DNA from: Hordeum vulgare subsp. vulgare
Lineage: Eukaryota; Streptophyta; Magnoliopsida; Poales; Poaceae
Direction: 5' to 3'
Assembly (NCBI RefSeq): GCF_904849725.1
Contig: NC_058520.1
Location: forward strand, 536,290,083 to 536,354,082
Length of the DNA: 64,000 nt
In this document: in pieces, positions 1 through 64,000 of the stretch
Layout: each line of letters begins with the position of its first letter
Position numbering within the stretch: position 1 is the stretch's first letter
Notes under the pieces: model-generated
Seen by the model: only the letters and a program-made list of their open reading frames with translations
Told to the model about the DNA's origin: nothing
Databases searched by the model: none
Program-made: the position numbers and the translations under genes

Positions 1-813
1 AACATGTCGTCACAGTACACGGCGACGCGACGAACTAGGGCCGATGAACTTTGTCCATACCTGGCCCTCGACATTGGCGTTGCTTTCCGGGCAAGCAGCG
101 ACCTCCTCGACGACCCCATGCAGCTTGTTGCAGGTCGTCTGGATCGTCCACCAGCGGTTCGACTTGGCCTTCTCGCCGCGGTCCATGTGGATGTTGCCGA
201 AGTCGGGGTCGACTAGCTTGCGTTCGTTGAATGCCGTTTTGATTCGTCGCGCCGGTGGTCGGGTCGATGCGGACGATCTTTCACGCTTAGGAAAGCCGCT
301 CGTCTTCCTTTGACGTCCACTTGACATGTGGTTCGACTGGGCTGGCGTTCGCCGCCGGCTTTCTCTTCCCTCCCTTCTTCTTCGACACTAGTTCCGGTTC
401 CACCTTCATCGCCTCTTCCTTCCCTCCTCCTCCTCGGCATTGTCGAGCTCGTCGTGAATGTCGTCGATGATGTCCATTGTTTCATCCTGCACCCCGAACT
501 CCGGGTGCGACGTGGCGGCAACGGATCCGCTCGTGATAATCTCGTCCATGTCGCCATCGGTGTAGTTAAACCGCAGTGACGAAGTGGGCATGAATGGAAG
601 GACATCACGGTGCAGAGACGACGCAAGCGAGGCTACTGACAAGTACACCGACAGTGAGTAGTTGTACTAGGTGTTGAGGCCGGCGCTGAACGCGGGTGAA
701 GGAGTGCGCGGGTCGCGGCCAAAACCAATGGGGGAGGAATTCTGCGACGCGCCATGTGGGAAGGTGCTGTTGGGATTGAAGCCGCCATGTGCGTCGCCGT
801 CGGAGTAGCGAGG
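1..813 (-). pseudogene. Degenerate host-type gene fragment (Myb/SANT- or NAM-associated-like), truncated by element A1
   Basis: On the minus strand this GC-rich stretch reads as protein-like sequence broken over several frames. From 813 downward one frame gives a Gly/Asn/Ser/Pro-rich N-terminal part (GFNPNSTFPHG, then FGRDPRTPSPAFSAGLNT), a stop near 660, then an acidic segment (TDGDMDEIITSGS, DIIDDIHDELDNAEEEEG), a frameshift, and a 105-residue basic stretch at 327-10 with NRWWTIQTTCNKLHGVVEEV. The last motif resembles the region after the Myb/SANT-like domain in plant NAM-associated or PIF/Harbinger ORF1 proteins; that comparison is from memory. The family A LTR begins immediately at 814, so the rest of the gene was separated by that insertion or lies outside the window. 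It is a relic and probably not functional. It could be a captured gene fragment or part of a DNA transposon. Confidence 0.4.
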
Positions 814-2367
814 TGATACGTCTCCAACGTATTTGTAATTTTTGATTGTCCGATGCTATTATATTATCTGTTTTGGATGTTTTATATGCATTAATATGTT
901 GTTTAATATTATTTTTGGGACTAGCCTATTAATCTAGAGCCTAGTGCCAGTTTCTGTTTTTTCCCATGTTTTTGAATTTTGCAGATAAGGAATATTAAAC
1001 GGAGTCCAAACGGAACAAAATCTCCTGAATTATTTTTCTTGGACCAGAAGACACCGAGGAGACTTGGAGTAGGGGGCAAGGCACATGCCGGGAGGCCACA
1101 AGCCCTGGGGGGTGGCCGCGCCCCTGGCTTGTGGGCCCCCTGCAAGTCTCTTAACCCTATTTCTTGGCCTATAAATTCCCAAATATTCCCGTATCACCAA
1201 AAAGAGGCACTGAAATACTTTGACGCCCGGGAGCCTCTGTTCCCGATGGATCGAATCTGTGAGCCTTTGCCGATAATCTGCCGGAGAGGGAATTGATCAC
1301 GGAGGGCATCTAAATCAACTCCATTGCCCCTCCGATGATGTGTCAGTAGTTCACAACAGACCTACGGGTCCATATCTAGTAGCTAGATGGCTTCTTCTCT
1401 CTATTTGGTCTTCAATATCATGTTCTTCATGATCTTCGTGGAGATCTATCCGATATAATACTCTTTTGCGGTGTGTTTGTCGAGATCCAATGAATTGTGA
1501 GTTTATATTTAGATTATCTATGAATATTATTTGAGTCTTTTCTGAATTCTTATATGCATGATTTCATATCTTTGCAAGTCTCTTCAAATTTTTGGTTTGG
1601 TTTGGCCAACAAGATTGGTAATTCTTGCAATGGGAGAAGTGCTTAGTTTTGGGTTCAATCTTGCGGTGTCCTCACCCACTGACAAAGTAGGGGTAGCGAG
1701 GCACATATTGTATTGTTGCCATCAAGGATAAAAAATCGGGTTTTCATCATATTGTTTGAGTTTATCCCTCTACATCATGTCATCTTACTTAATGCGTTAC
1801 TCTGTTCTTCATGAACATAACACTCTAGATGCAGGAAGGAGTCGGTCGATGTGTGGAGTAATAGTAGTAGATGCAGAATCGTTTCGGTCTACTTGACACA
1901 GACGTGATGCCTATATGCATAATCATTGCCTTGGATATCTTCATAATTATTTTCTTTTCTATCAATTGCTCGACAACAATTTGTTCACCCACCGTATTAT
2001 TTTCCTTTATGAGAGAAGCCACTAGTGAAACCTATGGCCCCCGGGTCTATTTTCCATATTATATTTTCAGATATATAAACCAAAAATACCAAAAATACCT
2101 TGCTGTAATTTATTTACATTTGTTTCCGCAATCTTTTATATCTATATCTATCAGATCTCATCCTTGCAAATAATTATGAAGGGATTGACAACCCCTTTAT
2201 AGCATTGGGTGCAAGAGTTTGATTATTTGTGTAGGTACTACTATTGGGGCCGTGCTTGTTCCTCCTACTAGATTGATACCTTGGTTCTCAACAAAATGAG
2301 GGAATCTACTTCGCTGCATCACCCTTTCCTCTTCAAGGGAAAATCAACGCAAGCTCAAGAGGTAGCA
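814..2367 (+). repeat. 5' LTR of A1 (1554 bp)
   Basis: It starts TGATACGTCTCCAACGTAT and ends GGTAGCA, 11 bases before the primer site. It aligns along its length with the reverse complements of 27284-28829 (A2) and 37423-38989/53256-54822 (D). A TATA-like box TATAAATT at 1170-1177 lies about 35 bp after the GC-rich dyad at 1094-1136. The 3' end position is inferred from family comparison. Confidence 0.85.
1094..1177 (+). promoter_or_regulatory. LTR promoter block of A1: dyad plus TATA-like box
   Basis: GGCCACAAGCC (1094-1104) and GGCTTGTGGGCC (1126-1137) form inverted arms around a GC-rich loop. The TATAAATT box follows at 1170-1177. The same order is seen in the other LTR families of the window, which supports a promoter role; this is inferred and untested. 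Confidence 0.55.
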
Positions 2368-2378
2368 AGAAGGATTTC

Positions 2379-2396
2379 TCGCGCCGTTGCCGGGGA
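2379..2396 (+). other. Primer binding site of A1, tRNA-Asp type
   Basis: TCGCGCCGTTGCCGGGGA matches the complement of the plant tRNA-Asp 3' end (TGGCGCCGTTGCCGGGGA) at 17 of 18 positions and lies 11 bases after the LTR. Confidence 0.85.
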
Positions 2397-2603
2397 GGAT
2401 ACATAACAAGATCATGCCTACCAAGTACCCATCACAAACTAATCTCTTGGAATTACTTTATTTGCCATTTGCCTCTCGTTTTCCTCTCCCCCACTTCTAA
2501 AAAGATTTTTAGAAAACACCCAAAAGATTTTCCTTTTTATTCGCCCTTTCTCCGTTTGTCTCTTTTTGTTTGCTTGCTTGTGTGCTAGATTGCTTGCTTT
2601 GTC

Positions 2604-3292
2604 ATGATGGCTCAAGAGAATACCAAGTTATGTGACTTTTCCACTACTAATAATAATGATTTTGTTAGTACTCCAATTGCTCCCGCCACTAGTGCGGAAT
2701 CTTGTGAAATTAATGCCGCTTTGCTCAATATTGTTATGAAAGAACAATTTTCTAGCCTTCCTAGTGAAGATGCTGCATCCCATCTAAACACTTTCGTTGA
2801 GTTGTGTGATATGCAAAAGAAGAAAGATGTGGATAATGAAATTGTTAAATTAAATCTATTTCCTTTCTCACTACGAGATCGTGCCAAAACTTGGTTTTCA
2901 TCTTTACCTAAAAATAGTATTGATTCATGGAATAAGTGTAAAGATGCTTTTTTTCAAGTACTTTCTGCCCGCTAAGATTATCTCCCTTACGAACGATATA
3001 ATGAATTTTAAGCAACTTGATCATGATCATGTTGCACAATCTTGGGAGAGGATGAAACTAATGATTCGGAATTGACCCGCGCATGGTTTGAGCTTATGGA
3101 TGATTATACAAATTTTTTTATGCGGGATTGAATTTTCTTTCTAGAAATCTTTAAGATTCCGCCGCGGGTGGTACTTTTATTGAAAGCACGCTACGATAAG
3201 CTAGTAAACTCCTAGATAATATTATGGCTAATTACTCTCAATGGCATACCGAAAGATCTCCTACTAGTAAAAAAGTGCATGCTATGGAAGAA
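2604..3292 (+). pseudogene. gag: gag fragment of A1, frameshifted and truncated
   Basis: Two adjacent ATGs (2604, 2607) open a gag reading frame starting MMAQENTKLCDFS. The retrotransposon gag (capsid-like) core is recognisable by LFPFSLRDRAKTWFSSLPKN. A frameshift near 2955 moves the reading into another frame (KIISLTNDIMNF...VAQSWERMK), a stop follows at about 3073, and a further frame resumes with NYSQWHTERSPTSKKVHA before the break at about 3292. The D gag at 51537-53020 is the longer relative that shows the expected continuation. No protease or polymerase remains. It is a non-functional remnant. Confidence 0.85.
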
Positions 3293-4368
3293 GAAAATCA
3301 AGGAGAAGAATTCATCGCGTTTTACGATACGGAGGCGCCGCCACCTCCTGTTCTTCATCTGGAGGGCAGATATGGAGTCCGTTCTGGGCTCCGGAGAGGG
3401 GAAATCATCGCCATCGTCATCATCAACCTTCCTCCATCGCCAATTCAATGACGCTCTTCACCATTCCTGAGTAATCTCATCGTAGGCTTGCTGGACGGTG
3501 ATGAGTTGGATGAGATCTATCATGTAATCGAGTTATTTTTGACGGGGATTGATCCCTAGTATCCACTATGTTCTGAGATTGATGTTGCTACTACTTTGCC
3601 ATGCTTAATGCTTGTCACTAGAGCCTGAGTGCCATGATTTCAAATCTGAACCTATTATGTTGTCGCCAATATATGTGTGTTTTAGATCCTATCTTGCAAG
3701 TTGTAGTCACCTACTATGTGTTATGACCCGGCAACCCCGGAGTGACAATAGCCGGAACCACTCCCGGAGATGACCATAGTATGAGGAGTTCATGTATTCA
3801 CCAAGTGTTAATGCGTTGGTCCGGTTCTTTATTGAAAGGAGAACCTTAATATCCCGCAGTTTCCATTAGGAGCCCGCTGCCACGGGAGGGATGGACAATA
3901 GATGTCATGCAAGTTCTTTTCCCTAAGCACGTATGACTACATACGGAATACATGCCTACATTAGATTGACGAACGGGAGCTAGTTACATATCTCTCCGTG
4001 TTATAGCTGTTACATGATGAATCACATCCGGCATAATCATCCATCACCGATCCAATGCCTACGAGTCTTTTACTACTGGTCCTTGCTACGTTACTTTGCC
4101 GCTACTGCTGTCACTACTGTTGCTATTACTCTATTGCTACTGCTGTTACTTTGCTGCTACTGGTTACTGTTGCTACTGCTGCTATCATACTACCTTGCTA
4201 CTGATACTTTGCTGCACACACTAAATCTTTCAGGTGTGGTTGAATTGACAACTCAACTGCTAATTCTTGAGAATACTCTTTCGCTTCCCCTTGAGTCGAA
4301 TCAATAAATTTGGGTTGAACACTCTACCCTCGAAAACTGTTGTGATCCCCTATACTTGTGGGTTATCA
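3293..4368 (+). repeat. 5' LTR of B1, 5'-truncated
   Basis: It joins A1 gag at a short shared GAAGAA/AAAATCA run and ends ...TATACTTGTGGGTTATCA at 4368, 11 bases before the primer site. It matches 28830-29994 closely and the B2 LTR (57616 onward) less closely. The LTR start and the dyad/TATA block are missing. Confidence 0.85.
4083..4215 (+). repeat. Imperfect trinucleotide (TTGCTACTGCTG-type) array in the B1 LTR
   Basis: Runs of TTG/CTA/CTG/CTGTTA triplets occupy the last third of the LTR. The 3' LTR has a similar tract (29700-29840) and B2 has one about twice as long (58690-58965), so the array length varies among copies. It creates false Leu/Cys/Tyr-rich ORFs. Confidence 0.8.
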
Positions 4369-4379
4369 AGACAATTTTC

Positions 4380-4397
4380 TGGCGCCGTTGCCAGGGA
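4380..4397 (+). other. Primer binding site of B1, tRNA-Asp type
   Basis: TGGCGCCGTTGCCAGGGA matches the tRNA-Asp 3' complement at 17 of 18 positions and lies 11 bases downstream of the LTR end. Confidence 0.9.
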
Positions 4398-4446
4398 AGC
4401 ACAACTATATTTCTGAGTCAATTGGGATTTACGTCTGCTGGTCACT

Positions 4447-6585
4447 ATGAGGAATCCAATAGATCCAAGAACTGAAATCTTGCCCTCAACTACGAGGACA
4501 GGTAAGGAACTGCCATCTAGCTCTGCACTTGATTCACCTTCAGTTATGAGTAAGTTTGCGACATCACCTCCTGCTAGAAATCTTGATATGTCGCATGTGC
4601 TTGATGATGCTACTTCTGTTGTCCACGATGCTTATGATGATGCTATGCTTGATACTGCTTTGACTGATGATGCTATGCTTGATACTGCTTTGCGTGATGA
4701 TGCTATGCTTGATACTTCTTTGCCACTAGGTGCATTCCTTGATGCACAAATTGCTAGAGTTGCTGCTAGATGTGATGATACTTCTGAAACTGCTGATACT
4801 ATTGAAGTAGAACATGTTACTTTGCCTGAATTGCCTGTTATGCCTGAGCGTTATGTTATGGCGGGAGAGATAGCTGAGGATTTTCTTGCGTGTAAGGATA
4901 GCTATGATGTTGAGAAATTGTTCTCAAGTGGAAAGAAAAATCTTTGAACACTAGGATGAATTACGACCCGAAGTTTGCTACTTCGCCTATCTTTCTGACC
5001 AATAAGGATTATGAATTCTCTATCGACCCTGAGTTGATCACTCTGGTTGAATCTGATCCTTTTCAGGGTTATGAGTCTAAAACGGTTGTAGCCCATCTTA
5101 CCAAACTGCACGATATAGCCACCCTATTCACGAGTGAGGAAAAGATCCGCCACTACTATATCCTCAAGCTATTTCCTTTCTCGCTAAAGGATGATGCTAA
5201 GACTTGGTTCACTTCTCTTGCTCCTGGTTGTGTGCGTAGCCCCCAGGATATGGTCTACTACTTCCCTGAGAAATATTTCCCTGCCCATAAGAAGCAAGCT
5301 GCCTTGCAAGAAATATACAACTTTGCTCAAGCTGAGGAAGAGAGTCTTCCACAAGCTTGGGGGAGGCTCATCCAGCTACTGAATGCTTTGCCTGATCACC
5401 CTCTTGAGAAGAATGAAATACTTGATATCTTCTATAATGGACTTACTGGTGCTTCTAGAAACCATCTAGATAGTTGTGCTGGTTGTGTTTTTAGGGAACG
5501 AACTGTAGAACAAGCTGAGATTCTACTGAATAACATCTTGTGCAATGAGAATGCTTGGACTATTCCCGAACCACCTCCTAAGCCAACTCCGAAGAAAAGA
5601 GGTATTCTATTCCTCAGTCCTGAAGATATGCAAGAAGCTAAGAAATCTATGCGAGAGAAAGGCATTAAATCTGAAGATGTCAAAAACCTACCACCTATCG
5701 AAGAGATACATGGTCTTGATAACCTGATACAGGTAGTAGAAGTAAATTCTCTGTGTAGGTTTGATGAGAGTGATATTCCTTTTGATAAACCTGCTAGCTT
5801 ATGCCTGGATGAATTTGATAACTTTGTTGCCAAACAACAGAGTTTCAATGATTATGTTAGCAGTCAATTGGAACAGAATGCTCGTATGCTTAGTCATATA
5901 AGTGCTTGTGTGGACAGAAATGTCAATGATCTTAAGCTTCTGTGTAAGCATGCCTCTATGGTTACTACTCAAGTAGAACAAGTACTTAAATCTCAGAATG
6001 ACTTGCTTAATGAGTTGAATGACAATTCTATCAGAGTCATTACTAGAGGCGGTAGAATGACCCAGGAACCTTTGTATCCTAAGGGTCATCCTAGGAGAAT
6101 TGAACATGATTCTCAAGGAGTTAGCACTGAAGCACCTAGTTATCCTAGAAAGATGAAGAAAGATGATAGGAACCTGCACGCTAGCAACCCTGTTGCTGTT
6201 ACCCCTGAGAGTCCAAACGATGCCTCTGTTTCTGATGCTGAAACACAATCAGGTGATGAACATGAGCCTAATGATAGTATCAATAGTGATGTTCATGAAG
6301 ACGCTCAACCTAGCAATGATAAGGATGTGGAGATTGAACCTGTTGATCTTGATAACCCACAGCCTAAGACTAAGAGATATGATAAGAATGACTTTGCTGC
6401 TAGGAAGCTTGGTAAAGAAAGGGAAACATGGGTTCAGAAACCTATGCCCTTTCCTCCCAAACCATCCAAGAAAAAGGATGATGAGGATTTTGAGAGATTT
6501 GCTGAAATGATTAGACCTGTCTTTCTGCAAATGCGTTTGACACATATGCTCAAAATGTCTCCGTATGCTAAGTACATGAAGGATA
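4447..6585 (+). pseudogene. gag: gag of B1, frameshifted and split by a Helitron
   Basis: ATG at 4447 opens a gag precursor. Its N-terminal part has three near-identical DDAMLDT units (about 4636-4713). A frameshift near 4925, seen against B2, moves the frame, and the protein resumes as FATSPIFLTNKDYEF in the frame running to 6585. The capsid-like retrotransposon gag core is marked by LFPFSLKDDAKTWFTSLAPG, the FPAHKKQAALQEIYNFAQ segment and PQAWGRLIQLLNALPDHPL. A long, charged and probably disordered linker follows. At 6586 a Helitron interrupts the reading, and the protease part resumes after 7157. I see no CCHC zinc knuckle. This is a gag-pro precursor that has decayed. Confidence 0.88.
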
Positions 6586-7157
6586 TCTTTACCTAATAAT
6601 AAAGATGCTATCGTTTCCGTCGGAAAACCCACCGAGGTGATTTTACAAAAAAGCCCTTAGTGTTTATGACATTAAACTCGTAGTATATATTAAATATATT
6701 TTTAAATACTCATATCTTTTAAACCGTAACTCCAAATTTAACATATTATACATGGAATTTGATTAGAAAAATATGTAGAATTTAAATATGATATTATTTT
6801 ATCTGTTAAATATTTAATAAAAATACTATCTAGGGTGCAATCTTAATAAATAAGTCATTATTCGTCTTTCTTTCATACCGGTACTCATCGGGGTTGGGAA
6901 TGAACACGTCAACAAAATCAGGATTAGAGATGAAACTGAAGGTCACTTGACTGATTCTTTGTACGTATTAAACCTACATGCAAGCCGTGTTAAAATAGAA
7001 GACCTGTGAAATTTTAAACTGCATTTTTTTAGGATAAGACCATATTTATTTGTATCGTAACTATAAATTCTCAAATTATAGACATTTTTTATAAATTAAG
7101 AGCGTGTGTGGTGTGGTATTTCTTTCTCCCGTTGCAACGCATGGGCCCTTTTGCTAC
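6586..7157 (+). mobile_element. Small non-autonomous Helitron inserted in B1 gag-pro
   Basis: The insert begins TCTTTACCTAATAATAAAG directly after host GATA. It ends with a small hairpin (CCCGTTGCAACGCATGGG, 7128-7145), a short T-rich spacer and TTTTGCTAC, followed by host TTGTGAC. The uninterrupted B2 sequence at the same place reads GATATCGTGAC. The insert therefore sits exactly between A and T with no target duplication, as known for Helitrons. The terminal CTAC differs from the usual CTRR. At 572 bp, AT-rich and without an ORF, it must have been mobilised in trans. Confidence 0.8.
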
Positions 7158-7780
7158 TTGTGACTAATAAGAGGAGGATACCTGAGGTTGAGATTTCCAC
7201 CATGCTTGCTATTTATACCTTCAAGTGTGGAACTCCTAAGAAACTGGGTGATCCCGGAGTGCCCACTATACCTTGCTCCATTAAAGGTAACTACGTTAGA
7301 ACTGATTTATGCGACCTTGGAGCCGGTGTTAGTGTTATGCCTCTTTCTCTTTATCGTAGACTTGAACTGGATAAGTTGACTTCCACTGAAATCTTTGTGC
7401 AAATGGCCGACAAATCAACTGCTTTTCCTATCGGCATTTGCGAGGACGTGCCTGTTGTGGTTGCTAATGTCACTATCTTAACAGACTTTGTTATCTTGGA
7501 TATTCCCAAGGACGATGCCATGGTGGTCATCCTTGGAAGACCCTTTTTGAACACTGTAGGGGCTGTTATAGATTGCAACAAAGGCAATCTCACTTTTCAT
7601 GTCAACGGTAATGAGCATACGGTGCACTTTCCGAAGAAACAATATCGAGTACATTGCATCAATGCTATCGAAAAAACTTCATCGATTGTTATTGGGAGCT
7701 TTGAATGCCCTATACCTCGTGTCAAGATGAAGTATGATTTGCTTGTTGGCGAGATACACATCCCCATTGAGGTAACCTAG
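7158..7780 (+). pseudogene. Aspartic protease domain of B1 (end of gag-pro)
   Basis: After the Helitron the frame reads TNKRRIPEVEISTMLAIYTF, then the retropepsin active-site motif CDLGAGVSVMP (Asp codon 7313-7315) and the flap/ILGRPFLNTVGAVIDC motif typical of gypsy proteases. It ends with a natural stop at 7780 (EIHIPIEVT). In B2 the same domain is fused in frame to gag, so this piece was cut from its start by the Helitron. No polymerase follows; the next block is the promoter-like cassette. Confidence 0.85.
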
Positions 7781-8330
7781 TGACTATTCGAAAAATTCTC
7801 CGTTCTCTTTTGTGATTCGAAAAGGTTTGTTGAGGAGACTTGATCAACCTCATTGACGGATTTCTTTTGATGACCATGAGATGGATGAATCGAGGAGTCA
7901 CAAACCTCTGTTCCAAGCTTTCACCTTCGGTTGCTTAGAACAAAAATGATAGGTTTAGTTTAGTTTTCCCCGTTTTCTGTTTTAGCGTCCGGTAGAAAAG
8001 TACCCCGAAAATAAAAGTTCTCCGAACGTCGTGAAAATCAAGTATGATTTTTTCTGGAATTTTTGAAAAATACTGAGACGAAGAGCTTGTCTGGGGGCTG
8101 TACCAGTGGGCCACAAGCCCTGGAGGTGCGGGCACCCCCCTGTTCGTGCCTACCTGGCTTGTGGGGCCCACGTGCACCCCCTCCACTCATTCTTGCTCTC
8201 ATCTGCTCCTCCTACCTCCAGAAAAAAGGTTTCGCAACTCAAACCCGTGTTCTTGCTCCTCTTGCCGGGATTTTCGATCTCTTTTCTCAAAGCACCATTC
8301 TCCGAACTGTGTTGGGGAAATTACTCCTTG
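7781..8330 (+). promoter_or_regulatory. LTR-like internal promoter cassette and first leader exon of B1
   Basis: About 150 bp of protease 3' tail (7781-7930) precedes a block that resembles the family B LTR promoter. It has a GAAAATAAAAGTTCTCCGAA stretch with GAAAATC following, a T-rich TTTCTGGAATTTTTGAAAAA run, the dyad GGGCCACAAGCC (8108-8119)/GGCTTGTGGGGCCC (8156-8169), and CTCCAGAAAAAAGG. The B2 LTR has AAGTTCTCCAAACGTCCTGA and CTTGTGGGGCCCACA in the same order (57755-57875). No clear TATA box is seen. Position and order suggest it drives the third ORF; this is an inference. Confidence 0.55.
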
Positions 8331-8562
8331 GTAAGTGACTCCTCCATTGGTCCAATTAGCTTTTGCTCTAGTGCCTTATACTTCGCGTATTTTTGCTGCC
8401 TTGGTGACCATGTTCTTGAGATTTGCATGCTAATTTTAGCTGGTCCCAAGTAGTTTTGATGCGTGATATGGCCTCTAGGCACTTGTGGGAGTAGTTGCTA
8501 CAAGTTTTGTTGAGCCTTGTTCACTTTTCCTTAGAATCACTAAAAATTTCAGAAATTTTCAG
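8331..8562 (+). other. Probable leader intron before the third ORF of B1
   Basis: A strong 5' splice site CCTTG|GTAAGTGACT at 8331 and a T-rich 3' site AAATTTTCAG|AGATAG at 8562 bracket 232 bp ending 18 bases before the ATG at 8581. B2 keeps both sites at the same places (62642-62874). Confidence 0.5.
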
Positions 8563-8580
8563 AGATAGAAAAGGGAAAAG

Positions 8581-9080
8581 ATGAGGAGATTCACAAGAGG
8601 CTCTTCAAGCCGTGACCCCAAGGATGATGGAAATGAGAAGAAGCTCAAATATCTGGTCCCTCGAGTCGCAGAAGTTCGAGCGTGCGAATGGCCAAGCGAC
8701 TTGTTCTTACGCGCCACTGGAATTTAGGAGGACTTTTATCACTTGGTGGAAAATGCAGGCCTTACTGCCTTCGTTGAAGATAAGTGTCTGCAATACCTCC
8801 TCCTCACTATATCTTCGTACAAAGCTTTAACTTTTATCCGAGGAAGAATCCTCCTATGGTTGAGTTCAAACTTTATGATATCCCCCAGCGCATGTCACTC
8901 CAGGATTTTTGCAATGTTTGCAAATTACCCTACATTGGGGATATTCATGAACCTCGTCCACGGGACTTGGAGGCTTTCATCGATACAATTGCTGTAGGAG
9001 AGTAGAGAGGAGTGTCTTGCGCTAGAGCTGCTAGCATTCATTTTCCCGTGCTTTGGTACTTGTCATTATAGGTGGGAAAA
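8581..9080 (+). pseudogene. Third ORF of B1, broken and truncated
   Basis: It starts MRRFTRGSSSRDP at 8581 and follows the B2 ORF (62893-63960) through CEWPSDLFLRATG. An in-frame TAG occurs at about 8725, a frameshift follows, and the MSLQDFCNVCKLPYIGD motif is in another frame. The homology stops at about 9080, where the A2 LTR remnant begins. Only the first half of the ORF is left. See the B2 copy for the possible identity. Confidence 0.8.
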
Positions 9081-9081
9081 T

Positions 9082-10044
9082 GTAAGGCTGAAAATATGGT
9101 ATGGAGTAGACCGTGGGGGCCATAGTGTTCACTAGAGGCTTCTCTCAAAATAGCAAGTATTACGGTGGGTGAACAAATTACTGTCGAGCAATTGATAGAA
9201 CCGCGCAAAGTCATGACGATATCTAAGGCAATGATCTGGCATATATGCATCACGTCCGAGACAAGTAGACCGATACTTTCTGCATCTACTACTATTACTC
9301 CACACATCGACCGCTATCCAGCATGCATCTAGTGTATTGAGTTCATGACGAACAGAGTAACGCTTTAAGCAAGATGACATGATGTAGAGGGATAATCTCA
9401 AACCAATGATGAAAACCCCATCTTTTTACCCTTGATGGCAATAACACGATACGTGCCTCGCTACCCCTTCTGTCACTGGGTGAGGTCACCGCACGGTATG
9501 AACCCAAAACCAAGCACTTTTCCCATTGCAAGAGTCATAGATCTAGTTGGCCAAACAAAACCCACAACTCGAAGAGAATTACAAGGATATGAAATCATGC
9601 ATACGAGAGATCAGAAGAAACTCAAATAAGATTCATAGATAATCTGATCATAAATCCACAATTCATTGGATCTCGACAAACACACCGCAAAATAAGATTA
9701 CATCGGATAGATCTCCATGAAGATCATGGAGAACTTTGTATTGAAGATCCAAGAGAGAGAAGAAGCCATCTAGTTACTAGCTATGGACCCGTAGGTCTAT
9801 GGTGAACTACTCATGCATCATCGGAGAGGTCATGGTGTTGATGGAGAAGCCTTCCGTGTCCGAATCCCCCCCTCCGGCAGGGCACCAAGACGTGCCCCAG
9901 ATGGGATCTTGCGGAGACAGAAGCTTGCATCTGCGGAAAAGTGATTACGATGCTCCCCTGATTTTTTTGGGAAATTTGGGAATTTATAGGCACAAGATCT
10001 AGGTCAGGGGACCTCCAGGGGGCCCACAAGCCTGGATGGCGGGC
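9082..10044 (-). repeat. 3' LTR of A2, first piece
   Basis: It aligns with 27568-28530 of the 5' LTR. By eye I count about 13 differences in the first 500 bp. It stops inside the GC-rich dyad (left arm GGGCCCACAAGCC, 10019-10031), where the Sukkula inserted at CGGGC (10040-10044). The end of the LTR (equivalent to 27284-27567) is deleted. Confidence 0.9.
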
Positions 10045-10597
10045 TGTGACAGCCCGATGCCGACGTTCCAGAAGATTCCCCCTTTTCTTTCCGTTTTCGT
10101 CGTGTGTCTATTTTCTTTCGTCGCATCATGCGCATCATCTGCATTGCATCGACATCTCCGTTTCCGCCTGTTTTCAAACTTGCATCCGTTGTTAGTTGCA
10201 GGTTCTCGTCGTTATCCATTCTGAGTCCTACCGCACTCGCACGCGCCCGCGACATCGTTCGAAACCCTGTTTTAAAAGTGTGCGTAAAACTTTCTCTGAT
10301 CGGGTTGAGATTTGACGTGCGGTCTTATTTTAATATAGCTATGCCGCCTGTCGAATTTCGTCGTGATCGGAGTTCGTCTGGAACCTCAACGATCGACCGT
10401 AGTGGCACCGTATTCGGTCTACCGTCGGACGTCTGTTGGTGTTTTAAAAATCGTTGTCGCGCCGCCCGTTCTCCCTCTCGTCTACGGTTATCCCCTCTAC
10501 ACGGCCGCGTACCCGTTCCCGCGTACGGAATCATTTGAATCCGACCCCGCGGTTGGATCCGGAACGGGATTCCGGGTAACCTAGCCCCCCGTTTGTC

Positions 10598-10605
10598 TAT
10601 ATATA
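10598..10605 (+). promoter_or_regulatory. TATA box of the left Sukkula LTR
   Basis: TATATATA within GTCTATATATAGACCCC is followed by CCTATTTATTTAGACAGCC and then the CpG-rich leader. The partner LTR keeps it at 18629-18636. Confidence 0.65.
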
Positions 10606-10689
10606 GACCCCTTCCTATTTATTTAGACAGCCAACCCCCGTGCCTCGAAATCCGTGCGAACCCTAACCTCCCACGTCTCTCTCTCCTCC

Positions 10690-11290
10690 TAACAGCCTCA
10701 GCCGTCAGGGCCTGCGGAGCCCATCGCAGGCCCGTCCCGGGCCCGAGCTGCCGCCGCCCCGATCTGCCCGAGCTCCCTGCCTCCGTAGCGCCGACGCCAC
10801 CCGCCGCGTGCACCTCCCCGCGCCGCCGCCATGCGCCCCAGCTCGTCGGAGAACCGCGTCAGCCGCATCCCCGAGCTGCCTCGTCCCTGCCTGCTCCTCG
10901 TGCCGTCACCCCGCATGAGCTTCCTCGCCGCCGTCGTGGATTGCAGTCCCTGCCTGCCGGCTTGCTCCTCTCGCGTCGGGAATGGCCAGATCCGGCGAAG
11001 TCCGGCCAGATCCGGCCGGCTCCGCCCCCTCCCGTCGCCTTACCTCCCGTGCAGCGACTCCCTCCCCGCCATGCCCATTGCCTGCAAGCGCCGCCGCCAG
11101 CAGCCGTGGTCAAGAGAAATGACCGAGGGGAACGAAGCCTGAGCGCGTGGGCCTTGGCCCACCTTGCCCCTCCCACAGCGGCCCAGCTGGCCAGGCGAGG
11201 CCCAGCTCCCGTTCACCACCAGGCCGGCTGCCCCCTCTCTCCATCGGCCCAAGAGGCCTCAGGTGAGCTATCCCCTCCCCCCATGCGCAT
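10690..11290 (+). other. CpG-rich transcribed-leader-like block of the left Sukkula LTR
   Basis: About 600 bp dense in CCGCC, CGCCG and CGTC lies directly downstream of the TATA box. It ends with AAGAGGCCTCAG|GTGAGCTATC, a strong 5' splice site (GT at 11263; partner at 19313). This suggests a leader exon followed by an intron; splicing is not shown. Confidence 0.4.
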
Positions 11291-14200
11291 ATTTGTTATG
11301 TAGTGCCCCTGTTCGGCCCATTAGTGAATTAGAGTGATTTTCGGAATTAATCTAAATTCGAAAAAAATATCCGTATATTAGAGCGCCCGTGATTTTTATT
11401 CCGTAAGTCGGATCGGAACGTGTAGTATATGGTTTTCGCGTAGTTTCTCGTGTAGAATCCGTTTTTACCACTTGCATAATTATTTGACATAGTTTTACGT
11501 GCCAAACGCCTAGTTTAGCGTGCTGTCCCAATAGGGGAACATCCTGTATTTATTTTTCTTGCGGTCCGTATTGCTCGAATACCTTAGGTAAAATGCCTAT
11601 GTTTTAGGGACCATTATTCCATGTATTTTAGAGCGGTCATTGGTATTTTTGCGTGTAGGGATTGCCGGTAGTTTATTTTCCCGTGTATAGGTTATTTTCT
11701 CGCATTTACGTGTGGCATTATATTGTTGTGCAACCCCACCTATTTTATATGTTTTCGGGGTAGGGATTTTTCTGTGCAATTAGTTTTAGCTTTTGAGTAA
11801 GTTAGTTCGTGCGATATTTTTCCGTGATGCCCTTTTGTTTATTTCGTAGGATTTATTCCGTGCTTCGTTTGACGGAGTTGTCAACTAGAGACTTGTTCTT
11901 TGATGTTTAGACTAGCCCCTGGTATTTTTGGTTGCAATAGAAAAGCATGTTTAGGTGTGGTTTTCTTCCTCTCGAGTTGCTAGAAATAGTGCTGATTTGG
12001 AGGTGCTGAAATATTTCTTAGTCTGAAATCTGTTATATTTTGTTGCTGTTTTATTCTGCTTCTATCTTTAGATCTGTAGCTCTTTTGAGGTTGGTCCAAT
12101 GGAGTTAGTTGTAGACCTTGTGTTTCTCTAGCATGCTGTGCATTTTCATGCCATTTGGAGCCCTGTAGCTATAGGTTTTGCTGCTGTCAATATGGCTTCA
12201 GATCGAAAACTGCACTTCCATGAGGTGTAATTTTCACCAAGTCTGAAATAGTGTGTGAGATGCCATTTTGTGTCTTCTTTCCCTAGTGATCCATGATGCC
12301 ATGCTAGTTGTTGTTAGTTTTTTGTTGTAGTGCTTCTTGCCCTCTTTCATTTCATGCCTTGGTTGATTATATTTGAGTTGAGTAGCTCGTAGTTGTGGGG
12401 CGTAGAAGATGCTATGGGGCTGATTTTGGCAGATTGTAGTGATATCTTGTTTTGCTCGTAGTTTTTGAACCGTAGCTCCGTTTTGATCGTGTCCTACATG
12501 AAACTTGCTTAGAATCTCGTGTAGTTTCATTTTCTCTTGGTGGTTGTATGTTTTGAAGTGCTCGTGACCGTCGTTGCACACATATTGCATTCATGCCATC
12601 ATATCTTGCGGTGCTTGTAACTTTTGACCCGTAGCTCCGTTGGAGATGTTCTCTATGTGTAAATTGCTTGAAATGACGCGTAGAATCACGTGAACCTATT
12701 TGTTTTGCTGTTTAACAACTAATTAAATGTGTTAATTCAGATCTGGACAGAATTGTAAATTAACATGTGAGGTCGTTTTGGAGGTGCTATATGACATTTC
12801 CGACCTCATTTAAAATGCCTAGATATGTAGTTTAATTGCGCTTCACCTCTTGCCATGTTTAACCACATTTAATATTGCCGTGTATCTAATCGGGATAGAA
12901 CTAAATATTTAAACGTGGAGTTTCGTCAATATGCAACTCGTTGCATATTGAACTTCACTTAACGTGTAGTGTTTGATTGTGTGGTTTGACATGCCGTGAC
13001 TTGCATGTACTCAGCTGCTCATGCATCATATGTGTTGTGCATCATGTGGTGAATATCGTGTGTTGATGCTTGTTTCCGGTTTGCTTCGTCTCGATAGAGT
13101 TCCGCAAGCGTGTCAGATGTGAGGACCCGTTCGACTACGTCGGTTCGTCTGCTTCACGGAGGCATTCTTCTTCCAAGCGGGATCTCAGGCAAGATGACCA
13201 TTTCCCCAGATACCATTACTATCATTGCCATGCTAGTTTTACCATTTCTATCGATTATGTCTCGTTGCCTACCACATGTTGAATTTCAGCCTCGCAACAA
13301 TGCCATGAAAACCTTCAACCTGCTCAACCTAGCAAACCACTGATTGGCTATGTTACTGCTTGCTTAACCCTTTTGATAGTGTTGCTAGTTGCAGGTGCAG
13401 TTGCTTCCATGTGAAAACATGGGTTCCTTGTTATATCACCATATTAATGCTATTTAATTTAATGCACCTATATACTTGGTAAAAGGTGGAAGGCTCGGCC
13501 TTTCTAGCCTGGTGTTTTTTCCACCTTTGCCCCCTTAGTTTCGGCTACCGGTGTTATGTTCCATAACTGAGCGCTCCTAACACGATCGGGGTTGTTATGG
13601 GGACCCCCTTGATAATTCGTTTTAGATTAAAGCTGGTGTGGCAAGGCCCAACATTGGTACTATTTGCCCAACATAATAATTCTGTTAATCTGAAATGCAT
13701 AGGGAGTTAGCGCTACCCAAGGAGTAATTCTACATAATACAGGGGGGCCAGTGCTGTTGGTGCTGGTCCAAAACTAGAGCCGTTTGCGGGGCCAACCTGG
13801 GGCAACTCGGGAGATTTCTATCAGGGCACCGTACGTTGTGCTTATCCGTCGTGTCCTGAGAACGAGATACGCGGCTCCTATCGGGATCGTCAACGCGCCG
13901 GGCGGCCTTGCTGGATTAGTTTTACCTTTGACGAGATATCTTGTGCATCGGGATTCCGGTGATGCTTTGGGTAATCTCGGAGTTGAGGTTTTCCACTAGG
14001 GAATCCGACGAGATCGCGAGCTTCGTGATTGAGGATTTCTATGCGGCTTGTGGTAATTTGTGATGGACTAGTTGGAGCACCCCTGCAGGATTAAATCTTT
14101 TCGGAAAGCCGTGCCCGCGGTTATGTGGCAACGTGGAAACTCTATTTATCACTGGTTCTAGATAACTTGAAGTTAATTTAATTAAAATATGCCAACTGTG

Positions 14201-14877
14201 TGCGTAACCGTGATTGTCTCTTTCGTGAGTTCCTTCTCCGATCGAGGACACGGTGGGGTTATGTCTGACGTAGGTAGGTGTTCAGGATCATTCATTTGAT
14301 CATCCGTAGTTCACGTCCGCTAAGCGTAGATCTTCCCCCTCTTATTTCTTGTACTCGTAAGTTTAGCCACCTCATTTATGCTTAGCCGCTGCTGCAACCT
14401 CACCCCTTAACCATGCCTCACCCATTAAGGTTTGCTAGTCTTGATACCTTTGGAAATGAGATTGCTGAGTCCCCTGTGGCTCACAGATTACTACAACACC
14501 AGTTGCAGGTACATGTAAAGGTTACTTGTCGCGAACGTGTTGATTGTTCATTTGGAGTTGCTTCTTCTTCTTCTTGATCGATCTAGGATGGGTTCCAGGC
14601 CGACAGCCTGGGATAGCAAGGATGGACGTCGTTCTTATTTTCTCATTTTTTTCGTCCGTAGTCGGACCCTGCTCTTACTCTTGATGATTATGTAATGTAC
14701 TGATGCGACTCTGATGTAGCTTGTGGCGAGTTTAAGCCAACTCTATATAAATCTCTTCTTCTCAGTACATGTACTTGTAACAATATCCATTCTTGCGACA
14801 CGACGAGATGCACTTCCATCCCTGACGAGGCCCTCGTGCCAGATTGAGGATAGGGTCGCATCTTGGGCGTGACAAGT

Positions 14878-14891
14878 TGGTATCGGAGCAG
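14878..14891 (+). other. Primer binding site of Sukkula, initiator-Met tRNA type
   Basis: TGGTATCGGAGCAG begins four bases after the LTR and differs by one base from the TGGTATCAGAGC core used with plant initiator tRNA-Met. Confidence 0.85.
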
Positions 14892-17800
14892 TACCGACCT
14901 AGGAGCCCCCTTGATTGATCGAACATGGCCGAGTCGAGTCTAGTGAAAAACTGCTTTGATTCTAGTTATATATCGGAGAGTAGGATTCTTTTTTCTCCTC
15001 TTCTATGCTTTGGTGAGGAATCTTGACGTAATAATTTAATTCTACTCCTCTTCTCACTCAAATTTATTTAGGATCATGCGGATATTTTTGGAATCTATAT
15101 GATGCCGATGTGACGGAGTTCTGTCTTGGTGCCTCCTATTTGCTTTGAGTTTCAGGGGAGTTGAGCTCCACGGGATTCTTGAGCACATCGTTATCATTCA
15201 GATTTCTTAGTATCTCAGAATGAAGGATGTTCGTAATTGCTTCAATACTAGTAGTGGCGAGATAACCCCGATGTCCCCAGTACTGGTGCAGATTGTTCGG
15301 GAGTACTGCCATACTTTGTATCGTTGTGGTCACGAGGGTCTGTTGTAGATGAAGGTCCGAGATTCTGGCCGTGTGTTGACGGACGTGATACAGGTGACGG
15401 GTTAGTATAGGAGTTGTGTGTTATTACTCCTTGTATCCGTGTACCAGATTACATGACCAGAAATTTCGGGAATTCATAGGTGGGAATTCAAGTAGTTGCT
15501 TATAGGTCAATCTTCCAATAAATGCATGATGTTAGGTTGGGGTTCGACATCTAGTGGATTTATGTCCATGAAATTATCGGACAAAATCTTTCTCATGAGT
15601 TTATTCTGGCTAATTGCAAGCCCCATCCTTGTTTTGTTGGAATATGGTAATTTAAGTTGCTTCGATGTCAAGTGGTGATTTCAGATCTTTCCTAAGAGGT
15701 GTTCTCATATTTTTATGTGAATGCTAATTCTTTTGCTCAATCAGTTGTCTTTTCAATTCTTGTCAACTGGAGTCGTGATGTTAATTCTTTTCAACCGGTG
15801 TGTTTCTCTCCAAGTGAATTCTATCATTTCCGAATTTTGCAAGATCGTTCTCTCATTTATTCCGGAGTTCATCTCATCTGTTCCAAGTTGTCTTTGTTTT
15901 TCCCCGCCCTCCCACCCTTTTCTTTAGTGATTGGATTTTCATCCAAGAGTTTTCTCTTCGTTGTGCTTCCGCTGTCTGTTCTTTTCTCTCTTACCCGGTG
16001 ATTTAATTCAGTTGTCCGTGTCATCTTATCCTTTTCATCCTTGTAATTCTTTCCTATGTTGGAAATTTTTATCAGTCTATCTTCTTGTTGTCATTTCTCT
16101 CTATTCTATCCGTAGCGTTGAAGTTATCTCAGAATTCTTGTTCTCAATTCTTTAATTATTTCGAGGTTCTCAACCTCATATAGTTTTTATTTCTACCGGT
16201 GCAATATCCCTCTTGCTAGCAACCTTTTCAACGGTGGTTTCTTTGAGTGGGCCCATAACCCACATGTTTTTCCCAGGATCTTTTAGCTCTTCTAATCTTT
16301 TCCGGAGATCTCTAATTCTTTTCAACTATGACGTAAGTATGATTTTCATCAGTCATATTCTTTCTTCAAGATCAATTTGAATTAATTCTCATATTTGGAT
16401 CAACCTTGCAATTTTCTTTATTTCAGAGTGTCTGAGTTATTCGTGGTGTTGTTCTCGATCATTCTCAGCTTGCTATCCGACGGAGTGTTTCTCTCAATCT
16501 TGGTTCATTATCTACAAGATTCATCATTTCAGCTTTGTGCCATCATCTTAATTGTTCCAATCATGTGTAATCCCTTTTCTTGCTACCCGGTGCTTTTCTG
16601 AGTTGTTTTCATTCTCGATCCTCCGAAGGCCATCATCCACAAGATTTTGTTCGGTCTCAGCTTGCAGCTTTCATTCTCAAATTCTTCTCAATTGTTGTCT
16701 CTTCGTTCGTCTCTCGATTATCCGGTGCCTTGTTCAAGTTTTCTTTCAGGTGGATCATGATCTCTTCATTCTCATGTATCTCCATTAATTCTTGGTATTC
16801 CCATTCAATTGTGAATTCTTACCGGTGCTTCTTTCAAGACTGCCTCAGGTGGTGCTTATCTCTCTGCCTCTTCAAGATTCATTTCTAGAGGAATAAGTTG
16901 TATGCTAAATCCATTGCTTGTCATCAATTTAACTTGATCAAGGATGAACATAACATAATTCTTATTCTTGTTCATAGTAATCTGAATTCTTCTTCCGGAG
17001 TGGCTCACGATATCAATTCCTTTTTATCAAGTGTGCTTATCTTTTCTTTTTCGGAGTTCCAAGTTCTATCAAGTATCTCTTTGTGAGGCTTCATCTTAAT
17101 TTTGGCAAGGTCATAATCTTATTCTTTTCTACCTTCATATTGTTGCATCATTCATACGGAGGTCCTTCATGGCAGCTCATCATCATATCAATTCATTCTC
17201 AAAGTGTTCTTCAAGATTCTTGTTGGAGAACCTCAAGTATCCGTTCTGTGGCATTTCAGTGCATTTGTTCTTCCTTTATCCTTTGAAGTGGTATTATAGC
17301 ATTCTTGTTAGTGTAGGAGCCTCGAAGAGACTTCCATTCAAGTATGAGATAATTAAAACCACCAATTCTTTGATCATGAGATATTTTCAACCCATGATTT
17401 CTTCATTGAGCTATCTTGGTTTCGATTTCACCTAAAGCTTTTCCTATGGATTGTTGCTATTATGGTGCTTGTCATTAATCCAAGTTCTCAATGTATCCTC
17501 TTGGTGTAAGGAATTGTTCATATCTTGTTTCTCTTAGTGGCTGGTTGTCACTTCATTAGCTTGAAAAGGTCTCCATAAGCCCACTACTATCTTGTTCTTT
17601 TCGTTGTTGTTTCCAACAACTTCGTTCAATTCTCCTTGCAAGGATGCTTGTCAAGTTCATTGGAGGTAGTAGTTGTCATTCTTTCTTCATTCTCTTCTTC
17701 CGTATGAGCTAGTTCATATTCTCTTCTTCCGGAGGCCTTGTGTTGTTGCTCTTTTGGGTCAATCTTGCTGTTCTATCAAGATCATGGTGTTCCCTTGCTC

Positions 17801-18049
17801 TACTTAGTTGTTTGTTATGAATATTGTCTATTTCTTCCATCTTATCAAATAATTTGTCCCATTTTCCTACCGAAGTGCTGCCGAAATTTTCTGTGAATTC
17901 TTGCTTCTTTCTCTTACCATTCCTCATCTCTTTGCAACCTTCAAGGATCGTTGGTTTCACTCGTTTGTCAAAGAAGCGACTAAGTTTTACCTCTTGCCTT
18001 CTCACCCTCTCCCCCTTTCATTCTTGGATCTCGGGGCGAGATCCTCTTG

Positions 18050-18063
18050 TAGTGTAGGAGAGT
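18050..18063 (+). other. Putative polypurine tract of Sukkula
   Basis: TAGTGTAGGAGAGT lies directly before the 3' LTR start. The purine run is short, so the call rests mainly on position. Confidence 0.5.
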
Positions 18064-21000
18064 TGTGACAGCCCGATGCCGACGTTCCAGAAGATTCCCC
18101 CTTTTCTTTCCGTTTTCGTCGTGTGTCTAGTTTCTTTTGTCGCATCATCATCGCATCATGCACATCATCTGCATTGCATCGGCATCTCCGTTGCCGCCAG
18201 TTTTCAAACTTGCATCCGTTGTTACTTGCCGGTTCTTGTCGTTGTCCGTTCTGAGTCCGACCGCACTCGCACGCGCCCGCGGCATCGTTCGAAACCCTGT
18301 TTTAAAAGTGTGCGTAAAACTTTCTATGATCGGGTTGAGATTTGATGTGCGGTCTTATTTTAATATAGCTAGGCCGCCTGTCGAATTTCGTCGCGATCGG
18401 AGTTCATCTGGAACCCGAACGGTCGACCGTAGTGGCACCGTATTCGGTCTACCGTCGGACGTGTGTCGGTGTTTTAAAAATCGTTGCCGCGCCGCCCGTT
18501 CTCCCTCTCGTCTCCGGTTATCCCCGCTACACGGCCGCGTACCTGTTCCCACATGCGGAATCGTATGAATCCGACCCCGCGATTGGATCCGGAACGCGAT
18601 TCCGGGTAGCCTAGCTCCCCCGTTTGTCTATATATAGACCCCCTTCCTATTTATTTAGACACCCAACCCACTGCCTCGAAATCCGTGCGAACCCTAACCT
18701 CCCACCTCTCTCTCTCCTCCCAACAGCCTCAGCCGTCAGGGCCCGCGGAGCCCATCACAGGCCCGTCCCGGGCCTGAGCCGCCGCCACCCCGACCTGCCC
18801 GAGCTCCCTGCCTCCGTAGCGCCGCTGCCAGCCGCCGCGTGCACCTCCCCGCGCCGCCGCAGCTTCTCGCGCCGCCGCCGTGCGCCCTAGCTCGCCGGAG
18901 AACCCCGCCGGCCACCTTCTCGAGCTGCCTCGTCCCTGCCTGCTCCTCGTGCCGTCGCCCCGCATGAGCTTCCTCGCCGCCGTCGTGGACTGAAGTCCGT
19001 GCCCGCCGGCTTGCTCCTCTCACGTCGGGAATGGCCAGATCCGGCAAAGTCTGGCCAGATCCGACCGGCTCCGCCCCCTCCCGTCGCCTTACCTGCCCCC
19101 TGCAGCGGCTCCTTCCCCGCCGTGCCCATCGCCTACAAGCGCCGTCCCCAGCAGCCGTGGTCAAGAGAAACGACTGAGGGGAACGAAGCCTGAGCGCATG
19201 GGCCTTGGCCCAGCTCGCCCCTCCCACAACGGCCCAGCTGGCCAGGCGAGGCCCCGCTCCCGTTCACCACCAGGCCGGCTGCCCCTCTCTCCATCGGCCC
19301 AAGAGGCCTCAGGTGAGCTATCCCCTCCCCCCATGCGCAGATTTGTTATGTAGTGCCCCTGTTCGGCCCATTAGTGAATTAGGGTGATTTTCGGAATTAA
19401 TCTAAATTCGAAAAAAATATCCGTATATTAGAGCGCCCGTATTTTTATTCCGTAAGTCGGATCGGAACGTGTAGTATATGGTTTTCGCGTAGTTCCTCGT
19501 GTAGAATCCGTTTTTACCACTTGCATAATTATTTGACGTAGTTTTACGTGCCAAACGCCTAGTTTAGTATGCTGTCCCAATAGGGGAACGTCATGTATTT
19601 ATTTTTCTTGCGGTCCGTATTGCTCGAGTACCTGAGGTAAAATGCCTATGTTTTAGGGACCATTATTCCATGTATTTTAGAGCGGTCATTGGTATTTTTG
19701 CGTGTAGGGATTGCCGGTAGTTTATTTTCCCGTGTATAGGTTATTTTCTCCCATTTTCGTGTGGCATTATATTGTTGTGCAACCCCACCTATTTTATATG
19801 TTTTCGGGGCAGGGATTTTTCTGTGCAATTAGTTTTAGCTTTTGAGTAAGTTAGTTCGCGCGATATTTTGCCGTGATGCCCTTTTGTTTATTTCGTAGGA
19901 TTTATTCCGTGCTTCGTTTGACGGAGTTGTCAACTAGAGACTTGTTCTTTGATGTTTAGACTAGCCCCTGGTATTTTTGGTTGCAATAGAAAAGCATGTT
20001 TAGGTGTGGTTTGCTTCCTCTCAAGTTGCTAGAAATAGTGCTGATTTGGAGGTGCTGAAATATTTCTTAGTCTGAAATCTGTTATATTTTGTTGCTGTTT
20101 TATTCTGCTTCTATCTTTAGATATGTAGCTCTTTTGAGGTTGGTCCAATGGAGTTAGTTGTAGCCCTTGTGTTTCTCTAGCATGCTGTGCATTTTCATGC
20201 CATTTGGAGCCCTGTAGCTATAGGTTTTGCTGCTGTCAATATGGCTTCAGATCGAAAACTGCACTTCCATGAGGTGTGATTTTCACTAAGTCTGAAATAG
20301 TGTGTGAGATGCCATTTTGTGTCTTCTTTCCCTAGTGATCCATGATGCCATGATAGTTGTTGTTAGTAATTTGTTGTAGTGCTTCTTGCCCTCTTTCATG
20401 TCATGCCTTGGTTGATTTATTTGAGTTGAGTAGCTCGTAGTTGTGGGGCGTAGAAGATGTTATGTGGCTGATTTTGGCAGATTGTAGTGATATCTTGTTT
20501 TGCTCGTAGTTTTTGAACCGTAGCTCCGTTTTGATCGTATCCTACATGAAACTTGCTTAGAATCTCGTGTAGTTTCATTTTCTCTTGGTGGTTGTATGTT
20601 TTGAAGTGCTCGTGACCGTCGTTGCACACATATTGCATTCATGCCATCATATCTTGCGGTGCTTGTAACTTTTGACCCGTAGCTCCGTTGGAGATGTTCT
20701 CTATGTGTAAATTGCTTGAAATGACGCGTAGAATCACGTGAACCTATTTGTTTTGCTGTTTAACAACTAATTAAATGTGTTAATTCAGATCTGGACAGAA
20801 ATTGTAAATTAAGATGTGAGGTCGTTTCGGAGGTGCTATATGACATTTTCGACCTCATTTAAAATGCCTAGATAGGTAGTTTAATTGTGCTTCGCCTCTT
20901 GTCATGTTTAACCACATTTAATATTGCCGTGTATCTAATCAGGATAGAACTAAATATTTAAACATGGAGTTTCGTCAATATGCAACTCGTTGCATATTGA

Positions 21001-22920
21001 ACTTCACTTAACGTGTAGTGTTTGATTGTGTGGTTTGACATGCCGCGACTTGCATGTAGTCAGCTGCTCATGCATCATATGTGTTGTGCATCGTGTGGTG
21101 AATATCGTGTGTTGATGCTTGTTTCTGGTTTGCTTCGTCTCGATAGAGTTCCGCAAGCGTGTCGGATGTGAGGACCCATTCGACTACGTCGGTTCGTCTG
21201 CTTCACGGAGGCATTCTTCTTCCAAGTGGGATCTCAGGCAAGATGACCATTTCCCCAGATACCATTACTATCGTTGCCATGCTAGTTTTACCGTTTCTAT
21301 CGATTATGTCTCGTTGCCTACCACATGTTGAATTTCAGCCTCTCAACAATGCCATGAAAACCTTCAACCTGCTCAACCTAGCAAACCACTGATTGGCTAT
21401 GTTACTGCTTGCTTAACCCTGTTGATAGCTTTGCTAGTTGCAGGTGCAGTTGCTTCCATGTGAAAACATGGGTTCCTTGTTATATCACCATATTAATGCT
21501 ATTTCATTTAATGCACCTATATACTTGGTAAAAGGTGGAAGGCTCGGCCTTTCTAGCCTGGTGTTTTTTCCACCTTTGCCCCCTTAGTTTCGGCTACCGG
21601 TGTTATGTTCCATAACTGAGCGCTCCTAACACGATCGGGGTTGTTATGGGGACCCCCCTAATAATTCGTTTTAGATTAAAGCTGGTGTGGCAAGGCCCAA
21701 CATTGGTACTATTTGCCCAACATAATAATTCTGTTAATCTGAAATGCATAGGGAGTTAGCGCTACCCGAGGAGTAATTCTACATAATACAGGGGGGCCAG
21801 TGCTGTTGGTGCTGGTCCAAAACTAGAGCCGTTTGCGGGGCCAACCCGGGGCAACTCGGGAGATTTCTATCAGGCCACCGTACGCTGTGCTTATCCGTCG
21901 TGTCCTGAGAACAAGATACGCGGCTCCTATCGGGATCGTCGACACGCTGGGCGGCCTTGCTGGATTTGTTTTACCTTTCACAAGATATCTTGTGCATCGG
22001 GATTCCGGTGATGCTTTGGGTAATCTCAGAGTTGAGGTTTTCCACTAGGGAATCCGACGAGATCGCGAGCTTCGTGATTGAGGATTTCTATGCGGCTTGT
22101 GGTAATTTGTGATGGACTAGTTGGAGCACCCCTGCAGGATTAAATCTTTTCGGAAAGTCGTGCCCGCGGTTATGTGGCAACGTGGAAACTTTGTTTAACA
22201 CTTGTTCTAGATAACTTGAAGTTAATTTAATTAAAATATGCCAACTATGTGCATAACCGTGACTGTCTCTTTCGTGAGTTCCTTCTCCGATCGAGGACAC
22301 GGTGGGGTTATGTCTGACGTAGATAGGTGTTCAGGATCATTCATTTGATCATCCGTAGTTCACGTCCGCTAAGCGTAGATCTTCCCCCTCTTATTTCTTG
22401 TACTCGTAAGTTTAGCCACCTCATTTATGCTTAGCCGCTGCTGCATCCTCACCACTTAACCATGCCTCACCATTAAGCTTTGCTAGTCTTGATATCTTTG
22501 GAAATGAGATTGCTGAGTCCCGTGTGGCTCACAGATTACTACAACACCAGTTGTAGGTACAGGTAAAGGTTACTTGACGCGAGCGCGTTGATTGTTCATT
22601 TGGAGTTGCTTCTTCTTCTTCATCGATCTAGGATGGGTTCTAGGCCGGGAGCCTGGGATAGCAAGGATGGACGTCGTTCTTATTTTGTCGTTTGTTTTCG
22701 TCCGTAGTCGGACCCTGCTCTTACTCTTGATGATTATGTAATGTACTGATGTGACTCCGATGTAGCTTGTGGCGAGTCTAAGCCAACTCTATATAAATCT
22801 CTTCTTCTCAGTACATGTACTTGTAACGATGTCCATTCTTGCAACACGACGAGATGCGCTTCTATCCCTGACGAGGCCCTCGTGCCTAATTGAGGATAGG
22901 GTCGCATCTTGGGCGTGGCA
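18064..22920 (+). repeat. Right (3') LTR of the Sukkula element, 4857 bp
   Basis: Full-length partner of 10045-14874 with scattered substitutions and small indels; its TATA box is at 18629-18636. An extra ~30-bp GC-rich stretch lies near 18860-18890. It ends GGGCGTGGCA, where the left LTR has GGGCGTGACA, followed by the CGGGC target copy. Confidence 0.92.
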
Positions 22921-22925
22921 CGGGC

Positions 22926-23202
22926 CCCCTGGCCGCGGGGTGGGGGCTTGTGGGGCCCCTAGGGCTCCTCTGGCTTGTGGGGCCCCAGAAAAACTCTTTT
23001 CGGGGATTTTCTTCTGTTTGTACTCCGTTTCAAAATCTCCTCTGAAAGGGGTCAAAAACATGGAAAAAACAGGAACTCACACTTGGCACTCAGTTAATAA
23101 GTTAGTCCCAGAAAATAAATAAAAGGCATGCAAAACATCCAAAGTTTGACAAGATAATAGCATGAAACCATCAAAAATTATAGATACGTTGGAGACGTAT
23201 CA
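22926..23202 (-). repeat. 3' LTR of A2, second piece (LTR start)
   Basis: It resumes right after the Sukkula target copy with CCCCTGGCCGCGGGG and the second dyad arm GGCTTGTGGGGCC (22945-22957). It runs to the LTR beginning, which is TGATACGTCTCCAACGTATC on the minus strand. Confidence 0.9.
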
Positions 23203-25919
23203 AGCATCCCCAAACTTAACTCCTGCTCGTCCTCGAGTAGGGAAGTGATAAAGAATGAATTATTGAGGTGGAATGCTAACTAGCATAGTTGTCCTTTGCA
23301 ACTTATTTCACGTGGCATGAATATTCAGATCCGTACGATTCAAAACAATAGTTTGCTATTGACATGAAAACAGTAATACTTCAAGCAAACTAGCAAAGTA
23401 ATCATGAACTTTCAAAATAACAAGGCCAAAGAAAGTTATCCCTACAAAATTATATAGTCTGGCTATGCTCCATCATCCTCACACAACTAATGTAAATCAT
23501 GCACAACCATGGAATTGGCCAAGTAATTGTTTTCGAACTCTTACTTTCTCAAACTTTTTATAACTATCACGCAATACATGAGCGCGAGCCATGGATATAG
23601 CACTATAGGTGGAATAGAGTGTGGTGGTGGTTGTGAGACAAAAAGGAGGAGATGGTCACATTGACTCGGCGTATCAATAGGCTATGGATATGCCCATTAA
23701 TAGATATCAATGTGAATGAGTAGGGATTGCCATACAAGAGATGCACTAGAGCTATAAGTATGTGAAAGCTCAAAAGGAAAACTAGTGGGTGTGCATCCAA
23801 CTTGCTTGCTCACGAAGACCTAGGGCAATTTTGAGGAAGCCCATCATTGGAATATACAAGCCAAGTTATATAATGAAGATTCCCACTAGTATATGGTAGT
23901 GACAAAGCAAGAAGCTCTCAATCATGAAGAACATGGTGCTAACATGAAGCACAAGTGTGGAAAAAAATAGTAGCATTGTCCCTTCTCTCTTTTTCTCTCA
24001 TTTCTCTTTTTTTTATTTGGGCTCTTAGGCCTCTCTTTTTTTTGGCCTCTTTGGCCTCTTTTTTTCCTCACATGGGACAATGCCCTAATAATGATGATCA
24101 TCACACTTTTTAGTTACTCAAAGCTCAAAGATCACAATGATGATGACTCCATAGGAAATGCCTCCGGCAGTGTACCGGGATGTGCAACGATCTAGTATGA
24201 TCTTGCAATGGCAATATGAAAGTGATGGCACAAGTCATTAGACGGAACGGTGGTAGTTGCATGGCAATATATCTCGGAATGGCTATGATAATGCCATAGT
24301 AGGTTGGTATGGTGGCTGTTTTGAGGAAGGAATTTGGTGGGTTTGTGCACCGGCGAGAATTGTGCGGCGCTAGAGAGGCTAGCAATGGTGGAAGGTGAAA
24401 GTGCATCTATACAATGGACTCAACATTAGTCATAAAGAATCACATACTTGTTGCAAAAGTTTTTATCAGTAATTGAAACGAAGTTCTAAACGCATACTCT
24501 GAGGGGAAGGGTTGGTAGGTGTAAACCATCGCGCAATGCCGACCTCAACACAAAGGATGACAATCAATAGATCAATTATGCTCCGACTTCCTAACATAGC
24601 TGTTCACCATACGCGCATGCTACGGGAATCACTAACTTCAACACAAGTATTTCTAGATTCACAACACCCTACTAACATAACTCTCAATATTACCGAATCC
24701 ACGTCTCAAAACTAATTGAGAGGAATCGAAACTTTTCTTTCTACTCAATGCACATGAAGATGGAGGTTTTTGCATCCTCTTTGGGTACCTAGCACATGGA
24801 ACTACTTTCATAGCATAAGCCAACTACCAAATCACGCACCGTCGTGCTCTAAAGATATAAGTTAAGCACAAGAGCAAAAGTATCTAGCTCAAAAGATATA
24901 AGTGAAGAACTAGAGCAAAAGTATCTAGCTCAAAAGATATAAGTGAAGCACTAGAGCAAAAGTATCTAGCTCAAAAGATATAAGTGAAGCACTATGAGCA
25001 TTCTAGCAAAATCATGATGAGTGCATGTCTCTCTCTCTCTCAAAAAGGTGTACAGCAAGGATGATTGTGACACAACAAAATAAAAGACTCCTAAGATACA
25101 AGACGTTCCAAGCAAAACACATATCATGTGGTGAATAAAAATATAGCTCCAAGTAATGTTACCGATGGATTGAAGACGAAAGAGGGGATGCCTTCCCGGG
25201 GCATCCCAAAGCTTAGGATTTTTGGTGTCCTTGAATTTGGCTTGGGGGGCCTTGGGCATCCCCAAGCTTGAGCTCTTTCACTCCTTATCTCTTTGTCCAT
25301 GAGAACATCACCCAAAACTTGAAAACTTCACAACACAAAACTTAAACAGAAACTTGTGATAACATTACTACAAGAAAACAAACTACCACTTCTTTTGGTA
25401 CTGTAGCAAACTTGAATTCCATCTATATTTATGATGGGCTACTGTATTCTCACTTTTCCATGGCTAGTACCCCCTGATACTAACCATAGTTTCATCAAAA
25501 CAAGCAACCAACTCAACAAAAACAGAATCTGTCAAAAACAGACCAATCTGTAGCAATCTGCATACTTAGAATACTTATGGTACTTCAAAAAATCTGAACA
25601 ATTATGACGGTCTAGGGAAAAAGCATATCAATCAAAAGCAAAAAGAATCAACTCAAAAGATCTTTCGGAATAAAAATGAAAAATCATCTCATGAGCGAAA
25701 AGTTTCTGTCTTTTTCCAGCAAGATCAAACAACCATTACCAAGACTAGTCATAAAGGCTTTGCTTGGCTCAAACACAAAAATAAACACAAAAAAACACAA
25801 TCACAATAGAATTGTGAAAGTGTGGACGCAACAACAGAAATAAAAAGATAAATTCATTGGGTTGCCTCCCAACAAGCACTATTGTTTAACGCCCCTAGCT
25901 AGACATAGTAGCGACAGAA
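23203..25919 (-). other. Non-coding 3' region of A2 with polypurine tract
   Basis: On the minus strand TTAAGTTTGGGGATGCT (23203-23219) directly precedes the 3' LTR and is the probable polypurine tract. The remaining ~2.7 kb has no supportable ORF. It contains a pyrimidine tract (23980-24070, CTTTTTTTGGCCTC repeats), the 41-bp tandem repeat and a short TCTC run (25027-25041). It is collinear with D 38990-39972 plus 49229-50947. Confidence 0.8.
24850..24995 (+). repeat. 41-bp tandem repeat in the A2 3' region, about 3.5 units
   Basis: Units containing AGAGCAAAAGTATCTAGCTC and AAAAGATATAAGTGAAG start near 24871, 24912 and 24953, giving a period of 41. They abut without spacers. D has about two diverged units at 49933-50035. 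Confidence 0.85.
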
Positions 25920-26735
25920 TCACGTATCGTCGTCTTTGGTGCTCAAACCATAAGTTGCCCTCATCATGGATTCATAAGGAAATCTTATTTTCTTTCTAGG
26001 AAAGTGTTCCATGCCCTTACTTAAAGGAAATTGAAATCTAATATTCCCTTCCTTCATATCGATGATAGCACCGATAGTCCTTAGGTAAGGTCTACCAAGA
26101 ATAATAGGGAATGTAGGATTGCAATCAATGTCAAGCACAATGAAATCCACAGGTACATAGTTCCTATTTGCAATAATAAGAACATCATTGATCCTTCCCA
26201 TGGGTTTCTTGATAGTAGAATCAGCAAGATGCAAATTAAGAGAACACTCTTCAATCTCATTAAAACACAGAATATCACATAAAGACTTTGGAATCGCAGG
26301 AACACTAGCACCCAAATCACACAACGCATTGCACTCATAGTTTTTGATTTTGATTTTGATGGTAGGTTCCCACTCATCATGAAGCTTTCTAGGGATAGAG
26401 ACTTCCAATTCAAGTTTCTCTTCACGAGATTTTATCATAGCTTCGACGATATGATCGGTAAAGGCCTTGTTTTGGCTATAAGCGTGTGGAGAGTTTAGCA
26501 TGGATTGTATCAAAGAAATGGATTCAATCAAGGAGCAACTATCATAATTGAATTCCTTGAAATCCACGGTAGTAATTTCATTACTACTCAAAGTTTTAAC
26601 ATCTTCTACTACACTTTCAATGCTTTTAGCATCAAGATAGATGGACTCCGAATCATTGGGGCACTTTTCAACCAAAGTGGATTCATATCCAGCCCCATAA
26701 TCATTAGGTTTGACACAAGAAAACAAAGATTTCAA
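25920..26735 (-). pseudogene. Aspartic protease region of A2
   Basis: On the minus strand the frame carries a long acidic linker, then a retropepsin with active-site motif CDLGASVPAIPKSLCD and the later ILGRPYLRTIGAIIDMKEGN motif, and ends KDDDT at 25920. It matches the D protease (50948-51550). It is normally fused to gag; here a one-base shift near 26715 separates it from the gag frame (GVTPIEIFVFLCQT then stop). No reverse transcriptase follows. It would cleave the gag precursor if expressed. Confidence 0.8.
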
Positions 26736-27063
26736 TGGGAGTCACACCAAGCGCTTTAAGATCTTCGTGATTCTCATCACGAGTTTCAGGTTTAGCAGCC
26801 ATTTTATTGACTAAAGTAGCTTGCTTATCAGAAATCTGGCCCACTAGCTTTTCAAGACGAGCAAACTGGGAATTCAGCGCAAGGAATTCTTTGGCCATAT
26901 CATCAACTTCTCTACTCATAAAAGCCAGAAAAGAATTTTGCTCCTTCAGCTCTCTATGGAAGTAACTATTATATTCAAACTGTGTAGACATGAAGCCTTT
27001 AACACTAGTTTCAATCTCTTCTAACTTCGCAAAGCGAGCATCAAAATCCCTTAGTGGGGCCAT
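26704..27063 (-). pseudogene. gag: Shortened gag of A2 lacking the capsid core
   Basis: ATG at 27063 starts MAPLRDFDARFAKLEEIE. The product is a coiled-coil-like helical segment rich in E, L and K, followed by a NHEDLKALGVTPIE motif that also ends the D gag. The capsid-like core seen in A1 and D (PFSLRDRAKTWFSSLP and following ~150 residues) is absent, although the leader before the ATG is similar. A2 is therefore an internally deleted gag or a distinct sub-family. The reading frame ends at 26704 by frameshift. Confidence 0.7.
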
Positions 27064-27255
27064 TCGGGATTTAGCAGGCAAGCAAGCACACAAGCAAACA
27101 AAAAGCGGGCGAGAAGAGGGCGAACGAAAAAGGCAAACGAAAAAGGAAAATTGGTGAAGTGGGGGAGAGGAAAACGAGAGGCAACTGGCAAACAAAGTAA
27201 ATGCAAGAGATGAGTTTGCGACACTTACTTGGATGAGTTCTTGACTTGATCTTCC

Positions 27256-27273
27256 TCCCCGGCAATGGCGCCA
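27256..27273 (-). other. Primer binding site of A2, tRNA-Asp type
   Basis: The minus strand reads TGGCGCCATTGCCGGGGA, one mismatch to the tRNA-Asp complement, 10 bases from the LTR end. Confidence 0.9.
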
Positions 27274-27283
27274 GAAATCCTTC

Positions 27284-28829
27284 TGCTGCTTCTCAAACAA
27301 CAACGCCAAATTTTGACACGTTGACGGAGATTGGGCTTGCGTTGGTTTTTCCCTTGAAGAGGAAAGGGTGATGCAGCACATGAGCAGTAAGTATTTCCCT
27401 CGGTTTGAGAACCAAGGTATCGATCCAGAAGGAGGGTCTGGTCAAGTCCAGAGTACCTGTGCAAACATAAACAAACTTGCACCCAACGCTTCAAAGGGGT
27501 TGTCAATCCCTTCAAGACTGTTTGCAAAAGTGAGATCTGAAGGCGGAAAGTGCAACGAAGTAAAAAGTGTAAGGCTGAAAATATGGTGTGGAGTAGACCG
27601 TGGGGGCATAGTGTTCACTAGAGGCTTCTCTCAAAATAGCAAGTATTACGGTGGGTGAACAAATTACTGTCGAGCAATTGATAGAACCGCGCAAAGTCAT
27701 GATGATATCTAAGGCAATGATCTGGCATATAGGCATCACGTCCGAGACAAGTAGACCGATACTTTCTGCATCTACTACTATTACTCCACACATCGACCGC
27801 TATCCAGCATGCATCTAGTGTATTGAGTTCATGACGAACAGAGTAACGCTTTAAGCAAGATGACATGATGTAGAGGGATAATCTCAAACCAATGATGAAA
27901 ACCCCATGTTTTTACCCTTGATGGCAACAACATGATACGTGCCTCGCTACCCCTTCTGTCACTGGGTGAGGTCACCGCACGGTATGAACCCAAAACCAAG
28001 CACTTCTCCCATTTCAAGAATCATAGATCTAGTTGGCCAAACAAAATCCACAACTCGAAGAGAATTACAAGGATATGAAATCATGCATAAGAGAGGACAG
28101 AAGAAACTCAAATAAGATTCATAGATAATCTGATCATAAATCCACAATTCATTGGATCTCGACAAACACATCGCAAAAGAAGATTACATCGGATAGATCT
28201 CCATGAAGATCATGGAGAACTTTGTATTGAAGATCCAAGAGAGAGAAGAAACCATCTAGTTACTAGCTATGGACTCGTAGGTCTATGGTGAACTACTCAC
28301 GCATCATCGGGGAGGTCATGGTGTTGATGGAGAAGCCTTCCATGTCCGAATCCCCCCTCCGGCAGGGCACCAGGACGTGCCCCAGATGGGATCTTGCGGA
28401 GACAGAAGTTTGCGGCGTCGGAAAAGTGATTACGATGCTCCCCTGATTTTTTTGGGAATATTTGGGAATTTATAGGAGCAAGATCTAGGTCAGGGGACCT
28501 CCAGGGGGCCCACAAGCCTGCATGGCGCGCCCCCTGGCCGCGGGGTGGGGGCTTGTGGGGCCCCTGGGGCTCCTCTGGGTTGCCCCCCAAGCTCTCCGAT
28601 CTTCTTCCGTTCCAGAAAAAATCTTTTCTGGGATTTTCTTCCGTTTGGACTCCGTTTCAAAATCTCCTCTGAAAGGGGTAAAAAACATGGAAAAAACAGG
28701 AATTGGTACTTGGCACTGAGTTAATAAGTTAGTCCCAGAAAATAAATAAAAGGCATGCAAAACATCCAAAGTTTGACAAGATAATAGCATGAAACCATCA
28801 AAAATTATAGATACGTTGGAGACGTGTCA
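27284..28829 (-). repeat. 5' LTR of A2 (1546 bp)
   Basis: The minus strand begins TGACACGTCTCCAACGTATC (28829 downward; the third-fourth bases differ from the usual TGATACG) and ends GAAGCAGCA at 27284. The last ~60 bases include TTTGGCGTTGTTG, a possible decayed primer-site copy. Confidence 0.88.
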
Positions 28830-29994
28830 GGCCCCCCTGGCCGCGCCTGGCAGGCTTGTGGGGCCCACAAAGCTCCACCGCCTCTAATCTCAGCTCTATA
28901 TATTCCATTTCATCCGGAAAAAAAAATCAGGGAGAAGGATTCATCGCGTTTTACGATACGGAGGCACCGCCACCTCCTGTTCTTCATCTCGAGGGCAGAT
29001 CTGGAGTCCGTTCTGGGCTTTGGAGAGGGGAAATCGTCACCATCGTCATCATCAACCTTCCTCCATCGCCAATTCCATGATGCTCTTCACCGTTCGTGAG
29101 TAATCTCATCGTAGGCTTGCTGGACGGTGATGAGTTGGATGAGATCTATCATGTAATTGAGTTAGTTTTGACGGGGATCGATCCCTAGTATCCACTATGT
29201 TCTCAGATTGATGTTGCAGTACTTTGCCATGCTTAATGCTTGTCACTAGGGCCCGAGTGCCATGATTTCAGATCTAAACCTATTATGTTTTCGCCAATAT
29301 ATGTGTGTTTTAGATCCTATCTTGCAAGTCGTAGTCACCTACTATGTGTTATGACCCGGCAACCCCGGAGTGACAATAGCCGGAACCACTCCCGGAGATG
29401 ACCATAGTATGAGGAGTTCATGTATTCACCAAGTGTTAATGCATTCATTCAGTTCTTTATTAAAAGGAGAACCATAATATCCCGTAGTTTCCATTAGGAC
29501 CCCGCTGCCACGGGAGGGATGGACAATAGATGTCATGCAAGTTCTTTTCCGTAAGCACGTATGACTACATACGGAATACATGCCTACATTAGATTGACGA
29601 ACGGGAGCTAGTTACATATCTCTCCGTGTTATAGCTGTTACATGATGAATCACATCCGGCATAATCATCCATCACCGATCCAATGCCTACGAGACTTTTA
29701 CTACTAGTCCTTGCTACATTACTTTGCTGCTACTGTTGTCACTGCTGCTGTTGTTACTGTGTTGCTACTGCTGTTACTGGTTACTGTTGCTATTGTTGCT
29801 ACTACTGCTATCATACTACCTTGCTACTGATACTTTGCTGCAGACACTAAATCTTTCAGGTGTGGTTGAATTGACAACTCAACTGCTAATACTTGAGAAT
29901 ATTCTTTCGCTTCCCCTTGAGTCGAATCAATAAATTTGGGTTGAATACTCTACCCTCGAAAACTGTTGTGATCCCCTATACTTGTGGGTTATCA
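28830..29994 (+). repeat. 3' LTR of B1, from the dyad to the end
   Basis: It starts inside the dyad loop (GGCCCCCCTGGCCGCG) because A2 inserted there. The right arm GGCTTGTGGGGCC is at 28853-28865 and TATATATT at 28897-28904. The trinucleotide array is at 29700-29840. It ends CTTGTGGGTTATCA at 29994. It is closer to the B1 5' LTR than to B2, which supports its assignment. Confidence 0.85.
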
Positions 29995-31872
29995 CTCCCC
30001 AAGTCCCTCGAGCCCCAGCAGGACCCCCTTGCCCCTCCCCACGCACACCCGTGGCCGTGCTCGGCGGCAGCCAGCCCGGCCAGCGCCGGCTCTGGCCACG
30101 CCATGGCAGCAGAGCTGCAAGGCCTCTCGGGCGCCCCCACGGCCATTTCCTAGCGCAGCAAGGTGTTGCGGTGCCCCTGCGCCTTCCCCCGGCCAGCCCC
30201 CTCGCGCGGAAGTGGCAGCTGCCGCAGCGGCCGAGCCCTCCCTACTCTCTGTTGTAGAGGGAGAGAGAGAGGAAGGAGACGAGGTAAGAGAGAGAGAGGA
30301 GAGGAGAGATGGGGGCGGGCCCCGCCCGTAGTGAGAGAGAGAGAGGAGGGATCCGCCGGTCAGAGAGAGGAGGAGGTCAACCCCCGGGCCCGCGCGCGTA
30401 AGTGGAGACTTAAAAGGGTGGAATGCGCTTTTGGTTTACCGAAAGCGTATTTCCCCAAAAGGCGCGTTCGGTTTCATCCCCAGGGACCTGTTTGTATATA
30501 TATTTTTACAAATTGGTCCCTGGTGCTCTAACGGGTGTATCTTTGCGCTCGTAACTCCGATTGAGGTAAAACCAGCGCCCACGTCTTCGTCTCGTCAAGC
30601 CCGTCTCGATAGTATAACTTTAAGAAGATGTTTGTGCAGTATAAATGACCATTATGACCTTGCCTTTGTTTGAGCCTTCCGAGAGGGAAACCCTCTCCGG
30701 CAAAGATTTCCGGTGTGTTATTACGTTTCTCCTCGGAGTATTCATCGACCCCCCACGCAAGCCAACCTCTTGCTATGAGCTCCGGACATGCATGACAAGT
30801 TTTCTTGCACTTTGTGTGTTCATCTGTATCACTTGTTAGCCTGCATTTGCATATAACTATGACATCATTAATAACAGTCCCTAGTAATGCTATTCATCCA
30901 ACATACGCCCGCAGATGTTGCTCTTGCATATTTAATGCTTATATCCTTGTACATAGTGAGGAGCTGTGTGTGACACTGACGAACCCTTGCTCGCATTTCT
31001 TTCAATACTGGCACCATGCATGAGACTATGCTGTTTTCGGCAATCCGGGGTGTATGCCAATGTTATATTCCTTTTGTCAGCAGTTGTCCCGTGTTCTGAG
31101 ATGCTTTTCGGCCGTCACGGGCAACTGTTGAATTTATTTCCATAGCGGTGACCCTATGCTCTGAGCTGTTCTTCGGCCGTCTTAGGTAACTGCTACCTTC
31201 TTCTTTATCAACACCGTCTCATGCTCTGAGCTGCTTTCCAGCCGTCTTGAGCCGAGGTTGAGTTATTCCGGTAACGCCCCAGATTTGTGTTGTGAAGACC
31301 GTTCTGGTGGCTTCCGAGTTATTTGCTAATTTTATGCGAGGGTTTCGAAGGTCCCACTTACAACTATAATTGGTAAAGTAATAATTTGCTAATTATATTA
31401 TACTGTTGAGATTACTGCCTATGATTACGTTGTGTTTTATCCAACAATTTATGAATATAGCTTAATAGTACTGGCTTGATCTGATTATCGGATTGTGGTG
31501 ACATTGGAGTGTCAACTATGACAGATCATATTCAGGATAAGATACCTAGTGGGTTGATGAGAGTCACCTGTCCGGGCCCACCCGCACAACCTCCTCTTGC
31601 CGACATGGGACGGTCGTGACTTGAGCTGATCGCGTGATCTCTCAGCGATATGCCCCCAAAGAGGGAGGGTTATGCACGCGTGCTGACCCTGATCAGGTTG
31701 GCGGTGATAACCGTGTGAGCCCTGTTAAGTTGAGTTGGGTACCCGTCCCCATTTGGGACAGTTTTGTTTGGTCATGACGGTCGCAGGTGTCATGAGGACA
31801 CATGTGTCATGAGGACACAGGGCCACCCAGGGCAGGACTCCGGAAGGGAGTGGTTGCCGGGGATATGTTGAG
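29995..31872. repeat. Unclassified repeat-like region flanking B1 and C1
   Basis: A GC-rich opening (29995-30250) is followed by a GAGA-rich purine tract (30250-30380), then moderately AT-rich sequence with CTCGTAACTCCGATTGAGG, a wording common in long grass LTRs. A degenerate 65-bp repeat lies at 31090-31258. No protein motif was found. It is probably a fragment of another long-LTR retrotransposon; no family recognised. Confidence 0.4.
31090..31258 (+). repeat. Degenerate 65-bp tandem repeat, three units
   Basis: CTGAG followed by a variable TTTTCGGCCGTC-like core recurs at 31096, 31161 and 31226. The shared core reads approximately GCTCTGAGCTG..TTCGGCCGTCTTRGG. Confidence 0.65.
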
Positions 31873-33394
31873 TGATGACCCACAAGTATAGGGGATCAAT
31901 CGTAGTCCTTTCGACAAGTAAGAGTGACGAACCCAACGAGGAGCAAAAGGATCTGACAAGCGGTTTTCAGCAAGGTAAAATCTGCACGCACTGAAATTAT
32001 CTGTAACAAGTGATTGTGTGGTGAGATGATTCGTAGCAAGAAACAAGTAACAAAAGTAGCAACGGTGCAGCAAAGTGGCCCAATCCCTTTTGTAGCAAGG
32101 GACAAGCCTGGACAAAGTCTTATAGGAGGAAAAACGCTCCCGAGGACACACGGGAATTTGTGTCATGCTAGTTTTCATCATGTTCATATGATTCACGTTC
32201 GTTACTTTGATAGTTTGATATGTGGGTGGACCGGCGCTTGGGTACTACCCTTACTTGGACAAGAATCCCACTTATGATTAACCCCTCTCGCAAGCATCCG
32301 CAACTAAGAAAGAAGAATTAAGACAAAGTTTAACCATAGCATTAAACTAGTGGATCCAAATCAACCCCTTATGAAGTAACACATAAACTAGGGTTTAAGC
32401 TTCTGTCACTCTAGCAACCCATCATCTACTTACTACTTCCCAATGCCTTCCTCTAGGCCCAAATAATGGTGAAGTGTTATGTAGTCGACGTTCACATAAC
32501 ACAACTAGAGGAAAAACAGCATACAACACATCAAAATACCGAACGAATACCAAATTCACATGACTACTATTAGCATGACTTATCCCATGTCCTCAGGAAC
32601 AAAAGTAACTACTCACAAAGCATAATCATGTTCATGACCAGAGAGGCAATGAGTAGCATCAAGGATCTGAACATAAACTCTTCCACCAAATAATCCAACT
32701 AGCATCAACTACAAGGAGTAATCAACACTACTAGCAACCTTACAAGTACCAATCGGAGTCGTGAGACGGAGATTGGTTACAAGTGATGAACTAGGGTTTG
32801 GAGATGAGATGGTGCTGATGAAGATGGTTATGCTGACGAGTCCCCTCCAATGAGAGGAGTGTTGGTGATGACGATGGCGACGATTTCCCCCTCCGGGAGG
32901 GAAGTTTCCTCGGCAGGATCGTTAGGCCGGAGCTCTAGATTGGTTCTGCTCAAGTTCCGCCTCATGGCGGCGGCGAATCCACGAAAAAGCTCCTCCTTGA
33001 TTTTTTCCGGACGAAACCCTTCATATAGCTGAAGAGGGGGGGTCAATGGGCCAGCAGGCTGCCCACAAGCCCCCTAGACGCAGCCAGGGGGTGGCCGCGC
33101 CTAGCAGGCTTGTGGCCACCTGCTGGCGCCCCTCTGGCGCTTCTTCGGCCCAGTATTTTTTATAAATCCAAAAAAAATCCTCATTGATTTTTACGGCGTT
33201 TGGAGTTGCGCAGAATAGGTATCTCAAACTTGCTCCACTTTCAGGCCAGAATTCCAGCTGCCGGCATTCTCCCTCTTCATGTAAACCTTGCAAAATAAGA
33301 GAGAAAAGGCATAAGTATTGTACCGTGAAGTGAAATAACAGCCCAAGAAGTGATAAATATCAACATGAAAACATGATGCAAAATGTACGTATCA
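31873..33394 (-). repeat. 3' LTR of C1 (1522 bp)
   Basis: The minus strand begins TGATACGTACATTTTGCATC and ends with TATACTTGTGGGTCATCA at 31873. It aligns with the full C2 left LTR (39973-41498). The dyad arms are GCCCACAAGCC (33061-33071) and GGCTTGTGGCC (33107-33117). Confidence 0.9.
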
Positions 33395-34882
33395 ACTCCC
33401 CCAAGCTTAGACCTCGCTTGTCCTCAAGCGAAAGCCTAGCTCAATAAATATGTGCACATGTTTAGGGAGAGAGGTGTCGACAAAACAAGCATATAATCTC
33501 TCATGCTAAAGTGATAATTCCTTCACAAAGTAAAGCATGGATCAAGAACCTTACCGAGAAGTAACAACCGATAGCCTTTAGTCATGGAAGCAATTGCAAT
33601 TTATCACAACATCAGAAAGAGTCAAATAGGAGCTTGCAAAGAAAATCCACATACTCAATCATTCTTTCGTTCTCTACAATTGCTACAACTCACGTGGTAC
33701 TCATGAGATCAAATTTTCAGCTGGACACAGAGAAAGATAGGGACTTATAGTTTTGCCTCCCAACTGCTTACCTCAAGGGTAATGTCAACAATAATACTCC
33801 ATGAATACTTACTTCCAAGTTGACATATGAATATAGATCTTTCCCAAGCATATGACGTTAGCCAAGATAAAGGCAAAGCAAGGAATTGGTGAAGATCACC
33901 ATGACTGTTTCAGGGGAAAAAAGTAAAGGTACAAGATAGGCCCTTCGTAGAGGGAAGCAGAGGTTGTCATGCGCTTTTGAGGTTTGGATGCGTGTCCTCT
34001 TAGTGCGAAGGAATGTCACTTTATATTGCCTCCTGTGATAAAGAACTTTATTATGCAGTCTGTCGCTTTTATGTTTTCCTCATCACAGGTTCGTACAAAG
34101 CTTATTTTCCACACACTAATAGATCATACATATTAGAGAGCGATTTTTATTGCTTGCACCGATGACAACTTACTTGAGGGATCTTATTCAATCCATAGGT
34201 AGGTATGGTGGACACTCATGGCAAAACTGGGTTGAAGGTTTATGGATGCACAAGTAGTATCTCTACTTAGTGCGGGAGGTTTGGCTCATATGAGGTGGAA
34301 GCAATCGTCACATGCTAAGGGATCTCTAATCATATAACATTGTTCGGAACCAACCAAACATAATTCATTATGTTGTCTTCCTTGTCCAACATCTACTTCT
34401 AGGCATGCAATAGTTTAGTGAGTGTTCACAATCATAGATGGTGTCAGAGACGATATATTTATATGTGAACGTCTCCTTCTTTATCACTTCCTATTAGTTG
34501 CAACAATGACCAAGGTCTACGTTTGTCTACCCTCAACAAGTCTCAATCATCATTCTTTTTATATGTGAAGCCATCACTTCCCATAAGATCATTACATGAT
34601 CTTTCATGCTTTTGTTCTTTTCTCACTCTTTTGATCATGGCAAGAGGCAAAGCCCTTCAACTAAGACACTCTTTATTATATGGCTCACGAGCTCGAATAC
34701 ATCGGGGGTGACACAAAGCAAAACTCGAGACTAAACACTAAGATTTTTAATCTACTAAGAGAAAGAGAGAACTGAAAAGGAAAATTAAAACAAAGGTAAA
34801 GGCAAAAGATGTGATGGTGATACGATACCGGGGCAACTCCCCCAAGCTTGGCACAAGCCAAGGGGATTGCCCATACCGATTC
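33395..34882 (-). other. C1 polypurine tract and non-coding 3' region
   Basis: The minus strand reads AAGCTTGGGGGAGT (33395-33408) directly before the 3' LTR. The ~1.47 kb beyond has no supportable ORF and is collinear with C2 47056-48588. Confidence 0.8.
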
Positions 34883-35293
34883 TCAGTTGTTTTCCTTTGG
34901 TGGTGATGGTGGAGGAGTTGTTGCAATCTTTGACTCCAAGAGGGCAATTAATCTTTGATTTGTACCTTGGAGATCTGCGATATATTTTTCCAGCAAAACA
35001 ACTTCACGAGTGAGACAAGTATTGCGAGCACGAGTTGTTTCACAAAACCTCAAAAGTTCAATCAAGGATGGAGACAGTAGGTGGAGGTAGGGTTGGAGGA
35101 AATCCACTTCTTCAACTTCTTCCCTGTTAAGCACAGGTTGCACTCCGTCCCACGCCTGATTCTTCTCCTTGGTTTTGCCCTTGGTTTCTTTAGGTAGACT
35201 TTCCTTAGCCTCCATGACCTCCATCCTTTTCAGATCAGCACTTACTTCTCCATAAACTTGAGAGAGATTGTTCTCCCCCACAGATTCCTAAGA
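34883..35293 (-). pseudogene. Third ORF of C1 (coiled-coil-like), early stop
   Basis: It corresponds to C2 46669-47055. The expected ATG is followed after three codons by TAG where C2 has CAG, and the frame is then open to 34883. The conserved part reads VDFLQPYLHLLSPSLIELLR and RFCETTRARN, followed by a leucine-rich heptad-like helix (REVVLLEKYIADLQGTNQRL) and a Pro/Ser tail. The function is unknown. Confidence 0.7.
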
Positions 35294-35379
35294 CGGCATC
35301 TTGCTCTAAATCTGCGGCACAAAACAGGCTCGAAACGAATAACAGAAGAAATCTGCGTGCTACGAGGGTCAGACCAAAT

Positions 35380-35580
35380 GGGAGAATATATAATGATTTT
35401 TTCCAGACCAGAAGGAGTACTGCGCACGAAAACAGAGTCCGGGAGGCACACGAGGTGGCGACAAGCCCCCCAGGCGCGGCCAGGGGGTGGGCCCGTGCCT
35501 GGCAGGCTTGTCGCCTCCTCGTGCGCTTTCCGGACTACTTCAATTTTTTCTTTTTTTCTAAATATTCCAAAACGGAGAAA
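35380..35580 (-). promoter_or_regulatory. Dyad-containing cassette before the C1 third ORF
   Basis: The arms GGTGGCGACAAGCC (35453-35466) and GGCTTGTCGCCTCC (35504-35517) pair almost perfectly around a GC-rich loop. They differ from the usual CCACAAG/CTTGTGG by matching changes on both sides. It occupies the same place as the C2 cassette (46395-46660). Confidence 0.5.
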
Positions 35581-35585
35581 ATTTC

Positions 35586-36829
35586 CTACTGGAAAAGTTT
35601 TGGGGTCTGTTTACTTACCGAAACACATACCTCTTCGTTTTCAGAGTCTGGAACAGGCTGATAAATATCCCTTAGGTATTCCTCTGGAGTTATGGTATTG
35701 ATAATATTGCTTTCAACATTTATGGGAGTACCTGAGATATAATGCTTGATTCTCTGCCCATTTACCATTCTCGGACAATTACCTTCCGTGTTGTTGATCT
35801 TGATAGCACCGAAACGATATACTTCCTCACCAACATAGGGACCTTCCCATTTAGAGAGAAGCTTGCATGCAAATAATCTTAAACGAGAGTTATATAGCAA
35901 GACATAATCACCTACATTGAACTCACGCTTTTGTATCCTCTTATCATGCCACCTCTTAACCTTCTTTTTGAACAACTTGGCATTTTCATATGCCTAAGTT
36001 CTCCATCCATCAAGCAAGCTAATATCAAATAACCTCTTCTCACCGGCAAGTTTGAAATCAAAGTTGAGCTCTTTGATTGACCAATAAGCTTTATGCTCTA
36101 GATCAAGAGGTAAATGACATGCTTTACCCTACACCATTTTGTACGGAGACATATCATGGGATTCTTATAGGCAGTTCTATAAGCCCACAGTGCATCATCG
36201 AACTTCTTAGACCAATTCTTTCTAGACCTATTGACAATCTTTTGCAGAATTAGTTTAATCTCTCTGTTGCTTAGCTCTACTTGACCACTGGACTGAGGGT
36301 GATAGGGAGACGCAATTCTATGGTTGACATCGTACTTAGCAAGCGTTTTACGGTAAGCACCATGAATGAAATGTGAACCAGCGTCGGTCATTAGATATCT
36401 ATGGACTCCGAATCTAGGGAAAATAACTTCTTTAAGCATCCTCATAGAGGTGTTGTGATCAGCACTACTAGTGGGGATAGCTTCTACCCACTTAGTGACG
36501 TAATCAACAGCAACTAGGATATTAGTATACCCATTGGATTTTGGAAAAGGTCCCATATAATCAAAGCCCCAGACATCAAATGGTTCAATGACAAGTGAAT
36601 AGTTCATAGGCATTTCCTGACGTTTACCGATATTACCTATTCTTTGACATTCGTCACAAGACAAGAAACTTACGGGCATCCTTGAAGAGAGTAGGCCAAT
36701 AGAAACCTGATTGCAATACCTTGTGTGCAGTTCTGCCTCCCGCATGGTGTCCTCCGTAGGCCTCGGAGTGACACTTCTATAGGATCTGTCCCTATTCATG
36801 TTCGGGTACACAACATCTAATAACACCAT
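35586..36829 (-). pseudogene. pol: Integrase of C1, broken
   Basis: Recognisable parts are the zinc-finger CDEC segment, the catalytic blocks [20 protein letters not shown] and [16 protein letters not shown] (D, D, E), and the C-terminal KWEGPYVGEEVYRFGAIKIN block at 35586-35975. An in-frame TAG (CAG in C2) lies near 36793, a frameshift near 36670, and another near 36160 that garbles the NPMGMSPYKMVYDK segment. The catalytic residues survive, but the protein cannot be made as a whole. Confidence 0.85.
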
Positions 36830-37422
36830 CTACTCCTTCCTTATAAAGGTGAGGATCATCCCAAAAGTAATGTCTCAAGTCAAAGAAGAGTTTCTTCTTT
36901 TGCTGATATGTGAAACTAGGTGGTATATATTTGGCAACGATATAGTTTGCATAATCAGCATACCACGGTGCACTACGTGAAGTATTGATGACATTCAATT
37001 GCTCATCAGGAAATCTATCATCAATAGGTTGTGGGTCATCAAGAACATTCTCCAACCTAGACAAGTTATCTGCTACAGGGTTATCAACACCCTTCCTGTC
37101 GACAACGTGCAAATCAAACTCTTGTAGCAAGAGAACCCATCTGATAAATCTAGGTTTAGCGTCTTTCTTCTCCATTAGGTACTTAATAGCAGCATGATCA
37201 GTGTGAATAGTGACTTTGGAATCAACTATGTAAGACCTGAACTTTTCACATGCAAACACGACTGCTAAAAATTCCTTTTTCGTAGTAGCATAGTTTCTTT
37301 GGGCACTGTCTAGAGTTTTACTAGCATAGTGAATGACATTCAACTTCTTATCAACTCTTTGCCCTAGAACAACACCAACAGCATAATCACTAGGATCACA
37401 CATGATTTCAAAAGGTAAGTTA
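36792..37422 (-). pseudogene. pol: RNase H and linker of C1, cut by element D
   Basis: The frame from 37403 reads [20 protein letters not shown], the start of the gypsy RNase H domain, then [40 protein letters not shown], and the chromatin-side linker to the integrase zinc finger. The sequence upstream of the RNase H start is found at 54823, on the far side of element D. Confidence 0.85.
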
Positions 37423-38989
37423 TGATGTCAGTTGTGCTTCCCCAGCAACGGCGACAGGAACAGTCGTGTCGACGGCACCAGGAATCCTTCTGCTACGGCT
37501 ATGGAGCCTTGCGTTGGTGTTCCCTCGAAGCGGAAAGGGTGATGTAGCACAGCGGTGGTAAGTATTTCCCTTAGTTTGAGAACCAAGGTATCAATCCAGT
37601 GGAGGAGTATCACAAGATCCTGCACAAAAACAAAAGCTTGCTCCCAACTCTATGAAGGGGTTGTCAATCCCTTATAGATTGTTCGCCAAGTGAGAACTGA
37701 AAGTAACAAAGTAACAAAGAAAAGGAAAAGCGGAGGTGTAAACGATGGAAGTGAATAGACCCGGGGGCCGTAGTGTTTACTAGTGGCTTCTCTCATGAAA
37801 GCAAGTAGACGGTGGGTGAACAAATTACTGTCGAGCAATTGATAGAACCCCGCAAAGTCGTGACGATATCTATGGCAATGATTATATCTATAGTCATCAC
37901 GTCCAAAACAAGTAGACTGATACTTTCTGCATCTACTACTATTACTCCACACGTCGACCGCTATCCAGCATGCATCTAGTGTATTAAGTCAAAAAGAACA
38001 GAGTAACGCCTTAAGCAAGATGACATGATGTAGATGGACAATCTCATATCAACGATAGAGCCCATCTTGTTACCCTTGATGGCAACTACTTAATGTGTGC
38101 CTTGCTGCCCCTACTGTCACTAGGAAAGGTCACCACATGGTAGAACCCAAAACCAAGCACTTCTCCCATTGCAAGAATCATAGATCTAGTTGGCCAAACA
38201 AAACCCAAGACTCGAAGAGACTTACAAGGATATCAAATCATGCATATAAGAAATCAGCAAAGACTCAAATATATATCATAGATAATCTGATCACAAATCC
38301 ACAATTCATCGGATCTCAACAAACACACCGCCAAAGAAGATTACATCGGATAGATCTCCATGAAGATCATGGAGAACTTTGTATTGAAGATCCAAGAGAG
38401 AGAAGAAGCCATCTAGCTACAAACTACGGACCCGTAGGTCTGAAGTGAACTACTCACGAGTCATTGGAGGGGCGATGATGATGATGAAGAAGCCCTCCAA
38501 CTCCAAAGTCCCCTCCGACAGGGCGCCGGGAAGGGTCTCCAGATGAGATCTCGCGGAAACGGAAGCTTGCGGTGGCGGAAAAGTATTTTCGAGGCTCCCC
38601 TGATTTTTTGTTGTATTTTAGGGAATATATAGGCCAAAGATCTAGGTCAGGGGGCAGCCAGGGAGGCCACAAGCCCTGCCACCGTCGCCTCCCTCTGGTG
38701 GCGGAGTTGGGGCTTGTGGGCTCCCAGGAGCCCTCCTGGCTTGGCCCACAGGCCCCCTGATCTTCTTCCGTTCGGGAAAAAATCATTTCGGGGATTTTAT
38801 TCCGTTTGGACTCCGTTCCAAAATCAGATCTGAAAAGAGCCAAAAACACAGAAAAAATAGGAACTGGCACTTGGCACTGAATTAATAAGATAGTCCCAAA
38901 AAAGATATAAAAGGTACATAAAACATCCAAAGATGACAAGATAAGAGCGTGAAACCATCAAAAAATTTAGATACGTTTGAGACGTATCA
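37423..38989 (-). repeat. 3' LTR of D (1567 bp)
   Basis: On the minus strand it begins TGATACGTCTCAAACGTATC and ends AGCACAACTGACATCA at 37423, directly at the target duplication. The last 68 bases (37423-37490) extend beyond the family A end (GTAGCA) and contain two primer-site-like copies. The dyad is at 38665-38720. Confidence 0.92.
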
Positions 38990-39972
38990 AGCATCCCCAA
39001 GCTTAACTCCTGCTCGTCCTCGAGTAGGGAAGTGATAAAGAATGAATTTTTGATGCTTTCATGCTACCTAGAATAGATGTCCTTTGTAACTCCTCTTATG
39101 TGATGTGAATGTTCAGATCAATTAGATTCAAAACAATAGTTTGCTATTGACGTGGAAACAAAAATAATTCAAGCAAACTAGGAAGATAATCATGAACTTT
39201 CATAATAATAAGGCCAAAAGAAAGTTATCCCTACAAAAGCATATAGTCTGGCTATGCTCTATCATCATTGCACAACGAATTTAAATCATGCACAACCCCG
39301 ATATTGGCCAAGTAATTGTTTCACACCTTTACTTTCTCAAACCTTTTCAACTCTCACGCAATACATGAGCGTGAGCCATGGTTATAGCACTATAAATGGT
39401 GTGGAATGTGGTGGAGGTTGCAAGACAAAAAAAGGAGAAGATAGTCACATTAACTAGGCATATCAATGAGATGTGGAGATGCTCATCAATAGATATCAAT
39501 GTGAATGAGTAGGGATTGCCATACAAATGATGCACTAGAGCTACGAGTATGTGAAAGCTCTTAAAGAAAACTAGTGGGTGTGCATCCAACTTGCTTGCTC
39601 ACGAAGACCTAAGGCAATTTTGAGGAAACCTATCATTGGAATATACAAGCCAAGTTATACAATGAAAATTTCCCACTAGCTATATGGTGGTGACAAAACG
39701 AGAGACTCTCAATCATGAAGATCATGGTGCTTAATATGCACAAGTGTGGAAAAAGTGGTAGCATTGTCCCTTCTCTCTTTTTCTCTCTTTTTTTTATTTT
39801 TTGGTGGGCTCTTTGGCCTCTTTTTTTTATTAATTTTTTATTTTGGTGGGCTTCTTTGGCATCTTTTATTTCCTCACATGGGATAATGCTCCATTAATGA
39901 TGATCATCACACTTTCAACTCAAAACTTAGAGCAACTATGACTCTATATGGAATGCCTTCCGTAGTGTACCG
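38990..39972 (-). other. Non-coding 3' region of D, first part
   Basis: The minus strand carries the polypurine-like TTAAGCTTGGGGATGCT next to the 3' LTR (38990-39006). The rest aligns with A2 23203-24180. No ORF is supported. C2 inserted at TACCG (39968-39972). Confidence 0.8.
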
Positions 39973-41498
39973 TGATACGTCCATTTTGCATCAAGCTTTC
40001 ATGTTGATATTTATTGCTTTTTGGGTTGTTATATTACTTGTGGTACCATATTTATGCCTTTTCTCTCTTATTTTGCAAGGATTATTTGAAGAGGGAGAAT
40101 TCAGGCAGTTGGAATTCTGGACTAGAAAAGGAGCAAATCCTAGTCCACTATTCTGCACATCTCCAAATGCCCTGAAAATTTACGTGGATTTTTTATGGAA
40201 TATATTAAAAATACTGGGCGAAAGAACTACCGGAGGGGGGCCACCAGGGCCCCACAAGCCCCACCCCGCCACCACCCCCCTAGTGGCGGTGGGCAAGCTT
40301 GTGGGCTGCCAGAAGGCCCACTAGCCCCCCTCTTTTGCTATATGAAGCGTCCTGGTCTGAAAAAATCAAGAGGGAGCTTTTTTGTGGTTTCGCCACCGCC
40401 ATGAGGCGGAACTTAAGCAGATCCAATCTAGAGCTCCGGCAGGACGTTCCTGCCGGGGAAACTTCCCTCCCAGAGGGGGAAATCATCGCCATCGTCATCA
40501 CCAACACTCCTCTCGTCGGAGGGGAGGCATCTGCATCAACATCTTCATCAGCACCATCTCCTCTCCAATCCCTAGTTCATCTCTTGTAATCAATCTTCGT
40601 CTCGCGACTCCGATTGGTACTTGTAAGGTTGCTAGTAGTGTTGATTACTCTTTGTAGTTGATGCTAGTTGGATTATTTGGTGGAAGAGTTTATGTTCAGA
40701 TCCTTGAAGCTATTCATTACACCTCTGGTCATGATTATGATTATGTCTTGTGAGTAGTTACTTTTGTTCCTGAGGACATGGGATAAGTCATGTTAATAAT
40801 AGTCATGTGAATTTGATATTCGTTCGGTATTTTGATATGTTGTTTGTTGTTTTTCCTCTAGTGGTGTTATGTGAACGTCGACTACATAACACTTCACCAT
40901 ATTTGGGCCTACAGGAAGGCATTGGGAAGTAGTAAGTAGATGATGGGTTGCTGGAGTGACAGAAGCTTAAACCCCAGTCTATGCGTTGCTTCGTGAGGGG
41001 CTGATTTGGATCCACTAGTTTAATGCTATGGTTAGACTTTGTCTTAATTCTTCTTTTGTAGTTGCGGATGCTTGCGAGAGAGGTTAATCATAAGTGGGAT
41101 GCTTGTCCAAGTAAGGGCAGTACCCAAGCGCCGGTCCACCCACATATCAAACTATCAAAGTAACGAACGCGAATTATATGAACATGATGAAACTAGCATG
41201 ACAGAAATTCCCGTGTGTCCTCGGAAGCGTTTTTCCTCCTATAAGACTTTGTTCAGGCTTGTCCCTTGCTACAAAAGGGATTGGGCCACTTGCTGCACCA
41301 TTGCTACTACTTGTTACTTGTTATTCTTTTCTTGCTACGTTTCACCTTGCTACACAATCACTTGTTACCGCTACTTTCAGTGCTTGCAGTTATTACCTTG
41401 CTGAAATCCGTTTATCAGAGCCTTCTGCTCCTCGTTGGGTTCTACACTCTTACTTATCGAAAGGACTACGATTGATCCCCTATACTTGTGGGTCATCA
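39973..41498 (+). repeat. 5' LTR of C2 (1526 bp)
   Basis: It begins TGATACGTCCATTTTGCATC and ends CCCTATACTTGTGGGTCATCA-type wording at 41498. The dyad is at 40252-40305 and TATATGAA at 40339-40346. Confidence 0.93.
40252..40346 (+). promoter_or_regulatory. LTR promoter block of C2: dyad plus TATA-like box
   Basis: Arms CCACAAGCCCC and AAGCTTGTGGG enclose a second inner pairing (CCGCCACCAC/GTGGCGG). A TATA-like TATATGAA follows about 35 bp later. Confidence 0.55.
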
Positions 41499-41509
41499 AG
41501 ACTCTTTTC

Positions 41510-41527
41510 TAGCGCCGTTTCCGGGGA
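41510..41527 (+). other. Primer binding site of C2, tRNA-Asp type
   Basis: TAGCGCCGTTTCCGGGGA has two mismatches to the tRNA-Asp complement and starts 11 bases after the LTR. Confidence 0.85.
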
Positions 41528-41604
41528 GTGAAGCGCCTTTGGTAAGTGGAAATTGGTAAGGAAACATTTTTATGCTGTGCTGAAATTTATTGTCACTTGT
41601 CACT

Positions 41605-42340
41605 ATGGAAACTTTTCCTTTGAGGAGTTTGTTCGGGGTATCTTCACCACGAACGGAAGCACGAGGAGTTGCTCCTCAACCTGAGGTACCTACTGAAAAT
41701 ATCTTTTATGAAATTCCTTTGGGTATGCTTGAGAAACTGCTGGCTAATCCTTTTACAGGAGATGGATCTTCACATCCAGACTTTCATCTAATCTATGTAG
41801 ATGAAGTTTGTGGTTTATTTAAGCTTGTAGGTTTTCCCGAGGATGAGGTAAATAAGAAAGTATTTCCTTTATCTTTGAAGGATAAGGCATTGACATGGTA
41901 TAGGCTATGTGATGATGCTGGATCATGGGGCTACAATCGGTTGAAGTTGGAATTTCATCAAAAGTTCTATCCTATGCATTTAGTACATCGTGATCGGAAC
42001 TTTATTTATAACTTTTGGCCTCGTGACAGGGAAAGCATAGCTCAAGCTTGGGGGAGGCTTAAATCAATGCTATATTCATGCCCCAATCACGAGCTCTCGA
42101 GAGAAATCATCACTCAAAACTTTTATGCTCGGCTTTCTCATGAAGATCGTACCATGCTTGACACTTCTTGTGCCAGTTCTTTTATGAAGAAGGATGTCGA
42201 TCACAAGTGTAATTTATTGGAGAGAATCAAACGCAACTTTGAAGATTGGGAGCTGGAGGAAGGTAAGGACTCAGGTATGAATTTCCAGTTTGATTGCGTT
42301 AAATCTTTTGTTGAGACAAACACTTCTAGAGATTTTTAGC
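41605..42340 (+). pseudogene. gag: gag of C2, ends in a frameshift
   Basis: ATG at 41605 gives METFPLRSLFGVSSP. The capsid-like core carries KVFPLSLKDKALTWYRLCDD, LEFHQKFYPMHLVHRDRNFI, AQAWGRLKSMLYSCPNHE and NFYARLSHEDR, the usual Athila gag sequence order. The frame stops at about 42337, where one extra T relative to C1 shifts it; the continuation (SAKYGLDSEIVASLCESFAA) is in the next frame with the protease. Gag would form the particle. An earlier non-ATG opening upstream is not needed. Confidence 0.88.
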
Positions 42341-43720
42341 GCCAAGTATGGACTTGACTCTGAGATAGTAGCTTCTCTATGTGAATCTTTTGCTGCTCAT
42401 GTTTATATTCCCAAAGAGAAGTGGTTTAAATATCATCCTCCTGTAGAAAGCAACATAGCCAAAACCAATCTAGTTGAGGAGAAAATCAAAGCTTTTAGTG
42501 ATCCTGTTGTTCCTTGTGCTTACACTGAGAAACCACCATACCTTGCTAGGATAAAGGATTATTCTAAAGCTCCAACTGTGATACGTAGGGGTTACATTAG
42601 ACCACTTGCACCCCCTGAGGAGATTAGAGTTGAACCTAGTGTTGCTATTATCAAAGATCTCTTAGCCGAAGACATAGATGGGCGTGTTATCAAATTCTGT
42701 GAGGACTCCGCTAGAATTGCTAAACCTCACGCGAAAGACAAGCACAGACCTGTAGTTGGTCTGCCCGTTGTTTCTGTTAAGATAGGAGATCACTGTTACC
42801 ATGGTTTATGTGATATGGGAGCTAGTGTTAGTGCAATACCCCGTTCTCTATATGATGAAATCAAAGATGAGATTGCACCTGCTGAGTTAGAACCCATTGA
42901 TGTCACTATTATGCTAGCTAATAGAGACACTATCTGCCCTCTGGGAATTGTGAGAGACGTAGAAGTCCTGTGTGGTAAGATGAAGTATCCTACTGATTTC
43001 CTCGTCATTGGTACTGCACAAGATAGCTTTTGTCCCATCATATTTGGTAGACCCTTTCTCAACACTGTCAACGCTCACATTGATTGCATTAAGCAGACTG
43101 GCACAGTAAGTTTCGAGGGTGTGTCTCACGAATTTAACTTCTCCAAGTTTGGAAGACAAACCCATGAAAGAGAGTCGTCTGGTAGAGATGAAATCATTGC
43201 TCTTGCCTCTATTTCCGTACCTCCTACGGATCCTTTAGAGCAATATCTGCTTGAACATGAAAATAATATGCATATGGAGGAGAGAGATGAGATAGATAGA
43301 ATTGTCTTAGAACAACATCCTATTCTCAAGAATAATCTGCGTGTTGAACTGCTTGGGGATCCTCCCCCACCAAAGGGTGATCCTGTGTTCGAGCTTAAAC
43401 AGTTGCCAGATACTCTTAAGTATGCCTATCTTGATGAGAAGGAGATATATCATGTCATTATTAGTGCTCTCCTCTCAGAGCGCGAAGAGAAGAAGTTAGT
43501 AAAAACTCTGAGGAAGCACCGCGCTGCTATTGGATATACTCTTGTTGATCTTAACGGTATTAGTCCTACTCTATGTCAGCACAAGATTAAAACCGATCCT
43601 AACTTTAAACCAGTTGCTGATCATCAAAGGAGATTAAATCCTAAGATGAAAGAGGTCGTTAGAAAAGAAATATTAAAAGCTTCTGGAAGCAGGAATCATT
43701 TATCCTGTTGCTCATGGTGA
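42290..43720 (+). pseudogene. pol: gag end, aspartic protease and start of pol of C2
   Basis: A 476-codon frame covers the gag C-terminus, a linker, and a retropepsin with active-site motif CDMGASVSAIPRSLYDE (Asp codon 42812-42814) and IIFGRPFLNTVNAHIDC. An acidic linker (EENNMHMEERDEIDR-type) and the lead into reverse transcriptase (HKIKTDPNFKPVADHQRRLN) follow. A one-base insertion near 43680 shifts the frame, giving KASGSRNHLS where C1 has KLLEAVIIYPVAHSDW. The protease itself appears intact. Confidence 0.85.
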
Positions 43721-44506
43721 TTGGGTAAGTCTAGTACATTGCGTACCTAAGAAGGGAGGTATCACCGTCGTTCCTAATGATAAGGATGAACTAATCCCAC
43801 AAAGGATTATTACCGGCTATAGGATGGTGATAGACTTCCGAAAACTGAACAAGGCAACCAGGAAAGATCATTATCCTTTGCCGTTCATCGACCAAATGCT
43901 AGAAAGGCTATCAAAACACACACACTTTTGCTTTCTAGACGATTATTCAGGTTTCTCGCAAATACTTGTTGCACAATCTGATCAAGAGAAAACCACTTTC
44001 ACCTGCCCTTTCGGTACCTTTGCCTATAGAAGTATGCCTTTTGGCCTATTTAATGAACCCGCCACCTTGCAAAGATGTCTGATGGCTATATTCTTTGACT
44101 TTTGTGAAAAGATTGTCGAGGTTTTCATGGATGACTTCTCCGTTTAAGGGTCTTCCTTTGATGATTGCCTCAGCAACCTTGATCGAGTCTTACAGAGATG
44201 CGAAGAAACCAACCTCGTCTTGAATTGGGAGAAGTGCCACTTTATGGTTAATGAAGGTATCGTCTTAGGACACAAAGTCTCTGAAAGAGGCATTGAAGTT
44301 GATAAGGCTAAGGTTGATGCAATTGAGAAAATGCCTTGCCGCACAGATATCATAGGTATACGAAGTTTCCTATGTCATGCGGTTTCTATAGAAGGTTCAT
44401 TAAAGACTTCTCTAAGATTTCTAGGCCTCTTACCAACCTCTTGCAGAAGGATGTTCCTTTTGTTTTTGATGAGGATTGTGAGGAAGCTTTCTAAATACTT
44501 AAGAAG
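43684..44506 (+). pseudogene. pol: Reverse transcriptase of C2, broken
   Basis: The domain reads through MVIDFRKLNKATRKDHYPLP, FIDQMLERLSKHTHF, MPFGLFNEPATLQRC and the catalytic FMDD (44124-44135). A TAA at 44145 replaces the tyrosine codon seen in C1. The reading then continues open (NWEKCHFMVNEGIVLGHKVS) to a frameshift near 44375, and the thumb region is garbled. It is inactive as it stands. Confidence 0.88.
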
Positions 44507-44860
44507 GCTTTGATAACTGCACCTATTGTTCAACCACCTGACTGGAACTTGCCCTTTGAAATCATGTGTGACGCTAGTGATTATGCTGTTGGTGCTGTTC
44601 TAGGACAAAGAGTTGACAAGAAGTTGAATGTCATTCACTACGCTAGTAAAACTCTAGACAGTGCCCAAAGAAACTATGCCACTACGGAGAATGAATTTTT
44701 AGCAGTCGTGTTTGCATGTGAAAAGTTCATATCTTACATAGTTGACTCCAAAGTCACTATTCACTCTGATCATGCTGCTATTAAGTACCTCATGGAGAAG
44801 AAGGATGCTAAGCCTAGGCTGATCAGATGAATTCTCCTGCTATAGGAATTTGATTTGCAC
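44507..44860 (+). pseudogene. pol: RNase H of C2 with two stops near its end
   Basis: The frame from 44510 contains [40 protein letters not shown] and [20 protein letters not shown]. It stops at TGA 44828-44830 (Trp in C1), and TAG follows a few codons later (Gln in C1). Most of the domain is readable. Confidence 0.85.
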
Positions 44861-46384
44861 GTCGTTGACCGAAAGGGTGCTGATAACCCTGTAGCAGATA
44901 GCTTGCCTAGGCTAGAGAATGTCCTCAATGACCCACTACCAATTGATGACAGCTTTCCTGATGAGCAATTAAATGTCATCCGCACTTCACTTCGTGCACC
45001 GTGGTATGCCGATTATGCAAACTATATCGTAGCCAAATACATACCACCCAATTTCACCTATCAACAGAAGAAGAAATTCTTCTTTGATTTGAGACACTAC
45101 TTTTGGGATGATCCTCACCTTTATAAGGAAGGAGTAGATGGTGTTATTAGATGTTGTGTGCCTGAACATGAACAGGGACAGATCTTGCAGAAGTGTCATT
45201 CCGAAGCCTACGGAGGACACCATGCTGGAGATAGAACTGCCCATAAGGTATTGCAATCAGGTTTCTATTGGCTCACTCTCTTCAAGGATGCCCGTAAGGT
45301 TGTCTTGTCTTGCGACGAATGCCAAAGGATAGGGAACATCAGTAAGCGTCAAGAGATTCCTATGAACTATTCACTTGTCATTGAACCATTTGATGTCTGG
45401 GGCATTGATTATATGGGACCCTTCCGTAGTTCCAATGGGTACACTCACATCTTAGTTGCTGTGGATTACGTTACTAAGTGGGTAGAAGCTATCCCCACTA
45501 AAAATTCTGATCACCACACCTCTATTAAGATGCTTAAAGAAGTCATATTCCCAAGATTTGGAGTCCCTAGATACTTGATGACTGATGGCGGTTCACACTT
45601 CATTCATAGTGTTTTCCGCAAGATGCTAGTTAAGTATGATGTCAACCATAGAGTTGCATCTCCTTATCATCCTCAGTCTAGTGGTCAAGTTGAGTTGAGT
45701 AATAGGGAGATCAAGTTGATCCTACAAAAGATCGTCAATAGATCTCGAAAGAACTGGTCTAGCAAACTTGACGATGCACTATGGGCTTATAGGACTGGTT
45801 ATAAGAATCCGATGGGCATGTCACCGTATAAAATGGTTTACGATAAGGCCTGCCATTTACCTCTTGAGCTGGAACACAAAGCTTATTGGGCAATCAAAGA
45901 GCTCAACTTTGATTTCAAACTTGCCGGTGAGAAGTGGTTGTGTGATATCAGCTCGTTAGATGAATGGAGAGCCCAGGCATATGAGAATGCCAGGTTGTTC
46001 AAGGAAAAGGTTGAGAGATGGCACGACAAACGAATACAGAAACGAGAGTTCAATGTAGGTGATTATGTCTTGCTATACAATTCTCGTTTGAGATTCTTCG
46101 CAGGAAAGCTTATCTCTAAATGGGAAGGTCCCTATGTTGTTGAGGAAGTATATCGTTCCGGTGCCATCAAAATCAATAACACGGAAGGAAATTTTCCTAG
46201 AGTGGTAAATGGCCAAAGAATCAAGCATTACATCTCTGGTACTCCCATAAATGTTGAGACCAATATCATCAATGTCATAACTCCAGAGGAGTACATAAGG
46301 GATGTTTATCAGCCTGTTTCAGACCTTGAAAACGAAGATGTATCTGTTTCGGCAAGAAATTGGACTCTGATACTTTTCCAATAG
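44855..46384 (+). CDS. pol: Integrase-containing open frame of C2 (509 codons)
   Basis: The frame begins at the RNase H-integrase linker (HVVDRKGADNPVADSLPRLE) and contains a complete gypsy integrase. The zinc-binding [11 protein letters not shown]...CDEC module (about residues 110-155) is followed by the core with Asp codons 45407-45409 (VWGIDYMGPF) and 45584-45586 (YLMTDGGSHF) and Glu codon 45692-45694 ([10 protein letters not shown]), which is D-x35-E spacing. The C-terminal GPY-type block is KWEGPYVVEEVYRSGAIKIN. It would join the element ends to target DNA. It is only the C-terminal part of the pol polyprotein and has no start of its own, so the open frame may be by chance; no chromodomain is seen. 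Confidence 0.85.
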   Translation: MHVVDRKGADNPVADSLPRLENVLNDPLPIDDSFPDEQLNVIRTSLRAPWYADYANYIVAKYIPPNFTYQQKKKFFFDLRHYFWDDPHLYKEGVDGVIRCCVPEHEQGQILQKCHSEAYGGHHAGDRTAHKVLQSGFYWLTLFKDARKVVLSCDECQRIGNISKRQEIPMNYSLVIEPFDVWGIDYMGPFRSSNGYTHILVAVDYVTKWVEAIPTKNSDHHTSIKMLKEVIFPRFGVPRYLMTDGGSHFIHSVFRKMLVKYDVNHRVASPYHPQSSGQVELSNREIKLILQKIVNRSRKNWSSKLDDALWAYRTGYKNPMGMSPYKMVYDKACHLPLELEHKAYWAIKELNFDFKLAGEKWLCDISSLDEWRAQAYENARLFKEKVERWHDKRIQKREFNVGDYVLLYNSRLRFFAGKLISKWEGPYVVEEVYRSGAIKINNTEGNFPRVVNGQRIKHYISGTPINVETNIINVITPEEYIRDVYQPVSDLENEDVSVSARNWTLILFQ

Positions 46385-46394
46385 GAAATTTCCT

Positions 46395-46660
46395 CAGTTT
46401 TGGAATTTTTGGAAAATTAGAAAAATAAAAAGCAGTCTGGAGAGCAAACGAGGAAGCCACAAGGGCCCACTCCGCCACCACCCCCTGGTGGCGGTGGGCA
46501 GGCTTGTGGGCACCTTGTGTGCCTCCCGGACCCTGTTTTCTTGCGGAGGACTCCTTCTGGCCCAGAAAAAATCAATATATAGTCGCCCGAAGGTTTTAAT
46601 CTCCGTATCGCGTAGTTTTCCTCTATTTTCGTTTCGAGCTTGTTGTCTGCCGCAGATTTA
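46395..46660 (+). promoter_or_regulatory. Dyad-containing promoter-like cassette before the C2 third ORF
   Basis: A T/A-rich lead (TTTTGGAATTTTTGGAAAAT) precedes the dyad (GCCACAAG 46456-46463; CTTGTGGGC 46503-46511), whose inner part CCGCCACCACCCCCTGGTGG nearly repeats the C2 LTR dyad. CCCAGAAAAAATCAATATATAG with a TATA-like box follows at 46576-46581, about 90 bp before the ORF start. Order and wording copy the LTR promoter. Confidence 0.55.
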
Positions 46661-46668
46661 GAGCATAG

Positions 46669-47055
46669 ATGTCTCAGGAATCTGTTGGGGAGAATGATCT
46701 TCACCAAGTTCATGAGGAAGTAGATGCTGATCTAAAAATAGTAAAAGTTACGGAAGCCAGGGACCAAGCTAAGGAGAAAACCCAAGCTAGGGAGGAAGTT
46801 CAACCTATGTTCAACATTGAAGACTTTGAAGGAGTAGACTTTCTCCAACCCTTCCTCCACATGCTGTCTCCATCCTTGATTGACCTCTTGAGGTTTTGCG
46901 AAACAACTCGTGCTCGCAATATTTCGCTTTCTCGTGAAGTTGTTTTGCTGGAAAACCATGTCACAAATCTCAAAGGTATAAATCAAAGATTGATAACTCT
47001 CTTGGAATCAAAGGCGACAACAACAACACCATCACCACCAAAGGGAGGCAACTAA
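46669..47055 (+). CDS. Third ORF of C2, 128-residue coiled-coil-like protein, unknown function
   Basis: It starts at ATG 46669 (MSQESVGENDLHQ). The acidic N-terminal third is followed by VDFLQPFLHMLSPSLIDLLR and RFCETTRARN, a heptad-like leucine/valine helix (SREVVLLENHVTNLKGINQR), and a Thr/Pro/Ser-rich tail. No signal peptide, membrane segment or catalytic motif is seen, so it is not an envelope protein by appearance. It lies 285 bp after integrase, in the place where Athila elements carry an additional ORF. It is intact although gag-pol of the same element is broken. The C1 copy (34883-35293) conserves the central block best. Confidence 0.65.
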   Translation: MSQESVGENDLHQVHEEVDADLKIVKVTEARDQAKEKTQAREEVQPMFNIEDFEGVDFLQPFLHMLSPSLIDLLRFCETTRARNISLSREVVLLENHVTNLKGINQRLITLLESKATTTTPSPPKGGN

Positions 47056-48588
47056 GAATTGGTATGGGCAATCCCCTTGGCTTCTGCCAAGCTTGGGGGA
47101 GTTGCCCTGGTATCGTATGACCTTCATATCTTTTGCTTTTACCTTTGTTTCAGTTCTTTCCTTTGTCAGTTTTTATTTCTTCTTTTAGAGGAATAAGTCT
47201 TTAGTTTTTAGTTTGAGTCTTTTGCTTTTGTCTCTCCCCCAATGTATTCGAGCTTACGAGCTATATAATAAATAGTTTCGTAGTTAAGGGCTTTGCTTTG
47301 TGCCATGATCAAAGAGTATGAAAAGAACGATAGCATGAAAGATCATGAGACGATCTTATGGAAAGTGATAAATTCACTTATGACACATATGATGATTGAA
47401 ACTTGTTGAGAATAAATCAACATATACCTCAGTCATTGTTGCAATTAATAAGAAGTACTAAGAGAGGTTCACATATAAATATATCATCTTAGACACTTTT
47501 TACGATTGTGAGCACTCACCAAACTATTACATGCCTAGGAGTAGATGTTGGACAAGGAAGACAACATAATGAATTGTGTTTGCTTGGTTCCAAACAATGT
47601 TATATGATTAGAGATCCCTTAGCATGTGACGATTGCTTCCACCTCATATTAGCCAAAACTCCCGCACCAAGTAGAGATACTAATTGTGCATCCATAAACC
47701 TCCAACCAGTTTTGCCATGAGAGTCCACCATACCTACCTATGGATTGAATAAGATCCTTCAAGTAAGTTGTCATCGGTGCAAGCAATAAAAATTGCTCTC
47801 TAATATGTATGATCTATTAGTGTGTGGAAAATAAGCTTTGTACGAACCTGTGGTGAGGAAGACATAAAAGCGACAGACTGCATAATAAAGTTCTTTATCA
47901 CAGGAGGCAATATAAAGTGACGTTCCTCCGCACTAAGAGGACACGCATCCAAACCTCAAAAGTGCATGACAACCTCTGCTTCCCTCTGCGAAGGGCCTAT
48001 CTTGTACCTTTACTTTTTACCCTTGTAAGAGTCATGGTGATCATCACCAATTCCCTTTTTGCCTTTGTCTTGGCTACCGTCACATGCTTGGGAAAGATCT
48101 ATATTCATATATCAACTTGGAGTTGAGTACTCATGCTTTATTGTTGTTGACTTTACCCTTGAGGTAAATGGTTGGGAGGCAAAACTATAAGCCCCTATCT
48201 TCCTCTGTGTCCAGCTAAAACTTTGACACCATGAGTACCACGTGAGTTATAACAATTGTGGAAAACAAAAGAGATGATTGAGTATGTGGATTTGCCTTAC
48301 AAGCTCTTATTTGACTCTTTCTGATGTTGTGATAAATTGCAATTGCTTCAATGACTATGGACTATTGTTGCTTACCTCTCGGTAAGGTTTTTTGCTTCAT
48401 GCTTTGCTTTGTGAAGGAATTGTTACTTTCCCATGAGAATCTTTATGATGTATTGCTATTCTATGTGTGATCATGATGCTCTCATGTTCGTATTATGTTT
48501 TATCGACACCTTCGTCCCTCAACATGCGGACATGTTTATGGAACTTGGTTTTCGCTTGAGGACAAGCGAAGTCTAAGCTTGGGGGAGT
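47056..48588 (+). other. C2 non-coding 3' region and polypurine tract
   Basis: No supportable ORF in 1.5 kb. AAGCTTGGGGGAGT (48575-48588) directly precedes the 3' LTR and is the polypurine tract. A similar AAGCTTGGGGGAGT occurs at 47090-47103, soon after the third ORF, as a second copy. Confidence 0.8.
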
Positions 48589-49228
48589 TGATACGTCCAT
48601 TTTGCATCAAGCTTTCATGTTGATATTTATTGCTTTTTGGGTTGTTATATTACTTGTGGTACCATATTTATGATGGGTTACTGGAGTGACAGAAGCTTAA
48701 ACCCCGGTCTATGCGTTGCTTCGTGAGGGGCTGATTTGGATCCACTAGTTTAATGCTATGGTTAGACTTTGTCTTAATTATTGTTTTGTAGTTGCGGATG
48801 CTTGCGAGAGAGGTTCATCATAAGTGGGATGCTTGTCCAAGTAAGGGCAGTACCCAAGCGCCGGTCCACCCACATATCAAACTATCAAAGTAACGAACGC
48901 GAATTATATAAACATGATGAAACTAGCATGACAGAAATTCCTGTGTGTCCTCGGGAGCGTTTTTCCTCCTATACGACTTTGTTCAGGCTTGTCCCTTGCT
49001 ACAAAAGGGATTGGGCCACTTGCTGCGCCGTTGCTACTACTTGTTACTTGTTACTCTTTGCTTGCTACGTTTCACCTCACTACACAATCACTCGTTACCG
49101 CTACTTTCAGTGCTTGCAGTTATTACCTTGCTGAAATCCGTTTATCAGAGCCTTCTGCTCCTCATTTGGTTCAACACTCTTACTTATCGAAAGGACTACG
49201 ATTGATCCCCTATACTTGTGGGTCATCA
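48589..49228 (+). repeat. 3' LTR of C2, internally deleted (640 bp)
   Basis: The first ~82 bases and the last ~558 bases match the 5' LTR. The part equivalent to 40057-40941 is missing. The join is at 48670-48672 with a 2-bp TG overlap. The dyad and TATA box are lost. Confidence 0.93.
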
Positions 49229-50947
49229 TACCGTGGCAATGATCTAGCATGGCATAGACATCAATGGAAACATCATGCTAGCTATCTTACGATCATCCAA
49301 TGGCAATGTAGACGTGGTGGCACATGTCATGGTGGTAGTTGCATGGCAATATATCTCGGAATGAATTTGAAAAATCCATAGTAGGTAGGTATGGTGGCTG
49401 TTTTGAGGGAGGCTAATGGTGGGTTTTGTGCACCGGCGAAAGTTGCACGGCACTAAGAAGATAGTGATGGTGGAAGGTGAAAGTGCATCTAAACCATGGA
49501 CTCAACATTAGTCATGAAGAACTCATATACTTGTTGCAAAAGTTTTATTAGTAATCGAAACAAAGCATTCAACGCATACTCCTAGGGGAAGGGTTGGTAG
49601 GTATAAGCCATCGGGCGATCCCGACCGCCACGCAAAGGATGACAATCAATAGACTAATCATGCTCAGATTTCATCACATAGCGGTTCACCATACGTGCAT
49701 GCTACGGGAATCACTAACTTCAACACAAGTATTTCTAGATCCACAACACCTTACTAGCATGACTTCAATATTACCATAACCACAACTAAAAACTAATTGA
49801 GATGAATCAAACTTCTCTAACTATTCAATGCACATGAAGGTGGAAGTTTTCGTGTCCCTTTGGATAACTACCCCTTTTGAGACTAATTTCAAAGCATAGA
49901 TCAACTACCAAGCCACGCACCGCTGTTCTCTAAAATATATAAGTGAAGAACATAGAGCAAAAGTATCTAGCTCAAAAGATATAAGTGAAGCACATGTGAG
50001 CTGAATTGTCTACCAAAAGATATAAGTGAAGCTCGACAAAATCACGGTGAGTGCATGTCTCTCTCTCTCTAGGTGTGAAGCAAGGATGATTGTGACACAA
50101 CAAAAATAAAAGACTCCTACGATACAAGATGCTCCAAGCAAAAACACATAACATGTGGTGAATAAAAATATAGGCCCAAGTAACGTTACCGATGGATTGA
50201 AGAGGAGAGAGGGGATGCCTTCCCGGGGCATCCCCAAGCTTAGGCTTTTATGGCATCCTTGAATCTCTTGGGGTGCCTTGGACATCCCCAAGCTTGAGCT
50301 CTTTCCACTATTTATCTTTTTGTCCATAAGAACTTCACCCAAAACTTGAAAACTTCACAACACGAAACTTAAACAGAAACTCGTGATAACATTAGTATGA
50401 GAAAGCAAACCACCACTTCCTTAGGTACTATAGAAAACTTAAATTCTACTTGTGCTGATGTTGGGTTACTGTATTTTCAATCTTCCATGGCTAATACCCC
50501 CCGAAACTATCCATAGTTTCATCAAAATAAGCAACCAACACAACAAAAACAGAATGTGTTAACAGCAGACTAGTCTGTAGCAATCTGTGTATTTCCTATA
50601 CTTGTGTTACTTCAAAAATTCTGAACAATTACGACAGTCTGAAGGATTCTCGTAGAAATTACTAGCAAAAAGAATCAACTCAAAATCTCTTACATAAAAA
50701 AAATGAAAATTCTTTTCGTGAGCAGAAAGTTTCTGTCTTTTCCAGCATGACCAAACGATCATCCCCAAGACTAATCATAACAGTTTTGCTTGGCACAAAC
50801 GCAAAAAAGAAACACAAAAAACACAATCATAACAGAATTATGAAAGTGTGGAAAACACAAAACAGAAATAAAAAGTATAGATTCGTTGGGTTGCCTCCCA
50901 ACAAGCGCTTTTGTTTAACGCCCTTAGCTAGGCAAAAAGTGATGGAA
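49229..50947 (-). other. Non-coding 3' region of D, second part
   Basis: It begins with the TACCG target copy and is collinear with A2 24180-25919, including about two diverged 41-bp units. No ORF is supported. Confidence 0.8.
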
Positions 50948-51550
50948 TCACGTATAGTCATCTTTGGTGCTCAAACCATAGGTAGCCCTCATCATAGATT
51001 CATAAGGCAATCTTATTTTCTTTGTAGTAAAGTGCTCCATGCCATTCTTTAAAGGAAATTGAAATCTAATATTCCCTTCCTTCATATCGATGATAGCACC
51101 AATAGTCCTTAGGAAAGGTCTACCAAGAATAATGGGACATGAAGGATTGCAATCTATGTCAAGTACAATGAAATCCACGGGTACATAGTTCTTATTTGCA
51201 ATAATAAGAACATCATCGATCCTTCCCATGGGTTTCTTGACAGTAGAATCCGCAAGATGCAAATTAAGAGAACACTCTTCAATCTCATGAAAACCAAGAA
51301 TATCACATAAAGACTTTGGAATCGCAGAAACACTAGCACCCAAATCACACAAAGCATTGCACTCATAGTTTTTTATATTGATTTTGATAGTAGGTTCCCA
51401 CTCATCATGAAGTTTTCTAGGTATAGAGACTTCTAGTTCAAGATTCTCTTGAAGAGATTTCATCATAGCATCTACGATATGCGCGGTAAAGGCTTTGCTT
51501 TGGTATAAGCATGTGGAGAGTTTGCAATGGATTGCATCAAAGAAATGCAT
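50948..51550 (-). pseudogene. Aspartic protease of D
   Basis: The minus frame carries SIPRKLHDEWEPTIKINIKN, the active-site motif CDLGASVSAIPKSLCDILGF (Asp codon near 51345) and CPIILGRPFLRTIGAIIDMK, ending KDDYT. The domain reads through but is out of frame with gag upstream. No reverse transcriptase follows: the next 1.7 kb is non-coding. Confidence 0.85.
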
Positions 51551-53020
51551 TCAAAAAAGGAGCAATTATCATAATTGAATTCCTTGAAATCCAAAGTGGG
51601 AGTTTCATTACTACCCAAAATTTGACTTCTTCTACTCCACTCTCCACACCTTTATCATCAAGATAGGTGGACTCCGAATCATTGGGGCGTTTTTCAACCA
51701 AAGTGGATTCATATCCAGCCCCTCCATAAATAGGTTTGACACGCGAAAACAAAGATTCAAGAGGAGACACACCAAGCACTTTAAGATCTTCATGATTTGC
51801 ATCACTAGAACGCACCCTTTTAAACCATTCATGCCTAGCGCGAATTTGGGCGGTTCTTTCTTTGCTCTCATTCATGGAGACACGCATAGCTTTCAAAGTT
51901 TCATCCAAGTTGACCTTGGGAGGAGTGCATCTAACTTCAAAGCATCAATATCACAAGACATCCTATCAACGCTCTTAGTCAAATCGTCTATTTTGAGTAG
52001 TTTTTCCTCTATGGACGCATTGAAAATATTTTGAGAGTTGATGAACTCTTTGATATTACTCTCTAAATCAGAGGGTAATTTGTTCTGATTTCCATAAGTG
52101 TTGTTGTAGGAATTGCCATAATTGTTAGAGGAGTTACTATGAAAAGGCCTAGGAACATAGTTTCCTCTAAAAGCATTGTTGTTGCCAAAATTGTTCCTAC
52201 CAACAAAATTCACGTCCAAACTAGCATTGCTACTCTCAATCAAAGAAGATAGTGGCATGTCATTAGGATCTACAGTGGCGTTTCTACTAGCAACCAAATT
52301 CATCAACTCGTCCATCTTAGCACTAAGTGAGTTAATCTCTTCTATAGCGTGCACCTTTTTGCTAGCAGGCGACCTTTCAGTATGCCACTGAGAGTAGTTG
52401 GTCATGATATTGTATAGGAGTTTTGTAGCGTCTCCTAACGTGATTTCCATGAACGTTCCACCTGAGGTGGAGTCCAAGATATTGCGAGAAGCGAAATTCA
52501 AGCGAGCGTAAAAGATTTGTATAATCATCCACAAACTCAAGCCATGAGCGGGACAATTTCTAATCATAACCTTCATCCTCTCCCAAGATTGTGCAACGTG
52601 TTCATGATCAAGTTTCTTGAAATTCATGATATCGTTACGTAAGGAGATGATCTTAGCCGGCGGAAAATACTTGGATATGTAAGCATCTTTGCAGTTATCC
52701 CAAGAATCGATACTATTTTTAGGCAAAGAAGAAAACCAAGTTTTTGCGCGATCTCGCAACGAGAAAGGAAAAAGTTTCAACTTAATCACGTCATTATCCA
52801 CATCTCTTTTCTTTTGCATATCACAAAGCTCAATGAAGGTATTGAGATGGGATGTGGCATCTTCACTAGGAAGGCCAGAGAATTGCTCTTTCATAACAAG
52901 ATTCAGCAAAGCTGCGTTGATTTCATACGATTCCGCACTAGTGGCGGGAGCAATCAAAGTACTAATAAAATCATTATTATTAGTGCTCGAGAAGTCGCAA
53001 AGTTTGGTGTTTTCAGACAT
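51537..53020 (-). pseudogene. gag: gag of D, two frameshifts
   Basis: ATG at 53020 starts MSENTKLCDFSSTNNNDF. The capsid-like core is complete: LFPFSLRDRAKTWFSSLPKN, DAYISKYFPPAKIISLRNDI, VAQSWERMKVMIRNCPAHGL, IQIFYARLNFASRN. An Asn-rich stretch (FVGRNNFGNNNAFRGNYVPR) and a coiled-coil-like part follow. One frameshift near 51910 leads to the NHEDLKVLGVSP block, and another near 51560 leads to the protease. An upstream in-frame extension to 53161 is leader sequence (low-complexity F/L/S) and was not used. No CCHC knuckle is visible. Confidence 0.88.
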
Positions 53021-53227
53021 GATGACTTCAACAAACAAACAAGCACACAAGCAAGCAAGAAAACCGGCAAAGGGAAACGGCAAAGGCAAAAGAAAACGGC
53101 GAAGGAGAAAGGCAAATGAAAACGGCAAATGTGAAGTGGGGGAGAGGAAAACGAGAGGCAACTGGCAACAAAAGTAAATGCAAGAGATGAGTTTGTGAGA
53201 CCTACTTGGATAGATCTTGATCTCTCC

Positions 53228-53245
53228 TCCCCGACAACGGCGCCA
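53228..53245 (-). other. Primer binding site of D, tRNA-Asp type
   Basis: The minus strand reads TGGCGCCGTTGTCGGGGA, one mismatch to the tRNA-Asp complement, 10 bases from the LTR end. Confidence 0.9.
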
Positions 53246-53255
53246 GAAATACTTT

Positions 53256-54822
53256 TGATGTCAGCTGTGCTTCCCCGGCAACGGCGACAGGAATAGTCAT
53301 GTCGACGGCACCAGGAATCCTTCTGCTACGGCTATGGAGCCTTGCGTTGGTGTTCCCTCGAAGCGGAAAGGGTGATGTAGCACAACGGTGGTAAGTATTT
53401 CCCTTAGTTTGAGAACCAAGGTATCAATCCAGTGGAGAAGTATCACAAGATCCTGCACAAACACAAAAGCTTGCTCCCAACCCTATGAAGGGGTTGTCAA
53501 TCCCTTATAGATTGTTCGCCAAGTGAGAACTGAAAGCAACAAAGTAACAAAGCAAAGTAAAAGCGGACGTGTAACCGATGGATGTGAATAGACCCGGGGG
53601 CCGTAGTGTTTACTAGTGGCTTCTCTCATGAAAGCAAGTAGACGGTGGGTGAACAAATTACTGTCGAGCAATTGATAGAACCGCGAAAAGTCATGACGAT
53701 ATCTATGGCAATGATTATATCTAGAGGCATCACGTCCAAAACAAGTAGACCAACACTTTCTGCATCTACTACTATTACTCCACACGTCGACCGCTATCCA
53801 ACATGCATCTAGTGTATTAAGTCGAAAAGAACAGAGTAACGCCTTAAGCAAGATGACATGATGTAGATGGACAATCTCATATCAACGACAGAGCCCATCT
53901 TTTTACCCTTGATGGCAACTACTTAATGTGTGCCTTGCTGCCCCTACTGTCACTGGGAAAGGTCACCACATGGTAGAACCCAAAACCAAGCACTTCTCCC
54001 ATTGCAAGAATCATAGATCTAGTTGGCCTAACAAAACCCAAGACTCAGAGAGACTTACAAGGATATCAAATCATGCATATAAGAAATCAGCAAAGACTCA
54101 AATATATATCATAGATAATCTGATCACAAATCCACAATTCATCGGATCTCGACAAACACACCGCCAAAGAAGATTACATCGGATAGATCTCCATGAAGAT
54201 CATGGAGAACTTTGTATTGAAGATCCAAGAGAGAGAAGAAGCCATCTAGCTACTAACTACGAACCCGTAGGTCTGAAGTGAACTACTCATGAGTCATTGG
54301 AGGGGCGATGATGATGATGAAGAAGCCCTCCAACTCCAAAGTCCCCTCTGGCAGGGCGCCGGGAAGGGTCTCCAGATGAGATCTCCCGGAAAAGGAATCT
54401 TGCGGCGGCGGAAAAGTATTTTCGAGGCTCCCCTGATTTTTTGTTGTATTTTAGGGAATATATAGTCCAAAGATCTAGGTCAGAGGGCGGCCAGGGAGGC
54501 CACAAGCCCTGCCATCGCCGCCTCCCGTGGTGGCGGAGTGGGGGCTTGTGGGCTCCCAGGAGCCCTCCTGGCTTGGCCCACAGGCCCCCTGATCTTCTTC
54601 CGTTCGGGAAAAAAATCATTTCGGGGATTTTATTCCGTTTGGACTCCGTTCCAAAATCAGATCTGAAAAGAGCCAAAAACACAGAAAAAACAGGAACTGG
54701 CACTTGGCGCTGAATTAATAAGTTAGTCCCAAAAAAGATATAAAAGGTACATAAAACATCCAAAGATGACAAGATAACCGCGTGAAACCATCAAAAATTA
54801 TAGATACGTTTGAGACGTATCA
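53256..54822 (-). repeat. 5' LTR of D (1567 bp)
   Basis: Same length as 37423-38989 and the same extended end (53256-53323). The dyad arms are at 54498-54508 and 54543-54552. Confidence 0.92.
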
Positions 54823-54827
54823 AGTTC

Positions 54828-55745
54828 CAATCAGGTGGTTGAACAATAGGTGAAGTTATAAAAGCCCTCTTAAGTATTTCGAAGGCTTCCTCACACTAAT
54901 CGTCAAAAACAAAAGGAATATCCTTTTGCAAGAGATTGGTAAGAGGCCTAGAAATCTTAGAGAAGTCTCTAATGAACCTTCTATAGAAACCAGCATCACC
55001 AAGGAAACTTCTTATACCCTTGATATATGTGGGGTATGGCATTTTCTCGATTGCATCAACCTTAGCCTTATCGACTTCAATACCTCTTTCAGAAATTTTA
55101 TGTCCTAAGACGATGCCTTCATTAACCATAAAGTGGCACTTCTCCCAATTCAAGACAAGGTTGGTGTCTTTACATCTCTACAAGACTCGATCAAGGTTGC
55201 TGAGGCAATCATCAAAGGAAGACCCGTAAACGGAGAAGTCATCCATGAAAACCTCGACAATCTTTTCACAAAAGTCAGAGGATATAGCCATCATACATCT
55301 TTGAAAGGTGGCAGGTGCATTACATAAGCCAAAAGGCATATGTCTATAAGCAAAGGTACCGAAAGGGCGGGTGAAAGTGGTTTTCTCCTGATCAGATTGT
55401 GCAACTGGTATTTGGGAGAAACCAGAATAACCGTCTAGAAAGCAGAAGTGTGTGTGTTTAGACAGTCTTTCTAGCATTTGGTCGATAAAAGGCAAAGGGT
55501 AATGATCTTTCCTAGTGGCTTTATTCAATTTCCTAAAATCGATCACCATCCTATAGCCAGTAATAATCCTTTGTGGGATCAATTCATCCTTATCATTAGG
55601 GACAACGGTAATGCCTCCCTTCTTAGGGACGCAATGCACCGGACTCACCCAATCGCTATGAGCAACAGGATAGATAATGACCGCTTCCAGGAGCTTTAGT
55701 ATTTCTTTTATTACTACCTCTTTCATTTTAGGATTTAATCTCCTT
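54828..55745 (-). pseudogene. pol: Reverse transcriptase of C1, broken
   Basis: The minus frame from 55726 reads MKEVVIKEILKLLEAVIIYP, MVIDFRKLNKATRKDHYPLP, FLDGYSGFSQIPVAQSDQEK, MPFGLCNAPATFQRC and FMDD. It stops at TAG near 55178 where C2 has CAG. The thumb region (NWEKCHFMVNEGIVLGHKIS, GIRSFLGDAGFYRRFIRDFS) is open in the frame at 55153-54896 and stops again. It continues across element D into the RNase H at 37422. Confidence 0.87.
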
Positions 55746-55860
55746 TGATGATCAGCAACTGGTTTGAAATCAGGATCAGTTTTAATCTTGTGCTGGCATA
55801 GAGTGGGACTAATGCCCTTAAGATCATCAAGAGTATATCCAATAGAAGCTCGGTGCTTCC

Positions 55861-56760
55861 TCAGAGGCTAGCACTAATTATAACAGGATATATCTCTTTT
55901 TCATCAAGATAAACATACTTAATAGTATCAGGCAACTGTTTAAGCTTGAACACAGGATCACCCTTTGGTGGGGGTGGATCCCCAAGCAGTTCAACATGCA
56001 GATTATTCTTAAGGATAGGATATTGTTCTAAGACAACTCTATCTATTTCATCCCTTTCATCAATATGCATACCATTTTCATGCTCAAGCAAGTATTTCTC
56101 TAAGGGATCAGTAGGAGGCACGGCAATAGAAGCTAAGGCAATAGTTTCATCCTTACTAGGCAACCCTTTTTCATGAGGTTGTCTACCAAACTTGGAGAAA
56201 TTGAACTCGTGTGACACACCTTCAAAGCCAACAGTGACAGTTTGCTTCTCGCAACCAATATGAGCATTGACAGTATTGAGGAAGGGTCTGCCAAATATGA
56301 TGGGACAAACGCTATCGTGGGTGGTAGCAAGAACGAGGAAATCAACAGGATACTTCATTTTACCACACAAGACTTCAACATCCCTAACAATTCCCACAGG
56401 GCAAATAGTATCTCTATTGGCAAGTTGAACAGTGACATCAATAGGCTCTATCTCAACAGGTGCAATCTCGTCTTTAATTTCATCATATAAGGATTGAGGT
56501 ATTGCACTAACACTAGCACCCACGTCACATAAACCATGATAGCAATGTTCTCCTATCTTAACAGAAACAACAGGCGTGCCAACAACAGGCCTATGTTTGT
56601 CTCTAGCGTGAGGCTTAGCAATTCTAGCAGCATCTTCACAGAAGTGAATATTATGTCGTTCAACATCGTCGGACAGAAGATCTTTGATAATACCAATGCT
56701 AGGTTCAACTACAATTTGCTCAGGGGGTGTAGGTGTTCTAATGTAGCCTCTACGTATCAC
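55861..56760 (-). pseudogene. pol: Aspartic protease of C1
   Basis: The minus frame contains HCYHGLCDVGASVSAIPQSL and CPIIFGRPFLNTVNAHIGCE, then the acidic linker. It ends at 55861, where a ~45-bp deletion relative to C2 removes the approach to reverse transcriptase and shifts the frame. Confidence 0.83.
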
Positions 56761-57615
56761 AGTTGAAGCTTTAGAATCATCCTTTATCCTAACAGGGAAA
56801 GGTGGTTTCTCAATGTAAGCACTCGGAACAACGGGATCATTATAGGCAATGACTTTCTCTTCAACTGGGTTGGGTTTAACTACATTGACTTCTAAAGGAG
56901 GATGATATTTAAATCACTTCTCTTTGGGGAGATCAATATGAGCAGCAAAAGATTCACACAGTGAAGCTACTATCTCAGAGTCAAGTCCATACTTAGCGCT
57001 AAAGTCACAAAAAGTATTTGTTTCAACAAAGGATTTAACGCAATCAAACTTGAAATTCATACCTGACTCCTTACCTTCTTCAAGCTCCCAATCTTCAGAG
57101 TTGTGTTTAATTCTCTCCAATAAATTCCATTTGAAGTCAATATCTCTCTTCATAAAAGAACGGGTACAAGATGTGTCAAGCATGGTGCGATCATCATGAG
57201 AAAGCCGAGCATAGAAGTTCTGAATGTTAATTTCTCTCGAGAGCTCTTAGTTGGGGCATGAATATAACATTCATTTAAGCCTCCCCCAAGCTTGAGCGAT
57301 GCCTTCTCTGTCACGAGGCCAAAAATTATAAATATAATTCTGATCACGATGTACTAAATGCATAGGATAAAACTTTTGATGAAATTCCAATTTCAACCGA
57401 TTGTAGTCTCATGATCCAGTATCATCACATAGCCTATACAATGTCAATGCCTTATCCTTCAAAGATAAAGGAAATACCTTCTTCTTGACCTCATCCTCGG
57501 GCAAACCTGCAAGCTTAAATAAACCACAAACTTCATCTACATAGATTAGATGCAAGTCTCGATGTGATGTTCCATCTCCTGTAAAAGGATTAGCCAGCAG
57601 TTTCTCAAGCATACC
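56761..57615 (-). pseudogene. gag: gag of C1, broken and cut by B2
   Basis: Pieces match the C2 gag: GMLEKLLANPFTGDGTSHRD and KKVFPLSLKDKALTLYRLCD (57615-57409), a degraded middle, and MLDTSCTRSFMKRDIDFKWN to HIDLPKEK (57183-56914). The N-terminus is on the far side of B2, outside the window. Confidence 0.82.
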
Positions 57616-59197
57616 TGATACGTCTCCATCGTATCTACTTTTCCAAACTCTTTTGCCCTTCTTTTGGACTCTAATTTGCATGATTTGAATGGAACTAACC
57701 TGGACTGACGTTGTTTTCAGCAGAATTGCCTTGGTGTTTTTTTGTGCAGAAATCAAAGTTCTCCAAACGTCCTGAAAATCTACGGGGAGCAGTTTTGGAA
57801 AATATAAAAAATATCTGCGCCAAGTTTTGGAAAATATAAAAAATATCGGGCGGTGGGCAAGCTTGTGGGGCCCACACAGCTCTGTCGCCCCCAACCTCAG
57901 GTCTATAAGTTCACTTTCGTCCCAGAAAAAATAAAAAGAGAAGTTTTCGCCGCGTTTACGATACGGAGGCGCCTTTACCACCTGTTCTTCATCTGGAGGG
58001 AAGATCCGGAGTCCGTCTTGGGCTCCGGAGAGGGGAAATCGTCGCCATCGTCATCCTCAACCTTCTTCCCTCTCCAATTCCATGAAGCTCTTCGTCGTTC
58101 GTGAGTAATCCATTCGTAGGCTCGCTGGGCGGTGATGAGTAGGATGAGATCTATCATGTAATCGAGTTAGTTTTGATGGGGATTGATCCCTAGTATCCAC
58201 TATGTTCTGAGATTGATGTTGCTACTACTTTGCCATGCTTAATGCTTGTCACTAGGGCCCGAGTGCCATGATTTCAGATCTGAAATTATTATGTTGTCAC
58301 CAATATATGTGAGTTTTAGATCCGATCTTGCAAGTTGTAGTTACCTACTATGTGTTATGATCCGGCAACCCCGGAGTGACAATAACCGGAACCACTCCCG
58401 ATGATGACCATAGTTTGAGGAGTTCATGTGTTCACCAAGTGCTAATGCGTTGGTCCGCTTCTTTATTAAAAGGAGAACCTTAATATCCCGTAGTTTCCTT
58501 TTGTACCCCGCTACCACGGGAGGGATGGACAATAGATGTCATGAAAGTTCTTTTCCCTAAGCACGTATGATGACACACGGAATGCATGCCTACATCACAT
58601 TGACGAACGGGAGCTAGACACATATTTCTCTGTGTTATAGCTGTTGCATGATGAATATCATCCAAACTAATCACCGACCCATTGCCTACGAGATTGTCCT
58701 ACTGTTGCTACTGCTGCTACTACTGTTGCTACTGTTGTTACTTGTTTTGCTCTGCTACTGCTACTACTGTTGCTACTGATGTTACTTGTCTTGCTCTGCT
58801 GCTGCTGCTACTACTGTTGCTACTGCTGTTACTTGTCTTGCTTTGCTGCTACTGTTGCTACTACTGTCGCTTGCTACTGTTGCTACTTGCTACTGCTGTC
58901 ACTACCGTTGTTCCTTGCCACTGCCATTACTCTCTACTTTGTTGTTACTACTTTGCTTGCAGATACTAATCTTTCAGGTGTGGTTGAATCTGATAAATTC
59001 AGCTGCTAATACTTGAGAGTATTCTCTCACCTCCCGTCGTGCGAATCAACAAATTTGGGTCGAATACTCTACCCTCGAAAACTGCTACGATCCCACGCGC
59101 TGGTGGGTGTCAACAACATTCTTCTAGTTTTGATTGCCGGAGAGTGCTAACAGCATTCTTCTGGTGTCGTTGCAAAGGGGAAGAACAGTTGACATCA
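57616..59197 (+). repeat. 5' LTR of B2, with extended 3' end (1582 bp)
   Basis: It begins TGATACGTCTCCATCGTATC. The family B end (CTGGTGGGTGTCA) is at 59112, but 10 bases before the primer site there is a second end, ACAGTTGACATCA, at 59197. All other elements here have 10-11 bases between LTR and primer site, so 59197 is the better boundary. The dyad right arm is at 57859-57872 and TATAAG at 57904-57909. Confidence 0.75.
58690..58965 (+). repeat. Expanded trinucleotide array in the B2 LTR
   Basis: About 275 bp of TTGCTACTGCTGCTACTACTG-like triplets with TTACTTGTCTTGCTCTGC interruptions, about twice the B1 tract. It yields Cys/Leu/Tyr-rich frames in several phases. Confidence 0.85.
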
Positions 59198-59207
59198 AGC
59201 ATTTTTC

Positions 59208-59225
59208 TGGCGCCGTTGCCGGGGA
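59208..59225 (+). other. Primer binding site of B2, tRNA-Asp type, perfect
   Basis: TGGCGCCGTTGCCGGGGA is a perfect 18-base complement of the plant tRNA-Asp 3' end. Two decayed copies lie upstream (about 59120-59150 and 59160-59182). Confidence 0.92.
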
Positions 59226-59276
59226 GGTATTGCTATATTCTCTGAGTCGCTTGGGATTCGTAATCTACTGATCACT

Positions 59277-62093
59277 ATGAAGAATCTGAAGGATCCGAAA
59301 ACCAAAGTCTTGCCCTCAACTACGAGGGGAGGTAAGGAATTGCCATCTAGCTCTGCACTTGATTCACCTTTAGTTATGAGTAATTTTGTGACATCACCTC
59401 CTGCTAGAAATCTTGATATGTCGCTTGTGCTTGATGATGCTTATGATGCTACTGCTAGAGATGCTATGCTTGATACTATGCCTGATGATGCTATGCTTGA
59501 TGTTATGCCTGATGATGCTAGATATGCTATTTTGCCTGATGATGCTATGCTTGATACTGCTAGAGATACTACTTTGCCTGATGTTCCACTAGGGGTACTC
59601 CTTGATGTTCATATTGCTAGAGTTACTGTCAATGCTCGTGATGCTTCTGAAACTGCCGATACTATTGAGATAGAACCTGCTTTTGCTCCTGCTAGATCTA
59701 GCTCTCCTAGATATGAATTGCCTGATATACCTTAGGGTTACATTATGGAGGGAGAGATAGCTGAGGATTTTCTTGCGTGTAAGGATGCCTATGACGCTGA
59801 GAAATTACTTCTCAAGTGGAAGGAAAAATCTCGGGAAGCTAGGATGAAATACGACCTGAAGTTTGCCACTTCACCTATCTTTATCACCGATAAGGATTAT
59901 GAATTCTCTGTCGATCCTGAGATAATCTCTCTAGTCGAATCTGATCCTTTTCACGGTTATGAGTCTGAGACGGTCGTAGCCCATCTTGCCAAACTACATG
60001 AAATAGCCACCCTTTTCACTAATGAGGAGAAGATCCGCCACTACTATGTTGTTAAGTTGTTTCCTTTCTCTCTAAAGGATGATGCTAAAGCCTGGTTCAC
60101 CTCTCTTGCTCCTGGATGTGTGATTAGTCCCGGGGAGATGGTTTATTACTTTTGTGAGAAATATTTCCCTGCCCATAAGAAGCAAGCTGCCTTGCAGGAA
60201 ATATACAACTTTGCTCAACTCCAAGAAGAGAGTCTTCCACAAGCTTGGGGGAGGCTCGTCCAGCTACATAATGCTTTGCCTGATCACCCTCTTAAGAAGA
60301 ATGAGATACTTGATATCTTCTATAACGGACTTACCGATGCCTCTAGAGACCACTTAGATAGTTGTGGCAGTTGTGTTTTTAGGGAACGAACTGTAGAACA
60401 AGTTGAGACTCTACTGAATAACATCTTGATCAACGATAATGCTTGGACTATTCCTGAACCACCTCCTAAGCCAACTCCGAAGAAAAGAGGTATTATATTC
60501 CTCAGTCCCGAAGATATGCAAGAAGCCAAGAAATCTATGCAAGAGAAAGGCATTAGATCCGAAGATGTCAAAAATCTACCACCTATCGAAGAGATCCATG
60601 GTCTCGATAACCCGATACAGGTAGTAGAAGTAAATTATCTGCGTAGGTTTGATGAGAGTGATATTCCTTTTGATAAACCTGCTAGCCTATGCTTTGATGA
60701 ATTTGACAACTTTGTTGCCAAACAACAGAGTTTCAATGATTATGTTAGCAGACATTTGGAACAAAGTACTCGTATGCTTAGCCATTTAAGTGCTTGTGTA
60801 GACACAAATGTCAATGATCTGAAGCTTCTGAGTAAACATGCCTATATGATTACTACTCAGGTAGAACAAGTACTTAAAGCTCAGAATGACTTGCTCAATG
60901 AATTAAATGACAACTCTGTCAGAGTCATTACTAGAGGAGGCAAAATGACTCAGGAACCTTTGTATCCTGAAGGTCATCCTAAGAGAATTGATCAAGATTC
61001 TCAAGGAATCAATGCTGATACACCTAGTCATCCTAAGGAGAAGAAGAAGGATGATAGAAGCCTACACGCCAGTTCACCAAATACTATCACACCTGAAGAA
61101 CCTAATGATATTTCTGCGTCTGATGCAGAAACACAATCTGGTGATGAACATGAACCTGGTGACAATATGGACAGTGATGTTCATAATAATGCTCAACCTA
61201 GCAATGATGAGGATGTGGAGATTGAACCTACGGTTAATCCTGGTAACCCACAACCTAAGAGATATGATAAGAACGACTTCACTAATAGGAAGCATGGTAA
61301 AGAAAGAGAGCCATGGGTTCAGAGACCTATGCCCTTTCCTCCTAAGCCATCCAAGAAAAAGGATGATGATGATTTTGAGCACTTCGTTGAGATGATAAGA
61401 CCCGTCTTTCTGCAGATGCGGTTAACTGATATGCTCAAGATGTCTCTGTATGCCAAGTACATGAAAGATATCGTGACTAATAAACAGAAGATACCAGATC
61501 TTGAGATCTCCACCATGCTTGACAATTACACTTTTAAAGGTGGAACTCCTAAGAAACTTGGTGATCCCGGAGAGCCCACTATACCTTGCTGTATTAAAGG
61601 AAACTATGTAAGAACTGCCTTATGTGACCTTGGAGCCGGTGTTAGTGTTATGCCGCTCTCTCTTTATCGTAGACTTGAATTAGATAAGTTGACACCCACT
61701 GAAATTTCTCTGCAAATGGATGACAAATCAACTGCTTTCCCTATCGGCATTTGCGAGGATGTGCCTGTTGTGGTTGCTAACACCACTATCTTAACAGACT
61801 TTGTTATCTTGGATATTCCCGAGGACGATGCCATGGTTGTCATCCTCGGAAGACCCTTTTTAAACACTGCAGGGGCTGTTATAGATTGCAACAAAGGCAA
61901 TGTCACTTTCCATGTCAACGGTAATGAGCACATCGTGCACTTTCCGAAGAAATGATATCAAGTACATTGCATCAATGATATCGAGAAGATTTCATCGATT
62001 CTCATTGGGAGCTTTGAATGCCCTATTCCTCGTGTCAAGATGAAGTATGATTTGCTTGTTGGGGAGATACATATCCCCATTGAGGTGACTTAG
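59277..62093 (+). pseudogene. gag: gag-pro of B2, nearly intact, two premature stops
   Basis: ATG at 59277 opens gag (MKNLKDPKTKVLPSTTRGGK). Its N-terminus has degenerate DDAMLDT-like repeats. A single in-frame TAG at 59733-59735 (GAG in B1) interrupts it; the frame continues as MEGEIAEDFLACKDAYDAEK from 59745. The capsid-like core is LFPFSLKDDAKAWFTSLAPG to LDIFYNGLTDASRDHLDSCG. A charged linker leads to a retropepsin with CDLGAGVSVMPLSLYRR (Asp codon 61626-61628) and ILGRPFLNTAGAVIDCNKGN. A TGA at 61953-61955 (CAA in B1) cuts the last ~46 codons, which otherwise read to 62093. There is no reverse transcriptase or integrase. The main 736-codon frame could still give gag-pro if translation started at 59745. 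Confidence 0.9.
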
Positions 62094-62641
62094 TGGCTAT
62101 TCGAAAATTCTCTGTTCTCTCTTGCGATTCGAGAAGGTTTTGTCATAAGGACTTGATCAATCCCATTGACGGATTTCTTTCGATGACCATGAAACGGATG
62201 AATCAAAGAGTCACATACCTCTGTTTTGAGCTTTCATTTTCAGTTGCTTAGAAGAAAAATGATAGAATTAGTTTAGTTTTTCCTGTTTTCTGTTTTAGCG
62301 TCCTGGAGAAAAATACCTCGAAAATAGAAGTTCTCCGATGGTCCTGAAAGTTTAGTATTATTTTTCCTGGAATTTTTGAAAATTTCTGGGCCTGAGAGCT
62401 GACCTGGGGGCCAGACCAGTGGGCCACAAGCCGTGCCACCGCCACCTACCCCCCTGGTGGCGGGGTGCAAGCTTGTGGGGCCCACAGGCACCCCCTCCAC
62501 TCATTCCAGCTCTCAGCCTCTTCTTCCACCTCCAGAAAAAATTGTTTCGTAGCTCAAACCCGTGTTCTTTCTCATTTGGCTGTGATTTTCGATCTTGCTC
62601 AAAGCACCATTCTCCGAACCGTTTTGGGAAATTACTCCTTA
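62094..62641 (+). promoter_or_regulatory. LTR-like internal promoter cassette and leader exon of B2
   Basis: After ~160 bp of protease tail, GAAGTTCTCC (62328-62337) and GGTCCTGAAAG match the B2 LTR wording AAGTTCTCCAAACGTCCTGA. A TTTTTCCTGGAATTTTTGAAA run, the dyad (GGGCCACAAGC 62421-62431; GCTTGTGGGGCCC 62471-62483) and CTCCAGAAAAAATTG follow. The CTTGTGGGGCCCACA block is identical to the LTR. No TATA box is obvious. The layout is the same as in B1. Confidence 0.55.
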
Positions 62642-62874
62642 GTAAGTGACTCCTCCATTGGTCCAATTAGTTTTTGCTCTAGTGCTTTATCCTTCGCGTA
62701 TTCTTGCTACCTTGGTGACCCTGTTCTTGAGCTAGAAATGTTGATTTTAGCTGGTCCCAAGTAGTTTTAGCATGTGATACAGTCTCTAGGCACTAGTAGG
62801 AGTAGTTGCTACAAGTTGGGTTAATGCTTATTCACTTTTCTTTTGAAGTCTCTAAAAATTTCAGAATTTTTCAG
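62642..62874 (+). other. Probable leader intron before the third ORF of B2
   Basis: The 5' site CCTTA|GTAAGTGAC (62642) and the 3' site AATTTTTCAG|AGCTAG (62874) are placed as in B1. The ATG follows 18 bases after the acceptor. Confidence 0.5.
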
Positions 62875-62892
62875 AGCTAGAAAAAGGAAAAG

Positions 62893-63960
62893 ATGAGGAG
62901 GTTCTTGAGAGGCTCTTCAAGCCGTAACCCCAAGGAGGATGAGAAGAACCACCCCAAGTACGTAGTCCCTCGAGTCACAGAAGTTCAAGCGTGCGAGTGG
63001 CCAAGTGATGAATTTTTGCGCGCCGCCGGACTTTATGAAGACTTTTATTACTTGGTGGAGAACGCAGGTCTTACTACGTTCGTTGAAGATAAGTGCCCAC
63101 AATACCTCCCCCTCACCAATATTTTCGTTCAAAGCTTCAACCTTTATCCTAGGAAGAATCCTCCCATGGTTGAGTTCATGATATACGATGTCCACAAGTG
63201 CATGACGCTGCAGGACTTTTGCAATGTATGCAAATTGCCTTATGTTGGGGATATCCGTGACCCTCGTCCACGGGACTTGGAGAATTTCATTGGTTCTATT
63301 GCTGTTGGAGAGGAGAGAGGAGTGTCTCATGCTAGAATTGCTAGCATACATTTTCCTATGCTTCGGTACTTCTCACTATTTGTGGGAAAATGTTTGATTG
63401 GCCGTGGGGAGGCTGGATCACTTAGTTCTCCAGACCTTGCGGTTTTGCGCGAAGGCCTTTATAACGATAAGACTTATAGCTTGGGCGCTATAATAGCTCA
63501 ACGGTTGAACCTGAACCGTTCTAAAGGAGTCGTCTATGGAGGTATCTATGCTACCCGTCTTGCCAGACACTTTGAGATACCCATTAGACTCGGAGAGGAA
63601 GGAGAGATGCTTCTCCCTGAGAAATATCTGGATTATGACAGCATGGTTCGCCATGATTTTCTGGATAGAGATGCTAGTAGACAGATGATTTATAACCTGG
63701 TGTTTAGTCATGGTACTCGAGAGACTATTACTTTGCCTGCTCCTTCTTTGTTCGATCTTCATGCAGGCAGGTACACTATTATGCCCTTGGACATCTACGC
63801 ATATTGGAGCTTGGCCCAACCACAGGCGCCCGTGCCCGAGCTGCCAGTCGAGTACCAGACGCCAGTTTATCAGTGGGAGCCAGAGGAGCTCACACAGCAG
63901 TGGCATCCACAGTCTGCTCCGGAGTATCCTGGAGCTGGTGATTTCCCACCTTGGGAGTAG
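62893..63960 (+). CDS. Third ORF of B2, 355 residues, Athila-type extra protein of unknown function
   Basis: It starts at ATG 62893 (MRRFLRGSSSRNPKEDEKNH) and is open to TAG at 63958-63960. A basic N-terminus is followed by CEWPSDEFLRAAGLYEDFYY, FVQSFNLYPRKNPPMVEFMI, MTLQDFCNVCKLPYVGD, LRYFSLFVGKCLIGRGEAGS and IYATRLARHFEIPIRLGEEG. The C-terminal ~50 residues are Pro/Glu/Gln-rich (PQAPVPELPVEYQ, SAPEYPGAGDFPPWE). The layout resembles the Athila ORF-1/plant-transposon-protein type from memory. There is no signal peptide or membrane segment, so an envelope role is not supported. It is the only fully intact long ORF of family B here. B1 carries a broken first half. A leader intron and a promoter-like cassette precede it, suggesting separate expression. 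Confidence 0.75.
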   Translation: MRRFLRGSSSRNPKEDEKNHPKYVVPRVTEVQACEWPSDEFLRAAGLYEDFYYLVENAGLTTFVEDKCPQYLPLTNIFVQSFNLYPRKNPPMVEFMIYDVHKCMTLQDFCNVCKLPYVGDIRDPRPRDLENFIGSIAVGEERGVSHARIASIHFPMLRYFSLFVGKCLIGRGEAGSLSSPDLAVLREGLYNDKTYSLGAIIAQRLNLNRSKGVVYGGIYATRLARHFEIPIRLGEEGEMLLPEKYLDYDSMVRHDFLDRDASRQMIYNLVFSHGTRETITLPAPSLFDLHAGRYTIMPLDIYAYWSLAQPQAPVPELPVEYQTPVYQWEPEELTQQWHPQSAPEYPGAGDFPPWE

Positions 63961-63981
63961 ACCAAGCTAGGCCAAAAGCCT

Positions 63982-63998
63982 AAGCTTGGGGGAGTACG
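63982..63998 (+). other. Polypurine tract of B2
   Basis: AAGCTTGGGGGAGTACG lies at the window end and repeats the C2 polypurine tract AAGCTTGGGGGAGT base for base. The following TG (63999-64000) may open the 3' LTR. Confidence 0.75.
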
Positions 63999-64000
63999 TG

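What the first reader, a model, noticed from the sequence alone, without database searches (positions are those of the whole stretch)
37423..37490. Element D's LTR has grown outward and swallowed two primer-site-like copies
In sense orientation family A LTRs end GTAGCA about 10 bases before the tRNA-Asp primer site. In D, GTAGCA is followed by 68 more bases holding a first copy (TTCCTGGTGCCGTCG), a second (CTGTCGCCGTTGCTGGGGA) and a new end (ACAACTGACATCA), and only then the working primer site. Both D LTRs carry this extension (37423-37490, 53256-53323) and the insertion has a target duplication directly at the new end, so the longer LTR was truly copied and integrated. This looks like stepwise shift of the LTR/primer-site boundary, perhaps by priming at a duplicated downstream site.
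Basis: partly seen in the sequence, partly recalled or inferred. Interest (0 to 1): 0.8.

Follow-up and report, generated by a model that had tools for sequence, protein, structure and literature searches.

The report
Primer-site ladders inside barley retrotransposon LTRs
Some retrotransposons in this probably barley genome carry several copies of the site where their copying starts, and in some of them the end repeat has moved outward past old copies, leaving a visible record of how the element's boundary shifts.

Summary
Both LTRs of element D end 68 nt beyond GTAGCA, over two tRNA-Asp primer-site (PBS) copies, and D is integrated exactly at the new end (gapless empty site in a relative; TSD GAACT/TAACT, 4 of 5).

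The window's genome, probably barley, was searchable. All 20 D-type LTR ends I fetched keep the extension. Of 10 elements probed for a second end, 4 gave it, all 4 with perfect TSDs at the new end. A relative (F, LTR 88% like D) has a different PBS-bearing extension with a perfect TSD. A second LTR family carries two, three or more internal copies; three elements checked have TSDs (5, 5 and 4 of 5). In one of them the 5' LTR holds one 43-nt rung more than the 3' LTR.

Two near-perfect PBS lie within 45 nt at 1,395 places (40,070 exact PBS in all; reversed-pattern control 0). In L115 (TSD perfect), and probably L124, the extra PBS lie in the leader and the LTR still ends at GTAGCA.

Best reading: a PBS ladder whose primed rung sets the LTR boundary; new rungs probably arise by template switching near the PBS, partly between families. 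Rung choice and origin are inferred.

The parts
53256..54822 (-). 5' LTR of element D (sense on - strand), ending GACATCA at 53256
   Evidence: 96.4% identical to the 3' LTR over 1573 columns; starts TGATACGTC
37423..38989 (-). 3' LTR of element D, same extended end at 37423
   Evidence: K2P 0.0353 between the two LTRs
53256..53323 (-). 68-nt extension beyond GTAGCA, 5' LTR
37423..37490 (-). 68-nt extension beyond GTAGCA, 3' LTR
53300..53313 (-). rung 1: decayed first 14 nt of a PBS, preceded by CA and 10 nt
37467..37480 (-). rung 1 in the 3' LTR
53272..53289 (-). rung 2: PBS copy, 17 of 18, preceded by CA and 10 nt
37439..37456 (-). rung 2 in the 3' LTR, 16 of 18
53256..53271 (-). new LTR terminus AGCACAGCTGACATCA, alike at 14 of 16 in the C59 element of another LTR family
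37423..37438 (-). new LTR terminus in the 3' LTR; its first 9 nt equal the leader after the PBS of C1
53228..53245 (-). present PBS of D; 10-nt spacer 53246-53255
37418..37422 (.). target duplication beside the 3' LTR end (TAACT in sense)
54823..54827 (.). target duplication beside the 5' LTR start (GAACT in sense), 4 of 5 alike
44546..44551 (+). uninterrupted homologue of D's target site in element B
27291..27308 (-). possible decayed PBS copy (12 of 18) in the LTR of A2, 7 nt before the spacer of its PBS at 27256-27273
   Evidence: chance p 0.18 for the short match; by eye like the end of the class I tandem unit plus PBS; not tested further
57616..59197 (+). 5' LTR of element C59 (other LTR family), inferred end GACATCA
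   Evidence: starts TGATACGTC; its 3' LTR lies outside the window; LTRs of the same type are verified at L098 and L102
59126..59143 (+). C59 rung 1, decayed (10 of 18)
   Evidence: not significant in the matrix scan (rank 202); relatives carry it at 9-11 of 18
59162..59181 (+). C59 rung 2 (PBS copy with a 2-nt insertion)
59208..59225 (+). present PBS of C59, exact
4380..4397 (+). PBS of C1, same LTR family as C59 but no rungs; LTR ends GGGTTATCA; leader AGCACAACT
2379..2396 (+). PBS of A1 (family A, no rungs found; GTAGCA plus 11 nt)

Best explanation
These Gypsy elements (the tRNA-Asp-primed Sabrina/WHAM/Wilma-BAGY2 type) carry ladders of primer-binding sites around the end of the 5' LTR. Shown: rungs occur inside the LTR in at least two LTR families, with target duplications at the outer end; in another lineage the array lies in the leader and the LTR ends before the first rung; one insertion has LTRs that differ by one whole rung; a terminal block is shared between families. 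Inferred: the tRNA primes at one rung per cycle and that choice sets the LTR end, because everything between R and the primed rung is copied into both LTRs. Priming at an outer rung makes the LTR swallow the inner ones, which then decay; priming at an inner rung leaves the outer ones in the leader. New rungs most likely arise when minus-strand strong-stop DNA, started on one RNA and having copied its spacer and LTR terminus, switches to the leader just downstream of the PBS of a co-packaged RNA (sometimes of another family using the same machinery). That adds leader stub + LTR terminus + spacer + PBS. Once two rungs exist, the PBS repeats let rungs be gained or lost one unit at a time.
For: Matrix scan: the five best hits after the six working sites, of 127,946 positions, are D rung 2 (both LTRs), C59 rung 2 and D rung 1 (both LTRs). 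Each of the three sites in D's ladder is preceded by CA plus exactly 10 nt. Match to the PBS falls inward: D 11, 17, 17 of 18 from inside to working site; F 11, 14-16, 16; L102 11, 15, 16, 18; L103 16, 18, 17, 18, with one exception. 20 of 20 fetched D-type LTR ends keep the extension: 9 run into spacer+PBS, 11 into unrelated DNA. Of 10 D-type elements probed for a second end, 4 gave it, all 4 with 5 of 5 TSDs at the new end. F: different extension in the same LTR family, TSD GCGGG twice. L102 TSD CAAGG twice; L098 ACGGG/AGGGG; L103 GGGCT twice, with one 43-nt rung more in the 5' LTR. 1,395 tandem pairs genome-wide, reversed-pattern control 0; 40,070 exact PBS. L115: PBS at 15, 18 and 18 of 18 after GTAGCA, yet its 3' LTR ends GTAGCA, TSD CCACA twice. 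Switch signature: after D rung 2 come 9 of 9 nt (3' LTR) or 8 of 9 (5' LTR) of the C1 leader, then a terminus shared with C59 (26-nt block 20 of 26, 0 of 200,000 shuffles). L096 joins a D-family LTR to a C59-type spacer, PBS and leader.
Against: No priming was measured; the rung used is deduced from LTR ends. The extra rung of L103 differs from its neighbour at 6 of 43 positions (counted by hand), so it is not a fresh exact duplication; loss of that rung from the 3' LTR between PBS repeats, even after integration, explains it equally well, and its LTR start was picked from two candidates because of the matching TSD. D rung 1 and C59 rung 1 are weak as single matches. Six of the 10 D-type elements probed, and L120 and L123, gave no usable second end. 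Arrays in the leader (L115, probably L124) show that arrays can exist without the LTR having moved, so they may arise by another route. GACATCA ends also occur without a copy of 12 of 18 or more within 50 nt: 12 of the 20 contexts I chose. In the unselected block only one of four elements has rungs.
Confidence: 0.7

Rival explanations
1. Terminus exchange without priming shift: D acquired its whole U5 end in one recombination with another family (C59-like), and growth, if any, happened once elsewhere.
For: Shared 26-nt block with C59, C1-like leader stub, recombinant L096, and several spacer classes behind GACATCA ends.
Against: F has a quite different extension in the same LTR family; unlike classes of tandem unit exist; the donor would itself carry a ladder that needs explaining.
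Confidence: 0.2
2. Rungs arise in chromosomal DNA by slippage or unequal recombination of a PBS-containing segment and are then carried along by transposition; reverse transcription plays no part in making them.
For: Units are tandem and bounded by PBS repeats; L103 shows a whole-rung difference that could be post-integration.
Against: The first rung has no repeat to slip on, and D's unit is composite (leader stub of one type, LTR terminus shared with another), which slippage does not make.
Confidence: 0.25
3. PBS-like motifs in U5 are kept by selection as extra tRNA-binding or priming-control elements, not fossils of boundary shifts.
For: They recur in more than one family and one copy inside an LTR is exact (L103).
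Against: In D, F, C59-type and L102 the match falls with distance from the working PBS, and related elements lack the copies; not expected of a conserved function.
Confidence: 0.1
4. Chance resemblance, or a family whose LTR always ended there.
For: Rung 1 of D alone is only 11 of 18.
Against: chance; D aligns with family A along the LTR; GTAGCA end with TSD in family A.
Confidence: 0.02

Closest known systems
RLG_Sabrina / RLG_WHAM / RLG_Wilma (BAGY2) system of Triticeae (PMC9744471 and PMC5738225; passages seen)
   Same: tRNA-Asp PBS (wheat paper), conserved LTR starts, non-autonomous GAG-protease elements beside an autonomous one; in barley, DNA homology between BAGY2 and the others is reported as limited to LTR 3' termini and the PBS. 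D is about 8.14 kb by my hand sum and has gag and protease, close to the 8,030 bp (barley Sabrina) and 8.1-8.3 kb (wheat Sabrina_SA) printed there.
   Different: The passages I saw mention no internal PBS copies, tandem PBS or LTRs that end beyond a PBS; the alignment figures were not available. Family names for A/D, B and C are my inference from length and content.
Cereba / Quinta pair of wheat centromeres (PMC11302176; passages seen)
   Same: Partners share PBS and LTR termini; sequence exchange by template switching is proposed.
   Different: Exchange is described around the GAG gene; no PBS ladder or boundary shift in the passages seen.
Retroviral recombination at the PBS and repair of altered PBS by template switching (recalled; PMC3187697 seen in a search listing with the start of its abstract)
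   Same: Strong-stop synthesis and strand transfer around the PBS as a place of recombination.
   Different: I recall no natural series of LTRs that incorporate former PBS, with target duplications.

Membership tests
LTR retrotransposon (Gypsy) | Paired LTRs with TG...CA ends | tested here: met
LTR retrotransposon (Gypsy) | 5-bp target duplication at the LTR ends | tested here: met
   D 4 of 5; four other D-type elements 5 of 5
LTR retrotransposon (Gypsy) | PBS after the 5' LTR and purine-rich tract before the 3' LTR | tested here: met
   PBS 53228-53245; GGGGATGCT before the 3' LTR
Sabrina/WHAM/Wilma-BAGY2 group | PBS matching the 3' end of grass tRNA-Asp | tested here: inconclusive
   The wheat paper states the identity; the tRNA letters are recalled, not fetched; all six window elements share one PBS type
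Sabrina/WHAM/Wilma-BAGY2 group | Identical first nine LTR nucleotides among the families | tested here: met
   TGATACGTC in A1, B, C59, D and the 3' LTR of A2; A2's 5' LTR reads TGACACGTC. The paper's own letters were not seen
RLG_Sabrina (for D) | About 8 kb, GAG-protease, no RT or integrase | tested here: inconclusive
   gag and aspartyl protease in the two D ORFs scanned; length fits; the rest of D was not scanned for RT; no reference sequence available
Known multi-PBS elements | A described precedent of LTRs containing former PBS | tested here: inconclusive
   Of ten full-text searches, aimed at this and listed no such paper by title and abstract start; one search listed only 30 of 61 papers; the library is open-licence only

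The most novel reading that the evidence does not exclude
A whole guild of co-packaged plant retrotransposons shares a recombining 'boundary cassette' (LTR terminus + spacer + PBS). Cassettes are stacked into ladders by template switching across families, the primed rung decides where the LTR ends, and the LTR boundary thereby slides outward and inward over evolutionary time while decaying rungs record its path. This would also explain why partner families share only LTR 3' termini and PBS.
Probability: 0.45. Interest if true: 0.85.

Novelty: new variant of a known kind. Interest (0 to 1): 0.72.

Why it matters
LTR boundaries are usually treated as fixed properties of a family. Here they appear to move in whole steps and leave fossils, so one can ask which primer site is used, how LTRs lengthen, and how autonomous and non-autonomous partners keep compatible ends. 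It may also matter in practice: annotation that takes the first PBS after an LTR, or dates elements from LTR pairs, can go wrong where rungs exist or where the two LTRs differ by a rung.

Tried and rejected
Looking for grass relatives outside the genome led nowhere. Exact-pattern scans of viral contigs with the PBS plus TTC, the D terminus, a C/B-type LTR end and the LTR start gave 0 each. The 17-base PBS core gave 19 stretches which by flanks and G+C (0.50-0.71) look like ordinary phage or bacterial DNA (judged by eye). Two protein scans gave no relative. The one genome-contig scan gave one locus, L001, probably plant DNA in a leaf-symbiont assembly. Plasmids and phages: no match.

A2 as a ladder member was not significant by shuffling (p 0.18); it later looked real by eye beside the class I unit, untested. 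C59 rung 1 is not significant by matrix (rank 202). A D-only origin was rejected. A fresh exact duplication as the source of the L103 rung was rejected because the unit differs from its neighbour. A tRNA-derived origin of the linker does not fit the tRNA letters as I recall them.

Counts wanted but not obtained: numbers of GTAGCA-ended and GTCGACA-ended elements, and the ratio of all D-type ends to those followed by a PBS (not completed). The 100 places listed (of 1,395) were grouped by eye only; I give no class counts. In 1,395, a triple counts as two places.

Full report
What is in the window. Element D lies on the minus strand with LTRs 53256-54822 and 37423-38989; 54 of 1566 aligned sites differ (K2P 0.0353, about 1.4 My at a recalled grass rate of 1.3e-8). 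Its internal part is split by element B (39973-49228), which has integrase, while the two D ORFs scanned give gag and protease. Both D LTRs read, in sense, GTAGCA, then GAAGGATTCC + TGGTGCCGTCGACA, then a 10-nt spacer + TGTCGCCGTTGCYGGGGA, then AGCACARCTGACATCA, and end there. The 5' copy goes on with a 10-nt spacer and the PBS TGGCGCCGTTGTCGGGGA.

Is it more than chance? Eight sites lie within 3 mismatches of the PBS against 0.01 expected: six working sites and D rung 2 twice. A matrix of the six working spacer+PBS sites puts those six first and D rung 2 (twice), C59 rung 2 and D rung 1 (twice) next, among 127,946 positions, 6.7 bits above the following hit. Built without D's site the gap is 4.9 bits; without C59's site C59 rung 2 still ranks 11th, 2.7 bits above the next. 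Of 300 first-order resamples of the window, 73 hits reached the rung-1 score, 0.24 each, so rung 1 is convincing mainly through its place, where family A has its PBS. All three PBS in D follow CA + 10 nt.

Is the long LTR an integrated end? B has the target uninterrupted, and D's joined flanks align to it without a gap. TSD GAACT/TAACT. The extension is thus part of the LTR that was integrated.

A second LTR family. C59 (57616 onward) has an LTR of another family; C1 (5' LTR 3286-4368, 3' LTR by inference 28849-29994) is its rung-free relative, 86% alike over 926 columns. C59 carries two PBS-like copies, the inner one weak, before a terminus like D's, AGAACAGTTGACATCA. The 26 nt between rung 2 and the present PBS match D at 20 of 26, reached by 0 of 200,000 shuffles. 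The 9 nt after rung 2 of D's 3' LTR equal those after the PBS of C1; the 5' LTR has 8 of 9. So D's rung 2 and terminus look like pieces of C-type elements. C59's own 3' LTR lies beyond the window.

The genome. A 300-nt D query had 2,490 first-look candidates, of which 40 were scored and listed, at 97-100% identity. I fetched 20 of the 40, none of them in the window: all 20 align through the whole two-rung extension; 17 end GACATCA, L031 and L045 AACATCA, L037 GACAACA; 9 continue with spacer+PBS and 11 with unrelated DNA. The query biases this sample towards D. Of ten probed for a second end (the nine 5' LTRs and L033), four (L033, L037, L038, L046) gave it, with TSDs GCCCT, TGTCT, CACCT and GTGCT, all 5 of 5; six did not.

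An unselected 200-kb block (C1:200.0-200.2 Mb, 5,000 N) gave seven matrix hits of 8 bits or more: four working PBS, two rungs of one element and one unrelated site. That element, F, has PBS copies inside both LTRs. F's LTR is 88% like D's but its extension is different (PBS copy at 14 or 16 of 18, then AGGTCTTTTGTT...CATAGCA), with TSD GCGGG on both sides and an 11-of-18 copy further in.

GACATCA + 8-12 nt + PBS occurs 3,711 times, reversed-pattern control 0. From the first 100 listed I chose 20 with different spacers, so the fractions below are not genome frequencies. Eight have internal copies of at least 12 of 18 within 50 nt of the LTR end (L096-L103), up to 18, 17 and 16 of 18 in L103; of the other twelve only L089 reaches 12 of 18, at 199 nt. 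L096 is a D-family LTR on a C59-type spacer, PBS and leader. For three of the eight I fetched the other ends. L102 has three rungs in both LTRs and TSD CAAGG twice. L098 has two rungs in both and TSD ACGGG/AGGGG. L103 has TSD GGGCT twice (its LTR start chosen from two candidates by this match), but its 5' LTR has one 43-nt rung more than its 3' LTR, while the other roughly 160 compared positions differ at 2.

Tandem near-perfect PBS (14 and 18 exact bases, 15-45 nt apart) occur at 1,395 places, control 0, against 40,070 exact 18-nt PBS. The 100 listed show several unlike inter-PBS units. Ten contexts, chosen by me for different units, have two to four PBS of at least 12 of 18 in series. For four of the ten I fetched possible 3' LTR ends: L115 ends its LTR at GTAGCA before the array, TSD CCACA twice; L124 also ends at GTAGCA (LTR start not found, TSD untested); L120 and L123 gave no usable end. 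So arrays also exist in the leader, without having been swallowed.

How it probably works. In reverse transcription of LTR elements the primed PBS fixes the U5 end of both LTRs (established knowledge). With several PBS in line, the rung used fixes the boundary: L115 fits priming at its first rung, D at its third. D's composite unit (leader stub of C1 type, terminus shared with C59) fits a switch of the nascent strong-stop strand from one RNA into another's leader. The papers propose that Wilma/BAGY2 supplies the enzymes to Sabrina and WHAM (PMC9744471 and PMC5738225, passages); that their RNAs share particles is my inference. Further gain and loss can use the PBS repeats themselves. The series of LTR ends with TSDs is shown; rung choice, co-packaging and switching are inferred.

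Known or new. The barley paper reports that DNA homology between BAGY2 and its partners is limited to LTR 3' termini and the PBS, and the wheat paper that LTR 3' ends keep only CA between families; neither set of passages mentions ladders. Searches (30 of 61 papers listed) listed no paper that by title and abstract start deals with LTRs containing former PBS. The library lacks most subscription journals, so this is weak evidence of absence.

Noticed in passing
L001:5457-5477 (LFMX01000099.1): A contig filed as Candidatus Burkholderia humilis (8-kb stretch, G+C 0.40) carries a plant-like tRNA-Asp PBS context, probably host-plant DNA in a leaf-symbiont assembly.
   Followed up: partly
window 10045-22917: An element with about 4.8-kb LTRs (95% alike) and only about 3.2 kb between them is nested in the 3' LTR of A2.
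   Followed up: no
window 9077-9083: C1 internal sequence and a truncated A2 3' LTR meet at a short shared stretch, so A2's own LTR end is lost.
   Followed up: partly
L089-L091, about 199 nt before the LTR end: A weaker PBS-like copy (10-12 of 18), in L089 with a spacer-like flank, lies much deeper in the LTR of family C; possibly a far older rung, possibly chance.
   Followed up: no
L119 (C1:22865955-22866332): After three PBS in series the sequence runs into AAGCTTGGGGATGC, which resembles the purine-tract region, as if most of the internal part were missing.
   Followed up: no
window 58706-58960: Short tandem repeats inside the C59 LTR.
   Followed up: no
G000 C1:200120323-200194472 (block positions 120323-194472): An A1-type 5' LTR and a 3' LTR end at GTAGCA lie 74 kb apart with flanks ACCTG/ACCTC, perhaps one heavily nested element.
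   Followed up: no
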